Origin: Gemmatimonas sp.
GTDB lineage: Bacteria; Gemmatimonadota; Gemmatimonadetes; Gemmatimonadales; Gemmatimonadaceae
NCBI RefSeq assembly: GCF_021298855.1
Contig: NZ_JAJTHI010000022.1
Location: forward strand, 124,001 to 188,000
Direction: 5' to 3'
Length of the DNA: 64,000 bases
Shown here: positions 1 through 64,000 of the stretch, in pieces
Layout of the letters: each line of letters begins with the position of its first letter
Position numbering within the stretch: position 1 is the first letter of the stretch
The notes under the pieces: model-generated
Told to the model about the DNA's origin: nothing
The model's input: the letters and a program-made list of their open reading frames with translations, nothing else
Database searches by the model: none
Made by a program: the position numbers and the translations under genes

Positions 1-1
1 A

Positions 2-676
2 TACGCCGTGGTCTCGCGACGGTCCCTGGTGCGCATCGACCACGCCGTCTCGCCGCAGATTGCCGCCCTCTTCGGCTGCGCCGTCATGACCGGCGTGGGC
101 GCCATCGCCAACACCGCCGCGCTGCGTCTTGGCGAGACGGTGCTGGTGACGGGACTGGGCGGGATCGGGTTCGCCGCGCTCCTCGGTGCCCTGGCCGGGG
201 GAGCGAGCACCGTGATTGCCGCCGATGTGAGCGACGGCAAGCTGTCACTGGCCCGCACGCTCGGTGTGCAGCACACGGTCAACGTGGCCGATCCGCAGGC
301 GCTCGAGCAGGTCCGTGACCTCACCGACGGCGGGGTGGACATTGGTTTCGAGGCGGCCGGTGCCGTGGCCGCACTCGAGTTCACGTACCGGGCCACCCGA
401 CGTGGCGGGCGAACGGTCACCGCCGGGTTGCCGCACCCGGAGCAGCAGGTGGGGCTGGCTCCCGTGCAGCTGGTGGCCGAGGAGCGCACGCTGCAGGGAA
501 GCTATCTGGGCGGCTGTGTCCCCCTGCGCGACATTCCGGCGTATATCCGCCTGTACCAGCGTGGCCGGCTGCCGATCGATCGGCTGCTCACGCACGAGAT
601 GCCGCTCGCGGAGATCAATACCGGGTTCGAGCGCCTCGCGGCGGGCGAAGCCATTCGACAGGTCGTGCGGTGCTGA
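2..676 (+). CDS. Zinc-type alcohol dehydrogenase, C-terminal part (5' truncated)
   Basis: The reading frame is open from the window edge, so the N-terminal catalytic domain and most zinc ligands lie outside. What remains is the Rossmann NAD(P)-binding half of a medium-chain dehydrogenase: a GLGGIGFAALL-type dinucleotide loop about 45 residues in, an AADVSDGKL strand with an acidic residue suited to NAD, and the C-terminal helix region. The closest general type is the class III/NDMA-dependent-like zinc alcohol dehydrogenase group; the substrate cannot be read. It lies 19 bp upstream of an aldehyde dehydrogenase, so an alcohol-to-aldehyde-to-acid pathway is a reasonable inference. An ATG at 8 is internal, not the true start. 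Confidence 0.85.
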   Translation, partial: YAVVSRRSLVRIDHAVSPQIAALFGCAVMTGVGAIANTAALRLGETVLVTGLGGIGFAALLGALAGGASTVIAADVSDGKLSLARTLGVQHTVNVADPQALEQVRDLTDGGVDIGFEAAGAVAALEFTYRATRRGGRTVTAGLPHPEQQVGLAPVQLVAEERTLQGSYLGGCVPLRDIPAYIRLYQRGRLPIDRLLTHEMPLAEINTGFERLAAGEAIRQVVRC

Positions 677-695
677 CGCCGGCCGGAGAGAACAG

Positions 696-2135
696 ATGAC
701 CGTGACCCTGTGGCACGAGCAGGCGTATGTGAACGGGGCGTGGGTACCCGCAGAGACGGCGCGCACCTTCGATGTGCACAATCCGGCCACCGGCGAACTG
801 CTCGCGCGCGTGGCCAATGCGGGTACGGCGGAGACCGAGCAGGCCATTGCCGCGGCGCACGCGGCCTGGCCCGCGTGGCGCGACCGCACCGCCAAGGCGC
901 GCGCCGTGGTGTTGCGCCGGTGGCATGATCTCCTGCTGGCGCACCAGGATGAGCTGGCCACGCTCATGTCCCGGGAGAGCGGCAAGGTCATAACGGAAAG
1001 CCGTGGCGAGGTGGCGTACGGCGCGGCGTTCGTGGAATGGTTTGCCGAAGAGGGGAAGCGCGCCTACGGTGACGTGCTGCCGTCGTCGGCACGCGATCGC
1101 CGGCTCGTGGTCCTCAAGCAGGGGATCGGGGTTTCCGCCGCCATCACGCCGTGGAACTTCCCCCTGGCCATGATCACGCGCAAAGTGGCACCGGCGCTGG
1201 CCGCGGGGTGCCCGGTAGTCATCAAGCCCGCGGCGGAAACGCCGCTCACGGCTCTCGCGCTCGCGGCGCTGGCCGAGGAAGCGGGGTTTCCCTCCGGTGT
1301 GTACAACACGCTACCCACCACCGACAGCGACGCGGTGGGCAAGGTGCTGTGCACGCATCCCATGGTGCGGAAGCTGTCGTTCACCGGGTCCACCGCGGTG
1401 GGCCGGCAGCTCATGGCGCAGTGTGCGCCCACGCTCAAGAAGCTGTCACTCGAGCTGGGAGGGAACGCCCCGTTCATCGTGTTCGAGGATGCGGACGTGG
1501 AAGCGGCGGTGCGCGGGGCGCTGCTGGCCAAGTACCGGCACAACGGGCAAACCTGCGTGTGCGTGAACCGCATTCTCGTCCAGCGCGGTGTGTACGATGA
1601 GTTCGTGGCCCGTTTCAGTGAAGCGGTCGCCGGGTTGCGCAGCGGTGACGTGTTCGATCCGGCGGTGCAGGTGGGGCCGCTCATCAGTGATCGCGCGGTT
1701 GCCAAGGTGGAAGCGTTCGTGGCCGATGCCGTCGCGCACGGGGCGCGGGTGGTATGCGGTGGGCGCGCCCGCGGGGGGCGCTACTTCGAGCCTACGGTGC
1801 TCGCCGATGCCACCCCCGCCATGCGCCTTGCGCGCGAGGAGGTGTTCGGCCCTGTGGCGCCCATCTTTGTCTTCGATACGGAGGCGGAGGCGGTGGCGAT
1901 GGCCAACGACACGGCGTACGGACTCGCTGCCTACTTCTACAGCCGCGATGTGGGGCGCTGCTGGCGCGTGGCCGAGGCGCTGGAGTACGGCATGGTGGGC
2001 ATCAACGAAGGGCTCATTTCCACCGAGCTGGCCCCGTTCGGCGGCATCAAGGAATCCGGCGTGGGCCGCGAAGGGTCGAAGTACGGGCTCGATGCCTACC
2101 TCGAGATCAAGTACCTCTGTTTTGGTGGCCTCTGA
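696..2135 (+). CDS. NAD(P)-dependent aldehyde / succinate-semialdehyde-type dehydrogenase
   Basis: A 479-residue protein, normal length for the ALDH superfamily. It oxidises an aldehyde to the acid in the cytoplasm. Visible motifs are the TPWNFP cofactor-binding segment, the FTGSTAVGR Rossmann-like loop, the general-base glutamate in LELGGN (E253) and the nucleophile cysteine in GQTC (C287). The overall pattern, with an N-terminal IxPATGELLARV and an APFGGIKESGVGREG tail, resembles GabD/YneI succinate-semialdehyde dehydrogenases. The neighbours (alcohol dehydrogenase upstream, P450 downstream) make a less specific aldehyde from an oxidised hydrophobic substrate equally possible. The ATG at 696 fits the conserved N-terminus; the open frame upstream of it is antisense-like filler. 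The stop and the P450 start overlap as TGATG. Confidence 0.93.
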   Translation: MTVTLWHEQAYVNGAWVPAETARTFDVHNPATGELLARVANAGTAETEQAIAAAHAAWPAWRDRTAKARAVVLRRWHDLLLAHQDELATLMSRESGKVITESRGEVAYGAAFVEWFAEEGKRAYGDVLPSSARDRRLVVLKQGIGVSAAITPWNFPLAMITRKVAPALAAGCPVVIKPAAETPLTALALAALAEEAGFPSGVYNTLPTTDSDAVGKVLCTHPMVRKLSFTGSTAVGRQLMAQCAPTLKKLSLELGGNAPFIVFEDADVEAAVRGALLAKYRHNGQTCVCVNRILVQRGVYDEFVARFSEAVAGLRSGDVFDPAVQVGPLISDRAVAKVEAFVADAVAHGARVVCGGRARGGRYFEPTVLADATPAMRLAREEVFGPVAPIFVFDTEAEAVAMANDTAYGLAAYFYSRDVGRCWRVAEALEYGMVGINEGLISTELAPFGGIKESGVGREGSKYGLDAYLEIKYLCFGGL

Positions 2136-3365
2136 ATGACGGTCCGGTTCGACGCGAGCACGCGGCGGCTGTCGCTCGAGCCGCGCCGTGCGGCATTCTA
2201 CGGCAATCCCTACGCGGCTTACGCCGAGATTCTCGCGCAGACACCGGTGGCCTTCTGGGAAGAGCTGGGGATGTGGTGCTTTTTCGGCTACGAGGAGGTG
2301 AACCGGCTGCTGCGTGACCGCCGCTTCGGCCGGGAGATCCTGCACGTCACCACGCGCGAAGCGCTCGGTTGGCCACCGCCGACTGCCCACACGCGTGATT
2401 TCGACGCCATCGACGCCCACAGCCTGCTGGAACGTGAGCCGCCGGCCCATACGCGGCTGCGTGCGCTGGTAAGCCGCGCCTTCGTGTCGCGACGCGTGGA
2501 GTCGCTGCGCCCCATCATCGAGGCCCTGGCGCACGACCTCGTGGACGACTTTCCCGACGGGCCGTTCGACCTCATCGCGCGGTACGCCACCCCCATGCCG
2601 GTGCGCATCATTGCGCGCATGCTGGGCGTGCCCGAGTCGATGGCGCCGCAACTCCTCGCGTGGTCGCACGACATGGTGGCCATGTATGGTGTGGGACGCA
2701 GCGAGGCGGTCGAAGTGCAGGCCAACGCGGCCGCGGCCGATTTCTCGGCCTTCGTACGCGAGCTGGTCGCGGCGCGTCGTCACGCTCCGGGCGATGATCT
2801 GCTGTCGGTCCTCATAGCGGCCGAGGAGGATGGCTCCCGGCTGTCGGAGGCCGAACTGGTGAGTACGGTCATTCTGCTGTTGAACGCCGGGCACGAGGCC
2901 ACGGTGCACGCGCTGGGGAACGCGGTGCGGGCCCTGCTCGAGCATGCGCCGCACCTCGTGGCCGCCGTGCGCGACGACGCGCTGCTGGCCCACGTGGTGG
3001 AGGAATCGTTGCGCTTCGCCCCGCCGCTGCATCTCTTCAAGCGCTACGTGCTGCACGACACGCACGACAGCGGCATCGCGTTGCGGCGCGGTGAGCAGAT
3101 CGGGCTGGTGCTGGGCGCCACGGGGCGCGATCCGCGTGTGCAGGCGCATCCCCACGCGTATCTGCCCGGGGCGGCGCAGGCACGGCACACCAGCTTCGGC
3201 GCCGGCATCCACTTCTGTGTGGGGGCCCCGCTGGCGCGACTGGAACTGCAGTGCGCGTTGCAGGTGCTGTTTTCCCGGTGTCCATCGCTGCGGCTGGTAG
3301 AGACGCCGGTGGTGAAGGACAGTTGGCACTTCCACGGTCATGAGGCGCTCGTGGTGCGCAAATGA
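2136..3365 (+). CDS. Cytochrome P450 (bacterial soluble class)
   Basis: A 409-residue soluble P450 monooxygenase. The K-helix ExxR is seen as EESLR and the heme loop as FGAGIHFCVGAPLARLE, with the proximal thiolate at C361. The I-helix oxygen-activation segment reads NAGHEAT, where most CYPs have AGxDT; the acidic residue is kept as Glu. Length and the absence of a membrane anchor match three-component bacterial P450s, which need a ferredoxin and reductase; neither is encoded next to it here. Translationally coupled to the aldehyde dehydrogenase before it and, through ATGA, to the lipoprotein after it. Hydroxylation of a small lipophilic compound, then oxidation by the two dehydrogenases, is the simplest pathway; this is inferred from context. 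Confidence 0.95.
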   Translation: MTVRFDASTRRLSLEPRRAAFYGNPYAAYAEILAQTPVAFWEELGMWCFFGYEEVNRLLRDRRFGREILHVTTREALGWPPPTAHTRDFDAIDAHSLLEREPPAHTRLRALVSRAFVSRRVESLRPIIEALAHDLVDDFPDGPFDLIARYATPMPVRIIARMLGVPESMAPQLLAWSHDMVAMYGVGRSEAVEVQANAAAADFSAFVRELVAARRHAPGDDLLSVLIAAEEDGSRLSEAELVSTVILLLNAGHEATVHALGNAVRALLEHAPHLVAAVRDDALLAHVVEESLRFAPPLHLFKRYVLHDTHDSGIALRRGEQIGLVLGATGRDPRVQAHPHAYLPGAAQARHTSFGAGIHFCVGAPLARLELQCALQVLFSRCPSLRLVETPVVKDSWHFHGHEALVVRK

Positions 3366-4627
3366 GACACCGCTCCCTCCGGGTCCTGCTCACGGGCGGC
3401 CTTCTGTTGCTGGCTGCGTGCGGCCACGATGTGCCGCCGCCCTTCGTGGCGCCGCCTTTCGTGCCGCCGCAGCTGACCCTCATGCCGGCGCCGGAGCTGC
3501 GCATTGCCAGCCCGGTCGGCAGCGACTGCAATCGCCCCTCGTTCTGGATTGGTGACCGCTTCTACCAGATCGTGAGCAACCAGCACGCGTGGCGCAGTAA
3601 CGGCGCGGCCGACGCCGCCAGCGCGCAGCAGTTCACCCTGTCGCGCTTTGCCGACGACGATCCGTCGTTCGCGTGGGACGAGGCCACGCGCTGGTACGTG
3701 CACGACATCAACAGCGACGTGGCACCGACCCGCACTCCCATGCGCTGGATCGAGTCGGCGTACCGGCGCCCGGGCGATGGCGTGCTGTTCGGCCTCTACC
3801 ACATGGAGGAGGGGCCGTATGTGCGCTGTGGCGCCCCCTTCGAACGGCCCTACCTGTCGGTGCCGCACATCGGTCTGGCTCGTTCCACCGACGACGGGCA
3901 GAGCTGGACCAATCTGGGGCTCATCCTCAGCGACGGCACGTTCCCCATCTCCTGCGATCTGCCCATCCGTTTTTTCGCCGGTGGTGTGGGTGACCCGAGC
4001 ATGGCGGTGGGCCCCGACAGCGCGCACCTGTACATCGTCTTCACCGACTACTCGGGCGCCGACCCGCGCACGCAGGGCATCCAGCTGGCGCGCCTGGCCA
4101 TGGAGCATCTGGATGCGCCGCTGGCCCCTGACGGGACCAGCCGGGCGGTCCGCTGGTTCAAGGGTGGGTGGACCGGTCCCGGGCTGCAGGGAACGAGCGG
4201 CGAACGGGTGGGACAGCAGTGGCCGGCGGGGCCGATCGGGCAGGCCACGCCGCTGTTGCCGCCCGCCCGCTCATGGCAGGATCCCGAGGGGGGCGGCTTC
4301 TGGGGGCCGTCGTTGTCGTGGAACACGCATCTGGGCGCCTTCGTGCTGCTGCTCAACAATGTGTCCGGGGCGCGCGCCTTCGACGCCGAGGGGAACTACA
4401 TCACGTACATCCCCGATATCACGGCGCCAGCGCCAACCCCGCGGGTGCCGCAGCGGCTGCAGGATCTTCCTGGTGCCCCGGCCGCCGGCTGGTATGTGCA
4501 AGGGCTTGGTGATCCCGCCATGCGCGGCACCAGCGCGTTCACCGGGCAGGACGCGCGCCTGTTCGTGGGCGATCGGTCGACGCGGGTGATGCACTTCGTG
4601 AAAGGGTCGCCACACTCCGGCCGTTAG
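3362..4627 (+). CDS. Secreted lipoprotein of unknown function, beta-propeller-like
   Basis: A 421-residue protein with a clear lipoprotein signal peptide: basic start, hydrophobic run and lipobox LLAAC within the first 20 residues. The mature part contains segments such as LARSTDDGQSWTNLG and SMAVGPDSAHLYIVFTDYSG that resemble the Asp-box and blade strands of sialidase or GH43/DUF4185-like propellers. No catalytic signature is clear enough to name an enzyme. It overlaps the P450 stop by four bases (ATGA), so it is co-transcribed with the oxidation genes. It is probably exported and membrane-anchored; a sugar- or ligand-binding role is conjecture. Confidence 0.8.
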   Translation: MRHRSLRVLLTGGLLLLAACGHDVPPPFVAPPFVPPQLTLMPAPELRIASPVGSDCNRPSFWIGDRFYQIVSNQHAWRSNGAADAASAQQFTLSRFADDDPSFAWDEATRWYVHDINSDVAPTRTPMRWIESAYRRPGDGVLFGLYHMEEGPYVRCGAPFERPYLSVPHIGLARSTDDGQSWTNLGLILSDGTFPISCDLPIRFFAGGVGDPSMAVGPDSAHLYIVFTDYSGADPRTQGIQLARLAMEHLDAPLAPDGTSRAVRWFKGGWTGPGLQGTSGERVGQQWPAGPIGQATPLLPPARSWQDPEGGGFWGPSLSWNTHLGAFVLLLNNVSGARAFDAEGNYITYIPDITAPAPTPRVPQRLQDLPGAPAAGWYVQGLGDPAMRGTSAFTGQDARLFVGDRSTRVMHFVKGSPHSGR

Positions 4628-4694
4628 CCGCACGCGGCATGGCCAGGCGTCGCCGCCGGCAGCCGCGCGCTGAAGGCGAGGGTTCTGCGCGTCC

Positions 4695-5453
4695 TCAACG
4701 GTGGAGCAGGCCGATGTCCAGCGCGAATCGCACATACTCCGTGCGGTGACGAATCCCCAGCTTCTCCTCGATGCGTTCCTTGTAGGTCTCGACAGTCTTG
4801 TTGCTGATGCCCAACTGCTGCCCGATCTCGACGCCGCCGAATCCGCGCGCGGTGAGTTCCACGACGGTACGTTCACGTGTACTGAGGGCTGCCAATCCAT
4901 CGCCGGCGGCGCTGCGCGGCTGCCGGCGCTGCAGGGCACGCTCGCGCTCGCGCGCGGCAAGCAGGCGCGCCACGCGAGGGCGCACGTAGGTATCGCCGGC
5001 GGCCACGACGCGAAGGGCCTCGATCAGTTCGCTTTCGACGGCTTCCTTCGTGAGAAAGCCGGAGGCGCCGGCCTCGAGGGCGGGCAGCAGGAACTCCTCC
5101 TCCGAGTGCATGCTCAGGATGAGCACACGTGGCGCACGCTCCAGCGCCGACAGGACACGCGTGATCGCGAGCCCATCCTGCCCCGGCATGTTCAGGTCGA
5201 GTACCACGACATCGGGACCGAGGCGGGCGACCTGTCGTGCGATGTCTGTCGTGGCATCGCAATCCCCAACGATCTGGACGTCCGGGATGGCATGCAGGAG
5301 CAGGCGGAGCCCGGCACGGAAGAGCGCGTGATCATCAACCAGGAGCACCCGGATGGGCTCCGATGAGGCGGCGATGCCGCGCCGGGCGTACGGGCGCTGT
5401 ACCAACGCATCGGCGAGTTGGAGCAGCCGATCATCCTGTGGTTCCGGACGCAT
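4695..5453 (-). CDS. NarL/FixJ-type response regulator
   Basis: A 252-residue two-component regulator. The receiver domain (about residues 34-155) has the acidic pair in LLVDDH, the phosphoacceptor D86 in VVVLDLNMPG, and the conserved Lys in GFLTKEAV. The C-terminal LuxR helix-turn-helix (about 185-245) reads LSTRERTVVELTARG, then ISNKTVETYKERIEEKLG. The ATG at 5453 was chosen because the frame upstream is Arg/Pro-rich filler. There is no histidine kinase next to it, so it is an orphan in this window. It sits at the edge of the CBS/BON/baeRF stress island, whose promoters share a palindrome, and is the most obvious candidate to bind it; that link is inference. Confidence 0.93.
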   Translation of the reverse strand: MRPEPQDDRLLQLADALVQRPYARRGIAASSEPIRVLLVDDHALFRAGLRLLLHAIPDVQIVGDCDATTDIARQVARLGPDVVVLDLNMPGQDGLAITRVLSALERAPRVLILSMHSEEEFLLPALEAGASGFLTKEAVESELIEALRVVAAGDTYVRPRVARLLAARERERALQRRQPRSAAGDGLAALSTRERTVVELTARGFGGVEIGQQLGISNKTVETYKERIEEKLGIRHRTEYVRFALDIGLLHR

Positions 5454-5486
5454 AGCGCACGCTCTCGGATTGCTGGCCCAATTGGT

Positions 5487-5503
5487 GTCGGGTGTTTCCC
5501 GAC
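5487..5503. promoter_or_regulatory. Inverted repeat upstream of the response regulator
   Basis: A perfect 6-5-6 inverted repeat, GTCGGG-tgttt-CCCGAC, lies 34 bp upstream of the response-regulator start. The half-site resembles that of the 17-bp sites upstream of the stress operons (TCCGAC...GTCGGA), but in everted orientation. It may be an autoregulatory operator; no experiment or search supports this yet. Confidence 0.35.
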
Positions 5504-5709
5504 CGTCGGCCCCGCACCGCCCTCGGACCGTACCGAGGCTGGCGGTTGAGGTGGCCGCGTTCTCCAACGGCCGCTCTCTCTGCATGACTCATGCCTCACC
5601 CACCGCGAGCCAGCGCACGGTGCAGCCCGCGACGCCCGCCGAGGCGCCGGTGTTCCTCCACACAACCCGTGTCGACGTGAGCCTGGTCAGCTTTCCCGGT
5701 GGGCGGTGG

Positions 5710-6363
5710 TCAGAACTGCAGCTTGAGGCGGTCATCCACGGCTGCGACGCCCGGCGCCGACCAGGCCGCCTGCTCCGCCAGCCCGCGGGCGAAAGACGAA
5801 TGCACACGCCCCTTCAAGGTGACGCAGCCATCCACCACCTCGACCGCGATATCTGCTGCCTCGAGCTCCGCCTGTCGCTTCATCGCGTCCTCGATGCGAT
5901 GGCGGACATCGGCGGGTGACGCGCTGGTCTGGAGAGTGAGCAGGTTGCGCACCCCGTGTACTCCCGTGAGTTCGCGCACCGTACGCGCGGCGGCCTTTCG
6001 CTGGAACTCCCACGTCACCGTCCCGTCGAGGGTGACCCAGCCTTCGTCCACGCGCACCTTGATCCGATCGGCGGGGACCTGCACGTTCCACTTGAGGGCC
6101 GAGACGACGGCGTGGGCGATATCGGTATCCGACCGTACGTGGGCGGTCGGAATGACCACGTGCAGTTCATCGGCCACGGCCTGTACGCCACGCACCCGCT
6201 CGGCGGCGCGCGCCGCGTTGGCCTTGACCGCGAACGAGTCGACGGTTCCGCCAAGCGTGACGACGCCGGACCTTACGATCACGGCAATCTCATTGTCGCG
6301 AACGCTCGGGTCCCACTCGAGTTCACGCCGGACCTGTTCGGTGATCTGCAAATCATTGAGCAT
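5710..6363 (-). CDS. Triple BON-domain protein (OsmY-like)
   Basis: A 217-residue protein made of three consecutive BON domains (about residues 5-70, 77-140 and 148-215). Each has the V..G.VTL.G.V core: GVVTLGGTV, GWVTLDGTV and GCVTLKGRV. BON proteins bind phospholipid or envelope surfaces and are often osmotic-stress or stationary-phase induced. No signal peptide is visible, unlike periplasmic OsmY, so a cytoplasmic location is likely. The start at 6363 overlaps the end of the hydrolase-like gene by 11 bp, placing it third in a CBS-hydrolase-BON operon. Length and domain number match cytoplasmic BON proteins often found beside CBS or USP stress genes. Confidence 0.92.
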   Translation of the reverse strand: MLNDLQITEQVRRELEWDPSVRDNEIAVIVRSGVVTLGGTVDSFAVKANAARAAERVRGVQAVADELHVVIPTAHVRSDTDIAHAVVSALKWNVQVPADRIKVRVDEGWVTLDGTVTWEFQRKAAARTVRELTGVHGVRNLLTLQTSASPADVRHRIEDAMKRQAELEAADIAVEVVDGCVTLKGRVHSSFARGLAEQAAWSAPGVAAVDDRLKLQF

Positions 6364-7141
6364 GAGACGTCTCCTGAGGATGAGCGAGGGGCGCGCCGGG
6401 CACGGTGAGCGAGCCGGACGCCACTGCGGATGGCGCCGGGGTGAGATGTCGCTGGAACCAGCGCGCCACATGGTCGCCAAGCGCCAATTCCACGGGTGGC
6501 GACGGTGTGGGCGCATGAAAGACCCGCAGTTCGGCCTTTCCCGGCGCGCTCCGCACCGCCTGCGAGGCGTAGCGGAGCATGTGCACATCGTCGCGCGTGA
6601 CCAGCAGCAGCGTCGGTAACTGGAGCGCCGGGAGGAACGGTCCGGCGATATGCAGGTACGGATCGATGAGCACCGCTGCCCGGGCGACATCCGGCCGCCT
6701 CGCGATCGCGTACACGAGGGATGTCGCATCCTCCTGGCCCGCCATGATCCCGAGCGGCAGGGCGCGCGTCGCGGGCCGAGTGGCGAGGTACGCGGCCACG
6801 TCGTCGATGCGCCTGGAGAGCAGGTCCACGTCATAGCGAAACGAGCCCAGCGCCCGCTTGCCATGGTCCTCCTCCGGCGTCAGCAGGTCCGCCATCACCG
6901 TGGCGATGCCCGTGTGGTGAAGAGTGGCCGCCAGCACATGATCCCGTGGACACTCCGCGCCAGGGTGACAGCCGTGCACGATCAGCACGAGGGCGCGGGG
7001 AGTCTCCGGCAGGGTGATGACCGCGTGCAAGCCGACCGCCCCGGTCGGCAGTGTAATGCGCTGCGGTACGATTGCGCGTTCCCGTTCAGCAGCGCGGTGT
7101 TCCACTTCGTGGTCCACGGTGCGTTCACGTCCGTTGCCCAT
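6353..7141 (-). CDS. Dienelactone-hydrolase-family protein lacking the nucleophile
   Basis: A 262-residue alpha/beta-hydrolase-fold protein of the dienelactone hydrolase-like type often found beside phosphoribosyltransferases. The oxyanion region LIVHGCHPG and the fold strands (ARAAVLIDPYLH, TLLLVTRDDVHML) are clear. The nucleophile elbow, normally LGLFGASTGA in this subgroup, reads LPLGIMAGQEDATS, so the usual Ser and its following Gly are replaced by Gln and Asp. A catalytic hydrolase role is therefore doubtful, and a binding or regulatory role is possible. The ATG at 7141 lies 4 bp after the stop of the CBS-domain gene, so the two are co-translated. Confidence 0.82.
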   Translation of the reverse strand: MGNGRERTVDHEVEHRAAERERAIVPQRITLPTGAVGLHAVITLPETPRALVLIVHGCHPGAECPRDHVLAATLHHTGIATVMADLLTPEEDHGKRALGSFRYDVDLLSRRIDDVAAYLATRPATRALPLGIMAGQEDATSLVYAIARRPDVARAAVLIDPYLHIAGPFLPALQLPTLLLVTRDDVHMLRYASQAVRSAPGKAELRVFHAPTPSPPVELALGDHVARWFQRHLTPAPSAVASGSLTVPGAPLAHPQETSHAQ

Positions 7142-7145
7142 ACGG

Positions 7146-7637
7146 CTACGTCTGCTCTGAAACGAGGCCGCGTTGCACGGCGCCATTCACGTTGGCCAGC
7201 AGCAACGATGGGGCGGAGATGCGCTCGACGAGCGTCTCGATCGTTCTGGGCTCCATGGGTCCGAGGGTGAGCGCGAGGTCGCCCTGGCTCACCACTCCCG
7301 AAACCGCCCCGTCCGGTCCCATGATGGGCAGCCGGCGGACCTGGTGCGCTCCCATGAGGCTGACCAGGTCATGGACCTCCGCGGACTCCGGGGCAGACAC
7401 CAGCGGGAAAGAGCTCATGACGAAGCGGATGGCAAGTTCGGGGCCGCGCCCTTCGGCCAGAGCGCGAAGCATGAGATCGCGATCCGTCACCACGCCGACG
7501 AGCTTGGCTGGGACAGACTCGTCGACCACGGGGAGGAATCCGATGTTCCGGTCGCGCATCAGCGCGGCGGCCTCCCCCACCGAGGTGCGGGGAGTGACCG
7601 TGTAGACTGTCCTCGACATCACGTCGCGTGCACGCAT
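7146..7637 (-). CDS. CBS-domain pair protein
   Basis: A 163-residue protein made mainly of two CBS motifs (about residues 5-60 and 70-125): VMSRTVYTVTPRTSVGEAAALM...VVTDRDLMLRALAEG and VMSSFPLVSAPESAEVHDLVSLM...VVSQGDLALTLG. Paired CBS domains form a Bateman module that binds adenine nucleotides. The protein is like mycobacterial Hrp1 (Rv2626c), a DosR-regulon member, and acts in the cytoplasm as a sensor. The ATG at 7637 was chosen because the upstream frame is filler; a GGAG lies about 8 bases before it. It heads a minus-strand operon with the hydrolase-like and BON genes, divergent from the baeRF gene. Confidence 0.93.
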   Translation of the reverse strand: MRARDVMSRTVYTVTPRTSVGEAAALMRDRNIGFLPVVDESVPAKLVGVVTDRDLMLRALAEGRGPELAIRFVMSSFPLVSAPESAEVHDLVSLMGAHQVRRLPIMGPDGAVSGVVSQGDLALTLGPMEPRTIETLVERISAPSLLLANVNGAVQRGLVSEQT

Positions 7638-7735
7638 GACTGACTCCGACAAAATGGAAGGCGGCGGGATCGCCGCAGCGGGGTGAGGTTGCACGCAACG
7701 TGCGATGGCGGAGGTTCGTTCGCCGTCAGGCCCCG

Positions 7736-7808
7736 TCCGAAGTCTGTCGGTTCCGCTCCGACCACCCAGCCGCCGTGCATGCCGGCGTTTATCGGACGGC
7801 ATGTCGGA
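7736..7808. promoter_or_regulatory. Divergent control region with palindromic sites (CBS operon / baeRF)
   Basis: The 279-bp gap between the CBS gene (start 7637, minus) and the baeRF gene (start 7917, plus) holds no gene. Read on the minus strand, 7808-7792 is TCCGACATGCCGTCCGA, matching 14 of 17 bases of the site at 9100-9116 and 13 of 17 of the one at 12924-12940. A weaker 16-base relative, TCCGAAGTCTGTCGGT, lies at 7736-7751. A shared operator for both directions is inferred. Confidence 0.5.
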
Positions 7809-7916
7809 GTCCGCCTGATATGCGGATTCAGCCATCACCCACACCATGGGGATACTCGACGAGCTTCCTTGCGTTCACCGCGGTGGCTTCACCGCACGTC
7901 TCGTGGACTGACGACC

Positions 7917-9074
7917 ATGCCCAGCTTGTCCGCCCTATCTTCGCTGGAACGCGCGTTGCGCTCCACGCTGGTCTTGAGCGTGTATTGTCGGAGCGACGCC
8001 GAAGACCCGGCAGCACGCACGGTGTGGCGTGCGGAGCTGCTGCATCGACTCTCGGCCCTCGCACGCGAGCACCACGCGGATGGTCATGCCAACCGTGAAG
8101 CGCTGCGCACGGCCGTGGCGCACGTGTCGGCCGCTGTGGATGCCATACCGGCCGCCACCTTGATGCCGGGGTGGGTGGCCTTCGCCACGACCGAGGGCGT
8201 GCACTTCGCCGAACCGCTCCTGGTATCGGTGGCACCGGGTGCGTGGTGGGGCGTGGGGCCGCGTCTCGCGCCACTGGTCGTGGCGTTGCCCCGACGCCAC
8301 CCCAGTGTGGTCGCCGTGGTGGATGCCCGAGCGGTGCGGCTCTACGCCGTGGAGCCGGGTGGTGTGCAGGCCGTGGAGACCATACAGGCCGAGCAGCGAC
8401 CAGGCGCGGGTCGCCACATGGGCGCGCCGCCTCAGCCGGGCTTTCACCCGGGTACGCGCGGCGACGTGGGGGCCGACACGGCCGAAACGGCAAAGCACGC
8501 GAGCGGTTTGCGCATGATCGCGCGCGCGGTCCAGCGCCTCGAGGAGTTGGCGGGCCCCGACGGCTGGATCCTCATCGGTGGCACGCACGATGCGGCGAGC
8601 GGCTTGGCCAAGCGACTCTCTCCGGAGGCGCAGCTGCGCATGCACCTGCTCCGCGGTCTGGATGTGCACGCGACCCCGGCGGTGATTCACGCGCATGCGG
8701 GGCGTGTGCTCACGGAACTCGAGTTGGCCGCCGACCAGTTGATGGTGGCGGAGTTGCTCGAGCAGGATGCTGCCGGCGGGCTGGGCACGACGGGGGCGCC
8801 GCGCTCGCTCTCTGCGCTGGGCGTCGGCGCGGTCGATCAGCTCACCGTGACTGAGTCATTCATCATCGAGCATCCCGAGCTGGCGGAAGAGGCCGTGCGG
8901 TTGGCACTGACCACGCATGCCCGCATCGGATGCGTGCGTGGGGAGGCCGCCGTGGAGCTGCATCGTGCAGCCGGCGGCATCGCCGTGCGGCTGCGCTATG
9001 CGCCCACCGCGTGGACCGCCAGCCGCGCCTCCGCCACCGTCGAGCACGGTCGGGATGTCTTGGGCACAGTGTGA
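7917..9074 (+). CDS. eRF1-like (baeRF) family protein
   Basis: A 385-residue protein with the architecture of bacterial archaeo-eukaryotic release-factor homologues. An N-terminal helical and strand region is followed by a central eRF1 domain-2-like part (PSVVAVVDARAVRLYAVEPGG...) and a domain-3-like C-terminus (LTVTESFIIEHPELAEEAVRLAL...). A His/Gly-rich loop, GRHMGAPPQPGFHPG, lies near residue 168-182. Family members such as Rv2629 belong to dormancy regulons and have been linked to ribosome rescue; peptidyl-tRNA hydrolysis has not been shown for this type. The ATG at 7917 was chosen because the frame upstream is compositionally unlike coding DNA. It is transcribed away from the CBS operon over a shared regulatory gap. 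Confidence 0.78.
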   Translation: MPSLSALSSLERALRSTLVLSVYCRSDAEDPAARTVWRAELLHRLSALAREHHADGHANREALRTAVAHVSAAVDAIPAATLMPGWVAFATTEGVHFAEPLLVSVAPGAWWGVGPRLAPLVVALPRRHPSVVAVVDARAVRLYAVEPGGVQAVETIQAEQRPGAGRHMGAPPQPGFHPGTRGDVGADTAETAKHASGLRMIARAVQRLEELAGPDGWILIGGTHDAASGLAKRLSPEAQLRMHLLRGLDVHATPAVIHAHAGRVLTELELAADQLMVAELLEQDAAGGLGTTGAPRSLSALGVGAVDQLTVTESFIIEHPELAEEAVRLALTTHARIGCVRGEAAVELHRAAGGIAVRLRYAPTAWTASRASATVEHGRDVLGTV

Positions 9075-9099
9075 GTGCGCACTCCTGCGCATCGGTCCG

Positions 9100-9116
9100 T
9101 CCGACACGACGTCGGA
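9100..9116. promoter_or_regulatory. 17-bp palindromic operator candidate
   Basis: TCCGAC-acgac-GTCGGA is a perfect 6-5-6 inverted repeat, 125 bp upstream of the lipoprotein pair and 26 bp after the baeRF stop. It is the best-conserved copy of the motif found upstream of three operons in this island. Confidence 0.5.
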
Positions 9117-9240
9117 TTGCGACTGATAGGCGCTCCCCCGCCCGTTCTCAAGGTTGGTCGTGCGCTCGCCAACGACGCCGGCGCATGAAGCCGGAGGGCG
9201 GCGCCCTCCACCGCACTGCCATTTCGCCCAGGGGCCAATC

Positions 9241-9957
9241 ATGACCACCGTCACCCGCACCACGCTCGCCTTGTCGGCCCTCGTCATCCTGGGCGCCTGT
9301 ACGCGTGAGCCGGAGAGCGTCAACGATCAACAGGTGGCCGCACGCATCCCCGTCGACACGCCGGTGGCATCCCCGCCACCGGACCTGGTCGACTCCGCCA
9401 CCGGTGTCCTGGCGCGTCGCGTCGAGCCGCAGCAGTACTTCGACGCGACCCGGGCGGCGTTGGCAGCGAAGGAACCCGAGAGAGCCCGCAGCGGTCTGCT
9501 CGCCGCTGCGCGCTTCCTCGACCGCCAGGCGGACAGCAGTGCGGGTGCGGTCCGCGAACAGCTGCGGCTGGTCGCGCGTGACATCGACACGCTCGCGGCG
9601 GCAGTGGCGCGGCAGCGCGATGTGTCGGCGCGGCGTCTCGACCATGTCGTTGCGCGCGCGAATCTCGCTGAATCGGACCGGCACCTGGCGCGCGTGGCGT
9701 CGGCATGGACCGCCAGGGACACGGCGCGTACGGCAGATGAGCTGCTCATGGCCGCCGATCATCTCGAACGGGCGGCCACCGACGGCAGGATTCCCGAGAA
9801 CAAGGCGCGTTCCGCCGCGACCGCAGCGGCCCGGTCACTCGCAACCGATCTGCTGCAGCGGCAGCCTGATGCGCCCGATCGCCTGCCGCGCACGCAGGAC
9901 GCGCTGCGCGCGGCGAGTCGCGCCGTCCACGACCGACTGCAGTCGAGCGCGCCGTGA
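9241..9957 (+). CDS. Alpha-helical lipoprotein of unknown function
   Basis: A 238-residue lipoprotein. The signal sequence ends in a lipobox ILGAC about 20 residues from the ATG at 9241, the start that places the signal peptide correctly; the frame upstream lacks one. The mature protein is almost entirely predicted helix, rich in Ala, Arg, Asp and Leu, with repeated patterns such as AARFLDRQAD and AADHLERAAT that suggest a helical bundle or coiled coil. No known catalytic family was recognised. It ends in a GTGA overlap with the next lipoprotein gene. Its place in the stress island suggests an envelope-stress role; this is inference. Confidence 0.78.
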   Translation: MTTVTRTTLALSALVILGACTREPESVNDQQVAARIPVDTPVASPPPDLVDSATGVLARRVEPQQYFDATRAALAAKEPERARSGLLAAARFLDRQADSSAGAVREQLRLVARDIDTLAAAVARQRDVSARRLDHVVARANLAESDRHLARVASAWTARDTARTADELLMAADHLERAATDGRIPENKARSAATAAARSLATDLLQRQPDAPDRLPRTQDALRAASRAVHDRLQSSAP

Positions 9958-10733
9958 ACGCGTCCGTGGGGGCGCCACACGCCGTGGGGCAGGCGCAGCG
10001 CGTGCCACGCCTCGCCTACATGGTCTGGTGTGCGAGCCTGCTCGGCGCGAGCGGGTGCGCGTCCGCCGTCCTGACGCCAGCGCCGGAGGCGCGTGTGGTT
10101 CCGGGCACCGCCAGCGCGGCCATGAGCGAGGTCGCCGGGGTGCGGGTCACCGTGCAGGCCGATGCTTGGGAGGGGGTCCGGTCGGTGACCGACCGCGTCC
10201 ACCCACTGCGGGTCACCATCGAGAATCGCAGCGCCTTCACGGTGCGCGTGCGCTACGGTGATTTCGCGCTGGTGGCGGCGAACGGTGTCCGCAGGCCGGC
10301 GCTCCCCCCAGTGCGGGTCGAAGGGGACCTGCTGTCCCCGATGCTCGCGCCTGGACTAGCGCCGATCATCACGCCGCGCTTCAGCTATCGACGATTCTAC
10401 GTGGCACCGTACTTTGCGCCGCTCTATCCCGGGGTGCCGGTGTACGGGCGGCCGTACGTGCTCTATGATCCGGGGTACTATGCCTTCTGGCATGTCGACT
10501 TCACGCGCGCGGTGCGTTCCTCGGTGGAGGTGCTCTCCCTGGCCCTGCCGGAAGGCGTGATCGAGCCGGAGGGGCAGGTGGCCGGGTTTCTCTACTTCCG
10601 CACGGTCGATCCGGATGCCGGCCAGGTGGTCTTCCGTGCGGCGATCGTGGCCGTACATGGTGAACGCGACGCCGTGGGCGGAACCGTACTCGGCGAAGTG
10701 GCGGTACCGTTCACCGTGACCAAACGGCGATGA
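9954..10733 (+). CDS. Predicted outer-membrane lipoprotein
   Basis: A 259-residue protein starting at GTG 9954, inside the stop of the previous gene. The N-terminus is long and polar before a hydrophobic stretch and a lipobox-like GASGC about 35 residues in, so the true start may be the internal ATG around residue 23. The mature part has a beta-rich domain (VHPLRVTIENRSAFTVRVRYGDFALV) followed by a Tyr/Pro-rich stretch (RFYVAPYFAPLYPGVPVYG), a pattern seen in periplasmic or surface lipoproteins of unknown role. It forms a two-gene operon with the helical lipoprotein. The function is unknown. Confidence 0.72.
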   Translation: MNASVGAPHAVGQAQRVPRLAYMVWCASLLGASGCASAVLTPAPEARVVPGTASAAMSEVAGVRVTVQADAWEGVRSVTDRVHPLRVTIENRSAFTVRVRYGDFALVAANGVRRPALPPVRVEGDLLSPMLAPGLAPIITPRFSYRRFYVAPYFAPLYPGVPVYGRPYVLYDPGYYAFWHVDFTRAVRSSVEVLSLALPEGVIEPEGQVAGFLYFRTVDPDAGQVVFRAAIVAVHGERDAVGGTVLGEVAVPFTVTKRR

Positions 10734-10767
10734 CGCGGGAACCGGCACCGCAAGGGGGCCTCCAGGC

Positions 10768-12123
10768 CTAGAGCGCCGACGGGTACGTCTCCGGTGGCTC
10801 CGCGCGTGCCCGCGTGCCCATGTGCTCCAGCGGTTCGACGGCGCGCGTGGTGTCGTAATGCAGCACCAGATCGAATTGCTCCGGGAGGCGGGCCTGGAAG
10901 TAGTGGCTTTGCCGCTCGGTGTGCGGGCGGTAGATCACGCCAATGGCACGTTCGAGTCGCGGCATGCGCAAGGCCGCGACCGCATCGTTGTCGCCGGTGA
11001 GGTCCACGAGGAAGTTCGGGGTCGCGCGTTCGCCCGAGACCTGATGGAAGAGCCATTCGTAGCTGCCGGCGAGCGCCGGACACACGGGGACGCACTGCGC
11101 CGGCTCATCCCAGTTGGAGGCCGCCGTGACCGACCCGGTATAGGTGGTAAAGCCCACGAGGCAGGCCGCGGCACCGAATCGTTCCCTGGCGAGCTGCCCC
11201 ACGTTGATCTCCCCCATCGCATGCATCTCGGTGGCGCGCGCATCACCCAGATGGGAGTTGTGCGCCCAGAGCACCACGGCGGCGCCCGCCCGCGAACGCG
11301 CGTGGAAATCCACGATCCGCTCGACCGTTTCCATCATGTGTCGGTCGCGAACGTTCCATGACTCGGTGGGATGGCCGAACATCGCGCGATAGTATCGCTC
11401 CGCGTTGCGGACGAGCCGGGCGTTCTGTTCGGCGAAGAAACGGTCCTCCTGCGCCGCCAGACCGTCGCGTCGCAGGAAGGCGTCGGCCTGCCGCTGCATC
11501 TCCTCGAGCTGTGCCAGCACCGCGGCTTCGCAGTCGGCGTGCAAGCCCAGCGCCGCGAGCCGGCCGTACCGCTGCGGGTTTCGCCCACCCACCTCGAGAC
11601 AGGCATAGCGCGCACGTGCGCGCCGGGCCGCCTCGGCATCCACCGTTTCGAGATACCCCACCAGCGCCTCCATGGAGGCGTGCAGGCTGTAGAGGTCCAT
11701 ACCGAAGAATCCCACGTGCTCGGCGGCGGGACGCGCCCCATTGTAGGCGCGCAGCCAGCCCACGAAATCGAGCACATCGGCGTTGCGCCACATCCACTGC
11801 GGGAAGCGCCGGAAGCCGGCGAGGGCGTCGGTCGCCTGGTCGTCGGCGTCAGGTCTCCAGGTCACGTGCCGATGCACACGCCACGCGTCCGGCCAGTCGG
11901 CCTCGACGACGACGGCGCCAACCTGCCCCGTGCGGATGAGGGCCTTCGTGATCTCGGCCCGGACGCGATAGAACTCGTGCGTGCCGTGCGAGGCCTCCCC
12001 CAACAGGATCAGGCGAGCGTGCTGTGCGCGCTGGAGGATCGGGGCGAAATCTTCTACTCCCCCCGAGAGCGTGCGGGCGGCACGCCGCACCGCCGCGACC
12101 GCATCGGGCGCGAGTGACTGCAT
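10768..12123 (-). CDS. Erythromycin-esterase-like protein
   Basis: A 451-residue member of the erythromycin esterase (Ere/SucA) fold family. Conserved blocks are LGEASHGTHEFYRVRAEITK near residue 40, VEADWPDAWR near 75, the GMDLYSLHASM block near 145, and WAHNSHLGDAR near 285. The His and Glu residues proposed to activate water in EreB-type enzymes are in these blocks. In stress loci this family occurs next to, or fused to, phosphoribosyltransferases (for example Rv2030c of the DosR regulon); the substrate is unknown, and macrolide resistance should not be assumed. It lies 18 bp downstream of the phosphoribosyltransferase and shares its promoter. Confidence 0.9.
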   Translation of the reverse strand: MQSLAPDAVAAVRRAARTLSGGVEDFAPILQRAQHARLILLGEASHGTHEFYRVRAEITKALIRTGQVGAVVVEADWPDAWRVHRHVTWRPDADDQATDALAGFRRFPQWMWRNADVLDFVGWLRAYNGARPAAEHVGFFGMDLYSLHASMEALVGYLETVDAEAARRARARYACLEVGGRNPQRYGRLAALGLHADCEAAVLAQLEEMQRQADAFLRRDGLAAQEDRFFAEQNARLVRNAERYYRAMFGHPTESWNVRDRHMMETVERIVDFHARSRAGAAVVLWAHNSHLGDARATEMHAMGEINVGQLARERFGAAACLVGFTTYTGSVTAASNWDEPAQCVPVCPALAGSYEWLFHQVSGERATPNFLVDLTGDNDAVAALRMPRLERAIGVIYRPHTERQSHYFQARLPEQFDLVLHYDTTRAVEPLEHMGTRARAEPPETYPSAL

Positions 12124-12141
12124 GTCGGAATCCTCCTGCTG

Positions 12142-12849
12142 TCAGCGCTGACCGGATGCGGCTGGCAACTGGTGCTGCAGCCGCCGTTCGGACTCGGCCA
12201 GCAACGTGGCCACCTCCTCATCACTCGTCTGGCTGAACTCCGCATACCACGCCCCGACCGCGAACAGGTTGCCGGCTTCCACCACGCAAACACAGGCGTC
12301 GGCCTCGGTGCGCAATCGGGCGCAGCGGTCGGCCGCCCCGACGGGTACAGCCACGACGATCCGCCGGGCATGTCCCTGCCGCACCGCCAGCACCGCCGCT
12401 CGCATCGTGGCGCCGGTGGCGAGTCCGTCGTCCACGAGAATCACGTCACGTCCCGCCACGTCGAGTGGTGGGCGTTCGCCGCGATACCGCCGGCGACGGC
12501 GCAGCAACTCGGTGTACTCGCGCCGAATGACCCGATCCAGCAGCAGCGCGGCCGCCGGTTCGCGCTGGAGGAGGTCGTAGTCCACGACCTGGGCAACCTC
12601 GCCGTTCAGCGCCGCGATCGCGCCCATGGCCACTTCCTCGTTCCCGGGCAGCCCGAGCTTGCGCACCGGCAGGACGTCCAGCGGGGCGGCGAGCAGCGTG
12701 GCCACTTCGAAGGCCACCGGTACCCCCCCGCGTGGCAAGCCGAGCACGAGTAACGTGTGTGGGGCGGGTGAGGCATCGGCGACCGTTGCCACCATCACGG
12801 CCAGCTGGCGGCCGGCATCGCGTCGATCACGGAACACGTGGGCGGACAT
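12142..12849 (-). CDS. Phosphoribosyltransferase-domain protein
   Basis: A 235-residue type I phosphoribosyltransferase. The PRPP-binding loop reads VILVDDGLATGATM (about residues 137-150), with flanking acidic residues typical of the family. The N-terminus carries a GLPRGGVPVAFEVA loop and the DVLPVRKLGLPGNEEVAMGAIA block of the stress-associated group found with erythromycin-esterase and dienelactone-hydrolase partners. The substrate base or alcohol is unknown. The ATG at 12849 was chosen over an upstream open stretch that runs across the hairpin and the queG fragment. It heads an operon with the esterase-like gene; candidate operators lie 75-110 bp upstream. Confidence 0.9.
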   Translation of the reverse strand: MSAHVFRDRRDAGRQLAVMVATVADASPAPHTLLVLGLPRGGVPVAFEVATLLAAPLDVLPVRKLGLPGNEEVAMGAIAALNGEVAQVVDYDLLQREPAAALLLDRVIRREYTELLRRRRRYRGERPPLDVAGRDVILVDDGLATGATMRAAVLAVRQGHARRIVVAVPVGAADRCARLRTEADACVCVVEAGNLFAVGAWYAEFSQTSDEEVATLLAESERRLQHQLPAASGQR

Positions 12850-12923
12850 GCGCGCATCCTCCATGGAGCAGTACGATGTCCGATCAAATTGGCCATGGCC
12901 GGCGCGACGCGCCTTCCCGTTTG

Positions 12924-12940
12924 TCCGACATGGTGTCGGT
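12924..12940. promoter_or_regulatory. 17-bp palindromic operator candidate upstream of phosphoribosyltransferase
   Basis: TCCGAC-atggt-GTCGGt matches the site at 9100-9116 in 13 of 17 bases. It sits 75 bp upstream of the phosphoribosyltransferase start on the minus strand. A second, imperfect repeat (CCGA-TGGT-TCGG) follows within 20 bp. Confidence 0.5.
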
Positions 12941-13021
12941 TTTCGTCCGATGGTTCGGGCGCGCGGGGTTCCCCCGACAGTCCGAATGATGTCGAACCGA
13001 TCGGATGACGCTCGCCAGCGA

Positions 13022-13063
13022 GCGGCCCCCCGGAACGTGCGCGAGCACGGCTCGGGGGGCCGC
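13022..13063. terminator. Long GC hairpin with GNRA-like loop
   Basis: An 11-bp perfect stem (GCGGCCCCCCG with CGGGGGGCCGC) encloses a 3x3 internal loop and a second 5-bp stem, CGTGC with GCACG, closed by the tetraloop GCGA. There is no T-run on either side, so it is not a classical intrinsic terminator. It may be a structured RNA element or a bidirectional barrier between divergent units. Confidence 0.5.
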
Positions 13064-13095
13064 TTCGTGCGCGCCACTCTCGACGTCGCTGGCGT

Positions 13096-13246
13096 TCAGG
13101 AGACGGCGAAACGCTCCGCCATGCGGGCGATCGCCCACGCCGCCTGCTCGCGCACGATCTCGTGCTCGTGCTCGCGCATCGCCTCCAGCACGGCGAGATC
13201 CTCGTCGGAGCTGATGTTGCCCAGCACCACGCGCGCGTTGCGCTAC
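13096..13246 (-). pseudogene. Remnant of the 3' end of queG
   Basis: Read on the minus strand, this encodes VVLGNISSDEDLAVLEAM and continues to a stop through EIVREQAAWAIARM. This is the HEAT-like C-terminal end of epoxyqueuosine reductase, as in the intact gene at 31920-32993. Only about 50 codons remain, with no start. Over about 110 bp it is nearly identical at the base level to the fragment at 29873-29985, more so than either is to the intact gene. It is therefore a relic of a duplicated or foreign queG end, not an independent gene. Confidence 0.75.
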
Positions 13247-13364
13247 GGCACTCGGATCGCACCACCCAGACTCGCGCCGCAACGCGCTTCTCTTGACGAT
13301 ACCGCACCCGCGCGACAAGCTCAGCGCCGAGGCCTGAGAGACTTCCCTTGCCGGTGAGGTGCAG

Positions 13365-15881
13365 ATGCCGCTGTCGCCGACCTCATTGACGGCATGGTCC
13401 GTCTCGTCCGAACGCTGGAGTACGCTGGGAACGATCGCGTCCGAGCACCGGCTGGTGCGCGTGCTGCTGCTGGTGCTTGGTCTTCTGGGGCCATTGAACC
13501 TGCCGTTCTCAGTTCCTCCGCTTGGCCGCGACGCCAGTCCGGGATGGTTCGCCGCCTCTGCCATACCGAGCCCATACGCATTGGAGTCGGCGACAGGCAC
13601 GAGTGCACCTCTTCGGATCACTCGGGTGTCCCGTCGCGCGCGTCAGGCAGGGGTGCTCCCCGGCGACGTGCTCCTGGCCGTCAACGGAGTACCTGTCACG
13701 CTCGCCACGCTGGCCGAACACCGTGCGCGCGCCGTAGGCAACCTCGTCACGCTCGATCTTCAGCGGCGCGCCGACAGCGTGCGGGTGCGCGTGCAAGTGG
13801 ACGCCGCCACGATCGGATATCGGGTCTACACTACATATGTACTCTTGCTGACCTGCCTGAGCTGGCTGGTCGGCATGGCGCTCATTGCTTCACGAGGCTC
13901 CACCGGCTACGGGTTGCTGACGGGGACGGCGCTGCTGCTGATTCCTCCCATTGGATTCTCGAGCGGCGTTCCCGGGGCGGGGCTGCTCCTGACCTCGGTA
14001 CGCTGGTTGTGGCACATGGAGGCGTCCGCCTTTCGCCTGTTTGTGCCTGCACTGCTGCTCCACGCGTTGGCCGTCGCCGCTCGGCGCCCGACGTGGTGCT
14101 CGCCTCGACTCTGGGTGGGCGTGTACACCCTGCTCGGCGCCCTGCTGCTGCTCGTGACGGATCTCGGTCGGGATCCGCTGGCGTGGGCCCGGCCGGGGAT
14201 CCTCCGGGATCTCCGCATGCTCGTGGGGTTTCTGCTGGAAACCGTAACGGCGCTCAGCGCCGCGTACATGTTCCTGCGATCGGAGGTGTCGCAGGGTGTC
14301 ACCATGCGCATCGTGTACGGCGCCATCGCCGCCGTGATGAGCTCGGCATCGCTCTTCTCCTCGACAACCCTGATGTTCGGCCCATGGCCGGGAGAGGAGT
14401 TCGTCTCGGGGGTCAACTCCGTTGCCACGCTCTTCCTGCCACTGGCGCTCGCCCTTCACTTCTTCTCGCCCGAGCGCCTGGATGATCGCGTTCGCAACGC
14501 GCCCGCCCTCGCGACATGGGGCTTTGCCGTCATTCTGTCGGCGGTACATGGGCTGGTCATCTTTGCGTCCGTCGCTGTCGTGCTCAATGGCTCCGGCCAG
14601 GATCTTGGTGGCAACGAGTGGCTGCTGTTCTCGACCGTGGTCGCCGCGACCCTGCTCCCGGCACCGGCGTTCCGATGGCTGCGTGCCACCGTCGATCGGC
14701 GGCTGATGTCCCGCTGGGTGCGGGCCGAGTCCAATGCGCAGGAGTTCGTGTACGAACTCAGCCAGGAACTCGATTCCACCCGCATCGCACGGCGCATCGA
14801 GGAAGAGATTCCCGCGCTGCTCGATGTCTCGTCGGCCGAGCTGTTCCTGGTCGGCGAACCAGGTCATCCCATCTCCGCGACCGCTCAGCATGGGGCTGGG
14901 ACCGATGTACAGTTCGTCTCCGTAAGCGAACTCGAGGCGATGCGCGCAGCCGACACGCAGGAGGGCGTCACCGTGTTCCCGGTCTGGGGACTGGACGGCG
15001 TGCCGATCGCTGTGCTGCGCATTGGCGCCCGCACGGACGGCCGTCCCATCGATCTTCCGGCGCGAGTGCTCATTACGACCATTCGTCAGGGGGTAGGCGC
15101 CGCCCTGGCGGCTGCCAAGGCGCATATCGATTTGCGTCGCGCGGGACAGGAACTCGCGACGGCTGAACGCATCGCCGCCGTCGGTTCGCTTTCCGGTGGA
15201 CTCGCGCACGAGATCAAGAATCCGCTGGCGGGGCTCAAGATGGGCGTGTACGTGCTGCGCCGGGACGGTGTTGACCCCGTGAAGCTGCAGCGGCTCGAAC
15301 GCGACGTGGGTCGTATCGATGACCTGGTATCCGGCCTGTTACGCTTCACCAGTGACCGAGCCGATCACGGCGACGAAGTCCGTCTGGTCGATCTGCGACT
15401 CGTGGCCGCCGCGTGTGTCCGCGAACTGCGGGCCGGTGCCGAGGACCGCAGCATCGAGGTGATCGAGGAGTACCCGGAGGAGGTCGTACTGCAGCGGGGA
15501 GCGCTCCTGCAGTTTCGCCTGATCCTCACGAATCTCCTCTCCAACGCGGTCGAAAGCATCGGGGCGGTTGGCCGCGTGGTGCTGACGCTCCGTACGGAGA
15601 GTGACGTCGTGACACTGACGGTGAGTGACACGGGGTCGGGCATTCCGCCCGGTATTGTGCAACGCGTGTTCGACCTGCATTTCACCACGAAGCAGAGCGG
15701 CACGGGCATCGGCTTGGCGCTCGTGCGCCGCGAGGTGGAACGGCTCGGGGGGTACGTCGAGGTCGTTGAGACATCCACTCGCGGGACGACGCTGCGCGTT
15801 TCACTGCCTCGCAGTACGGAGGCACTGGTCTACGAGGAAACGGTTCCCCATGACGAAGCCGCTGTTCCTGATCATCGATGA
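13365..15881 (+). CDS. Membrane sensor histidine kinase with PDZ domain
   Basis: An 838-residue sensor. Domains in order are a first membrane segment (about 30-48), a PDZ-like domain (about 80-148: ITRVSRRARQAGVLPGDVLLAVNG), a block of some eight membrane helices (about 155-440), a GAF-like region (about 480-590), a HisKA dimerisation helix with the phosphoacceptor H615 in GLAHEIKNPLAG, and an HATPase domain with the N box LLSNAVESI, a G1 box DTGSGIPP and a GTGIGLALV G2 box. The PDZ appears to face outside, so it may sense envelope peptides or misfolded protein. ATG 13365 has a GGTGAGG upstream; GTG 13359 is possible. It overlaps the NtrC-type regulator by 32 bp, forming a cognate pair. Confidence 0.93.
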   Translation: MPLSPTSLTAWSVSSERWSTLGTIASEHRLVRVLLLVLGLLGPLNLPFSVPPLGRDASPGWFAASAIPSPYALESATGTSAPLRITRVSRRARQAGVLPGDVLLAVNGVPVTLATLAEHRARAVGNLVTLDLQRRADSVRVRVQVDAATIGYRVYTTYVLLLTCLSWLVGMALIASRGSTGYGLLTGTALLLIPPIGFSSGVPGAGLLLTSVRWLWHMEASAFRLFVPALLLHALAVAARRPTWCSPRLWVGVYTLLGALLLLVTDLGRDPLAWARPGILRDLRMLVGFLLETVTALSAAYMFLRSEVSQGVTMRIVYGAIAAVMSSASLFSSTTLMFGPWPGEEFVSGVNSVATLFLPLALALHFFSPERLDDRVRNAPALATWGFAVILSAVHGLVIFASVAVVLNGSGQDLGGNEWLLFSTVVAATLLPAPAFRWLRATVDRRLMSRWVRAESNAQEFVYELSQELDSTRIARRIEEEIPALLDVSSAELFLVGEPGHPISATAQHGAGTDVQFVSVSELEAMRAADTQEGVTVFPVWGLDGVPIAVLRIGARTDGRPIDLPARVLITTIRQGVGAALAAAKAHIDLRRAGQELATAERIAAVGSLSGGLAHEIKNPLAGLKMGVYVLRRDGVDPVKLQRLERDVGRIDDLVSGLLRFTSDRADHGDEVRLVDLRLVAAACVRELRAGAEDRSIEVIEEYPEEVVLQRGALLQFRLILTNLLSNAVESIGAVGRVVLTLRTESDVVTLTVSDTGSGIPPGIVQRVFDLHFTTKQSGTGIGLALVRREVERLGGYVEVVETSTRGTTLRVSLPRSTEALVYEETVPHDEAAVPDHR

Positions 15882-17268
15882 TGAGCGAAACTTCAGTGAG
15901 TTCCTGAAGGAGGCGCTGGAGGGGGAAGGATACGAGGTGGCGCTGGCTGGCACGGCCAGGGCGGGCCTTGAGCTGGCGCGGAAATCCCTTCCCCGTGTCG
16001 TGCTTCTCGACCAGAACCTCCCTGATCAGCAGGGGTTGGCACTGTTGCCCGAGTTCCAGCGGCTGGCATCCGTTCCGGTCGTGATCGTGATAACGGCGCA
16101 TGCGGAGGTCGGCTATGCCGTGACGGCGCTCAAGGCCGGCGCATTTCATTACCTGCCGAAGCCGTTCGCCTTCGATGATCTGCTGGCCGTGCTGGCACAG
16201 GCTGCGATCACCAATGACCTCCTGTCGCCGACGTCGAGCAATGCGGCCATGCAGTCGATCATCGGCACATCGGCCGCCGTGCACGAACTCCGGCGTCAGC
16301 TGGTGCGCATCGCGGCCAGTCCTGTTCCTGCGGTTCTGCTCGAGGGCGAATCCGGCACGGGCAAGGAGCTGGCCGCGCGGGCCATCCACGACGCGAGCGC
16401 GCGGCGGAGCGCGCCCTTCGTGGCGGTCAACTGTGCGGCGTTGTCCGAGACGCTGCTGATGAGCGAGCTGTTCGGACACGAGCGTGGGTCGTTCACGGAC
16501 GCCCGTCAGCAGAAGAAGGGCGTCTTCGAGCTTGCCCACGGCGGGACGCTGCTGCTCGACGAAGTGAGCGAGATGGGGGTGCGTGCGCAGGCAGCGCTGC
16601 TGCGTGCGCTGGAACAACGTAGCTTCACCCGAGTCGGTGGGCAGAGTGAAATCAAGGTCGATGTGCGCGTGATTGCCGCCTCCAATCGCGATATGCGTCA
16701 ACTGGTCTCCACAGGACAGTTTCGCATCGATTTGTATCACCGGCTGAATGTGGTGCGCGTGATGCTGCCGTCACTCCGGGAACGTACGGTGGACATTCCG
16801 CTGATCGCGGAGCATCTCTCGCGCTCCATCGCGCTGAGTTACGGCGAGTCGGTTCGGCCTGTGACACCGGCGGCCGTCGCGGCCCTCGAGGGGTACGAAT
16901 GGCCGGGAAACATCCGGGAGCTTCGCAATGTGATCGAGCGTGCCTATGTGATCAGCGGTGGTCCGCAAGTGGAGCTGCGGGACCTTCCGGATGAGTTGCA
17001 CCCTGTGCCCGCTGCCATCCAGACCGGCGATGTAGCCGTCCGGAGCGCGGAGTCGGGCCGCTTTCAGGATGCGAAGCGCGAGGTCGTGGAGCACTTCGAA
17101 CGCGGCTACCTGCTGGAGGCGCTGCGGAAGGCTGGTGGGAACGTGACGATTGCCGCCGAGCGCGCAGGGGTGCTCCGGCAGGTCTTTCAGCGCATGCTGC
17201 TGCGCCATGGCATCACCCCCACGGACTTCCGCGATTCCACCAGCACACGCGTGCGTCACCCCGAATGA
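15850..17268 (+). CDS. NtrC-family response regulator / enhancer-binding protein
   Basis: A 472-residue regulator with a receiver domain (phosphoacceptor D54 in VLLDQNLPD), an AAA+ domain with Walker A GESGTGKE (166-173) and Walker B LLLDE (234-238), the arginine-finger region around [10 protein letters not shown], and a C-terminal Fis-type helix-turn-helix ([21 protein letters not shown]). The sigma-54 contact loop, usually GAFTGA, reads GSFTDA (213-218); Asp in place of Gly is tolerated in some family members but may weaken or alter sigma-54 contact. It is translated overlapping its kinase. Candidate upstream activating repeats and a -24/-12 promoter follow within 200 bp, so the SusCD/S9 genes are its likely target. 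Confidence 0.94.
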
Positions 17269-17280
17269 CTTCCCGGTACT

Positions 17281-17320
17281 GCACCAGAAAAGGTGCGGTG
17301 ACTGGCGCACAATAGGTGCG
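17281..17320. promoter_or_regulatory. Paired inverted repeats, candidate enhancer (UAS)
   Basis: Two short inverted repeats lie side by side: GCACC-agaaaa-GGTGC (17281-17296) and CGCAC-aatag-GTGCG (17306-17320). They share a GGTGC/GCACC half-site and stand about 120-160 bp upstream of the -24/-12 element, the usual distance for enhancer-binding-protein sites. Binding by the adjacent NtrC-type regulator is inferred. Confidence 0.45.
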
Positions 17321-17441
17321 ATACGGATCGCGGCATAATGGGTGGCGATGGCAGAGGGCCAGCCTGTCGAATGCCACCAACTCTCGGCGCATCAACGGCT
17401 TGCGCGGCTGACCCGGGGGAGGCAAGGGCGGCGGACGGGAC

Positions 17442-17457
17442 TGGCACGTCGTGTGCC
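17442..17457 (+). promoter_or_regulatory. Sigma-54 type -24/-12 promoter
   Basis: TGGCAC-gtcgt-GTGCC has the GG-N10-GC spacing required by sigma-54 holoenzyme and one mismatch to the TGGCAC-N5-TTGC core. It predicts transcription starting near 17468, leaving about 40 bases of leader before the GTG at 17508, and so argues against the ATG at 17451 as translation start. An NtrC-type activator gene lies directly upstream. Confidence 0.6.
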
Positions 17458-17507
17458 TTCGAGGTGAGTGCACGCTTCCGCCCACCGCCATCCCCGCGAG
17501 GTTCCCC

Positions 17508-19505
17508 GTGCGAGTCCCGAGCGCGACTGCCGCCACCCTGTGCTTCACGCTCTGGCAGGCGGGTGCCACACTCGGTGCGCAGGCTCCAACGCGCGCCGCC
17601 GCGATGATGACGCCGCTCACGGCAGACCAGATCCAGTCGGTCACCTCCATGATTGCCGGTCGCGACGCCCCGATGTGGCATCCGGACGGAACGCGACTGG
17701 CGTTCCTCGGCAGCATGGGCGGGCCGATCGGCCTCTGGGAAGTGGATCGCGATGGGGGCCTGCCGCGCCAGCTGATCGCCGACCTGTCGCTCACCGGTGT
17801 CGGGTCGACGGCCTCGCAGAACCCGCGCTGGTCACCCGCGGGTGACGTCGTGGCCTATGTCTCGAGCAAGGGGGGCGCGCCGGAAATCTGGCTCTGGTCG
17901 GCGCAGACCCGGCGCGACATACCCCTGACATCGCTCGGCGGCCGCATCAACTCGATGAACTGGTCACCAGATGGCCGCCGGATGGCGTTCGCCGCCGATC
18001 GCTACGGGAGTGAGGACATCTACGTCGTGGAGCTGTCGTCGGGTGCCGTGACGCGCCTGACGAGTCATGCCGGCCATGAAGTGTTCCCTACCTGGACGCC
18101 CGACGGACGGTTCGTGCTCTTCGATCGCCTGGACGATCGCTGGATCGATCACGAGGTGATGGCCGTGCCGGTGGACGGGTCGTCAGCACCGCGGCTGATC
18201 GTTCGTGATACGGGCTTCTTCGACTATCGGGGCGGTGTGGCGTTCGGCTACGCCGACGTGGCACCGGACGGCAAGCGCGTCCTGTTTCGGTCGCAGCGCA
18301 GCGGCTGGCTCAACTACTGGACGGTTCCGTTGGCCGGCGGCACACCAACGCCAGTCGCTCCCGAGCAGGCCGAGCAGAGCGAGGCCAGCTGGTCGCCCGA
18401 TGGCCGGCAGCTGGCCTTCGTCTCCAACCGGAACGGGACGCTGCGCCTGTTCGTGGTCAGCAGCGACGGCGGCCCGCCGCGCGCGCTCGTCTCGCCAACG
18501 GATGGGGTGGTGTCGAAACCCGTCTGGTCGCCCGACGGCAGCCGCATCAGCTACATGATGGGCACGACGACCGCGGCGGCCGACCTCTTCATCGTGGAGG
18601 TCGCCAGCGGGCGGAGCACACAGGTCACCCACTCGATGCCGGCCGCGATCTCTCCGGGCGCGCTGATCACGCCGCGCAAGGTCACGTATCCGAGCACCGA
18701 CGGCTTCACCATCAACGCGTACCTGTATGAACCGCGCGGGGTGCGCCAGGGCGAGCGCGTCCCCGCCCTCGTGTGGGTGCATGGTGGTCCCACCTCGCAA
18801 TTCATGGACACGTACCAGGCACAGGTGCAGTTCTTCGCGCAACGCGGGTACGCCGTGCTGCTGCCCAACATCCGGGGAAGCTCCGGATACGGACGTGCCT
18901 TCGAGGATGCCAACAACGGCTGCTGGGGACACTGTGACCTGAAAGACATCGTGGCCGGCGCCGAGTATCTCAAGTCCCTGCCGTATGTGAACGGCGGCAA
19001 GCTCGGCATACATGGCGTCAGCTATGGCGGATGCATGACCATGTCGGCCATCGTGAACGCGCCAGGGCTGTTCCAGGCAGCGATCCCGGAGTCGGGCTAC
19101 GGCGACTGGGTGAAGTTCCACGAGTGGAACGACGAGCTGCAGCACACCAAACTGCTGGCGTACGAGTTCGGCGCATTCCCCGATAGCGCCGCCGTGTACC
19201 GGCGCAACTCGCCCATCTACAACGTACGCCGCGTAACCACGCCGACCTACCTCATGCACGGCGAGGGCGCGCGCACGCCGTGGCGGCCAGGGCAGGCCAG
19301 CGTGCCGGCCTCACTCGACTTCGCGCGGGCACTCGACGCGGAATACAAGATCTTCCGCTACAAGGCCTACCCTGGCGAAACGTACTACGTCACGTCCCGC
19401 GCCAATGTCCGTGAGAAGCTCGGGGACATGCTCGGCTTCTTCGATCAGTTCCTGAAGGACAACGTCTCCGACGCGCCATCAGCGTCTTCACGCTCACGGG
19501 AGTGA
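17508..19505 (+). CDS. Secreted S9-like protein 1 (degenerate catalytic triad)
   Basis: A 665-residue protein with a signal peptide, a TolB/WD40-like beta-propeller (about residues 45-400, with repeated WSPDGRxLAF-type strands) and an alpha/beta-hydrolase domain of the prolyl-oligopeptidase S9 family (about 410-660). The nucleophile serine is present (GVSYGG, S505). The Asp expected in HGxxDxxVP is Ala (HGEGARTP) and the His expected in YPGEGH is Tyr (YPGETYY). Peptidase activity is therefore uncertain. The GTG at 17508 gives a clean signal peptide and lies just downstream of the predicted sigma-54 start. It overlaps the esterase gene and heads the SusCD operon. Confidence 0.88.
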   Translation: MRVPSATAATLCFTLWQAGATLGAQAPTRAAAMMTPLTADQIQSVTSMIAGRDAPMWHPDGTRLAFLGSMGGPIGLWEVDRDGGLPRQLIADLSLTGVGSTASQNPRWSPAGDVVAYVSSKGGAPEIWLWSAQTRRDIPLTSLGGRINSMNWSPDGRRMAFAADRYGSEDIYVVELSSGAVTRLTSHAGHEVFPTWTPDGRFVLFDRLDDRWIDHEVMAVPVDGSSAPRLIVRDTGFFDYRGGVAFGYADVAPDGKRVLFRSQRSGWLNYWTVPLAGGTPTPVAPEQAEQSEASWSPDGRQLAFVSNRNGTLRLFVVSSDGGPPRALVSPTDGVVSKPVWSPDGSRISYMMGTTTAAADLFIVEVASGRSTQVTHSMPAAISPGALITPRKVTYPSTDGFTINAYLYEPRGVRQGERVPALVWVHGGPTSQFMDTYQAQVQFFAQRGYAVLLPNIRGSSGYGRAFEDANNGCWGHCDLKDIVAGAEYLKSLPYVNGGKLGIHGVSYGGCMTMSAIVNAPGLFQAAIPESGYGDWVKFHEWNDELQHTKLLAYEFGAFPDSAAVYRRNSPIYNVRRVTTPTYLMHGEGARTPWRPGQASVPASLDFARALDAEYKIFRYKAYPGETYYVTSRANVREKLGDMLGFFDQFLKDNVSDAPSASSRSRE

Positions 19506-19510
19506 CAGGC

Positions 19511-21322
19511 ATGCAGACCATCGGTGTTGATGACCGGGTGCGGCGGTCGGTGGGAAGGGCGCCCCGAGCCCTGCTCGGTGCGCTCACCGCGCTCATGGCG
19601 GTGACGGGCGTGACGCCCGCCCGTGTGACTGCTCAGGCCGGGGGGCGCTTCGCGGTACGCTTTCCCGCATCGCTCAATGCTGCTCCCATTACGGGTCGTC
19701 TGTTCGTGGCACTCTATCAGCGGAACGACGTCGAGCCACGCATCGCGGCGTATCAGTCCGCGCGCACGCGAATCGGCCGCGTGCCGTTCTTCGCGATCGA
19801 TGTCGAGCAGCAGGCGCCGGGCACGTGGGCCATGCTGAACGACAATGCCGTGGGATACCCCTATTGGAGCATCCGCGACATCCCCCCCGGTGACTACTAT
19901 GCGCAGGCCGTCCTCAACGTCTACACCCGGTTTGCCCGGGCCGACGGGCACACCATCTGGGCACATCAGGATCAGTGGGAGGGACAGCGGTGGGCCTTCT
20001 CCCCGGGGAACCTGATCAGCACACCGGTGAAGGTGCGCGTGGATCCGACGCGGGGTTTTGTCATCCGCCTCGACCTCGACCGGAAGATCCCCCCGATCGA
20101 GGTCGAACCGGATACCCGCTGGGTGAAGCGCATCAAGTTCGAGAGCCCCCTGCTCACCAAATGGTGGGGGCATCCGCAGTATCTGGGCGCCACCGTGCTG
20201 CTGCCGAGGGACTACGACGAGCACCCGGAGACGCGCTATCCGGTAGTCTTCGTCCAGGACCACTTCAGCCTGGCCGCGCCGTTCAACTTCACGACCGCGG
20301 ACACACCATCCACGCCAGGGCTCAATCTGGCGGCGCCCGGAATGTGGTCCGCTGCCGAAATCGGGCGGCCGGTCGGCGGTGCCGGTAAGCGGGAGTCCGG
20401 CTTCGAGTTCTACCAGCAGTGGGTCCGCGACGACATGCCGCGGATGATCGTGGTCAAGTTCCAACACCCGACGCCGTTCTTCGACGATTCGTACGCCGTC
20501 AATTCGGCCAACAACGGGCCGTACGGCGACGCCATCCTGAAGGAACTGATCCCGGAGTTGGAGAGGCGCTTTCGCATGATTGCGGAGCCGTATGCCCGGG
20601 TGCTCACGGGCGGCTCGACCGGCGGATGGGAATCGCTGGCCCTGCAGGTCTATCATCCCGACTTCTTCGGCGGGACCTGGACCATGTACCCCGACCCCGT
20701 CGACTTCCGTCGCTATCAGCTGGTGGACATTTACCGGGACACGAGCGCCTTTCTCGTGCCGAATGCCGCGCCAGGTGCCCCCGAGCGCATGATGCAGATG
20801 AGCCCGGAGGGCCAGCCCGTGGCTACCATGCGGCAAATCTCCCAGATGGAACTCGCGTCGGGAACGCGTGGCCGCTCCGCGGCCCAGATCGACATCTGGA
20901 ATGCCACCTATGGTCCCGTGGGGCCGGATGGATACCCACGCCAGCTGTGGGATTTGCGCACGGGCAAGATCGATCACGAGGTAGCGATCTACATGCGAGA
21001 GCATGGATACGATCTGCGGCACTATCTCGAGACCAACTGGTCGCGCATCGGGCCCTCACTCGTCGGAAAGCTGCACGTGCTCACGGGAGACATGGACGAC
21101 TTCTATCTCGGGCCGGCCGTCTACCTGCTCGAGAGCTTCCTGGAATCCACGAAGTCTCCCCATTACGGCGGAAGCTTTCGCTACGGGCGCCCCATGAAGG
21201 GCCATGGATGGCAACCCATGACCAACGCGGATCTGCTCCGCGAGATGGCCGCACACATCGCTCGCAACGCGCCCGCGGGGGCGCCGGTGCAACGATGGCG
21301 CGATTCGCGCCCGACTCCCTGA
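19511..21322 (+). CDS. Secreted esterase-family protein (Esterase D / Fes-like)
   Basis: A 603-residue exported protein with a signal peptide (about residues 16-42, hydrophobic ALLGALTALMAVTG ending in a VTAQA-like site), an N-terminal beta domain (about 45-200), and an alpha/beta-hydrolase of the putative esterase family. The nucleophile is in TGGSTGGWESLA (S369). The C-terminal HGWQPM near residue 570 could supply the catalytic His. Substrate is unknown; relatives act on acylated carbohydrates, trilactones or acyl-esters. The ATG at 19511 has GGGAG eight bases before it; GTG 19502, overlapping the S9 stop as GTGA, is an alternative. It is co-transcribed with the S9-like gene and lies 100 bp upstream of susC. 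Confidence 0.85.
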   Translation: MQTIGVDDRVRRSVGRAPRALLGALTALMAVTGVTPARVTAQAGGRFAVRFPASLNAAPITGRLFVALYQRNDVEPRIAAYQSARTRIGRVPFFAIDVEQQAPGTWAMLNDNAVGYPYWSIRDIPPGDYYAQAVLNVYTRFARADGHTIWAHQDQWEGQRWAFSPGNLISTPVKVRVDPTRGFVIRLDLDRKIPPIEVEPDTRWVKRIKFESPLLTKWWGHPQYLGATVLLPRDYDEHPETRYPVVFVQDHFSLAAPFNFTTADTPSTPGLNLAAPGMWSAAEIGRPVGGAGKRESGFEFYQQWVRDDMPRMIVVKFQHPTPFFDDSYAVNSANNGPYGDAILKELIPELERRFRMIAEPYARVLTGGSTGGWESLALQVYHPDFFGGTWTMYPDPVDFRRYQLVDIYRDTSAFLVPNAAPGAPERMMQMSPEGQPVATMRQISQMELASGTRGRSAAQIDIWNATYGPVGPDGYPRQLWDLRTGKIDHEVAIYMREHGYDLRHYLETNWSRIGPSLVGKLHVLTGDMDDFYLGPAVYLLESFLESTKSPHYGGSFRYGRPMKGHGWQPMTNADLLREMAAHIARNAPAGAPVQRWRDSRPTP

Positions 21323-21422
21323 GTCGACGCGGGTGCTGCCGCACCGTCGCGCCGCACGGCAATCGCGGGTGCCCACACGATGTACACGCCGGATGACCTC
21401 TCCATTCACTTTCGAGGACCCC

Positions 21423-24410
21423 ATGCACCTCCCCTGGCTGGCCCGAGCAGCACTCATCGTGCTCTTGGCACATGTGGTGCCATTCGCCCCCACCTACGCG
21501 CAGGATGCGCGAGCGACCCGCCCACTGAGCGGGCGCGTCACCGAGGAAGGATCCGGCGCGCCCGCAACCCAGGTGCAGATCGTCCTTGGCGCCGTCGCCC
21601 TCGGTAGCACCCGCGACGACGGGACCTACAGCGTCCGTATCCCCAATGGTGCGGTGACCGTCACGTTTCGGCGCATCGGCTTCGTGCGCAGTGACCAGGC
21701 TGTTGCCGCGAACGTGTCAACCCTTGACGTGGTGCTGCGGCGCGACCTGCTGCGGCTCAGCGAGATGGTAGTGACCGGACAAGCCACGGGGATCGAGCGG
21801 CGCAACGCCGCCACGGCCATCGCCTCCGTGAGCGCGGCGGAACTCAATCGCGTCCCGGCACCCAGCGTGGAAACCATGCTCGCGGGGCGGGTACCCGGCG
21901 CGGAAATCTCGAGCAACTCCGGCGCGCCCGGCGGAGGCAACCAAGTGCGACTCCGCGGGATCTCCACCGTGATCGGTGCGGCGACACCTCTTTATGTGGT
22001 GGATGGCGTGATCATCAGCGATGCGACGATCGCGCCCGGCGTGTTCGCCGTGACCGGGTCGTCGGCCAATCCAGTCGTCGGTGGCCGGCAGGACAACGCC
22101 TCGAATCGCGTAGCCGACCTCGATCCGAACAGCATCGAGCGCATCGAGGTCCTCAAGGGTGCGACCGCCGCCTCCATCTACGGATCGCGCGCCAACAACG
22201 GGGTCGTCCTGATCACCACCAAACGCGGCAACCTTGGAAAGCCTGCGTATACCTTCACCCAACGCTTCGGCCGGCCGGAAGTCGCGCGAACCATCGGGCT
22301 GCGCCGATTCAATTCTCAGGCAGATGCCATCGCCACCTTCGGTCCGGCGGTGGGCGCCCTGTGGAAGGAGGGGGCATTCTTTGATCATGAGCGTGAGGTG
22401 TACGGCGAGACACCGACCTCATGGGAAAGCATCATGAGCGTCAGCGGGGGCAGCAACGACACCCGCTACTTCGCCTCGGGACTGCTCAAGGACGACGGCG
22501 GCATCATTGCGAACACCGGGTACCGCAAGCAGTCCCTCACGGTCGGCCTCGATCAGAACATCAGCAGCAAGCTCACGGCCCGCGTCACGACGAACCTGCT
22601 TGGCACGAAGACCGGTCGTGGCCTCACCAACAACGACAACCGCGGTGTGGCGCTGGGGCAGGCGCTGGCGCGGAGCCCGTCCTTCATCGACCTTCGACGC
22701 AATCCCGACGGCTCGTTCCCGCGAAACCCGGCGGCGCAGAGCAACCCCCTGCAGACTGCCGCCCTCAGCAAGAACGACGAGGTCGTGTATCGCGCCATCA
22801 CCTCGGGCAACCTGACCTACAACGCCTTCACTCGCACCCGTCAGGATCTGCGCTTCATCGCCAGCGGTGGCGTCGACTTCTTCAATCAGCGCAGCAACAT
22901 CCTCACGCCCCCGGATCTGCAGTTCGAGCCGCTCGACGGCCTCCCCGGGACGGCGGTGCGCTCCAACGCGCAAAGCCTCAACATGAACCTCAACGTCAGC
23001 GCGGTGCACACCTATCGCTCTGCGGGTGGCGGGCTGCAGGCGACGACCTCGATAGGCCATCAGTATGAGCAGCGCGGTCTGAGCAACTCACGCGTGGTGG
23101 CCCAGAACCTCATCGGGGGACTGGACAACATCGGCCGTGCGACCGCGGTGAGTGTGGCCGAGGATGACTCGCGCACGAACGACATCGGCATCAATGCCCA
23201 GGAGGAACTGCTCCTGCTTGATCAGAAGCTGTTCCTCGCCGCCGGCTTCCGTGCCGACCGGAGTTCGAACAACAGCGACCCGAACCAGTACTACTTCTTC
23301 CCGCGCGCCCAGGCCTCCTACCGGTTCGTCTCGCTGCCGTCGATTTTCGACGAACTCAAGGTCCGTCTCGCCACGGGACGTTCGGGCAACCAGCCCCAGT
23401 TCGGGCAGAAGTTCACGGAGTTCTTCGGCGGCAACATTGCGGGCCTGCCCACGATCGAGATCGGCAGTGGTGCCCAGACGGCCGACGCCAACCTGCGCCC
23501 GGAGATTCAGCGGGAAATCGAGACCGGCCTCGATCTCTCGATGCTGAAGGGACGCGCGGCCCTGGAATTCTCGTACTTCGACAAGCAGACCGATGATCTG
23601 CTGGTCACCGCGACGCTGCCGAACTCGACCGGGTACGGGTTGCGGATCTTCAATGGCGGATCGATTCAGACACGCGGGTACGAGGCGGCGCTGAAGGGCT
23701 TCCCCATCGTGACCAAGTCGTTCGAATGGAACTCCACCACGACGTTCTCCACCATCAACGCACGCGTACGCTCGCTGCCGGTTCCGCCGTTCCAGGCGCC
23801 CGGCTTCGGTACCACGTTCGGCGTCTTCCAGATCGAAGCCGGCAAGTCACTCACGCAGATCGTCGGCAATGACTCCCTCCCGACCGGGCAGGGGATCGTG
23901 ACGCAGGTCGGCGATGCCAATCCCGATTTCCGGATGGGTTTCAGCAACTCGTTCCGGATGGGTCCCTTCAATCTCACGTCGCTGTTCGACTGGCAGCAGG
24001 GGGGCGAGGTCATCAACCTGACCCGCTATCTCTGGGATGCCTCGCGGAATGGCGCCGACTGCAACGACCTGGCGCCCCTGCCCAACGCCACGAACGAAAC
24101 GATCTGTGCCCGGCGCCTTCGCACCTTCCCCCGGCAGACCCGCAACTACATCGAGGATGCGAGCTTCGTGAAATTGCGCGAGCTGACCCTCACGTACGAC
24201 CTGCCATCCGCGCTGGTCCGTCGCGCCATGAGCCGAGCGGAGTCGGCGCGGCTCACGCTCTCCGGCCGAAATCTCCTGATCATCACCGACTACACCGGAC
24301 TCGATCCCGAAGTATCCAACTTCGGCACCCAGGCGGTCTCCCGCGGCTTTGATGTGTCTCCGTATCCGCCAAGTCGCAGCTTCTGGTTCTCCATCGACGT
24401 GAGGTTCTGA
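21423..24410 (+). CDS. SusC/RagA-family TonB-linked outer-membrane transporter
   Basis: A 995-residue outer-membrane receptor. A signal peptide ending in PTYAQ is followed by a carboxypeptidase-like regulatory domain (about residues 35-110: LSGRVTEEGSGAPATQVQIVLG), a plug domain (about 120-260, with LYVVDGVII and the SusC signature IERIEVLKGATAASIYGSRANNGVVLITTK), and a long beta-barrel with an aromatic end (PPSRSFWFSIDVRF). It imports a ligand captured by the SusD partner, powered by TonB. The ATG at 21423 has a GAGG upstream and gives the signal peptide. It is followed after 2 bp by susD. The neighbouring S9-like and esterase genes suggest peptides or acylated peptides as cargo rather than glycans. 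Confidence 0.95.
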   Translation: MHLPWLARAALIVLLAHVVPFAPTYAQDARATRPLSGRVTEEGSGAPATQVQIVLGAVALGSTRDDGTYSVRIPNGAVTVTFRRIGFVRSDQAVAANVSTLDVVLRRDLLRLSEMVVTGQATGIERRNAATAIASVSAAELNRVPAPSVETMLAGRVPGAEISSNSGAPGGGNQVRLRGISTVIGAATPLYVVDGVIISDATIAPGVFAVTGSSANPVVGGRQDNASNRVADLDPNSIERIEVLKGATAASIYGSRANNGVVLITTKRGNLGKPAYTFTQRFGRPEVARTIGLRRFNSQADAIATFGPAVGALWKEGAFFDHEREVYGETPTSWESIMSVSGGSNDTRYFASGLLKDDGGIIANTGYRKQSLTVGLDQNISSKLTARVTTNLLGTKTGRGLTNNDNRGVALGQALARSPSFIDLRRNPDGSFPRNPAAQSNPLQTAALSKNDEVVYRAITSGNLTYNAFTRTRQDLRFIASGGVDFFNQRSNILTPPDLQFEPLDGLPGTAVRSNAQSLNMNLNVSAVHTYRSAGGGLQATTSIGHQYEQRGLSNSRVVAQNLIGGLDNIGRATAVSVAEDDSRTNDIGINAQEELLLLDQKLFLAAGFRADRSSNNSDPNQYYFFPRAQASYRFVSLPSIFDELKVRLATGRSGNQPQFGQKFTEFFGGNIAGLPTIEIGSGAQTADANLRPEIQREIETGLDLSMLKGRAALEFSYFDKQTDDLLVTATLPNSTGYGLRIFNGGSIQTRGYEAALKGFPIVTKSFEWNSTTTFSTINARVRSLPVPPFQAPGFGTTFGVFQIEAGKSLTQIVGNDSLPTGQGIVTQVGDANPDFRMGFSNSFRMGPFNLTSLFDWQQGGEVINLTRYLWDASRNGADCNDLAPLPNATNETICARRLRTFPRQTRNYIEDASFVKLRELTLTYDLPSALVRRAMSRAESARLTLSGRNLLIITDYTGLDPEVSNFGTQAVSRGFDVSPYPPSRSFWFSIDVRF

Positions 24411-24412
24411 CC

Positions 24413-25804
24413 ATGATCACTCTCCGGCACTTCCGTCGTGGTCGATTGTCGACTGCATTCGCCACATCCCTCGTGCTTGCCGCCGTGGGCTGTGGAGAGA
24501 TCGATGTGGCAAACCCGAACAACCCGAGTGTGGATGGGCTGGTGCAGTCGCCGAACGCCACCAGCGCGTCGGCGCTCGCCACTGGGTTGCTGCGCGGGAC
24601 CCGGGCCAACGTGGCCGAGGGGATTCGCTGGCTGGGCGCATTCGGGCGCGAAGGATATCCCATGTCGGTGACCGGGGCCTCGTTGCCAGGCAGCGTGCGG
24701 GATCCACTCAATGGCAACGGGTTTCCCGGCAACGTGCTCTACGCCGATCCGTACCGGAACATCCGGTCCGCCAACCTGCTGCTGGCGGCCATCAGCGACG
24801 TGGGCGCGTGGAGCGACGCCCAGAAGGAAGCGGCACGCGGCTTTGCCAAGACGATCCAGGCCTATGACTTCCTGCAGGTGATCGTGACCCGCGACGTGTT
24901 CGGCGCCCCGCTGGATGTCGGCATCGATCCCACGGCGCCGCCAGCCCCGATCGCCACGAAGGCGCAGGTCTACGCGCGCATCGCCACCCTGCTCGACGAG
25001 GCCAGGGGGCATCTGCAGGCGGGCGGCACCGCGTTCCCGTTCCCGCTCACCAGCGGCTTCAGCGGCTTCAACACCCCCGCCACGTTCCTCCGGGTCAACC
25101 GGGCGCTGCGGGCACGCGCCGCCGTGTACACGGACAACTGGCAGGTGGCCCTGACCGCGTTGAGCGAATCGTTCATCAGTACCACGGCGCCCCTCACCCT
25201 CGGGGCCTACCACGTCTTCTCGACCAATTCCGGGGACATCACGAACCCCAACTTCCGGCCGGACCTCCTGTTCGCCCACCCCCGACTGCGGACCGAGGCC
25301 AAGCTGCGCGCCGATGGCTCGCTCGACCTGCGTGCACAAACCAAGCTCGTGACCGTGCCCACGTTCACCGTGCAGGGCATCAGCTCCAATGTGCAGTTCA
25401 CGATGTACAACTCGGCCACCGCGTCCATCCCGCTGATTCGCAACGAGGAGCTGCTGCTCCTGCGCGCGGAGGCCAATCTCGGGCTCGGAAACACGGCGCT
25501 GGCCATTCAGGACATCAACCTGGTGCGCACGACGGCCGGTGGTCTGCCGCCGCTCCCCAGCAACTTCTCCGGGGATCTCCTGACGGAGCTGCTGTACGAC
25601 AAGCGGTATTCCCTCGTGTGGGAGGGAGGGCACACATGGATCGACATGCGGCACTATGGCCGCCTCGCCCAGATCCCCGTACGGGCCGCAGACCCCCGGC
25701 TCTTCCCGGCAATGCCCATCCCCGTGGCGGAATGCCAACCGCGTACGCCGCAGCCGACAGGATGTGGAATCGTCGACGGCATCACTCCGCCCCCGCAACC
25801 GTAA
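24413..25804 (+). CDS. SusD/RagB-family surface lipoprotein
   Basis: A 463-residue lipoprotein whose signal peptide ends in a lipobox AAVGC about 24 residues from the ATG. The body shows the SusD/RagB helical pattern: an early IDVANPNNPSVDGL, tetratricopeptide-like helices (ARGFAKTIQAYDFLQVIVT, ARIATLLDEARGHL), and the C-terminal block in which RNEELLLLRAEANLGLG and AIQDINLVRTTAGG precede ERR/KRYSLVWEGGHTWIDMRHYGRL. It acts as the ligand-capturing lid of the SusC barrel. It begins 2 bp after susC, so the pair is translationally linked. The specificity is not readable from sequence. Confidence 0.93.
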   Translation: MITLRHFRRGRLSTAFATSLVLAAVGCGEIDVANPNNPSVDGLVQSPNATSASALATGLLRGTRANVAEGIRWLGAFGREGYPMSVTGASLPGSVRDPLNGNGFPGNVLYADPYRNIRSANLLLAAISDVGAWSDAQKEAARGFAKTIQAYDFLQVIVTRDVFGAPLDVGIDPTAPPAPIATKAQVYARIATLLDEARGHLQAGGTAFPFPLTSGFSGFNTPATFLRVNRALRARAAVYTDNWQVALTALSESFISTTAPLTLGAYHVFSTNSGDITNPNFRPDLLFAHPRLRTEAKLRADGSLDLRAQTKLVTVPTFTVQGISSNVQFTMYNSATASIPLIRNEELLLLRAEANLGLGNTALAIQDINLVRTTAGGLPPLPSNFSGDLLTELLYDKRYSLVWEGGHTWIDMRHYGRLAQIPVRAADPRLFPAMPIPVAECQPRTPQPTGCGIVDGITPPPQP

Positions 25805-25815
25805 GGCAGGGACGC

Positions 25816-25843
25816 GCCGGGCACCCCGTGCGGGGTGCCCGGC
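25816..25843. terminator. Perfect hairpin between susD and the second S9-like gene
   Basis: A 12-bp perfect stem, GCCGGGCACCCC with GGGGTGCCCGGC, closes a 4-base loop (GTGC). Only a short T-run (CGTTTCCC) comes 9 bases later. It can act as a partial terminator or as a processing/stability element that sets the ratio of SusCD to the downstream S9 proteins. Confidence 0.65.
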
Positions 25844-25881
25844 ACGCATCACCGTTTCCCATCGACACGAGGCGCACCCGG

Positions 25882-27822
25882 ATGCGACACCCGCTAGTTT
25901 CGCTCGCCGCCCTTGGCGCACTGCTGAGTCCTCTCCTGAACGCCGGGACCGGCGCGCAGGGGCAACCCCTCAGCGCCAGTGACGTCACGTCGGTCCGCTC
26001 CATTGTCGGGGGCGTGGCGCCGCAATGGTCGCCAGACGGAGCGCGTCTGCTCATCGGCGGTGCGCTGGGAGGTTCGGATCTGTGGACCGTCCCGGCGGCT
26101 GGCGGTCTGCCAACGTCGCTCGATATCCAACTCGGCGAGATCGCCTTCCTGCAGTCGCATCAGCCCAAGTACGCGCCCAATGGTCAGTGGCTCTCGTACA
26201 TCTCGAATCGCAACGGCCCTGCCGAGCTCTTCGTGCGCTCGCTGCGGGATGGGACGGAGATGCAGCTCACGAATCTTGGCGGACGCATCAACTCCTATTC
26301 ATGGTCGCCGGACGGGAATTCCATCGCGTTTGCCGGCGACAAGTTCGGGCACTTCGATGTCTACACCGTCACGGTACCCGGCAAGGCCGTCGTGCGCCTG
26401 ACCAACGACACCCGGTACGAGGTCTTTCCCACCTGGACCCCTGACGGGAAGCGGGTGGTGTACGCCCGCATGGACGAGCGCTGGCTCGAGCACGAGGTGC
26501 TCGAACGGTCCGCCGCTGGCGACGGACAACCGCGAACGATCGTGAAGGATGTCGACTTCTTCGACTATCAGGCTGGCGGGAATTTCGGCTATTCGCTGGT
26601 CTCACCAGATGGCAGCACGCTGCTGTTTCGTTCGCACCGCAGCGGGTGGATCAACTATTGGATCGTGCCGATGGCCGGCGGCGTTCCGCGGCCAGTCGCG
26701 GCCGAGGCGGCTAATCAGTCCGGCGCCCGGTGGTCGCCGGACGGAAAGTCGATCCTGTATCAGGCGCTGTGGAACGGGACACAGGACCTGCGGATCGTTG
26801 CCGCTGGCGGCGGCGCGCCGCGCGTGCTGGCAAAACCCGACGGCATGGGGGTGATCAGCAACGCGGAATGGTCACCCGACGGACGTCAGGTGAGCTTCAC
26901 CCGCGAAACCCCGACCGAAGCGGCCGACCTGTTCGTCGTGAACACTGCGGGAGGTGCCCCCCGCCGACTGACGACCTCATCCACCGCGAGCCATGTCGCG
27001 AGCCGGCTCATCACGCCGAAAAAGGTATCGTACAAGTCCCCGGACGGCCTGACCATTCAGGCGTATCTCTACGAGCCCACGCTGGCACCCGGCAGCAAGG
27101 CGCCCGGCATCCTGTTCATTCACGGTGGACCGACCTCGTCATTCAACGATACGTATCAGGCGCAGGTGCAGTACCTGGCCATGCGGGGGTACGCCGTCCT
27201 GCTGCCGAACATCCGGGGCAGTTCCGGATACGGCAAGATCTTTGAGGACGCGAACAACGGCTGCTGGGGACGCTGTGACCTGCCCGATGTCACCTCCGGC
27301 GTCGAGTTTCTGAAGACGCTGCCGTACATCGAGCCCACGCGGATGGGCATCACGGGCACGAGCTATGGTGGATGCATGAGCCTCGCGGCCGCGGCCTTCG
27401 CTCCCGGCGTCTTTCAGGCGGCGATCGCCGCGTCAGGGTATGGCGACTGGCTGCACTTCCACGCAGAGCAGGAGTTGCGCCACGTGAAGCTCGTCGAGTA
27501 CGAGTTCGGCGACTTGCCACAGGCCGCAGACAAGTACCGCATGTCGTCGCCGATCTTCTTCATGAAGGAGATCCAGACGCCGATCATGCTCATTCATGGC
27601 GTGGGGGCGCAACTTCCGCGCTCGGTGGCCTCCGCGACCTTTGCCGATCGCCTGGAAATGAACTACAAGCCGTTCACCTACAAGACCTATCCGAATGAGA
27701 ACTACTACATTCGGCGTCGTGACAACATCCAGGTCATGCTCGGGGACATGGTCGCGTACTTCGACCAACACCTGAAGGACGGTATCCGGGAGCCGGCCCG
27801 CGCGCGCGAAGGCACCCGATGA
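25882..27822 (+). CDS. Secreted S9-like protein 2 (degenerate catalytic triad)
   Basis: A 646-residue paralogue of the S9-like protein at 17508 with the same plan: signal peptide (MRHPLVSLAALGALLSPLLNAG), a TolB-like propeller with WSPDG blades, and an S9 alpha/beta-hydrolase domain. The nucleophile serine is present in GTSYGG (S494). The triad Asp position is Ala (HGVGAQLP) and the His position is Tyr (YPNENYY). It starts after the hairpin following susD and ends in an ATGA overlap with a third copy. Retention of the fold with the same two losses in all copies points to a selected function other than standard S9 catalysis, or to replacement residues elsewhere. Confidence 0.9.
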   Translation: MRHPLVSLAALGALLSPLLNAGTGAQGQPLSASDVTSVRSIVGGVAPQWSPDGARLLIGGALGGSDLWTVPAAGGLPTSLDIQLGEIAFLQSHQPKYAPNGQWLSYISNRNGPAELFVRSLRDGTEMQLTNLGGRINSYSWSPDGNSIAFAGDKFGHFDVYTVTVPGKAVVRLTNDTRYEVFPTWTPDGKRVVYARMDERWLEHEVLERSAAGDGQPRTIVKDVDFFDYQAGGNFGYSLVSPDGSTLLFRSHRSGWINYWIVPMAGGVPRPVAAEAANQSGARWSPDGKSILYQALWNGTQDLRIVAAGGGAPRVLAKPDGMGVISNAEWSPDGRQVSFTRETPTEAADLFVVNTAGGAPRRLTTSSTASHVASRLITPKKVSYKSPDGLTIQAYLYEPTLAPGSKAPGILFIHGGPTSSFNDTYQAQVQYLAMRGYAVLLPNIRGSSGYGKIFEDANNGCWGRCDLPDVTSGVEFLKTLPYIEPTRMGITGTSYGGCMSLAAAAFAPGVFQAAIAASGYGDWLHFHAEQELRHVKLVEYEFGDLPQAADKYRMSSPIFFMKEIQTPIMLIHGVGAQLPRSVASATFADRLEMNYKPFTYKTYPNENYYIRRRDNIQVMLGDMVAYFDQHLKDGIREPARAREGTR

Positions 27823-29762
27823 GTCGCGCAACCGGCCTCCTGCTGATCACCGGCGCACTGCTCGGCACGCCACTTGGCGTGTCCCTTGGTGCGCAGTCGG
27901 CAGAACCTCGGGCGTTGTCTGCGCGTGAACTTACGGGGATACGGTCGGCGGTTGCGAGCGAGCCGCAGTGGTCGCCCGACGGCTCCACCCTGATGTTCAA
28001 TTCGTCACTCGGTGAGGGGGGCCTCTGGGCGGTCCCCGCCAGCGGCGGATTCCCCACCGCACTCAACGTCAGGACCGGGGGCACCACGTTCCTGGGGTCG
28101 GCGCAGCCGGAATGGTCACCAGACGGCAAGTGGCTCTCGTACGTGTCGACCAAATCCGGAACGCCGGAACTGTGGCTGAGTTCCGTCGCCGATGGGCAGG
28201 AGCGCCAGCTGACGAACCTGGGTGGACGGATTGGGTCGTACACCTGGGCGCCCGATGGATCCGCCATCGCCTTCTCGGATGACAAGCTGGGCAACCATGA
28301 CATCTGGACCATCCGGATCGCCGATGGGCATCTGCGCCGCCTGACGAATGGGCCGCTCCTCGAGGTCTCCCCGACCTGGACTCCCGACGGACGCCAGGTG
28401 GTCTACGTCCGACTCGACTCCACGTGGCGCAATCATGACGTGCTGGTCATGGCGCCCGACGGCAGTGGTCCGCGCGTCATCGTGCAGGATACGGGCCTGT
28501 TTGATTATCAGGCGGGAGGGGCGTTCGGCCCTGCGCAGGTCTCGCCTGCCGGCACACACCTGCTGTTCCGCTCGCAGCGATCGGGATGGGTCAACTACTG
28601 GGTGGTGCCCATGACGGGCGGAGAGGCTCGCCAGATTGCCGCGGAACCTGCCAATCAGAGTGGCGCACGCTGGTCGCCTGATGGTCGCGACATTCTGTAT
28701 TTGTCGCTGCAGAATGGCACCCAGCACTTGCGGGCCGTGGCTTTGGCCGGTGGCGTATCCCGATCTGTGGCGTCGCCGTCGGGAATGGGCATGGTCTCGG
28801 CAGCCAACTGGTCACCCGATGGACGGCGGGTCAGCTATGTGCTGGCGTCACCGACGACCCCGGGAGACCTGTACGTCGTGCCGTTTGCAGGAGGGCAGGC
28901 CACTCGGCTGACGAACTCGGACCCTCCGGCGCACATCGCGCAATCGCTCATCGTACCGGAAAAGCTCACCTACCGATCGGAGGACGGCCTCGAGATTTCC
29001 GCGTATCTGTACCGGCCACGTGGGCTCGCCGTCAACGAAAAGGCACCGGGGCTGCTGTGGATTCATGGAGGACCCACGGCGCAGTTCAGCGACGCGCTGC
29101 AGCGTGACGTGCAGTTCTTCGCGATGCGTGGTTTCGCCGTCTTGCTGCCGAACATTCGCGGCAGCTCGGGCTATGGCCGTGCCTTCGAGGAAGCCAACAA
29201 CGGCTGCTGGGGGCGCTGCGATCTGCCGGATGTTCTGGCGGGAGTCGCCGTGCTGAAGACGCTGCCCGAGGTCCGTTCAGACCGGATGGGCATTACCGGC
29301 ACGAGCTACGGCGGATACATGAGCATGGCGGCCCCGGTCTTTGCGCCGAAGGTGTTCCAGGCGGCAATCGCCGCGTCCGGCTACGGCGACTGGGTCCACA
29401 CTGTGGCCGAGCAGGAAACGCGGCACGTGAAGCTGCTGGAACACGAGTTTGGCCCGTTGAGCCGCAATCTGGAGAAATACCGCCGCAGTTCACCGATCTA
29501 CGAGCTGGAGAATCTCGAGACCCCGATCATGCTGGTGCATGGCGCGGCCACCACCATTCCGCGATCCGACGCCTCCCGGTTGTTCGCCGACCGCCTCGAG
29601 ATGCTGTACAAGCCGTTCGTCTATCGCACCTATCCCAACGAGAACTACTACATCTCCAACCGGGAGAACACGGTTGCCCTGCTCGACGATATGCACGGTT
29701 TCTTCACGCAGCACCTGAAGGATGGTGCCGTGCACGGCGATGCCCGTGGTCCGCGGCGCTAG
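27819..29762 (+). CDS. Secreted S9-like protein 3 (degenerate catalytic triad)
   Basis: A 647-residue tandem paralogue of the preceding gene, overlapping it by four bases. It has a signal peptide (LLLITGALLGTPLGVSLGAQS), a beta-propeller with repeated QWSPDG and PEWSPDGKWLSYVS strands, and an S9 hydrolase domain with GTSYGG (S496). The Asp position is Thr (HGAATTIP) and the His position Tyr (YPNENYY). It is closer to copy 2 than to copy 1 (for example the shared CWGRCDLPD and YPNENYY blocks), so the 2-3 pair is probably the younger duplication. It is the last gene of the SusCD locus. Confidence 0.9.
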   Translation: MSRATGLLLITGALLGTPLGVSLGAQSAEPRALSARELTGIRSAVASEPQWSPDGSTLMFNSSLGEGGLWAVPASGGFPTALNVRTGGTTFLGSAQPEWSPDGKWLSYVSTKSGTPELWLSSVADGQERQLTNLGGRIGSYTWAPDGSAIAFSDDKLGNHDIWTIRIADGHLRRLTNGPLLEVSPTWTPDGRQVVYVRLDSTWRNHDVLVMAPDGSGPRVIVQDTGLFDYQAGGAFGPAQVSPAGTHLLFRSQRSGWVNYWVVPMTGGEARQIAAEPANQSGARWSPDGRDILYLSLQNGTQHLRAVALAGGVSRSVASPSGMGMVSAANWSPDGRRVSYVLASPTTPGDLYVVPFAGGQATRLTNSDPPAHIAQSLIVPEKLTYRSEDGLEISAYLYRPRGLAVNEKAPGLLWIHGGPTAQFSDALQRDVQFFAMRGFAVLLPNIRGSSGYGRAFEEANNGCWGRCDLPDVLAGVAVLKTLPEVRSDRMGITGTSYGGYMSMAAPVFAPKVFQAAIAASGYGDWVHTVAEQETRHVKLLEHEFGPLSRNLEKYRRSSPIYELENLETPIMLVHGAATTIPRSDASRLFADRLEMLYKPFVYRTYPNENYYISNRENTVALLDDMHGFFTQHLKDGAVHGDARGPRR

Positions 29763-29829
29763 GCGCACGCGCCGTTGCTGAGCGACACCACCGGGGCAGC
29801 CGCTCTGGGTGGCCGCTGGTGGGTAATGA

Positions 29830-30181
29830 TCACGACCCGTATCCCCCGCGGGCGAGACGTTCGATGCCCCACGCCGCCTGCTCGCGCACGATCTCGTGCT
29901 CGGGCTCGCGCATCGCCTCCAGCACGGCGAGATCCTCGTCGGAGCTGATGTTGCCCAGCACCACGCACGCGTTGCGCTGCAGCATCCACAGCGTGGCGCG
30001 CTTGATGGCTGAGCCCTTGAATGCCGCCGCGTACTCGGACGGCCCCATCATGAGGATCTCGCGCGCCAGGGCACGCGTGCCCGCGTGGTCGTACGACTCG
30101 GCGAACAGCTCCCGTGGTGCGAACTCCGGCAGCATCGCGTCACGCGCGCACTTCACATTCCACGGGCACACTTCGTTGAAA
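29830..30181 (-). pseudogene. Partial second copy of queG (3' third)
   Basis: Read on the minus strand, about 117 codons from NEVCPWNVKCARD to a stop match the C-terminal third of the intact QueG at 31920-32993: the last Fe-S cysteine, then REILMMGPSEYAAAFKGSAI, and the HEAT-like tail. The start, the catalytic domain and the first Fe-S motif are missing. By eye, base identity to the intact gene is only about 80 percent, so this is a diverged or foreign copy, not a recent duplication. It matches the scrap at 13096 more closely. With 30182-30352 it forms a stretch of about 590 bp with no intact gene. Confidence 0.8.
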
Positions 30182-30309
30182 GAATGGCCGGAAACCCGTA
30201 TTGAGATCAGGCTGTCGACTGGTCGGCTAACTCTCAAAAATACAACGACTTGAGCAAGCAAGGAGCGATTGCCTTGGGCGGCGGATTGGCCCCTCGCTCC
30301 ATCTGCTCG

Positions 30310-30333
30310 GAAGCTTGCCCCAGAAGAAGCTTC
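30310..30333. promoter_or_regulatory. Inverted repeat over the -35 of the AlbA_2 gene
   Basis: GAAGCTT at 30310-30316 and AAGCTTC at 30327-30333 form a 7-bp inverted repeat with a 10-base spacer. It overlaps the proposed -35 (TTGCCC, 30315-30320), a usual place for a repressor site; autoregulation by the downstream DNA-binding protein is plausible. Confidence 0.45.
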
Positions 30334-30343
30334 ATAGTATACT
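30315..30343 (+). promoter_or_regulatory. Sigma-70 type promoter, probably giving a leaderless mRNA
   Basis: TTGCCC (30315-30320), a 17-base spacer and TATACT (30338-30343) stand nine bases before the ATG at 30353. Transcription would then start at or next to the start codon, so the mRNA would be leaderless. No Shine-Dalgarno sequence is present. Confidence 0.6.
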
Positions 30344-30352
30344 TCCGAGCAT

Positions 30353-31705
30353 ATGGACCTCCTCGAGATCCTCACCCGCCCGGAAGGCAAGACCCTCGAG
30401 TTCAAGCGCGATCTGTCCTCTCCGGATGGCGTGCTCAAGACGCTGATCGCCTTCGCCAACACGGCCGGCGGTACGCTGCTCGTCGGGGTCGAGGATCGGA
30501 CGCGAAGCGTGCGAGGCGTACCTGATGCCCTCGATGTCGAAGAGCGGATCGCAAACATCGTGAGCGATTCCATCGCGCCCCGGCTGTTGCCGGACATCGA
30601 GATCCTGCCGTGGCGCCGCACGCAGGTCATCGCCATTCGGATTCATCCGAGCGCTGCTCGCCCGCACTATCTCAAACGTGAGGGAGCGGAGTCCGGGACC
30701 TACGTCCGCGTTGGCTCCACCAACCGCCGCGCCGATAACGAGATGCTGCAGGAGCTCCGCCGCACCGCGCGCGGAGAGAGCTACGACGAGCAGCCGATGA
30801 TCGACCTTGACTCGGAAGCGCTCGACTTCCGAGCTGCTTCCGAGTCCTTCAAGCCCACTCGGACCCTTCGGCGTCGCGACTTGGAGACGCTGAGGCTCGT
30901 CACCAGTCATCAGGGCCACACCGTACCGACGGTAGGCGGCATGCTACTCTTCGGTCGGGAGCGCGAGCGCCACTTCCCGGACGCTTGGATCCAGGCGGGG
31001 CGCTTTGACGGGCTCGAAAAGAGCCGTATCCTCGACCGGGCAGAGTTCCGCAACCCACCGGTCGCTGCCATCGAGGACGCCATCGCGTTCATCGAGAAGC
31101 ATTCCCTGTACAGTGCCGACATCGGGAGAGTCCGTCGAACGGATCGTTGGAACCTCCCGCCTGTTGCCGTACGAGAAGCTGTTATCAACGCGGTCGCCCA
31201 CGCCGACTACGCGCAGCGCGGCGCTCCGATTCGTATCTCGATCTTCGACGATCGCTTGGAGATCGAGAATCCGGGTCTGCTCCCGTTCGGCCTAACGGTC
31301 GCAGACCTCGAGAATGGCATCTCCAAGCTCCGAAACCGAGTAATCGGCCGCGTCTTCCATGCCATCGGCCTTATCGAGCAGTGGGGGAGTGGCATCCAGC
31401 GAATGACCGCCGCGTGCCGCGAGGCCGGGCTGGCTGACCCCCGGCTTGAGGAGATCGCAACGAGGTTTCGCGTGACCATATTCACCTCACGGGTCAACCG
31501 CCCCACGCTCGATGACACCGATCAGGCCATCGTCGATGGACTATCAGATGGGAAGGGCAAGTTGACCAGTGAGATCGCCGCCGTCATTGGACTGACCCCT
31601 CGGGCCACCCGTACCCGACTGGCCCGCCTCGTGGGTAACGGGCTTGTTCGCGAAGTTGGAAGCGGACCGCAGGATCCGAAGCGGCGCTATTTCCTGGCGA
31701 AGTAG
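30353..31705 (+). CDS. AlbA_2 (Schlafen-like) domain protein with HATPase and winged helix
   Basis: A 450-residue protein often annotated as a RecG-like helicase or transcriptional regulator, although it has no helicase motifs. An N-terminal AlbA_2/Schlafen domain (about 10-130) begins with KTLEFKRDLSS and has the GGTLLVGVED and PDIEILPWRRTQVIAIRI strands. An HATPase_c_4 domain (about 265-365) has REAVINAVAHADY and ENPGLLPFGLT. A winged helix closes the protein (LTSEIAAVIGLTPRATRTRLARLV). Local GC content is visibly lower than the surroundings, and it lies between a truncated and an intact queG, so transfer is likely. Relatives occur in mobile islands and defence neighbourhoods; its role here is unknown. 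Confidence 0.87.
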   Translation: MDLLEILTRPEGKTLEFKRDLSSPDGVLKTLIAFANTAGGTLLVGVEDRTRSVRGVPDALDVEERIANIVSDSIAPRLLPDIEILPWRRTQVIAIRIHPSAARPHYLKREGAESGTYVRVGSTNRRADNEMLQELRRTARGESYDEQPMIDLDSEALDFRAASESFKPTRTLRRRDLETLRLVTSHQGHTVPTVGGMLLFGRERERHFPDAWIQAGRFDGLEKSRILDRAEFRNPPVAAIEDAIAFIEKHSLYSADIGRVRRTDRWNLPPVAVREAVINAVAHADYAQRGAPIRISIFDDRLEIENPGLLPFGLTVADLENGISKLRNRVIGRVFHAIGLIEQWGSGIQRMTAACREAGLADPRLEEIATRFRVTIFTSRVNRPTLDDTDQAIVDGLSDGKGKLTSEIAAVIGLTPRATRTRLARLVGNGLVREVGSGPQDPKRRYFLAK

Positions 31706-31919
31706 AGCCAATACCACGTATGGAGCTCCCCGGGCATTCCCCGATGAGCCAGATCGACGAATCGCCCCGGGTTTCAGTAGAATCGTGAGTTGAGTCCCAC
31801 TTCGACCAGGTCCGAGGATCGGACACCCGTAGCTATCGCGCTTGCTACTTTGCCGGGGGACTAGTAGCCGATGGCCTCCATGATCCGCTGATCATGGTGA
31901 AAGGACCAAGGTGTGCTCT

Positions 31920-32993
31920 TCAGACTGCTCCGCGACTCAATTGAAGCACCGCCCACGCCGCCTGCTCGCGCACGATCTCGTGCTCGTGCTCGCGCATCGC
32001 CTCCAGCACGGCGAGATCCTCGTCGGTGCCCACGTTCCCCAGTACCACGCACGCGTTGCGCTGCAGCATCCACAGCTTCGCACGCTTGATCGCACTGCCC
32101 CTGAACGCCGCCGCATAATCGGCCGGCGTCATCATCAGGATTTCGCGCGCGAGTGCCCGCGTCCCCGCGCGATCGTGCGTATCCGCAAATAGCTCGCGCG
32201 GGCGGAACGCATCGAAGGCCGTGTCCCGCGCGAACTTCACGGTCCACGGACACACGTCATTGCAGATGTCGCAGCCGTAGAGCAGCCCGCCCACACCCTC
32301 GCGCAGCGCCGGCGGAATCGGCCCGCGGTGTTCGATGGTGAGGTAGCTGATGCAACGGTTTGCATCGAGCACCCGTGGCGCCGGAAGCGCCCCCGTGGGA
32401 CAGGCGTCCAGGCAGCGGGTGCAGGTGCCGCAACGATCGGCATCGAACGGCGCGTCCTCATCGAGCGCCACATCCACGAACAGCGAGGCCAGGAACAGGT
32501 GTGAACCGGCCCCCGGCACGATGAGCATGGTGTTCTTCCCCACCCACCCGAGCCCCGCGCGCTGCGCGAGATCCCGCTCGAGAATGGGCCCGCTGTCCAC
32601 GTACGGGCGCGCGTTCACCGGTCGCCCTACTTCGCGCTCCAGCCAGCCGTGCAGCTCCCGCACCCGCTCGCGCAGCACCACATGGTAGTCGTCGCCCCGC
32701 GCGTAGCGCGCCACGGGACCGGCTGGGGTGCGTCCCCCATACGAGGCGGCCACCACCACCGCGTGCGTGGCACCGGGGTGCGGCAGGCGGCTGTCGCGGC
32801 GCCGTGCCGCCCCTTCCCCCTCCAGGTACGCCATGGAGGCCTGATGGCCGGCGGCCAGCCAGGCGTCGAACGCGGCCCGTGTGGTTGGCTCACCCAATCG
32901 CGCCACGCCCGCGGCATCGAACCCCAGCCCGTACGCCTCGGCCTTGAGCCGTTCGGTGAGGGAGCGGATCGTCAGGGCTGTCGCCCCACCCAC
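31920..32993 (-). CDS. queG: Epoxyqueuosine reductase
   Basis: A 357-residue cobalamin-dependent iron-sulfur reductase that converts epoxyqueuosine in tRNA to queuosine. Both [4Fe-4S] motifs are visible: CGTCTRCLDACP (about residue 190) and CDICNDVCPW (about 240). The substrate and cobalamin domain spans about 15-180 with the RPYVDSGPILERDLAQRAGLGWVGKN block, and the HEAT-like tail runs from about 290. The last few codons after EQAAWA (VLQLSRGAV) differ from both partial copies in the window, so the extreme C-terminus may have been replaced by recombination. The start overlaps the end of the small membrane protein gene upstream by 22 bp. Confidence 0.96.
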   Translation of the reverse strand: MGGATALTIRSLTERLKAEAYGLGFDAAGVARLGEPTTRAAFDAWLAAGHQASMAYLEGEGAARRRDSRLPHPGATHAVVVAASYGGRTPAGPVARYARGDDYHVVLRERVRELHGWLEREVGRPVNARPYVDSGPILERDLAQRAGLGWVGKNTMLIVPGAGSHLFLASLFVDVALDEDAPFDADRCGTCTRCLDACPTGALPAPRVLDANRCISYLTIEHRGPIPPALREGVGGLLYGCDICNDVCPWTVKFARDTAFDAFRPRELFADTHDRAGTRALAREILMMTPADYAAAFRGSAIKRAKLWMLQRNACVVLGNVGTDEDLAVLEAMREHEHEIVREQAAWAVLQLSRGAV

Positions 32994-33220
32994 CGGGCAA
33001 AGGCGATCACGTCGCTGGCCGGCGGAATCGCCGCCTCGTCACCGTAGGCCGTGTACATGCGCCACCGTACGTAGGTCGTGGCGGGAAGCGGCAGAAACGG
33101 GAAGCGCCGGTACCAGTGCCGGTGCCGGAATCGCCACGCTACGCGCAGCAGGTCCACCGCCAGCGCCGGGGCCAGCAGGGCACGCCAGGCGAGCTGCAGG
33201 GAAAGGGTAATCCACGCCAT
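32972..33220 (-). CDS. Small membrane-associated protein
   Basis: An 82-residue protein with a hydrophobic N-terminal segment (AWITLSLQLAWRALLAPALAVDLLRVAW) followed by a basic HRHWYRRFPFLPLP stretch and a soluble tail ending in VIAFARWVGRQP. It overlaps the queG start by 22 bp, so it is translated with it. No family was recognised. The coding pattern (hydrophobic helix, conserved aromatic run TTYVRWRMYTAYGD) supports a real gene. Confidence 0.62.
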   Translation of the reverse strand: MAWITLSLQLAWRALLAPALAVDLLRVAWRFRHRHWYRRFPFLPLPATTYVRWRMYTAYGDEAAIPPASDVIAFARWVGRQP

Positions 33221-33331
33221 GCCGAAACCTAGCGGAATGTGTCGTGGCGAACGACGGCCACGCTCGGGAACAGGCGCGCGGCCCCTTCCGTCGGCACCGG
33301 GCCGGCATGGCCCGCATTAGATTGCCCGCTC

Positions 33332-33658
33332 ATGACCTTCGATGACTATCAGCAGCTGGCAGCCCGCACCCTGGGACGCGATCGCACGCCCGAGCAGCAG
33401 CTCGCCAACGCGGCGCTCGGGCTCACCGGCGAGGCGGGCGAAACCGCCGAGATCATCAAGAAGCACCTGTTCCATGCCACGCCCCTCGATCACGACGCGC
33501 TGGTGAAGGAACTCGGGGATTGTCTCTGGTACATCGGCGCCTTCGCCACCGTGCTGGACCTGTCACTCGAAGACATCGCGCAGCGCAACATCGACAAGTT
33601 GCGGCGGCGCTATCCGGATGGCTTTGATCCCGAGCGCAGCCGCACGCGGACCGAGTGA
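33332..33658 (+). CDS. MazG-like nucleotide pyrophosphohydrolase
   Basis: A 108-residue all-helical protein of the MazG superfamily. The metal-binding pattern GEAGETAEIIKK, then VKELGDCLWYIGAFA, gives the paired ExxE and ExxD acidic residues that bind Mg. Single-domain members hydrolyse NTPs, dNTPs or modified nucleotides. The ATG at 33332 lies directly before the conserved FDDYQQLAARTLG; the frame upstream is not conserved-looking. It is transcribed away from the small membrane protein and queG pair, sharing a short promoter gap of about 110 bp. Confidence 0.9.
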   Translation: MTFDDYQQLAARTLGRDRTPEQQLANAALGLTGEAGETAEIIKKHLFHATPLDHDALVKELGDCLWYIGAFATVLDLSLEDIAQRNIDKLRRRYPDGFDPERSRTRTE

Positions 33659-33772
33659 CGCCCCGTGGCCGGCCCGTGCGGTCCCCGGCGACGATCGCCC
33701 CTCGCAGCCCCCCCGCGAACCGTACCGCGCGAAGCGGCCATCGGGGGCGCCGCGCCCCTCGATGGTGGTGCC

Positions 33773-35212
33773 CTACCGGAGGAATGATCGCCCGTCGAAA
33801 TCGGTATCGGTGCGGATTGCCAGCAGATCCAGGGCCGACGGGACAATGTCGGCAGTGCGCTGTGGCGGTCGCGTGGTGGGACAATCCACGATGAGGGGCA
33901 CCAGCATCTGGTCTCGAAGAAGGGCGCCGTGGGTGGAGACGTGTCGCACCGGTTCGAAACGCGCGCGCAGGTCCCACCCGCTGGCGGCCGAGACGATCAC
34001 ATCCCCCGACCGCGAGGAGGCGCCGAGCCAGGACAGCTGCACCAGCGCGTCGGGATACGCCGACGCGTGGGTGGCCTGCCATGCCGCGTCGGCGTCGAGA
34101 TCGCGCAGCGTGCCGCCGAGGCCCAACGGGTCCCCCTCGGTGCACACATAGGACCAGCGTGGGCCGTGCGGGCTGTCGTGTCGACGCACCTCGGCCACGC
34201 CGCGCGCCGCGTGGCGCACCTGCACCGTGTGCGCATCATTGTTCACGGCGAGCAGGTCGACGGCCGGGCGGTCCGCGAGCTTGTCCAGCAGGCGCCCCCA
34301 GCTGGCCGTGTGCGAACGCCACCAGCGTCGCTCCCGTTCCTCTGGCGCGAAATAGAGATGCGCCATGGCGTTCCCTCCCACCATGAGGACGACGTCGGGG
34401 TTGCGCACGCGCAGTTGCGGGTGCGCGCGCACCCGCAGCCCTTCGCGCTGCAGCCAGCCGTGCAGGTCGTCGTGGTGGGTGACCTCCGCGTGCCCGTGGT
34501 CTCCGGTCACCCACACGTGCAGTGAATCGCGCCAGCCGCCATGCGTGGCGATGGCCAGCGCCCGGGCTACGGCGTCGTCCACATCGGCGATGGCGGCGCG
34601 CACCGCGTCGGACCGCGGCCCATGTTTGTGGGCAAGCTTGTCGGCGCTGAGAATGGCCAGCACGGCCACCCGGGGGCGCACGCGCGCGAAGCGGGCCAGA
34701 AAGGCGGCCGTGGCCTGCTGTTCCACGCGTCGCCACCCCTGCAGGTCACCGCGAAAATGCGCCGGTGCGGCCCGCAGCATCCATCCCACGCCGCGGCCGA
34801 TGCGCCCGTGCGTGGCTCCGCGACCAATCATGCTCATGGCGGCAAGCGAGGGCTGCGCGTATTCGAGCAGCGTGGGAACGTGGGCGGCCACATCGCCATC
34901 CACGTGCCAGATGTCCATGCCGGCGTAGCTGCGCGATTGCCCCGGGGCCCAGCGCAACGAACGGCTGCGGTCGAACCAGCGCAGGCCGGGCAGCCCGACG
35001 CGCGCCGGGTGCTGGCCCATGAGGAACGGCACGTACGCCGGCCCGGTGACGGAGGGGAACGACGTCGTGACCGCGTGCGCGCTGCCGCGGGCCCGCAGTG
35101 CGGCCAGAGTAGGCGCACGGCCGGCATCCATCTCCTCGGTCAGTACATCGTGGCGCACGCCGTCGGCCACGACGAGGAGCAAGCGCCGGGTCGTGGTGGT
35201 ATCATGCGTCAC
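33773..35212 (-). CDS. Alkaline-phosphatase-superfamily phosphodiesterase-like protein
   Basis: A 479-residue enzyme of the nucleotide pyrophosphatase/phosphodiesterase type. The N-terminus has the metal-binding Asp in VVADGVRHDVL and the nucleophile region SFPSVTGPAYVPFLMGQHPARVG, with the Thr as likely nucleophile. Later metal-binding motifs are SADKLAHKHGP and WVTGDHGHAEVTHHDDLHGW. No signal peptide is seen, so a cytoplasmic location is possible. The GTG at 35212 is preferred: the 28 codons upstream would overlap the divergent LOG promoter. The natural substrate is not evident. Confidence 0.82.
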   Translation of the reverse strand: MTHDTTTTRRLLLVVADGVRHDVLTEEMDAGRAPTLAALRARGSAHAVTTSFPSVTGPAYVPFLMGQHPARVGLPGLRWFDRSRSLRWAPGQSRSYAGMDIWHVDGDVAAHVPTLLEYAQPSLAAMSMIGRGATHGRIGRGVGWMLRAAPAHFRGDLQGWRRVEQQATAAFLARFARVRPRVAVLAILSADKLAHKHGPRSDAVRAAIADVDDAVARALAIATHGGWRDSLHVWVTGDHGHAEVTHHDDLHGWLQREGLRVRAHPQLRVRNPDVVLMVGGNAMAHLYFAPEERERRWWRSHTASWGRLLDKLADRPAVDLLAVNNDAHTVQVRHAARGVAEVRRHDSPHGPRWSYVCTEGDPLGLGGTLRDLDADAAWQATHASAYPDALVQLSWLGASSRSGDVIVSAASGWDLRARFEPVRHVSTHGALLRDQMLVPLIVDCPTTRPPQRTADIVPSALDLLAIRTDTDFDGRSFLR

Positions 35213-35298
35213 GGCGGACCCACTCGTGCCATGCCGTTGGGGCGTGCGTGCCCGCTCGTATTGCGCTTCACCGACCCCCTGTCTCCACCCGTCCACTC

Positions 35299-36243
35299 AT
35301 GGCGAAATCCCGACGTTCGTCTCCTCGTACCGCAACAGGCAAGCAGGCCTCTCCCGTCACCCGGGCCACGGCCGAGCAGCAGTCCGTGGCCGCCTATCGG
35401 GAACGCACGGAGGCCGGGCATCGCGCCGCGGGCCGTGAACCTGCCGGCACCGCGAATCTGGTGTCGAAGGGAGCACGCGCCGTGCGACGCACCGATCCCC
35501 GACTCGTGGATCAGTCGTTGCGCGACCGGCCAATGCTTACGGAGGACGAAAAGTTGCTGCAGGCGCCACGGGAGGAGGCCACCGCCTTCACCCGCTCCGA
35601 CCCCTGGCGCGTCATGCGCATCACGTCGGAGTTCGTCGAGGGGTTCGACGCGCTCTCCGACGTGCAGAAGGGGGTGACGATCTTCGGGTCTGCCCGCACC
35701 GGTCCCGACGACCCGATGTACGAGGCGGCACGGGAAACGGCGCGGATTCTTGCGCGTCAGGGGTTTTCCATCCTCACCGGCGCCGGTCCGGGCATCATGG
35801 AGGCGGCCAATCGCGGGGCCAAGGACGTGGATGGGCACTCGGTAGGATGCAACATCGAGCTCCCATTCGAACAGGGCGCCAACCCCTACGTCGATACCCT
35901 GGTGAACTTTCGTTACTTCTTCGTTCGCAAGACGATGTTCATCAAGTACTCCAATGCCTTCCTCATCTTCCCGGGCGGCTTCGGGACGCTCGACGAGCTG
36001 TTCGAGGCGCTCACGCTCATTCAGACCGGGAAGATCTATCAGTTCCCCGTGGTCCTCTTCGGCACGCACTACTGGGCGGGGCTCGTCCGCTGGATCACCT
36101 CGCGCATGGCTGCTGAAGGCAAGATCTCGCCGGGGGATCTCGACCTGCTGCTCCTGACCGATGACCCGCAGGAGGCGGCGCAGGCGGTCATCGACGCGCA
36201 CGATGCGCAAACGGCCGGGCGTCTGCGAACGGACGAGGGCTGA
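35299..36243 (+). CDS. LOG-family protein (TIGR00730), lysine decarboxylase-like Rossmann fold
   Basis: A 314-residue protein. A basic, disordered N-terminal extension of about 95 residues precedes a Rossmann-fold domain with GVTIFGSARTG, the GAGPGIMEAANRGA loop and the family signature PGGFGTLDE starting at residue 225. LOG proteins are phosphoribohydrolases that release cytokinin-like bases from nucleotide monophosphates; in bacteria many act on AMP or a related nucleotide. The name lysine decarboxylase often given to the family is misleading. Divergent from the phosphodiesterase-like gene; a terminator follows its stop. Confidence 0.9.
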   Translation: MAKSRRSSPRTATGKQASPVTRATAEQQSVAAYRERTEAGHRAAGREPAGTANLVSKGARAVRRTDPRLVDQSLRDRPMLTEDEKLLQAPREEATAFTRSDPWRVMRITSEFVEGFDALSDVQKGVTIFGSARTGPDDPMYEAARETARILARQGFSILTGAGPGIMEAANRGAKDVDGHSVGCNIELPFEQGANPYVDTLVNFRYFFVRKTMFIKYSNAFLIFPGGFGTLDELFEALTLIQTGKIYQFPVVLFGTHYWAGLVRWITSRMAAEGKISPGDLDLLLLTDDPQEAAQAVIDAHDAQTAGRLRTDEG

Positions 36244-36296
36244 ACGCCCCGAGACTTGAACCATTCGCCAGACACGGCATATTTCGGCCTTCCAGT

Positions 36297-36330
36297 GCGC
36301 CCGGCCACCACGGTCGGGCGCTCGCCTTTT
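36297..36330 (+). terminator. Intrinsic terminator after the LOG gene
   Basis: A 10-bp stem with one G-T wobble (GCGCCCGGCC with GGTCGGGCGC) closes a 5-base loop and is followed by ctcgccTTTT. It stands 54 bp after the LOG stop and just before greA. Confidence 0.75.
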
Positions 36331-36353
36331 ATCCGGCCCCAGCTGGCACGCGC

Positions 36354-36839
36354 ATGTTCCAGGAACTGATCGCCCAGATGGCACGCGAAGTCGAGAAGCT
36401 CCAGTTCGAGCTGAACGTCACGCTGCCCGCGGAAATCCGCAAAGCCGTCGAACTCGGCGACCTCAAGGAAAACAGCGAGTACAAGGCGGCGCTGGAGCGG
36501 CAGCAGTTCGTGCAGGCGCGACTGGGGCAGCTCACGCAGCGCGTAACCAAGCTGGCCAACATCGACATCACGCAGATTCCCGCCGACAAGGTGGGGCTCG
36601 GGTCGAAGGTGGTCGTGACCGACGAAGTCACGACGCAGCTGGAGACGTACGAGCTCGTCTTCGGTGATGCCGGCGAGCTGCATGACGGCCATGTGACCAT
36701 GGGCTCTCCCATCGGCCGCGCGCTGCAGGGCAAGGCCGTTGGCGATGTGTGCATTCTCAAGCTGCCGACCAAGGTGCGACGGCTGCTCATTGTCGAGCTG
36801 TACACGATTCACGATCGCAACGCCGACGATCTCGTCTGA
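36354..36839 (+). CDS. greA: Transcription elongation factor GreA/GreB family
   Basis: A 161-residue factor with an N-terminal coiled coil (about residues 1-75) carrying the acidic tip LGDLKENSEY, and a C-terminal FKBP-like globule ending in MGSPIGRALQGKAVGDVCILKLP. It binds the RNA polymerase secondary channel and stimulates transcript cleavage in backtracked complexes. The usual N-terminal MT..G...L is changed to MFQELIAQMAREVEKLQ; length is normal. It lies upstream of the reductase gene with a 23-bp gap. Confidence 0.93.
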   Translation: MFQELIAQMAREVEKLQFELNVTLPAEIRKAVELGDLKENSEYKAALERQQFVQARLGQLTQRVTKLANIDITQIPADKVGLGSKVVVTDEVTTQLETYELVFGDAGELHDGHVTMGSPIGRALQGKAVGDVCILKLPTKVRRLLIVELYTIHDRNADDLV

Positions 36840-36862
36840 TTACCGCCCCGACCGGAGCACTC

Positions 36863-37843
36863 ATGTGGCAGGCCGTCTACGACACGCGCGGTGACGCCCC
36901 GCACACGCGCATCCGCTGTGTGGAGCGCGATACCCCAGCACCCGGGGCCGGTGAGGTGCTGCTGGAAATGCTCGCGGCACCCATCAACCCGTCCGATGTC
37001 CTCACCATCACCGGACAGTACGGCGCACTGCCGCCGCTGCCGGCCGTGGGCGGGAACGAGGGGGTCGCGCGCGTCGCGCAACGGGGCGCCGATGTCCGGC
37101 GACTGGCCGTGGGTGACCTGGTCCTCATGCCGGTGGGCGCCGGCACCTGGAGCTCGCATGCGGTCGCCCGGGCCGACACGCTGCTGCCACTCCCCGCCGG
37201 CGGTGATCCGCTCCAGTTGGCCATGCTCACGGTCAACCCGCCCACCGCGTCGCTCCTGCTGTCGGAATTCGGCACGCTCGCTCCCGGGGACTGGGTCGTG
37301 CAGAACGCGGCCAACAGCGCCGTGGGGGAGTATCTCATCCAGCTGGCGCGTGCGCGCGGCATTCGCACCGTGAATGTCGTGCGCCGCGACGCCATGGTGC
37401 CCGTGCTGGAAGCGCTCGGTGGCGATGTCGTGCTGGTTGACGGCCCCGATCTGCCAGAGCGCGTGGCGGCCGCGACCCAGGGAGCGAAGGTGCGCCTTGC
37501 CTTCGATGCCGTGGGGGGCACTGCCACCGATCGGCTGGCTCGGTCGGTGGCCATTGGCGGCACCGTGGTGAATTACGGCGCCATGAGTGGCGAGGCCTGC
37601 AAGGTGGCCCCCGGGTCGTTCGTCTTTCGCGATGTCACCCTGCGCGGATTCTGGCTGGCGTTCTGGTTCCGGCATGCCACGGGCGAGCAGCAGCGTGCCC
37701 TGTACGGGGAGCTCGCGCAACGGGTCGCTGCAGGGACGCTGGCCGCGCGCGTGGATCGCACCTTCCCGCTGGCGCAGATACAGGATGCCGTGGCGTATGC
37801 GGCCGCCGGCGGGCGCAACGGCAAGGTGCTGCTCGTTCCCTGA
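36863..37843 (+). CDS. MECR-like 2-enoyl-thioester reductase (quinone-oxidoreductase family)
   Basis: A 326-residue zinc-free medium-chain reductase. The N-terminal substrate domain has AAPINPSDVLTITGQYG with the Tyr proposed as catalytic in MECR/Etr1, the VNPPTASLLL segment typical of that group, and the nucleotide loop QNAANSAVGEYLIQLAR. Such enzymes reduce trans-2-enoyl thioesters with NADPH in fatty-acid synthesis; a general quinone oxidoreductase role is the alternative. The ATG at 36863 gives the expected N-terminus. Its 3' end faces glpD with a gap of only 5 bp. Confidence 0.86.
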   Translation: MWQAVYDTRGDAPHTRIRCVERDTPAPGAGEVLLEMLAAPINPSDVLTITGQYGALPPLPAVGGNEGVARVAQRGADVRRLAVGDLVLMPVGAGTWSSHAVARADTLLPLPAGGDPLQLAMLTVNPPTASLLLSEFGTLAPGDWVVQNAANSAVGEYLIQLARARGIRTVNVVRRDAMVPVLEALGGDVVLVDGPDLPERVAAATQGAKVRLAFDAVGGTATDRLARSVAIGGTVVNYGAMSGEACKVAPGSFVFRDVTLRGFWLAFWFRHATGEQQRALYGELAQRVAAGTLAARVDRTFPLAQIQDAVAYAAAGGRNGKVLLVP

Positions 37844-37848
37844 GTCAG

Positions 37849-39519
37849 CTACACGGCATCCACCGCAAACAGCCGCGTCACCTCGGCGTCGTACGCTGCC
37901 AGCGCGGCCGCCGTGGTGGTCGCACTCCACTGGAGCGCTGAGGCCATGTGCGGCGCAATGCATCGTGCCGCCGCGCGACCGTGATCGCGCGTTTCGAAGG
38001 CGATGTGCGTACGACGCACCAGGACATCCGCGAGCGTGCACGCCAACTCGTGTTCCACCGCGTGCCGTACTTCGGCCAGCACGTACGGCAGCTGCTCCAC
38101 AATGCGTGTGCCAAGCCGCTCGTCGGCTTCCGCGTACTGCCAGACCCGCCGCCAGTGGGCGCCGTACGACTGCGCCAGCTGCTCGCCCACGGCGGCGTCT
38201 CGCGTCGTGGCGCGTGCTTCGGCCAGGAGGGGTTCGCGGTGCGGGAACGCGCCGCCGGGCAGTGGGGTGCTGGTACTGTCCTGCGGGGGACGACGCGACA
38301 CGAGTGCGGCGCCGGTGGCCGCCGCCCCGCGGGTGGCATGGGTGAGGACATCGGCGGCCATGGCCCGGTAGGTCGTGAGCTTGCCCCCGGTCACACTGAC
38401 CAGACCGTCCGCACGGTGTACCACGGCATGCTCGCGTGATGCCGATCCCGCGTTGCCGGCGCCGGCCCGCGCCGCGGCCAGGGGGCGAATACCGCACCAC
38501 GCGCTAATCACATCGTCGCGTGACAGGCGGGCGTCGCCAAACTGCCCGTTGACGCTCTGGAGCAGGTAGGTGATCTCGGCTTCCGTGGCGCGAATCTCGT
38601 CGGGGCCGCTGCGCGCAGCTCGCTCGGTGGTGCCAATGATGGTGTGCGCCCCCGCCGGGAGCACGAACATGACGCGCCCGTCGAGCGGCGAGACCATCGT
38701 CACCGCATCGTGGTTCCCCACGCGGTTCCGCGGTACGGCAATGTGCGAGCCTGCAGAACCGAGCAGTTGCGTGCCCTGACTCTCACCGGTGAGGGCCGCC
38801 GTGGCATCGCTCCACGGCCCGGTGGCGTTGACCACCACCCGCGCCTGCACCACCAGTTGCTGATCACCGAGCCGGTCGTGCACGAGCACGCCGGTGAGCC
38901 GGCCGCTGCTGCGCACGCCCCCTACCACGGCCGCATGGTTCACGATCACCGCCCCGGCGTCGCGGGCGGCCAGGGCCGTGGCCAGCGTGAGGCGCGTGTC
39001 ATTGGTTGCCGCGTCCCAGTACCGGGCCCCGCCCTGGAGCCCGTGCGTGGCGAGGGCGGGCTCCTGGGCATGCACCTCGGCTGCCGAGAGTCCCTGGTGC
39101 GGGTGCACATTGCGAAAGAGCGACAGGGCATCGTACAGCGCCAGTCCGGCGCGCACCTTCCAGAGCGGCACTCGCGCCCCGCGGTAGACGGGCCACGTGA
39201 AGGCCAGCGGGCGCACCAGATGCGGCGCGAGCTGCAGGAGCAGCCGGCGTTCGCGGCTCGACTCGAAAACGAGCCCGAGATGTCCGTGCTCGAGGTAGCG
39301 CACCCCACCGTGCACCAGCCGCGAGGAGCGACTGGAGGTGCCGGCGGCAAAATCGTCACGCTCGAGCAGCGCGGTGCGGTAACCGGCAAGCGCCGCCTCG
39401 CGTGCCACGCCGGCGCCCGTAATGCCGCCGCCGATCACGACCAGATCGAAGGGCTCGCCGGCAAGCGCGGCCCAAACCGCGGGGCGGTGCGGTGGCGGTG
39501 GCGGTGCGCTGCTCCCCAT
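37849..39519 (-). CDS. glpD: Aerobic glycerol-3-phosphate dehydrogenase
   Basis: A 556-residue FAD enzyme that oxidises glycerol-3-phosphate to dihydroxyacetone phosphate at the membrane and passes electrons to quinone. The N-terminal dinucleotide motif is VVIGGGITGAGVAREAALAG, followed by SSRSSRLVHGGVRYLEHG, the classic GlpD signature. The C-terminal block runs through CGIRPLA and VSVTGGKLTTYRAMA, then a helical cap domain. No transporter or kinase for glycerol is nearby. The start at 39519 follows a Pro-rich stretch; a slightly later start is possible. Confidence 0.95.
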   Translation of the reverse strand: MGSSAPPPPPHRPAVWAALAGEPFDLVVIGGGITGAGVAREAALAGYRTALLERDDFAAGTSSRSSRLVHGGVRYLEHGHLGLVFESSRERRLLLQLAPHLVRPLAFTWPVYRGARVPLWKVRAGLALYDALSLFRNVHPHQGLSAAEVHAQEPALATHGLQGGARYWDAATNDTRLTLATALAARDAGAVIVNHAAVVGGVRSSGRLTGVLVHDRLGDQQLVVQARVVVNATGPWSDATAALTGESQGTQLLGSAGSHIAVPRNRVGNHDAVTMVSPLDGRVMFVLPAGAHTIIGTTERAARSGPDEIRATEAEITYLLQSVNGQFGDARLSRDDVISAWCGIRPLAAARAGAGNAGSASREHAVVHRADGLVSVTGGKLTTYRAMAADVLTHATRGAAATGAALVSRRPPQDSTSTPLPGGAFPHREPLLAEARATTRDAAVGEQLAQSYGAHWRRVWQYAEADERLGTRIVEQLPYVLAEVRHAVEHELACTLADVLVRRTHIAFETRDHGRAAARCIAPHMASALQWSATTTAAALAAYDAEVTRLFAVDAV

Positions 39520-39596
39520 GCCGCATCATCGCGAACGGACCGGCACCCGGCAAGCGGAGGCCGTCGGCCCTGCGGCCCACTGGTTATGTTTGCCCC

Positions 39597-40892
39597 ATGC
39601 CCACCTTCGGTAACGGCCGACGCATCGCCATCATTGCCGGCGTCCGCACGCCGTTTGCGCGCTCCGGCACGGCGCTCAAGGACCTCACGGCCATCGACCT
39701 CGGTCGCGCCGCCGTCGGAGAGCTGGTGCAGCGCACCAGCCTCGACGCCAGTACGGTGGACCTGCTGGTGTACGGGACGGTCATCCCGTCGGTCATCGCC
39801 CCCAACATTGCGCGCGAACTGGCGCTCATGCCGCACTTCCCGCGTACCGTGCAGGCCTACACCGTGGGACGCGCCTGCGCGTCGTCCAATCAGGCCATCA
39901 CCGACGCGGCCGACCAGATCGCGCTGGGGCACGCCCACGTGGCCATCGCCGGCGGAAGCGAGAGTCTCACGCAGGTCCCCATTCTGCATTCCCGCGGCAT
40001 GAGCGACATCCTCGTGGCCGCGTCGAAGGCCAGGAGCATGCGCCAGCGCGTGGCCACGCTCGCGCGCGTGCGACCGGGCGACTTCGTGCCGATCACGCCG
40101 GCCATTGCGGAGCCCAGCACCGGCGAGACCATGGGGCAGAGCGCCGACAAGATGGCCAAACTGAATGGCATCAGTCGCGAGGCCCAGGATCGGTTTGCGC
40201 TGCGCTCGCATGAACTGGCGGCGCGCGGTCTCGACGACGGCCGGCTTGCGGCCGAGATCGTGCCCCTGCCCGTGCCTCCCGCCTACGACACCATGCTCGC
40301 CACCGACAACGGCGTGCGGCGCGACAGCAGCTACGAGCAGCTGGCGCAGCTCAAGCCCGTGTTCGATCGGCAGTACGGCACCGTCACGGCGGGTAATGCG
40401 TCGCCGCTCACCGACGGCGCGAGTGCCGTGCTCCTCATGAGTGAGGAGCGGGCGCGGAGTCTGGGCTACACCCCGTTGGCATTCATTCGGTCGTACGCCT
40501 ACGCGGCCGTCGATCCAGGGGAGCAGCTGCTGCAGGCACCAGTGCTGGCCGCGCCCCTCGCGCTCCAGCGCGCCGGCCTGTCGCTGGCCGACATCGATCT
40601 CGTGGAAATGCACGAAGCCTTCGCGGCGCAGGTGCTCAGCAACCTGCAGGGGCTCGCCTCCAGCACGTGGGCGGCCCGCGCCGGACTGGGGGCGCCCGTG
40701 GGTGAGGTGAACCCCGACCGGCTCAATGTCATGGGTGGCTCGCTCTCCATTGGCCACCCCTTTGGCGCGACCGGCGCGCGCGTGCTCACCACGCTGTGCA
40801 ACGAGCTGCAGCGGCGCGGCGGGCAGTTCGGTCTGCTGACCGTGTGCGCCGCCGGCGGACTCGGCCACGCCATGATCGTGGAGCGCGTGTGA
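39597..40892 (+). CDS. Acetyl-CoA acyltransferase (thiolase, FadI-like)
   Basis: A 431-residue thiolase. The acyl-accepting cysteine is in VGRACASSNQAI, the catalytic His in EMHEAFAAQVLSN, a GHPFGATGARV block precedes the C-terminal active-site cysteine in TVCAAGGLGHAM. It carries out the last thiolytic step of beta-oxidation, paired with the multifunctional protein that follows. The length, and the TVQAYTVGRACAS block near residue 90, resemble FadI rather than FadA. The ATG at 39597 excludes a filler stretch upstream. The stop and the next start overlap by one base (TGATG), so the two are translationally coupled. Confidence 0.95.
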   Translation: MPTFGNGRRIAIIAGVRTPFARSGTALKDLTAIDLGRAAVGELVQRTSLDASTVDLLVYGTVIPSVIAPNIARELALMPHFPRTVQAYTVGRACASSNQAITDAADQIALGHAHVAIAGGSESLTQVPILHSRGMSDILVAASKARSMRQRVATLARVRPGDFVPITPAIAEPSTGETMGQSADKMAKLNGISREAQDRFALRSHELAARGLDDGRLAAEIVPLPVPPAYDTMLATDNGVRRDSSYEQLAQLKPVFDRQYGTVTAGNASPLTDGASAVLLMSEERARSLGYTPLAFIRSYAYAAVDPGEQLLQAPVLAAPLALQRAGLSLADIDLVEMHEAFAAQVLSNLQGLASSTWAARAGLGAPVGEVNPDRLNVMGGSLSIGHPFGATGARVLTTLCNELQRRGGQFGLLTVCAAGGLGHAMIVERV

Positions 40893-43075
40893 TGACGGAG
40901 GCGCAGCGCAGGGAAGGTGCTGACGGTCTCGTGGCCGACGCGGCGACCGGAGTGACGTGTACGGTGGAGCAGGGCGTGGCCGTGATCTGCTACGACCAGC
41001 CGGGTTCGCCGGTGAATACGCTCAACTCCCGGGTCGCGCCGGTGTTCGATGGTCTCTTCCGTCGCATCGAGCAGGACGAGGCGATCGTCGGGGCCGTGCT
41101 GCTGAGCGGGAAGCCCGACAGCTGGATTGCCGGTGCCGATATCGACGAGCTCACGCGCATTGACACGGCAGCGCAGGCCGAGGGGCTCTCGCGCGCCGGA
41201 CAGGCGGTGCTCGATCGACTGGCGGCCATGCGCAAGCCGGTGGTGGCGGCGGTGCATGGCGCGGCGCTGGGCGGCGGGCTGGAAGTGGCGCTGGCCTGTC
41301 GGCATCGTGTGGCCACGGACCATGCCAAGACGGTCCTCGCCCTCCCTGAGGTGCAGCTGGGGCTCATTCCCGGCGCCGGCGGCACCCAGCGCCTGCCGCG
41401 TACGGTGGGGCTGCAGGCCGCGCTCGACATGATTCTCACCGGGCGCAACATCAGGGCGCGCAAGGCGTGGCAGATGGGGCTGGTGCACGAGTTGGTGCAT
41501 CCCGCCATCCTGCGCGAGGTGGCGCTCCGTCGCGTGCACGATCTGGCCGGAGGGCGTCCCACGCCGACGCGCCGTCGCGCCAGCGGCGCTGCGGTGGTGC
41601 TGCTCGAAGACAACGCGCTGGGGCGCACGCTCGTGTTCCGCAAGGCCCGCGAAGGGGTGATGGGCAAGACGCGGGGGAAATACCCCGCGCCACTTGCCGC
41701 CATCGACGTGATCCAGCAGGGGTACGCGGAAGGCATGGAGGCCGGGCTGCGGGAAGAGGCGCGCCGGTTCGGGGAGCTTGCCATGTCACCGGTGTGCCGA
41801 CAGCTCACGTATCTCTTCTTCGCCACCACGGCGCTCAAGAAGGACAGCGGACTGCCCGCTGGCGTGGAGGCAACGCCCGCCGCGGTGCGCAAGGTGGGGG
41901 TGCTCGGGGCCGGCTTCATGGGCGCCGGCATTGCCGGCGTGGCCGTGCAGGCGGGCACCCAGGTGCGGCTCAAGGATGCCTCGGTGGAGCGCCTGGCTAC
42001 GGGTTGGCGTGCGGTGCGCGACGTGCTGCGCGAGCGGCTGCGCAAGAAGCAGCTGACCCGCGCGCAGTTCGACGACACGCTGGCGCTGGTCGGCAGCACC
42101 ACCGATTACCGTGGCTTTGCCAACGCCGACCTCGTGATCGAGGCGGTGTTCGAAGATCTCGCGGTGAAGCATCAGGTGCTGCGCGAAACGCAGGCGGCGG
42201 CGCCCCGCGCCATCTTCGCCTCGAACACCAGCACGATTCCCATTCGGGACATCGCCGAGGCGGCGGCGCGCCCTGATCGGGTGGTGGGCATGCACTTCTT
42301 CTCGCCGGTGCACAAGATGCCGCTGCTGGAAGTGATCGTGACGCCACGCACGAGTGCCGCCACCACCGCCACCGCCGTGCACTACGGCCGACAGCTGGGC
42401 AAGACGGTCATCGTGGTGCAGGATGGCGCCGGCTTCTACGTCAATCGCATCCTCGCGCCCTATCTCAACGAAGCGGGACGCCTGCTGGACGAGGGCGCGC
42501 GCATCGAGGAGCTCGACGCGGCGCTGGTGGACTTCGGTTTCCCGGTCGGACCCATCACGCTGCTCGATGAAGTGGGGCTCGACATTGCCGGCAAGTCGGG
42601 GCCGATCATGGTGGCGGCGTACGGCGATCGCATGCTGCCGTCGGAGACGCTGCGACGCGTCGTGGAAAGCGGTCGGCTGGGACGCAAGGCACGGCACGGC
42701 TTCTATCGGTACGACGAGCACGGCAAGCGCGACGGCGTGGACGAGAGTGTCTACGCTCTCACGCCTGCCGGCGCGTCGCGGCAGGCAATGGGAGGCAGCG
42801 AGATGCAGACGCGCTGCGTCCTCCCCCTGCTCAACGAGGCGGTGCGCTGTCTGCAGCACGGCATCATCCGCAGCGCGCGCGACGGCGACATCGGTGCCGT
42901 GTTCGGCATTGGCTTTCCGCCCTTCCTCGGCGGTCCGTTCCGCTACCTGGACACGTTGGGTCTTCCCGCCGTGGTGGCGCAGCTCGACACGCTCAACGCC
43001 CGCTTCCCAGGCCGCTTCGAACCGGCGGCCCTGCTCCGGGAAATGGCGGCGAGCGGGCGCCGCTTCCACCCCTGA
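40892..43075 (+). CDS. Multifunctional fatty acid oxidation protein (FadJ/FadB-like)
   Basis: A 727-residue two-domain enzyme. The N-terminal enoyl-CoA hydratase domain (about residues 20-230) has the oxyanion GAALGGGLEVALACRHR and the catalytic Glu in LPEVQLGLIPGAGGTQRLP. The C-terminal 3-hydroxyacyl-CoA dehydrogenase (about 330-720) has the NAD loop GVLGAGFMGAGIAG, HFFSPVHKMPLLEV with the catalytic His, and the FGIGFPPFLGGPFRYLD tail. Translational coupling to the thiolase makes a complete beta-oxidation unit. No acyl-CoA dehydrogenase or ligase lies in the window. Confidence 0.95.
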   Translation: MTEAQRREGADGLVADAATGVTCTVEQGVAVICYDQPGSPVNTLNSRVAPVFDGLFRRIEQDEAIVGAVLLSGKPDSWIAGADIDELTRIDTAAQAEGLSRAGQAVLDRLAAMRKPVVAAVHGAALGGGLEVALACRHRVATDHAKTVLALPEVQLGLIPGAGGTQRLPRTVGLQAALDMILTGRNIRARKAWQMGLVHELVHPAILREVALRRVHDLAGGRPTPTRRRASGAAVVLLEDNALGRTLVFRKAREGVMGKTRGKYPAPLAAIDVIQQGYAEGMEAGLREEARRFGELAMSPVCRQLTYLFFATTALKKDSGLPAGVEATPAAVRKVGVLGAGFMGAGIAGVAVQAGTQVRLKDASVERLATGWRAVRDVLRERLRKKQLTRAQFDDTLALVGSTTDYRGFANADLVIEAVFEDLAVKHQVLRETQAAAPRAIFASNTSTIPIRDIAEAAARPDRVVGMHFFSPVHKMPLLEVIVTPRTSAATTATAVHYGRQLGKTVIVVQDGAGFYVNRILAPYLNEAGRLLDEGARIEELDAALVDFGFPVGPITLLDEVGLDIAGKSGPIMVAAYGDRMLPSETLRRVVESGRLGRKARHGFYRYDEHGKRDGVDESVYALTPAGASRQAMGGSEMQTRCVLPLLNEAVRCLQHGIIRSARDGDIGAVFGIGFPPFLGGPFRYLDTLGLPAVVAQLDTLNARFPGRFEPAALLREMAASGRRFHP

Positions 43076-43085
43076 TCCCCTGACC

Positions 43086-43622
43086 ATGTCGACACCCGCC
43101 CTGCATCCACGCATTCACGAGGTGATCACCGCGCTGGAGGATGCCCAACGCGAGACCGAGGCCCTGCTGGCCACGCTCACCGCCGCGGATGAAGCGCGCC
43201 GGTTGGGTGACGGCTGGACGGTGGCGCAAGTGCTCGAGCACATGGCCATCGTGGAAAGCGGCGCCGGACGCGTGGTGGGTACCATCGCCAAGCAGGTGGC
43301 CGACCAGCCCGAATCGAGCGACGAGCCGGTCGCACCGTCGGTACTGCGTTTCAAGGTGGCCGACCCGACCGTGCGCAAGGTGGCCGCCCCGGAGATGGTA
43401 CAACCGGTCCAGGGAACGCCGATGGCTGAATCGGCTGAACAGATGCGCGCGGCGCGCGCGCGACTCATTGCGGCGTTCGCCGCCGCGTCGGGACGCGCCC
43501 TCGGACAGGCGCACTTTCCGCACCCGCGGTTCGGGCCACTCGATGGCTACCAGTGGGGACACCTCGCCGCACAGCATCAGCTTCGCCATCTGGTGCAGAT
43601 CCGCACCATCCTCGCCTCCTGA
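43086..43622 (+). CDS. DinB-superfamily protein
   Basis: A 178-residue four-helix-bundle protein of the DinB/YfiT type. The metal-binding His positions are seen as DGWTVAQVLEHMAIVE (about residue 52) and the C-terminal WGHLAAQHQLRHL. These proteins are putative metal-dependent thiol-S-transferases or other bundle enzymes; DinB itself was named for DNA-damage induction, which says nothing about this paralogue. It starts 10 bp after the fadJ-like gene and is followed 3 bp later by the carboxypeptidase gene, so it shares their transcript. Confidence 0.86.
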   Translation: MSTPALHPRIHEVITALEDAQRETEALLATLTAADEARRLGDGWTVAQVLEHMAIVESGAGRVVGTIAKQVADQPESSDEPVAPSVLRFKVADPTVRKVAAPEMVQPVQGTPMAESAEQMRAARARLIAAFAAASGRALGQAHFPHPRFGPLDGYQWGHLAAQHQLRHLVQIRTILAS

Positions 43623-43625
43623 CTC

Positions 43626-45314
43626 ATGTCGCCGCCAATGCCACGCCTCGCGTGCTCCCGTGTCGCCGCGCTTCCGGGGGCGGTGCTCGCCGCCATCGTT
43701 CTGGCGGGATGCGCCGCGGCCCCCGGCACCGCGCAGCCCGCCGCGTCCGCTCTCGCACTGCCGCGCACGCGCGCCGAACGCACCGACTATCGCGAGACGT
43801 CGTCGTACGCCGACGTCATGAGCTTCCTCGACTCGCTGCGCGCGCTGGGCGCGCCCATCAGCGTCAGCGAGCTGGCGCGCTCCCCCATGGGCAAGGCGGT
43901 GCCCCTCGTGGTGGCCTCGCGCCCGGTCGTGCGCACGCCGGCCGAGGCCCGGCGGCTGGGGCGGCCGGTGGTGTACGTACAGGCCAACATCCATGCCGGT
44001 GAGGTGGAAGGCAAGGAGGCCGTGCTGGCGCTGCTGCGCGACTGGTCTTTCGGGGCCCGCCCCAACGTGCTCGACTCGCTGGTGCTGGTGGTGGTCCCCA
44101 TCTACAACAGCGACGGCAACGACAAGCTGGCGCCGCAGGCGCGCAACCGCGGGGCGCAGAACGGTCCCGAGATGATCGGGGAGCGGCCGAACGGCGCGGG
44201 GCTCGATCTCAATCGCGATTACGTGAAGGCCGAGGCTCCCGAGACGGTGGGCGCACTGGCGGCGTTTGCCGCCTGGACGCCTGACGTGTTCATGGATCTG
44301 CACACCACCAATGGCAGCTACCATGGGTACGCGCTGACCTATTCGCCGTCGCTGCATCCGGCGGCGCCGCTGGCCCCCTTCACCGCCGACACGCTGCTTC
44401 CGGAGATTCGGCGCCGCATGAAGGCGAAGCACGGCTTCGAGGTCTTTCCCTACGGCAACTTCACCGGGGCCAATGGGCGCGAGAGCCTCGCGGCCGACCT
44501 CAAGTCGGGGTGGGCCACCTACGAGCACAAGCAGCGCTACGGAACCAACTACGTGGGACTGCGCGGTGCCGTGAGCATTCTCAGTGAGGCCTACTCGCAT
44601 GATCCGTTCGCGCGCCGCGTGGCGAGCACGCGGGCGTTCGTGCAGGAGATCCTGAGTTACGTGGCGGAAGACCGGCCGCGCATCCTGCGCCGGGTGGCGG
44701 CCGGGGTGGCGGCGGCCACCTTCACCGGTGCCCGGCGCGCCGATATTCCCATTCGCGGCCGCTTCACGAGCCGGCCGGATACCCAACCCGTGCTGGTCGA
44801 GCGCCTCGACCGCGTAGCCGATACGACCCAGCTGACCGAGCCGGGGGTGCCGCGCGGCCTCCGGCGGTCGGGGGTGATCACGGCGCAGCGCATGCCGGTC
44901 ATCGACCGCTTCGAGGCCACCCTGACGCGCACCCCGTCGCCGTACGGCTACGCCATCGAAGGCGACTGGCCGCGCGCGCGGGAACTGCTTGCGGCGCACG
45001 GCGTGGCCTTCCGCCCCCTCGCCGCTCCGGCCTCCGTGACGCTGCGGGAGTTCGTCGTGGACTCGGTGGTGGCCAGCGGACGCCCGTTCCAGGGGCACCG
45101 GGAAATGTCCGTGCAGGGCCGGTGGCGTGACGCAACCCGCACGCTCGCGGCCGGCACCGTCATCGTGGCTGCCGGGACGCCACAGGATCTGGTGGCCTTG
45201 CTGCTGCTCGACCCGGAGAGCGACGACGGCCTGCTCACGTGGAACGTGTTCGACACCGCGCTTGCCAAGGGCGCGGTGGCACCAGTCGTGCGCCTGACGG
45301 CGCCCATCCGCTAA
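43626..45314 (+). CDS. M14-family zinc carboxypeptidase, lipoprotein
   Basis: A 562-residue exported metallocarboxypeptidase. The signal peptide ends in a lipobox VLAGC about 29 residues in, so it is membrane-anchored outside the cytoplasm. Zinc ligands are in NIHAGEVEGKE (HxxE) and the later DLHTTNGSYHG, with DLNRDYVKAEAPET between them. It removes C-terminal residues from peptides; the substrate preference is not clear from sequence. The C-terminal about 200 residues form an extra domain of unknown role. It follows the DinB gene with a 3-bp gap and is 9 bp upstream of the proline dehydrogenase, so peptide and proline catabolism may be linked here. Confidence 0.9.
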   Translation: MSPPMPRLACSRVAALPGAVLAAIVLAGCAAAPGTAQPAASALALPRTRAERTDYRETSSYADVMSFLDSLRALGAPISVSELARSPMGKAVPLVVASRPVVRTPAEARRLGRPVVYVQANIHAGEVEGKEAVLALLRDWSFGARPNVLDSLVLVVVPIYNSDGNDKLAPQARNRGAQNGPEMIGERPNGAGLDLNRDYVKAEAPETVGALAAFAAWTPDVFMDLHTTNGSYHGYALTYSPSLHPAAPLAPFTADTLLPEIRRRMKAKHGFEVFPYGNFTGANGRESLAADLKSGWATYEHKQRYGTNYVGLRGAVSILSEAYSHDPFARRVASTRAFVQEILSYVAEDRPRILRRVAAGVAAATFTGARRADIPIRGRFTSRPDTQPVLVERLDRVADTTQLTEPGVPRGLRRSGVITAQRMPVIDRFEATLTRTPSPYGYAIEGDWPRARELLAAHGVAFRPLAAPASVTLREFVVDSVVASGRPFQGHREMSVQGRWRDATRTLAAGTVIVAAGTPQDLVALLLLDPESDDGLLTWNVFDTALAKGAVAPVVRLTAPIR

Positions 45315-45323
45315 TTTCCGGCC

Positions 45324-46253
45324 ATGCTCAGGACGTCCCTCCTCTATCTCTCGCGCCAGCAGCGCGTCTTCGACTTCGTCAAGAATGTCGGGTTCGCGCG
45401 CAAGATGGCGTCGCGCTTCGTGGCCGGCGAAACGATCAGCACCGCCGTCGAAGCGGTGGCGCAACTGAACGCCAAAGGCATTGCCGCGTCACTCGACCTG
45501 CTGGGCGAAAGCGTGCACAGCGAGGCGGAGGCGCGCGCGACGGGCCGGCACTACCTCGAAATCCTCGATCGCATTCACGAGCGCCAGCTCAATGCGAACG
45601 TGTCGGTCAAGCTCACCGCGCTCGGGCAGGACATCTCCGATGACCTCGGGGTCGAGGTGGTGCGGGAGGTGATCGCGCGCGCGCGGCAGTACGACAGTTT
45701 CGTGCGACTCGACATGGAGTCCAGCGCCTACACCGATCGCACCCTCGATACGTTCGAGCAGCATCTGTTCCCCGGCTTCGAAAACCACGTGGGCATCGTA
45801 CTGCAGAGCTCCCTCCGTCGCACGCTCGACGACGTGGCGCGCGCGAACCGCCTCTCCGCGCGCGTGCGCATCTGCAAGGGCGCCTACCTCGAGCCGCCCG
45901 ACGTGGCATTCCCGGACAAGGCTGACGTGGACAAGAACTACGTGGCCGCGATGCACACGCTGCTGACCGAGGGGCGCTACCCCGGCATCGCCACGCACGA
46001 CGAGGCCATCATTGCCGAGGCGAAGCGGTTCGCGAAAGCGCAGGGCATCGCCCCCGACCGCTTCGAGTTCCAGATGCTTTACGGCGTGCGGCGTGACCTG
46101 CAGGAGCAGATCGTGAAGGAAGGGTACCGCATGCGCGTCTACGTGCCCTTCGGCAGCCAGTGGTATCCCTATCTCATGCGCCGCCTCGCCGAACGTCCGG
46201 CCAACATTGCCTTCATGGCCGGCAACATCGTGAAGGAGTCGCTTGGCAGCTGA
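45324..46253 (+). CDS. Proline dehydrogenase (monofunctional)
   Basis: A 309-residue FAD-dependent TIM-barrel enzyme that oxidises proline to pyrroline-5-carboxylate. Signature segments are NVSVKLTALGQD, RLDMESSAYTDRTLDTF, RICKGAYLEP, and the C-terminal RVYVPFGSQWYPYLMRRLAERPANI, which carries the conserved Arg pair that binds the proline carboxylate. The length fits the short monofunctional PRODH group rather than bifunctional PutA. No P5C dehydrogenase is adjacent. It overlaps the next small gene by 11 bp. Confidence 0.95.
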   Translation: MLRTSLLYLSRQQRVFDFVKNVGFARKMASRFVAGETISTAVEAVAQLNAKGIAASLDLLGESVHSEAEARATGRHYLEILDRIHERQLNANVSVKLTALGQDISDDLGVEVVREVIARARQYDSFVRLDMESSAYTDRTLDTFEQHLFPGFENHVGIVLQSSLRRTLDDVARANRLSARVRICKGAYLEPPDVAFPDKADVDKNYVAAMHTLLTEGRYPGIATHDEAIIAEAKRFAKAQGIAPDRFEFQMLYGVRRDLQEQIVKEGYRMRVYVPFGSQWYPYLMRRLAERPANIAFMAGNIVKESLGS

Positions 46254-46626
46254 CCAGGGCGATGCGTCGCCGACGGTACATCACGGTCATCATCAGCCGC
46301 CCGATCATGCGGCCGGCGATGAGCGGACGCTTGGCGGCTACATGGCGGTGCACAAGCGGCCGGCGGCCTTCGAGGGCGCCGACGGGTGCGCCTACTCGGT
46401 GGACATCCTCACCGATACCACCGGCCAGCCTGAGGCGCCGTGGGGCGCGTATCTGTTCTTCGTGCGCTGGAGCCACGGAGAGCCCGAGGTGCAGGGGCAT
46501 CTCGAAACCGGGTTCATGGTGACCGGTTTCAGCGAAGCAGCGGTCCGGCATCAACTTGGCGGCATGGCGCTCTCGCTGGTGAAGGCCACCCTCGACGGCC
46601 TCGTGCGCACGCGGTCGGCCCCGTGA
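46243..46626 (+). CDS. Conserved small protein of unknown function
   Basis: A protein of up to 127 residues. The longest frame starts at TTG 46243, overlapping the proline dehydrogenase end; the ATG at 46342 (94 residues) is the more likely start, because the sequence becomes patterned from AVHKRPAAFEGADGCAYSVDILTD onward and the first 33 codons are His- and Pro-rich. The rest (APWGAYLFFVRWS, ETGFMVTGFSEAAV) looks like a small beta-alpha domain with conserved aromatics. No family was recognised. It couples to rsgA by a GTGA overlap. Confidence 0.65.
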   Translation: MAADQGDASPTVHHGHHQPPDHAAGDERTLGGYMAVHKRPAAFEGADGCAYSVDILTDTTGQPEAPWGAYLFFVRWSHGEPEVQGHLETGFMVTGFSEAAVRHQLGGMALSLVKATLDGLVRTRSAP

Positions 46627-47588
46627 CCCGCGACGCGAGCCTGTTCGTGCAGCAGGGGCCCGCGCCGCCGCCAGATCACGCCGTGGAAGGCGTCGTCGTG
46701 CAAGGCACGGGCGGGGTGTGGGATGTGCGGCTCGAGAGCGGGGCCGTCGCGTCGGCGTCCCTGCGTGGACGGCTCAAGCACGAGGCGCACGGGGCACTCA
46801 AGCTGGCCGTGGGCGACCGGGTGCGGCTGCGTTGGGACAACGGCGACCCGGGCGCGTGGTTCATCACCGACATTCACGAGCGCCGCAGCAAGCTGGCCCG
46901 ACGTGCGCCCGGCGGAGCGCGCGGTGAACGGGTGGTGGTGGCCAATCTCGACCAGGTGCTCGTGGTCTTCGCCGCCGCGCGTCCGGAACCGCACCCGCGC
47001 ATGCTCGACCGATTCCTGGTCATTGCCGAGGCCAATGGACTGCACGCGCGCATCGTGGTGAACAAGTGCGATCTCGTGTCCCCAGAGGGGGCGCGCGCGC
47101 TCTTTGCCGAACACGTAGCCGCGGGATACCCGGTGCACTACACCAGTGTGAAGACCGGCGAAGGGCTCGAGGCACTACGGGCGGAGTTGGCCGGCCGCAG
47201 CTCGGCGCTCTCCGGCCCCTCGGGCGTGGGGAAGTCGTCACTCATGAACGAGCTGTTCCCGGGGCTCGAGCTGCGCACGGCTGCCATCAGCGACAGCGTG
47301 AACAAGGGGCGCCACACCACGGTCGGGGCCGTGCTCCATCCGTTGCCGGGCGGTGGGTTCCTTGCCGATACCCCCGGCCTGCGCGAGGTGGGGCTCTGGG
47401 GGATCGATCCCTCGGAGTTGCCGCACTGCTTCCCGGAGTTCGCTCCCCTGCTCGGGGCCTGCCGTTTCGCCGATTGCTTGCACACCGTGGAGCCGGGGTG
47501 CGCGATTCGTGACGCCGTCGAGCGCGGCACGATTGCCCGCGGTCGCTACGAGAGCTACGTGAAGCTGCGCGAGGAGTTGGCGGCGTAG
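46623..47588 (+). CDS. rsgA: Ribosome small-subunit-dependent GTPase A
   Basis: A 321-residue circularly permuted GTPase that assists late 30S maturation. An N-terminal OB fold (about 15-90) precedes the permuted G domain: NKCD (G4), SVKTGEG (G5), GPSGVGKSSLMNEL (G1), GRHTTV (G2) and DTPGLRE (G3). The C-terminal zinc finger reads CRFADCLHTVEPGC. The GTG start overlaps the stop of the preceding small gene. It is the last gene of the unit beginning at the thiolase, and a hairpin follows it. Confidence 0.95.
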   Translation: MTRDASLFVQQGPAPPPDHAVEGVVVQGTGGVWDVRLESGAVASASLRGRLKHEAHGALKLAVGDRVRLRWDNGDPGAWFITDIHERRSKLARRAPGGARGERVVVANLDQVLVVFAAARPEPHPRMLDRFLVIAEANGLHARIVVNKCDLVSPEGARALFAEHVAAGYPVHYTSVKTGEGLEALRAELAGRSSALSGPSGVGKSSLMNELFPGLELRTAAISDSVNKGRHTTVGAVLHPLPGGGFLADTPGLREVGLWGIDPSELPHCFPEFAPLLGACRFADCLHTVEPGCAIRDAVERGTIARGRYESYVKLREELAA

Positions 47589-47629
47589 GGTGCCGTCCAT
47601 GGTGCGGCGCCACGGTCCCGGAATTCCCA

Positions 47630-47649
47630 GCGGTTCCGGCAGGAACCGC
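47630..47649. terminator. Hairpin after rsgA
   Basis: A perfect 8-bp stem (GCGGTTCC with GGAACCGC) closes a GGCA tetraloop, 41 bp after the rsgA stop. No T-run follows, so it is a possible factor-assisted terminator or RNA end-stabiliser. Confidence 0.5.
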
Positions 47650-47675
47650 GGACCGCAGTTGGGGATTGGCCCGAT

Positions 47676-48419
47676 ATGACGCCCCCTCTCGTTCTCATTG
47701 TCGGTGCCACCGGTGGCATTGGCCAGGCGCTCGCCCACCGGCTCCACGCCGCCGGCGTGCCCCTCCTGCTCGCGGCGCGGCGCGCCGAACCGTTGGCGGC
47801 CCTTGGCGCTGCGGTGGAGGCGCCGAGCCTGGTGACCGACGCAACCGACTGGAACCAGCTCGACGCCCTTGTCGACGCGGCGGTCGCGCACGCGGCGTCG
47901 CGTGGCACCACGCTGGGCGGGGTGGTGAACACGGCCGGCTCTCTGCTCCTCAAACCGGCCCATCTGACGCGCGCGGATGAATACCAGCAGGTGATCGCGC
48001 AGAACCTCACGACGGCGTTCGGGGTCGTGCGCGCGGCCGCTCGCGTCCTGACCGGAGGCGGCAGTGTGGTGCTGTGCAGCACGGCGGCGGTGCGGATTGG
48101 TCTTGCCAACCACGAGGCCATCGCAGCGGCCAAGGGAGGGGTGGAGGGACTCGTACGCTCGGCGGCGGCCACCTACGCGGCGCGCGGGCTTCGCGTGAAC
48201 GCCGTGGCGCCCGGGCTTGTGGCGTCGCCCCTCACGGCGCGCATTACCGCGTCCGCGCCGGCGCTCGCCGCCTCGCAGGCCATGCACGCGCTCGGCCGTA
48301 TCGGGACGCCCGACGAGGTGGCGTCCCTGATCGCCTGGCTCACCGGTCCCGACGCCGGCTGGGTGACCGGCCAGGTGTTCGGGATCGACGGCGGGCTGGG
48401 GAGCGTGCGAACGCGCTAG
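47676..48419 (+). CDS. SDR-family protein lacking the catalytic Tyr
   Basis: A 247-residue short-chain dehydrogenase fold. The N-terminal cofactor loop is VGATGGIGQA, NTAG is in place of NNAG, and the active-site Ser lies in VVLCSTAAV. The YxxxK motif is altered: the sequence reads NHEAIAAAK, so the Lys is kept but Ile stands where Tyr is expected. The VNAVAPGLVASPLT and the DGGLGSVRTR end are normal SDR features. Standard dehydrogenase chemistry is therefore doubtful; a variant reaction or a binding role is possible. It converges on the secreted-protein gene after 27 bp. Confidence 0.87.
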   Translation: MTPPLVLIVGATGGIGQALAHRLHAAGVPLLLAARRAEPLAALGAAVEAPSLVTDATDWNQLDALVDAAVAHAASRGTTLGGVVNTAGSLLLKPAHLTRADEYQQVIAQNLTTAFGVVRAAARVLTGGGSVVLCSTAAVRIGLANHEAIAAAKGGVEGLVRSAAATYAARGLRVNAVAPGLVASPLTARITASAPALAASQAMHALGRIGTPDEVASLIAWLTGPDAGWVTGQVFGIDGGLGSVRTR

Positions 48420-48446
48420 CGCCGGACGCTCCGCCTGCCGCCGCGC

Positions 48447-49343
48447 TCACCACTCCCTGACGTCGCCCCACGCAACCCAACCCAGCGCTCCTCCCTTGAA
48501 CAAGGGACCGAGCCGGCCGAGCTCCGCCGACTTCGCCGTCAGGGCCGCGATCTCCTCGGCGGTGAACTTGCCCTCGAGGGCCTTCTTCAACTCCGGGTCC
48601 GACTGCGCCATGGCCCACAGCGCCATGCGCTCCCGCAGCAGGCCAAATTCCTCGCGCGTCATGGCCTTCCGCGCCTCAGGCGTTGGCTCCAGCGGCTTTG
48701 CGCTCTTGCCGTTCAACCACGGCTGCTCGGAGCCGTCCACGTACGCCTGCCCGCGGATTGAGGCTTCCAGGGCAATCAGCTCGGGGGGCTGGTGCGGATA
48801 CGCGCAGCGGCCACCCATGGCGATGACCTGTGTGGTGGCCGAGAGCACCTGAATCGAGTCACGGAGCGCAATGACCGCCTTGGCGTCCTTGCGGGCCATC
48901 GCAGCCTGCACACGCTTCTCCATCGCCTCGCCCTGCTTCTGCATCCCCTCGAGCCGGGCAATGCTCTTCTCGTCCATCGACATCATGGCGGCCGGGCTCA
49001 CCGACTTCTGCGCCGCCGACACGCACTCTTCGGCCGCCTTCCGCTTCGCCTCGTAGGCGGCTCTCGGCGTTACGGCAGCGAGCGTGAGTTCAGCGGTGGC
49101 GACGAGCGGTTGAAGGCTGGTCAGCACCAGATCCAGCCGCTCGGGGGTGATGGTCATGTTCGCCTTCTTCGCGCTGCTGTTCGCACTCGGCTCCGCCAGA
49201 CCAGCCTTCGTCTTCGCGGCGTCCTTGATCGCGTCAGCGCCCATCTTCTTGAGTCGGCCGAGCTGTGCAGACGCCGGCGTGGACAGGGGGCCGAGGGCGG
49301 CGGTGCCGACCAGCAGGGCGGTGATCCAGTGGAGACGGCGCAT
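48447..49343 (-). CDS. Secreted helical protein of unknown function
   Basis: A 298-residue protein with a signal peptide (MRRLHWITALLVGTAALGPLSTPASAQ). The mature part is mostly helical and Ala-, Lys- and Glu-rich (AIKDAAKTKAGLAE, MMSMDEKSIARLEGMQKQGEAMEKRV), and has two Cys (EECVSAAQ and GGRCAYPHQ) that could pair. The C-terminal GPLFKGGALGWVAWGDVREW is tryptophan-rich. No family was recognised. The ATG at 49343 is fixed by the signal peptide. It faces the SDR gene on the other strand and has its own 130-bp upstream gap. Confidence 0.82.
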   Translation of the reverse strand: MRRLHWITALLVGTAALGPLSTPASAQLGRLKKMGADAIKDAAKTKAGLAEPSANSSAKKANMTITPERLDLVLTSLQPLVATAELTLAAVTPRAAYEAKRKAAEECVSAAQKSVSPAAMMSMDEKSIARLEGMQKQGEAMEKRVQAAMARKDAKAVIALRDSIQVLSATTQVIAMGGRCAYPHQPPELIALEASIRGQAYVDGSEQPWLNGKSAKPLEPTPEARKAMTREEFGLLRERMALWAMAQSDPELKKALEGKFTAEEIAALTAKSAELGRLGPLFKGGALGWVAWGDVREW

Positions 49344-49477
49344 GGCGCAACTCCCGAGGGAATGAGTGGAGGAAAGCCGGTCGGATAATCTTGGCGTTTG
49401 GCCGACGCTGGCAAGTCGGCGGTCGGTCCGGGCGGCCCCACCTCGCGGCGTGGCGTCAGGCGGGTTCCGCACGGAGC

Positions 49478-50449
49478 TCAGCGCGGGCGCGCGACGATCG
49501 CCAGCGGCACGGCCCGTAGTCCGGGCCAGCGTGACGCCGCGGCGCCGCGGCCAATCCGCAACTGCGCCGACAGGCCGCCGTCGAGCATCAGGGCGTCGAT
49601 CGCCCCGAGTCGCCAGGCGATCTCGGCCATTTCCGGTGTCGTGGGACCGATCGGCACCCGTTCGACGGCTCGCGTGAGGCCGCTGCCGGTGTCGGCGTAG
49701 CGCGACAGGAGGACCAGCAGCATTCCATCGCGCCGCAGGCCGATCACGAGGCGCGCGTCCCGATGGGCACGATCGAGGTCGGTGCCTGCGCACAGAGCCG
49801 GAACCGGCAGGCCACTCACGAGGAGCTGCGGATACGACTGCACCGCCTCCTCCCAGCGCGCGTCGAGGGTGGCGGCCGGCAGGGTGTGCGCCGGCAATAT
49901 TGCCGGCCTGCCGGCGGTGTCGACCGCGAACGCCCCCGCCAGCGCGCCGGCGCCCGGAGCGGCCCGGTCACGGCCGCGATGGCGCACCCAGCCCCACGGG
50001 CCGGCATCCGTGAACTGGCCGGCGTTGAAGGCGAGAATGGCGTCCGGCGGGGCCTCCTCGATCGTCCATGGGCCCAACGCATTGCCCGCGCGGGCGATTT
50101 CCAGCGTGAGCGTCACGCGGGCCGGATCCACCACCGCCACGATGATCCGGTTGCGCACCCCCTCGGCGCCCAGCCGGACTGGCCATTCGGCCCAGCGCAC
50201 GGTGGTGCCGCGCCAGCGCAAGGCCGGTGGGGACGCGGGCGCCGCCTCACGCGCCTGGCAGCGGATGGCGTCGATGCGGGTCGTTTCCAAGCGCGCGGTA
50301 CTGCCGGCGGCCGCCGGCGACCCGGCGGAACGTACCGACGTGCCCGGCCGGGACTGGGCGCCCGCCAACCTTTCGCCCGCCGCAGCGGGAGTCACGATGA
50401 CGAGGCCGGTGGTGGCCAATGCCAACCGCCACCGGCGCCCGTACCTCAC
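49478..50449 (-). CDS. Phosphodiester glycosidase (NAGPA)-domain protein
   Basis: A 323-residue exported protein. A short basic N-terminus and a hydrophobic segment (LALATTGLVIVTPAAAG) form a signal peptide or anchor. The NAGPA domain (about residues 90-320) has VDPARVTLTLEIA, LAFNAGQFTDAGPWG with the GxF block, QSYPQLLVSG, and the C-terminal ALMLDGGLSAQLRIG signature. The family cleaves N-acetylglucosamine-1-phosphodiesters or related cell-envelope phosphodiesters. The GTG start overlaps the pdxH stop by four bases (GTGA), so it is the last gene of the biotin operon. Confidence 0.85.
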   Translation of the reverse strand: MRYGRRWRLALATTGLVIVTPAAAGERLAGAQSRPGTSVRSAGSPAAAGSTARLETTRIDAIRCQAREAAPASPPALRWRGTTVRWAEWPVRLGAEGVRNRIIVAVVDPARVTLTLEIARAGNALGPWTIEEAPPDAILAFNAGQFTDAGPWGWVRHRGRDRAAPGAGALAGAFAVDTAGRPAILPAHTLPAATLDARWEEAVQSYPQLLVSGLPVPALCAGTDLDRAHRDARLVIGLRRDGMLLVLLSRYADTGSGLTRAVERVPIGPTTPEMAEIAWRLGAIDALMLDGGLSAQLRIGRGAAASRWPGLRAVPLAIVARPR

Positions 50450-51081
50450 GGCGAGAGGCGCCGCTTCACCCAGCGGCCGGCTTCCTTCCGGAACTGGATG
50501 CGGTCGTGCAAGCGACTCGGACGCCCCTGCCAGAATTCGATCTCCTCCGGCACCACACGGAAGCCACCCCAGTGCTCGGGCAAGGGCACGGAGCCGTTGG
50601 CGAAGTGTTGCGCATTTGCGGCCAGCTGCGCCTCCAGCGTTTCGCGCGACGCCAGCACGCTGCTTTGCGACGACGTCCACGCACCAATGCGACTGGGCAG
50701 GGGGCGCGTTTGGAAGTAGGCGTCGGACTCGGCGCGACTCACCCGCTGCACCGCGCCGTTGATGCGCACCTGCCGCTCGAGCTCGGCCCAGAAGAAGCAG
50801 AGCGACGCGCACGGATTATCGGCCAGCTCCGTGCCCTTGCGACTGCGGTAGTCGGTGTAGAACACGAAGCCGCGTTCGTCCACGCCCTTGAGCAGCACGA
50901 TGCGCGCCGAGGGATACGCATCGGGGGTGGCCGTGGCCAGACACATGGCGTTGGGTTCGAGGACCTCGGCCTTGACCGCCTCGTCGAACCAGACGGAGAA
51001 CTGCGCGATGGGGTCAGCCGCCACGTCGGCTTCGGAGAGCACGTGACGCTGGTACTCCTTGCGGATGTCGGCGATGGACAT
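50446..51081 (-). CDS. pdxH: Pyridoxine/pyridoxamine 5'-phosphate oxidase
   Basis: A 211-residue FMN oxidase that makes pyridoxal 5'-phosphate from PNP or PMP. Characteristic blocks are MCLATATPDAYPSARIVLLKGVDERGFVFYTDYRSRKG (FMN and substrate binding), LCFFWAELERQVRINGAVQRVS, and the C-terminal FRVVPEEIEFWQGRPSRLHDRIQFRKE. Its place in the biotin operon makes sense, because BioA and BioF both need PLP. The start at 51081 gives a normal length. Confidence 0.95.
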   Translation of the reverse strand: MSIADIRKEYQRHVLSEADVAADPIAQFSVWFDEAVKAEVLEPNAMCLATATPDAYPSARIVLLKGVDERGFVFYTDYRSRKGTELADNPCASLCFFWAELERQVRINGAVQRVSRAESDAYFQTRPLPSRIGAWTSSQSSVLASRETLEAQLAANAQHFANGSVPLPEHWGGFRVVPEEIEFWQGRPSRLHDRIQFRKEAGRWVKRRLSP

Positions 51082-51128
51082 GATCTCGGGAAACGGGGGG
51101 GAGGGCGCCGTGGCCGGTGTGCGTCGGG

Positions 51129-52196
51129 TCAGGCGACATCAACCAGCGGGAGCGGTGCACGCGGGTACGCTTCCGGCACGCCATCGAAGGGGTCGCCGGT
51201 GAACGCGTCGCCGTCCGGTGTTTCGAGGACAAAGCCCGCATCCTCGATCATGCGCAGATCCTCGCGCGCCGTCTGCCCCTGCGTGGTGAGGTAGTCGCCC
51301 ACGAAGATGGAGTTGGCGGGATACAGCCCCATGACCTGCATGCTGCGCAGGTGCACCTCGCGGCCACCGCTGATGCGGATCTCCTGCGTGGGCAGCAGCA
51401 GCCGATACAGCGACAGGATGCGCAGGCACTGGCGCGGGTCGAGCTGGCGCACGCCTTCGAGCTTCGTGCCCGGGACGGGGATGAGGAAGTTCACCGGCAC
51501 GCTCTTCACGTCGAGTTCACGCAGGGAGAGCGCCAGGTCGATGACGTCGTCGTGGCTTTCGCCCATGCCGAGGATGCCGCCGCTGCACGTCTTCATGCCG
51601 GCCTTCTTCACCGCTGCCACCGTGTTCACGCGATCCTCGAACGTGTGCGTGTTCACGATCTCCGGCGTGTAATTGGCCGAGGTATTGAGGTTGTGGTTCA
51701 CCGTCTCCACGCCCGCCTCCTTGAGGCGCAGGACCTGCTCCTCGTTGAGCAGCCCCAGGCAGGCGCAGATCTTGAGGTCGTGCTTCGCGCGCACCGCCTT
51801 CACCGCGTCGAGCACTTTGCCGAAGACCGTTTCGCCGGGGGAGCGACCGGAGATCACCATGCACAGCGTGCCGGCCTTGAGCTGCGCGGCGCGATCGGCG
51901 GCTTCCATGATGCGCTCCTGCGCCAGCATGGGGTACTTCTCGATCTCGGCGGCGGAAATCTTGGACTGCGAGCAGTAGCCGCAGTCCTCCGGGCACAGCC
52001 CGCTCTGCGCGTTGAGCAGGAAGTGCAGGCGCACGCGATTGCCCCACGTGGCGCGCCGCACCCGATAGGCAGCGGCCAACTGGTCGAGCAGCTGATCGTC
52101 GGGCGCGGTGAGCACGGCACGGGCTTCATCGCGGGACAGCAGGTCACCGGCGAGTGCCTTGTCGGCGAGCGACTGCCAGATGGGGAGCACGGTCAT
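51129..52196 (-). CDS. bioB: Biotin synthase
   Basis: A 355-residue radical SAM enzyme that inserts sulfur into dethiobiotin. The SAM cluster cysteines are C68, C72 and C75 in [12 protein letters not shown]. The [22 protein letters not shown] and [15 protein letters not shown] blocks and the [24 protein letters not shown] segment with the [2Fe-2S] arginine are all present. It is the fourth biotin gene in the order bioF, bioA, bioD, bioB, after a 62-bp gap. Confidence 0.97.
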
Positions 52197-52258
52197 GGGA
52201 CGGAAGGCGAGAGTGAGGGGGCGCTGCGCGCCGATACTGCGTGAAGTGTAAAGGGTTG

Positions 52259-53014
52259 CTACCCAACTGCACGACGGTGGGGTGCTGCCCCGCCGCCCAG
52301 GAGCGTGTCCAGCCCCGACGCGTGCGCCGCATCGGCGAGCGCGTCGAAATCCTCCACGCGATCGACCCACGGAAAGCGCAGCAGACGCTGCGTGGGCAGC
52401 AGTTCCTGCAGCACGTCGAAGTTGGTGGCCTCCGCCACCGTGGCGTCGTGATCGGTGAGCGAGGTGAGCACGATCCCCAGCAGCGGCAGCCGGGCGCGTT
52501 CGAGCGCCTGGACGGTGAGCAGCACGTGGTTGAGGACCCCCAGCCGGTTCCCCGCCACGAGGACCATGTCGCACTGCCAGCTGGCGAACAGGTCGGCGTA
52601 CGACAGCGTGGCGGTGAGCGGTACCAGGAGGCCGCCGGCACCTTCCACGAGCAGCAGCTCCTGACCGTGTTCCAGCGCCGTGCGCGCCTCGTTCAGGTGA
52701 TCGAGCGCAATCGTCACGCCGGCGCGTCGTGCCGCCACCATGGGCGCCAACGGCTCGCGCAACACGTACGGCCGCACCAGCGACAGGGGGTGCACATTGC
52801 CGCAGGCGCCTCGCAGGCGGTCGGCATCGGACAGCAGGCCGCTCGCCGACACGGGTCGCTCGTCGATCCCCGACTCCGCCGGCTTCATGGCCGCGACGCG
52901 CATCCCCAGCTGCCGTGCGCGCGCCGCCAGCGCGCAGCTCACGACCGTCTTGCCAATGCCGGTGTCGGTGCCGGTGATGCCCAGGCGGCGTACTGCAGGG
53001 ATGGGGTCAGTCAT
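52259..53014 (-). CDS. bioD: Dethiobiotin synthetase
   Basis: A 251-residue ATP-dependent carboxylase that closes the ureido ring of dethiobiotin. The P-loop is GTDTGIGKT (residues 15-23), followed by the KPAESG substrate loop and [12 protein letters not shown]. The N-terminus overlaps the end of bioA by 8 bp, so the genes are translationally coupled. Confidence 0.96.
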
Positions 53015-54311
53015 CGACCGGTCCTCCGGTGGAGAGTGGGGCGGCACGTTCGCCAGCCAGGAAACGCTGCAGCACGGTGTACACGCGGTCGAGCTCGTCG
53101 TCGCGAGTGCAGTAGGGGGGCAAACAGTAGGCCACGTTCCCCAGCGGACGAATGAGAACCCCCTGCTGCAGCGAGAACGCGGCCAGCTCGCGGCCGATAT
53201 CGCTGAGATACCCCGATGGCGCCTCCAGCTCCACGGCCGCCACCGTACCGAGCTGACGCACGGCCTTCACACCCGGCACATTGCGCAGAGCGGCCAGATG
53301 CCACGTGTGGCAGTCGGCGATGCGCTGGCGGGCCCCTTCGCACGCCTCGTCGAACAACGCGAGCGACGCGAGCGCGGCTGCGCAGGCCATGGGATTGGCC
53401 GTGTACGAGTGGCCGTGAAAGAAGGTCTTGCGCCGGTCACTGCTGGAGAACGCCTCGAAGATCGCCTCGGTGGCCACGGTGGCGCCCAGCGGCAGGACGC
53501 CGCCCGTGATTCCCTTGGACAGGCAGATGAGATCGGGGTGCACGGTGGCCAGCGCACAGGCGAACATGGGCCCCGTGCGCCCGAATCCCGTCATCACCTC
53601 GTCGGCAATGAGATGCACGCCGGCCGCCGCGGTGCGCGCACGGATGGCCTGCAAGACCCGCGCATCCCACACGCGCATGCCGCTGGCACCCAGCACCAGC
53701 GGCTCCACGATGACCGCGGCCAGCTCGTGGCCGCGCGCGTCCAGCAGCGCCTCGAGTGCACGTACCGTGTCGCCTTCGGAGGGGTCGGGAAGCCGCGCCA
53801 CCTCGAAGAGCAGGGGCTCGTACATGTGCGTAAAGACCCCGCGCGCGCCGGCCGCCATGGCGCCGAAGGTGTCGCCATGGTACGCGTTGTCGAGCGCGGC
53901 AATGAGACGGCGTGGCGTTCCCTGATTGGCGAACGATTGCAGCGACAGCTTAATCGCCACCTCCACCGCCGTGGACCCGTTGTCACTGAAGAACACGCGC
54001 GACAGCCCCGCCGGGAGCCGCTGTACCAGCGCGGCCGCCAGTCGTGCCGCCGGTTCGTGCGTGAAGCCGGCAAAGATCACCTGGTCCAGCGTGCGCGCCT
54101 GCTCGGCGATCGCCTGCACCAGCGCCGGGTGGCAGTGACCGTGTGTCGTGACCCACCACGACGAGATGGCATCGAGCACAGCCTGGCCGTCGGTATCGTA
54201 CAGCCAGCTGCCCGCTGCGCGCGCGATGGGCCGCGGGAGCGGCGCCTGATGATGCTGGGTGTAGGGATGCCACACGTGAGCGGCATCGAGCGAAAGAAAG
54301 GGGTGGGCCAT
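53007..54311 (-). CDS. bioA: Adenosylmethionine-8-amino-7-oxononanoate aminotransferase
   Basis: A 434-residue fold-type I PLP aminotransferase using SAM as amino donor to make DAPA. Visible motifs are WHPYTQHH, SSWWVTTHGHCHPALVQAI, FSDNGSTAVEVAIKLS, LIADEVMTGFGRTG, the Schiff-base lysine K266 in CLSKGITGG, and TFFHGHSYTANPMACAAA, the block typical of BioA. The ATG at 54311 follows the bioF stop by 40 bp. Confidence 0.97.
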   Translation of the reverse strand: MAHPFLSLDAAHVWHPYTQHHQAPLPRPIARAAGSWLYDTDGQAVLDAISSWWVTTHGHCHPALVQAIAEQARTLDQVIFAGFTHEPAARLAAALVQRLPAGLSRVFFSDNGSTAVEVAIKLSLQSFANQGTPRRLIAALDNAYHGDTFGAMAAGARGVFTHMYEPLLFEVARLPDPSEGDTVRALEALLDARGHELAAVIVEPLVLGASGMRVWDARVLQAIRARTAAAGVHLIADEVMTGFGRTGPMFACALATVHPDLICLSKGITGGVLPLGATVATEAIFEAFSSSDRRKTFFHGHSYTANPMACAAALASLALFDEACEGARQRIADCHTWHLAALRNVPGVKAVRQLGTVAAVELEAPSGYLSDIGRELAAFSLQQGVLIRPLGNVAYCLPPYCTRDDELDRVYTVLQRFLAGERAAPLSTGGPVDD

Positions 54312-54351
54312 GCAGCGCCTGCGCGCGAAGGAAGAAACGGTGCCGCGCGAG

Positions 54352-55563
54352 TCAGACTCGGCGCAGCACGTCGATGAGCGTGGCGCCGAGGGCATCCACC
54401 AGCTCCACCGGATGCACCGCCGACATGGAGATGCGCAGACGCGATGTCCCGGCCGGCACGGTGGGCGGGCGTACGCCCCCCACCAGGAATCCGCGGCGTC
54501 GCAGATCGGCCACGGTGGCCATCGTGCGCACAGGGTCGCCGATCTGCAGCGGGATGATGTGCCCGTCCTCCGGACCGGTGACCGGCAGCCCGGCCGCGAG
54601 GAGTCGCCGGCGCAGGCGCCGGGCGCGGTCACGCACCGCATCGCGGCGCCACCCTTCCACCTCGGCAATGCGCAACGCCTCGAGCGTGGCCGCGGCCATG
54701 GCCGGCGGCGATCCGGTGGTGAAGATGAAGGAGCGCGCGCGGCTCACGAGGAACTCCACCAGCTCCTGTGAGCCACCCACGTAGGCGCCGGCCGTGCCGA
54801 GCGCCTTGCCAAGGGTGCCCACCACCACGTCCACGTCGCGGGAGACGCCGAAGTGTTCGAGGCTGCCGGCGCCGGTGGCGCCCAGCACCCCGGTGCCGTG
54901 GGCATCGTCCACGTAGGTCCACGCCTCATGATGCCGGGCAATGGGCACCAGCCGGTCGAGCGGACAGTAGTCCCCGTCCATGGAGAACACGCCCTCCACC
55001 ACGATGAGTGCCCGACGGAACTGGGTACGCTCGGCCGCCAGCATGCGCTCGAGTGCCTCGAGGTCGTTGTGCGGAAAGACCCGCACCGTGGCGCGCGACA
55101 GGCGGCACCCGTCAATGAGCGACGCGTGATTGAGCGCGTCGGAGTAGATCACGTCGCCCCGGTCGGCCAGCGCCGGGATGGCGCCCACGTTGACCATGTA
55201 TCCCGACGGAAAGAGGAGGGTGTAGTCGCACCCCTTGAGCCGGGCGAGCGTGTGCTCGAGCGCCTCGTGTATCGGATGATTGCCGGAGATGAGCCGGGCG
55301 GCGGCCGCTCCCGTGCCCTCGGCCTGCAGCACGGCATGAGCCGCGCGCGCCACCCGCGCATCGCTCGCCAACCCCAGATAATCGTTGGAGGCGAAGTCGG
55401 CCACCCGGTCGCCGCCCAGCAGCACGGTGCCCGCACGCCGCTGCTGCACCTGACGCAGCGCGCGCTTGAGTCCCTGCGCCTCCAACGCGCGCAACGCGTC
55501 GTCGAGCGCCGCGTTCATCGTGGAGGGGGGCAGCAGCGGGTGATCGGAAAACGGCGGACTCAC
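54352..55563 (-). CDS. bioF: 8-amino-7-oxononanoate synthase
   Basis: A 403-residue alpha-oxoamine synthase that condenses pimeloyl-thioester with L-alanine. Present are FASNDYLGLASD, GTGAAAARLISGNHPIHEALE, the DDAHGTGVLGATGAGSLEHF block, and the PLP lysine K253 in GTLGKALGTAGAYVGG. The longest form starts at GTG 55563, with a GGAGG only two bases before it; an ATG at 55518 would give 388 residues, nearer the usual length. It lies 7 bp after the cupredoxin gene, so the biotin genes are read through from the Fur and copper genes. Confidence 0.95.
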   Translation of the reverse strand: MSPPFSDHPLLPPSTMNAALDDALRALEAQGLKRALRQVQQRRAGTVLLGGDRVADFASNDYLGLASDARVARAAHAVLQAEGTGAAAARLISGNHPIHEALEHTLARLKGCDYTLLFPSGYMVNVGAIPALADRGDVIYSDALNHASLIDGCRLSRATVRVFPHNDLEALERMLAAERTQFRRALIVVEGVFSMDGDYCPLDRLVPIARHHEAWTYVDDAHGTGVLGATGAGSLEHFGVSRDVDVVVGTLGKALGTAGAYVGGSQELVEFLVSRARSFIFTTGSPPAMAAATLEALRIAEVEGWRRDAVRDRARRLRRRLLAAGLPVTGPEDGHIIPLQIGDPVRTMATVADLRRRGFLVGGVRPPTVPAGTSRLRISMSAVHPVELVDALGATLIDVLRRV

Positions 55564-55570
55564 GACCTCC

Positions 55571-55921
55571 TCACTGGATCACGAAGGTGAGCTGCGTCTT
55601 CGTGGGATGCGCCGAGCACACACCACCAAAGGTGCCGGGCGGCACCGTGTAGTCGGTCTGTTGGCCGGCCGGCACGGTGAACATGGCGAGGCGATGCTGC
55701 ACTGTGTCCTCGTTGACCACGCGAATCTTCCGCTTGGGGCCGCGACCGCCCACGAACACCGTGTCGGGCAGCGGGGTGTCGCGGCCGAAGGCATCGGTCA
55801 CCACGGCCACACCCCCGCGCTGCACGCGAATGAGCGTGTCGGGGCGTGGCCAGCTCCACCACGCCACCGCGGCGGTGCCAAAGATGATCGCCACGAGCGT
55901 GGCGACGCGTTGCCGGGTCAT
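55571..55921 (-). CDS. Membrane-anchored cupredoxin-like protein
   Basis: A 116-residue protein with an N-terminal membrane anchor or signal (ATLVAIIFGTAAVAWWSW) and a small beta-sandwich. Copper-ligand candidates are the His in TVQHRLAMF and the C-terminal GGVCSAHPTKTQLTFVIQ, which offers Cys and His. No axial Met is obvious. It lies next to PCuAC and SCO genes, which deliver copper to cytochrome oxidase, so a copper-carrying periplasmic role is likely. Confidence 0.8.
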   Translation of the reverse strand: MTRQRVATLVAIIFGTAAVAWWSWPRPDTLIRVQRGGVAVVTDAFGRDTPLPDTVFVGGRGPKRKIRVVNEDTVQHRLAMFTVPAGQQTDYTVPPGTFGGVCSAHPTKTQLTFVIQ

Positions 55922-55931
55922 GAGGCGATGA

Positions 55932-56426
55932 TCAGGGGGCGCGCACCGGAACACGCACCACGAGCGAGTCGCCAGCCGCAAAGCGCAGCGTGAGCGGCAC
56001 GGTATCGCCCACGGCGAGCGTCCGGGTGAGTTGCAGCAGCATGACGTGCACGCCGCCGGGCTGCATGACGAGGGAGTCGCGCGGCGCAATGGGAACGGCG
56101 GCGCGGGCCATCATGTGCGCCATGCCGTCGTGCTGCATCGACTCGTGCACTTCGGCGGCTGTGGCTGCCGTGCTGGTCACCGCCACGAGTTCCGTGGCCA
56201 CGGAGTCGGCGTTGACGATGGTGAGGTACGCGCCGCTGGTGGCGCCGGAATCGGCTGGCCGTGCCCACGCGGCCGACACCAGGCGTCCCGCGCGCGGCGT
56301 GTCGCCGGAGGCGGCCTCGCCAGAGGCGGCGTCGCTACCGGCGCAACCCACGCAGACCGGCAGCACGGCCGCGAGCGCCACGCGCACGGCCTCGCGCGCG
56401 ACCAGCTGCAGACGATGATGGGTCAT
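55932..56426 (-). CDS. PCuAC-type periplasmic copper chaperone
   Basis: A 164-residue lipoprotein with a lipobox CVGC about 28 residues in. The mature domain has the family pattern: SGAYLTIVN, VHESMQHDGMAHMM with clustered His and Met, and PGGVHVMLL, together the HxM-type Cu(I) ligands. It hands copper to the CuA site of cytochrome c oxidase with SCO. The ATG at 56426 shares one base with the SCO stop (TGATG), so the pair is translationally coupled. Confidence 0.9.
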   Translation of the reverse strand: MTHHRLQLVAREAVRVALAAVLPVCVGCAGSDAASGEAASGDTPRAGRLVSAAWARPADSGATSGAYLTIVNADSVATELVAVTSTAATAAEVHESMQHDGMAHMMARAAVPIAPRDSLVMQPGGVHVMLLQLTRTLAVGDTVPLTLRFAAGDSLVVRVPVRAP

Positions 56427-56995
56427 CACAGCAAACGTTCCAGGTCGGCCGCCAGTGCCTCCCAGCGGGTTCCGAAGGGGTAGAGCGCCACGAGTGCCCC
56501 GCGCTCATCGAGCAGGAACTGCTGGGACGAGTGACTCACCAGATAGCCGCTGGCGGGTGTGCCCGCCTCGCGCGCCGCCGCCACGCCGAACAGCTCCAGC
56601 GTGCGGGCCGTGGTTGGGGCGTCACCCGACAGCCCCACGAAGGTGCTGTCGAACTGCCGCGCATAGCGCAGCGCCACGGCCGGCGTGTCCCGCTCAGGAT
56701 CGACGGTCACGAATACGAAGCGCACGCGCTCGGCGGTGCGCCCGAGTTGTGCCTTCACCCGCTTCCAGTCGGCGAGCGTGGTGGGGCAGACGTCGGGACA
56801 ATGCGTGTACCCGAAGAACACCACCGTGGCGCCGTCGGGGGTGCCCCCGAGCGTGTACGCGGTGCTGTCGGGGAGGGTGAAGGCCACCGGGGCCATCGCC
56901 CGGGGCGGATCCACGGCCACGCCCTCAAAGCGGCCGCGGGTGTCACACGAGACGAGCAGTACCCCCGCGGTGATGCCTGCGATCAGGCCGCGCAC
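56426..56995 (-). CDS. SCO1/SenC-family copper-metallochaperone
   Basis: A 189-residue lipoprotein (lipobox LLVSC, C17) with a thioredoxin-like fold. The copper-binding residues are C66 and C70 in GYTHCPDVCPTTL and H155 in LVSHSSQQF, the complete SCO set. It assembles the CuA centre of cytochrome oxidase in the periplasmic space. The GTG start overlaps the end of the Fur gene by 13 bp. Confidence 0.93.
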   Translation of the reverse strand: MRGLIAGITAGVLLVSCDTRGRFEGVAVDPPRAMAPVAFTLPDSTAYTLGGTPDGATVVFFGYTHCPDVCPTTLADWKRVKAQLGRTAERVRFVFVTVDPERDTPAVALRYARQFDSTFVGLSGDAPTTARTLELFGVAAAREAGTPASGYLVSHSSQQFLLDERGALVALYPFGTRWEALAADLERLL

Positions 56996-57354
56996 TTGTC
57001 ACACAGCCCGTACAGCACCACCTCATGCGACTCGAGATGGAACCCCTGCGGCGTGAGATCACGCAGGTCACCCGGGCACCCGTGAATCTCGAACACGCGG
57101 GTGCACTGCCGGCAGCGGAAGTGATGGTGATGGGCCGAGCCGGCGCGTTCGTAGCGCGGTGGTTCGCCCGGCAGCTCCACCGGAACCAGCCAGCCGCTGT
57201 CGACGAGGGAGTTGATTGTGCGATAAACCGTGGCGATGCCCAGTTTCGAGACGTGGCTCCGCCCGTACTCGAGGACCTCGGTGGGGCCCAGAGGCCGCGG
57301 AATCTCCTCGAACACCAACCGGATGGCATCGCGCTGCCGCGTATTGCGTTCCAT
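56983..57354 (-). CDS. Fur-family metalloregulator
   Basis: A 123-residue regulator with an N-terminal winged helix (TEVLEYGRSHVSKLGIATVYRTINSLV) and a metal-binding dimerisation domain with SAHHHHFRCRQC and the terminal CDKC. It resembles Fur or Zur; the exact metal cannot be told. It heads the long minus-strand run of copper and biotin genes, divergent from a PAP2 gene, with a 100-bp gap. The C- form of L33 and a COG0523 GTPase two genes away make a zinc regulator plausible. Confidence 0.88.
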   Translation of the reverse strand: MERNTRQRDAIRLVFEEIPRPLGPTEVLEYGRSHVSKLGIATVYRTINSLVDSGWLVPVELPGEPPRYERAGSAHHHHFRCRQCTRVFEIHGCPGDLRDLTPQGFHLESHEVVLYGLCDKCAA

Positions 57355-57454
57355 GGCGTCAAATATGGCATGGTGCAGTGGCCCGGGGCATCCGGCCGCC
57401 GCGATGGAGGTGTCCAGAGTGGCGGGCGGGGGAGCCCCCCGATTGATTTGCCGC

Positions 57455-58096
57455 ATGCCCGACCCGACCCCACACCCTGCGCCCGTCGGGGCGCCACTGG
57501 TTTCCCGCCCCGCGTGGGGGCGCTGGCTGCTCGTGAGCGGCGCCGCCATCGTGGCGGCGCACCTGCTCGATGACGTCGCCTGGCGCACCGTACGGGTTCC
57601 GGGCGTGTACGAGAAGGACTGGGGGCGCCTGCTGCGCAGCATGGGGTTCCTCCCCACCTGGCTGTTGCTGGCGCTCGCCTGGTGGCTGCAGCAGGAGGAG
57701 CGGCCGACGCGCAAGACCGGCACCACGCTGCTCGTGCTCGGCCCGCTGCTGGGTGGTCTCGCAGCCGAGCTGCTCAAACTGCTGGTACGACGGCTGCGCC
57801 CCGACCCGGAGCTGTTCGGGTACGCCTTTCGGAGCTTCACCGACGGCCCGTGGTCGAACCGGGGTATGGGGATGCCCAGCTCCCACACACTGGTGGCGTT
57901 CGCCGGCGCATTCGCCCTGGCACGACTCTTTCCACGCGCGCGCTGGGTGTTCTACGCCCTCGCCGCCGGCTGCGGCCTGACGCGCGTGATGGCCACGGCG
58001 CACTTCCTGAGCGACACGGTGGTCGCCGCCTGTGTGGCGTGGGGGGTGGTGGCGGCGCTCGATTCCCGGCTGCGACCACCCGTCGCCGTGACCTAG
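57455..58096 (+). CDS. PAP2-family membrane phosphatase
   Basis: A 213-residue integral membrane protein with about five helices. The three phosphatase motifs are KLLVRRLRP, PSSHTL and the TRVMATAHFLSDTVVA form of SRxxxxxHxxxD. The acid phosphatase likely dephosphorylates lipid phosphates (undecaprenyl-pyrophosphate, PA or similar). The ATG at 57455 excludes an upstream overlap with the Fur frame. Its end overlaps the next convergent gene by 4 bases. Confidence 0.9.
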   Translation: MPDPTPHPAPVGAPLVSRPAWGRWLLVSGAAIVAAHLLDDVAWRTVRVPGVYEKDWGRLLRSMGFLPTWLLLALAWWLQQEERPTRKTGTTLLVLGPLLGGLAAELLKLLVRRLRPDPELFGYAFRSFTDGPWSNRGMGMPSSHTLVAFAGAFALARLFPRARWVFYALAAGCGLTRVMATAHFLSDTVVAACVAWGVVAALDSRLRPPVAVT

Positions 58097-58749
58097 CACC
58101 GCCACGACTCCCAGTGCGCGCGCAGATCCGCGGAGCAGTCGAACCGCTTCCGTTTGTGTCGCGGCAGGTCGGCGAGGGTCTGGAGCCGGTAGTGTTTCCC
58201 CAGGACCGACGGCGCCCACGCCTCGTAGCGGGCGAACAGCTCCGCCACCACGGCAATGCCCCGGTGTACGCGCTCGTGCTCGCTGCTGCAGCGGGCCGTA
58301 CGTGCGCGTGGCAGCTGACCAAGCTGATGCAGCGGAAGCGCCAGCGGCCGGTCGGTGAGGCGGGCACTGCTGGCATGACGGGGCAGCAGGACGCCGCCCT
58401 CGCCCAACCGATGGGAGGCATATCCGCTGCCGCCCGGGCGATCCTCCGCCGCTGACTCGGCCCGGGGGGCGGCCGCGATACCGCCGCCGCCGCTGGTCAG
58501 CGCAGGGAAGTGCACGGGTCCGCAATAGGCCCCAAACCCCCAGCACACCACGGCCTCAAGTGGGGGATTGCCCGTGAGCGCATACACATAGCAGCTCGTT
58601 CCTCCCGGCGTGGGTGACCCCCAGCGGACGAAGCCGAACCGCTGCAGCGCATTGCCGTCGGTGTGCCGGATGTCGTGCCCAAGGAACCAGAACTGCTGGT
58701 CGAGCAGCACGGGGAGGCGCAGCGGGCGGGAAGGGGCTTGCGCGGGCAT
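58093..58749 (-). CDS. Protein of unknown function, divergent from rpmG
   Basis: A 218-residue protein with no recognised family. It has an aromatic N-terminal domain ([57 protein letters not shown]) with several Cys and His residues, and a second half rich in Arg and His ([21 protein letters not shown]). It starts 54 bp from the rpmG start on the other strand and so shares its control region; this makes a zinc-limitation role likely. No signal peptide is seen. The Cys and His could bind metal, but no exact motif supports this. Confidence 0.72.
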
Positions 58750-58803
58750 TTAGTGATACTAGGATCTCAATACTGTGTAGTCAACACTTCTGCGGGAGAC
58801 CCC

Positions 58804-58962
58804 ATGGCCAAGAGCGGCCGCGTGAACGTGAAGCTGCGCTCCACCGAGAGCCATCACATGTACGTCACCACCAAGAATCCGCGCACGACGCCGCAGCGGC
58901 TCGAGCAGCGCAAGTACGATCCGTTCGTGAAGAAGCACGTGCTCTACCGGGAGTCCAAGTGA
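58804..58962 (+). CDS. rpmG: Ribosomal protein L33, zinc-free (C-) form
   Basis: A 52-residue L33 paralogue whose usual CxxC pairs are absent: the sequence contains no Cys at all, yet keeps [19 protein letters not shown] and [18 protein letters not shown]- paralogues replace the zinc-binding L33 during zinc limitation, so this gene is a marker of a zinc-response regulon. It overlaps the COG0523 gene by four bases (GTGA). Confidence 0.94.
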
Positions 58963-60230
58963 CCGCGCCTGCCGTGCTGTCGAGCGACCGCCGGTTGCCG
59001 GTCACGGTCCTCTCGGGGTTTCTGGGCGCCGGCAAAACCACGCTGCTCAATCACGTGCTCGCCAATCGCGAGGGGATGCGCGTGGCGGTGATCGTGAACG
59101 ACATGAGCGAAGTGAACATCGACGCCCAGCTGGTGCGCGGTGGTGATGCGGCGCTGTCGCGCACGCAGGAGACGCTCGTGGAGATGACGAACGGCTGCAT
59201 CTGCTGCACGCTGCGCGACGACCTGCTGCAGGAGGTCGCGCGCCTCGCCGCCGAAGGGCGGTTCGACTATCTGCTCATCGAAAGCACGGGCATCGGGGAG
59301 CCGTTGCCGGTGGCCGCCACGTTCACCTTCGAAACGGAAGAGGGCGTTTCCCTCGCGCAGGTGGCGCGTCTCGACACGATGGTCACGGTGGTCGATGCGT
59401 ACCGCTTTCTCGCGGACCTGGGGTCGCTCGACGACCTCAAGGCGCGGCAGCTCGCGCTGGGCGACGAGGACGAGCGCACCATCCCCGATCTGCTCATCGA
59501 CCAGGTGGAGTTTGCCAACGTCATCGTGATCAACAAGGCCGATCTGGTGGGCGACGACGAGCTGGGGCGACTGATCGCGATTCTGCGGCACCTCAACCCG
59601 GAGGCGGAGTTGGTCACCTCCACGCGCGGCGTGGTGGCGCCGGCCACCATTCTGGGGCGTGGCCTGTTCGACTTCGCGCAGGCCGAGGCGGCCCCGGGGT
59701 GGCAGAAGGAGTTGGCGGGCGAGCATGTGCCGGAGACGGAGGAGTATGGCATCTCCAGCTTCGTGTATCGGGCGCGGCGCCCGTTCCATCCGCAGCGGCT
59801 GTGGGATCAGGTGGACCGTGGTCTGCCTGGGGTGCTGCGCGCCAAGGGGTTCTTCTGGACGGCCACGCGCCCTGACCTCGTGGGGAGCTGGGCGCAGGCC
59901 GGCCAGTTGGTGGAGGTGAACCCCGCGGGCTACTGGTACGTGGCCAGCCCGGCCGACAGCTGGGAGGTGGACGATGAGGAGCGCGCGATCATCGAAGGCC
60001 ACTGGGACCCCGAGGTGGGGGACCGCCGCCAGGAGATCGCCATCATCGGGCAGCGGCTCGACCAGTCGGCGTTGACCGCCATGCTCGACGCGTGCCTGGT
60101 GACGCCGGAAGAGTTCGCCGCCGGTCCGGCGCTGTGGTCGGCGTTCCACGATCCGTTTCCCGAGTGGGCGGAAACGGAGGTGGAGGACGAGGACGAGGCC
60201 GAAGACGAGGCCGAAGACGAACTCACCTGA
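58959..60230 (+). CDS. COG0523 (CobW/ZigA-like) metal GTPase
   Basis: A 423-residue GTPase with a P-loop [13 protein letters not shown] (20-32) and the metal-binding NGCICC motif (C80, C82, C83). The NKAD base motif and a CobW C-terminal domain follow. Members in zinc-limitation operons deliver zinc to client proteins. The protein ends in an acidic tail ([15 protein letters not shown]) that may bind metal or client. Translationally coupled to the C- L33 gene; this pairing is a well-known Zur-regulon arrangement. Confidence 0.94.
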
Positions 60231-61359
60231 CGGACGCGGCGCGGACGAGGTACACGCGCTCGGTGAGTCCGTGCAACGCTCCGCCGCGGAATTCCTTCTC
60301 GAGCACGAGGATCCGAGCATCGCCCGCGACGATCCTCGTGCCGTGATTCGTACCGTCTCGGCCGTCGTCGCGCATGACGTGCAGGAAGCCGCTCGTACCG
60401 GGGACCGCCCACGCCCCTCGTTCCTCGTAAGTGATCAGGGTGTCGGTGCGAACCCGGTGCGTGTACTTGAGCGACGCGTCGAACTCGGTTTCGATGCGGG
60501 TGCGGCCGGCGCGAATGTTCTCCACGGTCCGCCGGATGTCGATCGCGGTCGCGTGCCGAATCGAATCGGCGGCGGCGTGCAGGACGGGGGCCCAGTGGTC
60601 GATCGCGAGGGAATCCACGTACCAGCGTCCCAGCACGCTCACCGCGGATGGGAGTGCTGTGCCGGGCGTCGACGCCCCCTCGACGGCCGCGCGGATGCGA
60701 GGCGTGGACAATTCGCCAACAACACGGACCGGCGGCGCAAGAGGCCCAGGGCGTACCACCAGCACGGTAGGGGTGCCGTCCACATGCAATTGCGTAGCCA
60801 ACCGGGCGTCACTCAGCACGAGGGGCCGGGTCGTCCCGTGACGCAGGCAGCGCATCACGGCGATGGAGTCCACGCCGGCACGAACCGCGATCGCTACCAG
60901 ACTGTCCGTTGGGTTGGCGAGGTGGCGCCACTGCTCCTGATCGCGCAGCAGCTGCTTGTGCACGCGATCGAACACCGTGGCTCCACCGAGCCCGCCCGCA
61001 CAAAACGCGGCCTCGGCAGCGTGCGCTCCCCGCAACAGCCCCGGGATTGGTGATACGCGGACCACGAGGTTGGCCCGCCATGTGGCCGCCAACGCCGCCA
61101 GCGAGTCACCCTGCCCCAGCACAAAGCTGCGGCAGGTGGGGCAGGCGTGATCGACGAACTCGTGGATGGTGGGCCGAAGTGAGTCGAGCGCCCCTGCTGG
61201 ACCAACCCCCCGGCTGCGCGCCGCGTCAGCCCGACGAATCAACGACAGCTCCTGGCGAGCACTGTCGACCGGGGTTGCAGGACGCGATTGCGCGGTGGCC
61301 GCGTTTGCCACGATCAGCCAGAGCGACAACGAAAGCAGGGCGAGAGGGCGATCGATCAT
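60223..61359 (-). CDS. Secreted thioredoxin-fold (DsbA-like) protein
   Basis: A 378-residue exported protein with a signal peptide ([18 protein letters not shown]) and a DsbA/thioredoxin-like domain (about 60-215) carrying the redox pair C73/C76 in HACPTCRSF and a cis-Pro-like [10 protein letters not shown]. About 150 C-terminal residues form a beta-rich domain ([20 protein letters not shown]) of unknown type. It overlaps the ferredoxin gene by four bases (ATGA) and converges on the COG0523 gene. Thiol-disulfide exchange at the envelope is likely; the partner is unknown. Confidence 0.8.
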
Positions 61360-61736
61360 CGCTCGGTCTCCCGTTGCGGCTTGGCGACCCCCGGGTACAC
61401 CCCACTCACCTGCCGCAACCCGCTCGTGCCCGGCAGGAAACTCACCTGCTCCAGCACCGGGGCGTCGCCATGCAGGTGTTCCTGTACGAGGCGGCGCGCG
61501 AAGTCCGGGGTCACGTTGCGATACCACACGTTGTCGGGCTGCACGACCACGGTACAGCCGTCGTCGCACCGTCCCAGGCATCGCGTACGGGCCGTGTGCA
61601 CGGCAGGGTCCAGTCCCAGCGCGGCGATCTCTCGGCGAAGGGTGACGGTCACCGCATCGCCACCGCGGTCGCTGCAACTGTCGCCGTTGCACAGCAGCAC
61701 GAGCCGCTGCGTTCCATTCAGATTCCAGGTGGTCAT
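61356..61736 (-). CDS. (2Fe-2S) ferredoxin-domain protein
   Basis: A 126-residue protein with a thioredoxin-like [2Fe-2S] fold (about residues 10-95). The cysteines are C16, C21, C53 and C57 in LLCNGDSC and CLGRC, with a fifth at C61; the four cluster ligands are of the usual shape for this group. The C-terminal 30 residues are an unmatched extension. It is translationally coupled to the DsbA-like gene and divergent from the ArsR-type repressor over an AT-rich control region. Confidence 0.88.
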   Translation of the reverse strand: MTTWNLNGTQRLVLLCNGDSCSDRGGDAVTVTLRREIAALGLDPAVHTARTRCLGRCDDGCTVVVQPDNVWYRNVTPDFARRLVQEHLHGDAPVLEQVSFLPGTSGLRQVSGVYPGVAKPQRETER

Positions 61737-61753
61737 CGCTGCTGAAGGAGAAA

Positions 61754-61783
61754 TTGTTGATAGCGAGTTATCGCAATCAACAA
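61754..61783. promoter_or_regulatory. 30-bp palindrome in the AT-rich divergent control region
   Basis: TTGTTGA-ta-GCGA-gtta-TCGC-aa-TCAACAA is an exact inverted repeat with a small internal loop, 18 bp upstream of the ferredoxin gene. A second, weaker repeat, CAATT-gttt-AATTG (61817-61830), lies 20 bp from the ArsR gene, and the string CGCAATCAA (61772-61780) recurs inverted at 61828-61836. The region from 61740 to 61840 is far richer in A and T than its surroundings. These are likely operators of the ArsR-type repressor. Confidence 0.6.
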
Positions 61784-61849
61784 CGAAAGCATCAAAAGTA
61801 CAGTTATTTAATCTTGCAATTGTTTAATTGATTGCGTAGGCTACCACGC

Positions 61850-62197
61850 ATGGAGAGTGAACTGTGTGGGTCCACCGAACACGAGCAACCCGCCGCGCCG
61901 CCCCTGGTCACCGCGGCCATCCGCGAACGCGCGTCGCGCATGCTGGCCGCCGCGGGCGATCCGTCCCGACTTGCGCTGCTCGAACTGCTCGGCGATCGCG
62001 AACGGTGTGTGAGCGATCTCGCGGCGTTGACCGGTGACAGCATGCCTGCCGTATCGCAGCGCCTGCGCGTGCTGCGGGGCGAGCGCCTTGTGACCTCGCG
62101 TCGCGACGGCAAGCACGTGCGCTACCGGCTTGCCGATCAGCACATCCAGCAACTCATCCTCAACCTCCTTCGCCATGCTGCGGAGGCCGACGGCTGA
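61850..62197 (+). CDS. ArsR/SmtB-family metal-responsive repressor
   Basis: A 115-residue winged-helix repressor. The recognition helix is in SMPAVSQRLRVLRGERLVTSRRDGKH. The alpha-5 zinc-sensing motif of SmtB/CzrA is complete: D96-x-H98, then H109 and E112, in DQHIQQLILNLLRHAAE. N-terminal C6 and H11 could add an alpha-3N site. It should release DNA when zinc (or Co) is high, opening the His-rich and transporter genes downstream. The ATG at 61850 is placed after the AT-rich control region. Confidence 0.92.
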   Translation: MESELCGSTEHEQPAAPPLVTAAIRERASRMLAAAGDPSRLALLELLGDRERCVSDLAALTGDSMPAVSQRLRVLRGERLVTSRRDGKHVRYRLADQHIQQLILNLLRHAAEADG

Positions 62198-62282
62198 CGG
62201 TGCCAGGCACCCGGTCGCGTGGCGTTCCCGGGGGAACCGCTCGACTGCTCATTCCCCCCGGATTGTCTCCCGGAGTCCTGTC

Positions 62283-62624
62283 ATGAGCTTGCACGCGAAT
62301 CACCCCCACGTCCACGGCGCCGGCTGTGGTCACACGGCCATCCAGCACGACGATCATGTGGACTATCTGCATGATGGGCACCTGCACCATCCCAACGGGA
62401 GCGGGGTCGAAGAGCATCACCTCGCCGTGACCGCGGCCAATCCCGCCGACTGCACCCCCGGTCATCGCTGCGGCGGACACGATGCCGCGCACGTGCATGG
62501 TGAAGGCTGCGGGCACCCCGCCGTGCCGCATGGTGACCATGTCGATTACCTCGTTGACGGGCACCTCCATCATCCGCACGGCGATCACTGCGACTTTCAC
62601 GGCAGCGTGATGGCCGTCGCCTGA
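62283..62624 (+). CDS. Duplicated His-rich metal-binding protein
   Basis: A 113-residue protein with 26 His and five Cys. It is built of two similar modules, HVHGAGCGHTAIQHDDHVDYLHDGHLHH-like (about residues 9-38) and HVHGEGCGHPAVPHGDHVDYLVDGHLHH-like (about 70-99), with a CTPGHRCGGH linker. Each module contains a HGxGCGH and a DHVDYL..GHLHH motif. No signal peptide is present, so it would act in the cytoplasm as a zinc buffer, storage protein or chaperone for the following transporter. It lies between the zinc repressor and the permease. Not matched to a named family by eye. Confidence 0.85.
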   Translation: MSLHANHPHVHGAGCGHTAIQHDDHVDYLHDGHLHHPNGSGVEEHHLAVTAANPADCTPGHRCGGHDAAHVHGEGCGHPAVPHGDHVDYLVDGHLHHPHGDHCDFHGSVMAVA

Positions 62625-62632
62625 GCCGGACC

Positions 62633-62670
62633 GGCGCCGCTCCCGACCACACACGTTCGGGAGCGCCGCC
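62633..62670 (+). terminator. Hairpin between the His-rich gene and the permease
   Basis: A 14-bp stem with one mismatch (GGCGCCGCTCCCGA with TCGGGAGCGCCGCC) closes a 10-base loop, 8 bp after the His-rich gene's stop. It has no T-run, so readthrough to the permease is likely to be partial. Confidence 0.55.
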
Positions 62671-62720
62671 ATACGGCGCGCCCCGCTTCGCCCGTGGCAA
62701 CCCCCGCGCTACTCTTGGGT

Positions 62721-64000
62721 ATGTCCGGCATGTCCTTGCTTCTCGCCACCCTGGCGGCGCTTGCCCTTGGCCCCGCGGTCGCCCATCTGGCGCGCCGGCA
62801 GGCGGCGTTGCTCACCTTCGTGGATGGCTTCGTGCTCATCTGCATTGGTGGGCTGGTGCTGTTCGATGTCGTGCCGCACGCTCTCGAGCATGGCGATCTG
62901 CTCGCGCTGGTGTTCATCGTGGCCGGTTTCGTCTTGCCGGGGCTCGCCGAACGTCTGCTCACCTTCGGCGTACGGCAAACCCACCTGATCGTCACGGTGC
63001 TGGCGATGGTGGGCATCGCCCTGCACTCGCTGCTCGACGGCAGTGCGCTGGCGCAGAGCAGCGACGGCGGCAGTCTGCTGGGCTACGGCGTGCTGCTGCA
63101 TCAGCTGCCGGTGAGCCTCATGGTGTGGTGGGTGCTCAGCGACCGCCATCCCGTGGTCCCGTGGCTGGTGCTGCTGTTCATGGGCGCGGCGATGGTGGTG
63201 GGATACCAGACGGAAGCCACTCTCTTCGCCGCCCTGCCTGAGCGCGCCGGACACCTTTTCGAAGCGCTGGTGGGCGGGTCGCTGCTGCACGTGATCGCGC
63301 ATCCGGCGCACGACCATGATCCCGCGCATGAGCATGAACCGGGACATCCGCATCTGCACGGCACCGCCGCGGGTCACGCGCACGGGCACGCGCACGGGCA
63401 CGCGCACGGGCACGCGCACGGGCACGCGCATCCGAGCGACCATGACCACGGTCACCAGCACTCCCACCCGCCAACTCCGTGGGGCCGCTGGGCCAACGGG
63501 TTGGGGGCCCTCAGTGGCGCCGCGATGCTGGGGGGACTGCTGCTGCTGCGCAGCGACGCGCTCTCCATGCCAACCGCCACCGCCATCGGTGACACGTTTT
63601 GGGCACTGTGCCTCGACAGCGCGCCGGCGGTTCTCCTGGCCTACATCACGGCGGGGTTCGTGCACGCGTATCTCCCCACCGGCGGGTTGGCATGGATGAG
63701 CAGGGGCTCGCGCGTGCGACAGGGGCTTGCCGGAATGGCCGTGGGCTTGCCGCTCCCGATCTGTTCGTGCGGCGTGGTGCCGCTCTACCAGCAGCTGGTG
63801 CAGCGGGGCGCGTCCACCACGGCCGCCGTGGCGTTTCTCATTGCCACGCCCGAGCTGGGGATCGACGCCATTCTGTTGTCGGTGCCGTTGCTGGGCACGC
63901 AGTACACCGTTATCCGCGTCGCGGCCGCCGCGCTGGCGGCCATGACCGTGGCGCTGCTGGTCGGTGCCCTCGTGCCGCGCAAGCGCGCCGCGCTGCCGCT
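62721..64000 (+). CDS. ZIP-like/DUF318 permease fusion, metal transporter (3' truncated)
   Basis: The frame is open from ATG 62721 (or 62730) to the window edge, at least 426 residues. The N-terminal half (about 1-190) has six to eight membrane helices with ZIP-like metal sites: VPHALEHGD, LHSLLDGSALA and LLHQLPVSLMVWW. A His-rich loop follows (about 194-250). The second half (from about 265) is a DUF318/ArsP-like permease with the metal-binding PICSCGVVPLYQ (C348, C350) and a TPELGIDAILLS helix. Permeases of this type (SO_0444-like) export copper or zinc. The fusion to a ZIP-like half is unusual. It is last in the ArsR-His-rich-transporter unit; the end lies outside the window. Confidence 0.86.
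   Translation, partial: MSGMSLLLATLAALALGPAVAHLARRQAALLTFVDGFVLICIGGLVLFDVVPHALEHGDLLALVFIVAGFVLPGLAERLLTFGVRQTHLIVTVLAMVGIALHSLLDGSALAQSSDGGSLLGYGVLLHQLPVSLMVWWVLSDRHPVVPWLVLLFMGAAMVVGYQTEATLFAALPERAGHLFEALVGGSLLHVIAHPAHDHDPAHEHEPGHPHLHGTAAGHAHGHAHGHAHGHAHGHAHPSDHDHGHQHSHPPTPWGRWANGLGALSGAAMLGGLLLLRSDALSMPTATAIGDTFWALCLDSAPAVLLAYITAGFVHAYLPTGGLAWMSRGSRVRQGLAGMAVGLPLPICSCGVVPLYQQLVQRGASTTAAVAFLIATPELGIDAILLSVPLLGTQYTVIRVAAAALAAMTVALLVGALVPRKRAALP
63374..63430 (+). repeat. 12-bp tandem repeat encoding the GHAH loop
   Basis: Between four and five copies of a CACGGGCACGCG unit encode (GHAH)n inside the transporter's cytoplasmic loop. Copy number is prone to slip, so the loop may vary in length between strains. 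Confidence 0.85.

Follow-up and report, generated by a model that had tools for sequence, protein, structure and literature searches.

The locus at 13359–29762 of the window (the whole 64-kb stretch of DNA analysed here, with a G + C content of 68%) raises the question of what controls an operon for SusC/SusD uptake and S9 peptidases, and whether the two-component system encoded ahead of it acts through a sigma-54 promoter. A PDZ histidine kinase and an NtrC-type regulator are followed by a gap of 239 bp and a six-gene operon (17508–29762). The features outside the gap are:

13359–15881, + strand: sensor histidine kinase of 840 aa, with HisKA (His617), HATPase, a PDZ-like domain and a GAF-like region
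15850–17268, + strand: NtrC-family response regulator, with receiver (Asp54), AAA+ sigma-54 interaction domain, GSFTDA loop and Fis-type HTH
17508–19505, + strand: S9 peptidase 1, with TolB-like propeller, signal peptide-like start and GVSYGG nucleophile motif; GTG start
19502–21322, + strand: esterase-like exported protein, with GGSTGG motif; Pfam Esterase match weak
21423–24410, + strand: SusC/RagA TonB-dependent receptor; ORF from 21333, likely start ATG 21423
24413–25804, + strand: SusD-family lipoprotein, with lipobox-like AVGC
25816–25843, + strand: hairpin between the SusD and S9 genes, maintained by compensatory changes in G015, a relative of the same genus
25882–27822, + strand: S9 peptidase 2, with GTSYGG; ORF from 25618, likely start ATG 25882
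27819–29762, + strand: S9 peptidase 3, with GTSYGG

Comparison with Pfam and NCBIfam gave the operon order S9, esterase-like, SusC, SusD, S9, S9. The SusC protein scored 459 bits against TIGR04056, above the curated threshold of 368, and the adjoining SusD protein 32.4 against PF07980 (cut-off 23.1). An Rfam search gave no match. The solved proteins nearest to SusC include BT_2264, which is the closest by sequence, and RagA; both have been connected with peptides.

For the two proteins upstream, which had been read as a PDZ kinase and an NtrC-type regulator, Pfam domains supported both assignments. The kinase contains HisKA and HATPase_c, and its PDZ match is weak (23.9 bits, slightly below the cut-off of 27). 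Its layout is a transmembrane helix, the PDZ-like domain, several more transmembrane helices, the GAF-like region, HisKA and HATPase. A structure model of low confidence (pLDDT 59) has one helix before the PDZ-like domain and several after it; since the domain is placed after the first membrane helix, a periplasmic location is plausible. At this confidence the model did not suffice for a fold search.

The regulator matched Response_reg and Sigma54_activat (219 bits) and has Walker motifs; HTH_8, at 20.6 bits, was slightly below its cut-off of 22 (E 4e-4) and lies at the typical position. Its loop reads GSFTDA for GAFTGA, with the F and T kept. The orthologues in G213 and G321 have GAFTDA, and both variants are common in other activators of the relatives. 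Because the regulator gene overlaps the end of the kinase gene by 32 bp, the two are probably co-transcribed. The genome of the window contains nine regulators matching at E<=1e-60, and a scan of contigs with the regulator detected distant activators only (at most 49%, over part of its length) and no close relative.

Within the 239-bp gap the following features were recognised:

17280–17297, + strand: putative activator site 1, TGCACC-N6-GGTGCG, an 18-bp pattern that recurs in the G321 locus L184
17306–17320, + strand: putative activator half-sites 2, CGCAC-N5-GTGCG, in a repeat block conserved in G015
17390–17402, + strand: IHF-like site ATCAACGGCTTG, C-ATCAA-CGGC-TTG, between the activator sites and the promoter, conserved in G015
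17442–17457, + strand: predicted sigma-54 -24/-12 promoter TGGCACGTCGTGTGCC (TGGCACG-N5-TGCC), predicted start at about 17468

The first-pass annotation had claimed a -24/-12 element with exact GG-N10-GC spacing 50 bp before the first S9-like gene, and the sequence agrees. The GG is at 17443–17444 and the GC at 17455–17456, and the element TGGCACGTCGTGTGCC ends 51 bp ahead of the first gene (GTG 17508). It fits 10 of the 12 classical consensus positions, GG and GC being exact; both deviations are in the -12 part, GTGCC for TTGCW. With a site defined as exact GG/GC plus at most two mismatches to TGGCACGNNNNTTGCW, 28 matches were found in 823 kb of strand, i.e. one per 29 kb, which gives P ~0.008 for a site on the right strand of the gap. 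For the exact motif TGGCACGN5TGC the corresponding value is P ~0.0004. No site with two or fewer mismatches was found within up to 900 bp upstream of 16 other SusC genes from relatives, and no sigma-70-like site was found in the gap.

Two GGTGC-type inverted repeats had also been reported upstream. Both are present; the second is spaced differently from the first, so that they are not copies of one identical palindrome. Site 1 lies ~155 bp upstream of the -24 element. A terminator reading of the repeats at 17293–17310 was rejected: its one match was weak, confined to the minus strand and directed towards the regulator gene. ATCAACGGCTTG is the sole match to the IHF core ATCAANNNNTTR in the 64 kb. 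Since both were picked out by inspection of the sequence, statistics on the activator pattern and on this IHF match are post hoc. At classical sigma-54 promoters, IHF sites occupy the corresponding position. The single HU/IHF protein of the genome is nearest to IHF-beta (90 bits, cut-off 115, against 62 for HU-beta).

Absence of rpoN would have spoken against a sigma-54 promoter, and the genome carries a single complete and intact rpoN, with the RpoN box ARRTVAKYRDQ. In the 4.09-Mb genome TGGCACGN5TGC occurs 13 times, 6 of them intergenic, and all 6 intergenic sites point at a gene beginning 42–181 bp downstream (fliL, a PEP-CTERM protein, TPR, GGDEF, a desaturase and the SusCD-S9 operon). The reversed string, used as a control of equal composition, had no intergenic occurrence among the 30 loci read (Fisher p=0.0003). 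Gene calls for this test came from a simple codon-usage caller, which recovers the genes around the unit. Exact and one-mismatch intergenic sites together precede genes for FliL, a FlgE/F/G-type rod protein, two PEP-CTERM proteins, TPR, GGDEF, cupin and desaturase proteins. Flagellar genes are sigma-54 targets elsewhere. The same has been described for PEP-CTERM genes (PMC9850573).

Conservation was examined in 61 genomes, the genome of the window and 60 relatives. Only G015 has both a regulator orthologue, 91% identical (next best match ~44%), and the whole eight-gene unit, at ~87% DNA identity to that of the window. The gap is 80% identical overall and contains three conserved islands: the AAAAGGTGCGGTGACTGGCGCACAnnAGGTGCGAT repeats, a central block containing ATCAACGGCTTG, and GCGGCGGACGGGACTGGCACGTC[G/A]TGTGCC, in which the sole change is at a free spacer position. 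G015, the one full orthologous locus in the sample, keeps 12 of the 12 informative promoter positions. The repeat block is kept in 33 of 35 columns, and the left half of site 1 reads TGCATC, i.e. this site is half-degraded in G015. In 19 other SusCD loci (relatives and paralogues) neither the kinase pair nor the order S9-esterase-SusCD-S9-S9 was found; one of these loci, L090, has a distant S9 gene nearby.

Among 395 genomes of the phylum the full-length kinase is present in four only (that of the window, G015, G213 and G321), and the same four came out when 394 genomes of the class were searched with a profile. G213 and G321 belong to two other families, and their downstream regulator is 54% identical. 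Neither has SusCD adjacent; in both, a gene for an exported M28/M20-type peptidase, which in G213 was identified by reading the sequence directly, diverges from the kinase gene. In G321 this peptidase gene has the perfect -24/-12 consensus TGGCACGACGATTGCT, one of only four of this type in that genome, 155 bp ahead of the called start. The element is thus kept in G015 and has a perfect form beside the orthologous pair in G321, as expected from the proposal that orthologues would conserve it. Further, the palindrome CGCACT-N6-GGTGCA lies ~143 bp upstream of the -24 in G321. The joint pattern YGCACYN6GGTGCR matches once in the G321 contig against 0.03 expected, a post hoc figure since the pattern was drawn from the two sites themselves, and it occurs at 13 places in the genome of the window. 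The recognition-helix residues RQ..QR..RHGI are common to all four regulators. No IHF-like site was found in the corresponding place in G321. The G213 peptidase locus has only a weak -24/-12 candidate with three mismatches, and an activator palindrome was not found there.

As to its genomic setting, the unit is flanked by direct repeats of ~120 bp, copies of the queG 3' end. The G015 unit likewise abuts queG, and 3' fragments of queG are present in other members of the genus, serially in G029. These repeats, the queG adjacency in G015 and the fragments in the genus make it probable that an insertion hot spot received the unit. Such an arrival would account for its patchy spread and is separate from the promoter question. 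No close relative turned up in plasmid scans with SusC, QueG or the kinase.

We consider it probable that the kinase-regulator pair controls the operon via sigma-54, the whole forming a peptide-scavenging unit. The membrane kinase, its PDZ-like domain probably periplasmic, would phosphorylate the NtrC-type regulator, which would bind the GGTGC-type sites ~120–165 bp upstream of the -24/-12 element. Between these sites and the promoter, an IHF-like protein may bend the DNA, and ATP hydrolysis would allow sigma-54 RNA polymerase to open at 17442–17457, with a predicted transcript from ~17468 covering the six genes. The exported S9 peptidases and the esterase-like protein would make short products for import by the SusC/SusD pair. 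Peptides are the suggested cargo, in view of the three S9 enzymes of the operon, the proximity of SusC to BT_2264 and RagA, and the orthologous pairs beside exported peptidases. This last observation also supports an envelope or peptide cue as the likely signal of the kinase. More tentatively, and in our view somewhat less likely than not, a periplasmic PDZ kinase may detect protein or peptide ends and induce exported peptidases via sigma-54, SusCD having been recruited in one lineage.

It is very improbable that the -24/-12 match arose by chance in a GC-rich gap and that the operon is transcribed from an ordinary or ECF promoter. The two consensus mismatches would fit such an origin, as would the expectation of some match in every 29 kb of strand, but the probability for the gap is that given above or less, the exact motif class is strongly enriched between genes, the element is conserved and G321 has a perfect one. 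If the element is real, another sigma-54 activator could still act on it, the neighbourhood being accidental; at least eight more similar ones are encoded among the nine regulators of the genome, and the orthologous pairs in G213 and G321 lie away from SusCD. However, the pair and the operon were co-inherited in the genome of the window and G015 with the intervening repeats conserved, the G321 pair is accompanied by the same palindrome pattern, and activators of the NtrC type commonly regulate locally, which makes this explanation unlikely.

The sigma-54 promoter might also serve the first genes only. The 100-bp gap ahead of the likely SusC start (21323–21422) could hold a separate promoter for SusC/SusD, and the conserved hairpin after SusD, which divides it from the S9 genes, could uncouple the two parts. 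The six genes are nevertheless on one strand with gaps that are short or overlapping, and S9 genes in such order are absent from the other SusCD loci of the relatives; we regard a division of this kind as rather improbable.

The component parts are of known kinds. NtrBC, AtoSC and ZraSR share the kinase with a receiver-AAA-Fis regulator, the upstream palindromes, the IHF-like site and the -24/-12 element; the locus differs from them in its predicted target, a SusC/SusD and S9 peptidase operon, and in the kinase sensor, which is PDZ-like and multi-helix, and it scores below all named NCBIfam cut-offs. PrsK/PrsR (PMC1569441, PMC9850573) resemble it in sigma-54 two-component control of exported proteins, and TGGCAC sigma-54-type promoters likewise precede PEP-CTERM genes in the genome of the window. 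The targets here are, in contrast, not PEP-CTERM proteins, and the kinase and regulator fall well short of the scores required for PrsK and PrsR (TIGR02916, 72.8 against 300; TIGR02915, 350 against 502.6). RagAB/BT_2264-type importers share the SusC sequence match and nearby peptidases, whereas here the S9 genes are inside the operon and sigma-54 control is predicted.

Bacteroidota SusCD loci (PMC3878776) similarly encode SusC/SusD, secreted hydrolases and a membrane sensor alongside. They differ in control, which in Bacteroides is by SusR, HTCS or ECF/anti-sigma systems, with sigma54/RpoN unmentioned in the main text (PMC3878776), whereas in this locus the kinase is distinct from the NtrC-type regulator and sigma-54 is the predicted sigma factor. 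An HTCS is a single protein that combines the kinase with an AraC-type regulator; here there are two proteins, and the HTH is of the Fis type. The first-pass annotation had called the arrangement unusual against Bacteroidota. That contrast is correct for Bacteroidota (PMC3878776). It is less surprising for the present host: SusR and HTCS systems are said to be unique to Bacteroidota (PMC3878776), and with 68% G + C the host is more likely a member of the Gemmatimonadota, so that another control system is less unexpected. Nothing relevant on sigma-54 with SusC/SusD was found in the literature searched, an incomplete collection and thus weak evidence of absence. That sigma-54 controls functions of the cell exterior is itself well established (PMC3162934).

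If the proposed control is correct, an enhancer-dependent, ATP-driven switch would keep basal expression of this SusCD locus near zero and make it strictly dependent on the signal, and nutrient uptake would be tied to a sigma-54 regulon that here also takes in flagellar and PEP-CTERM genes. It would also provide a defined promoter architecture for a group of bacteria in which regulation has hardly been studied.

In the window, the unit formed by the PDZ histidine kinase, the NtrC-type regulator and the six-gene SusC/SusD operon is flanked by direct repeats, which are copies of the 3' end of queG (HEAT part):

7956-13077, gene cluster adjoining the unit
13128-13250, direct repeat, queG 3'-end copy
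25816-25843, perfect 12-bp hairpin (GCCGGGCACCCC-GTGC-GGGGTGCCCGGC) separating the SusD gene from the S9 gene that follows it
29861-29984, direct repeat, queG 3'-end copy
30353-31705, Schlafen AlbA_2 plus HATPase_c_4 protein, flanked by two queG 3' copies
31949-32068, direct repeat, queG 3'-end copy

In another member of the genus (G029), five or six queG 3' fragments are spread across 70 kb (G029:C1:4951336-5022892, L261-L264), downstream of an intact queG and all on its strand. Successive fragments are separated by accessory genes (efflux pump, antiporter, kinases); none of the ten genes tested in this region was a recombinase. The queG 3' end has the appearance of a hot spot for serial insertion, and the AlbA_2/HATPase_c_4 gene is probably a separate insert there. 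The adjoining cluster encodes an archaeo-eukaryotic release-factor-like protein (baeRF family 10), an erythromycin-esterase-family protein and a phosphoribosyltransferase.

The hairpin is retained in the same-genus relative G015 through compensatory changes, which suggests an RNA element, possibly for mRNA end protection or differential expression.

Motif matches placed intergenic sigma-54 sites of the source genome (G000) at C83:9296, C10:3412, C62:62517 and C62:50809, upstream of two PEP-CTERM genes, fliL and a flagellar rod gene. These four predicted sites are a first outline of the organism's sigma-54 regulon.
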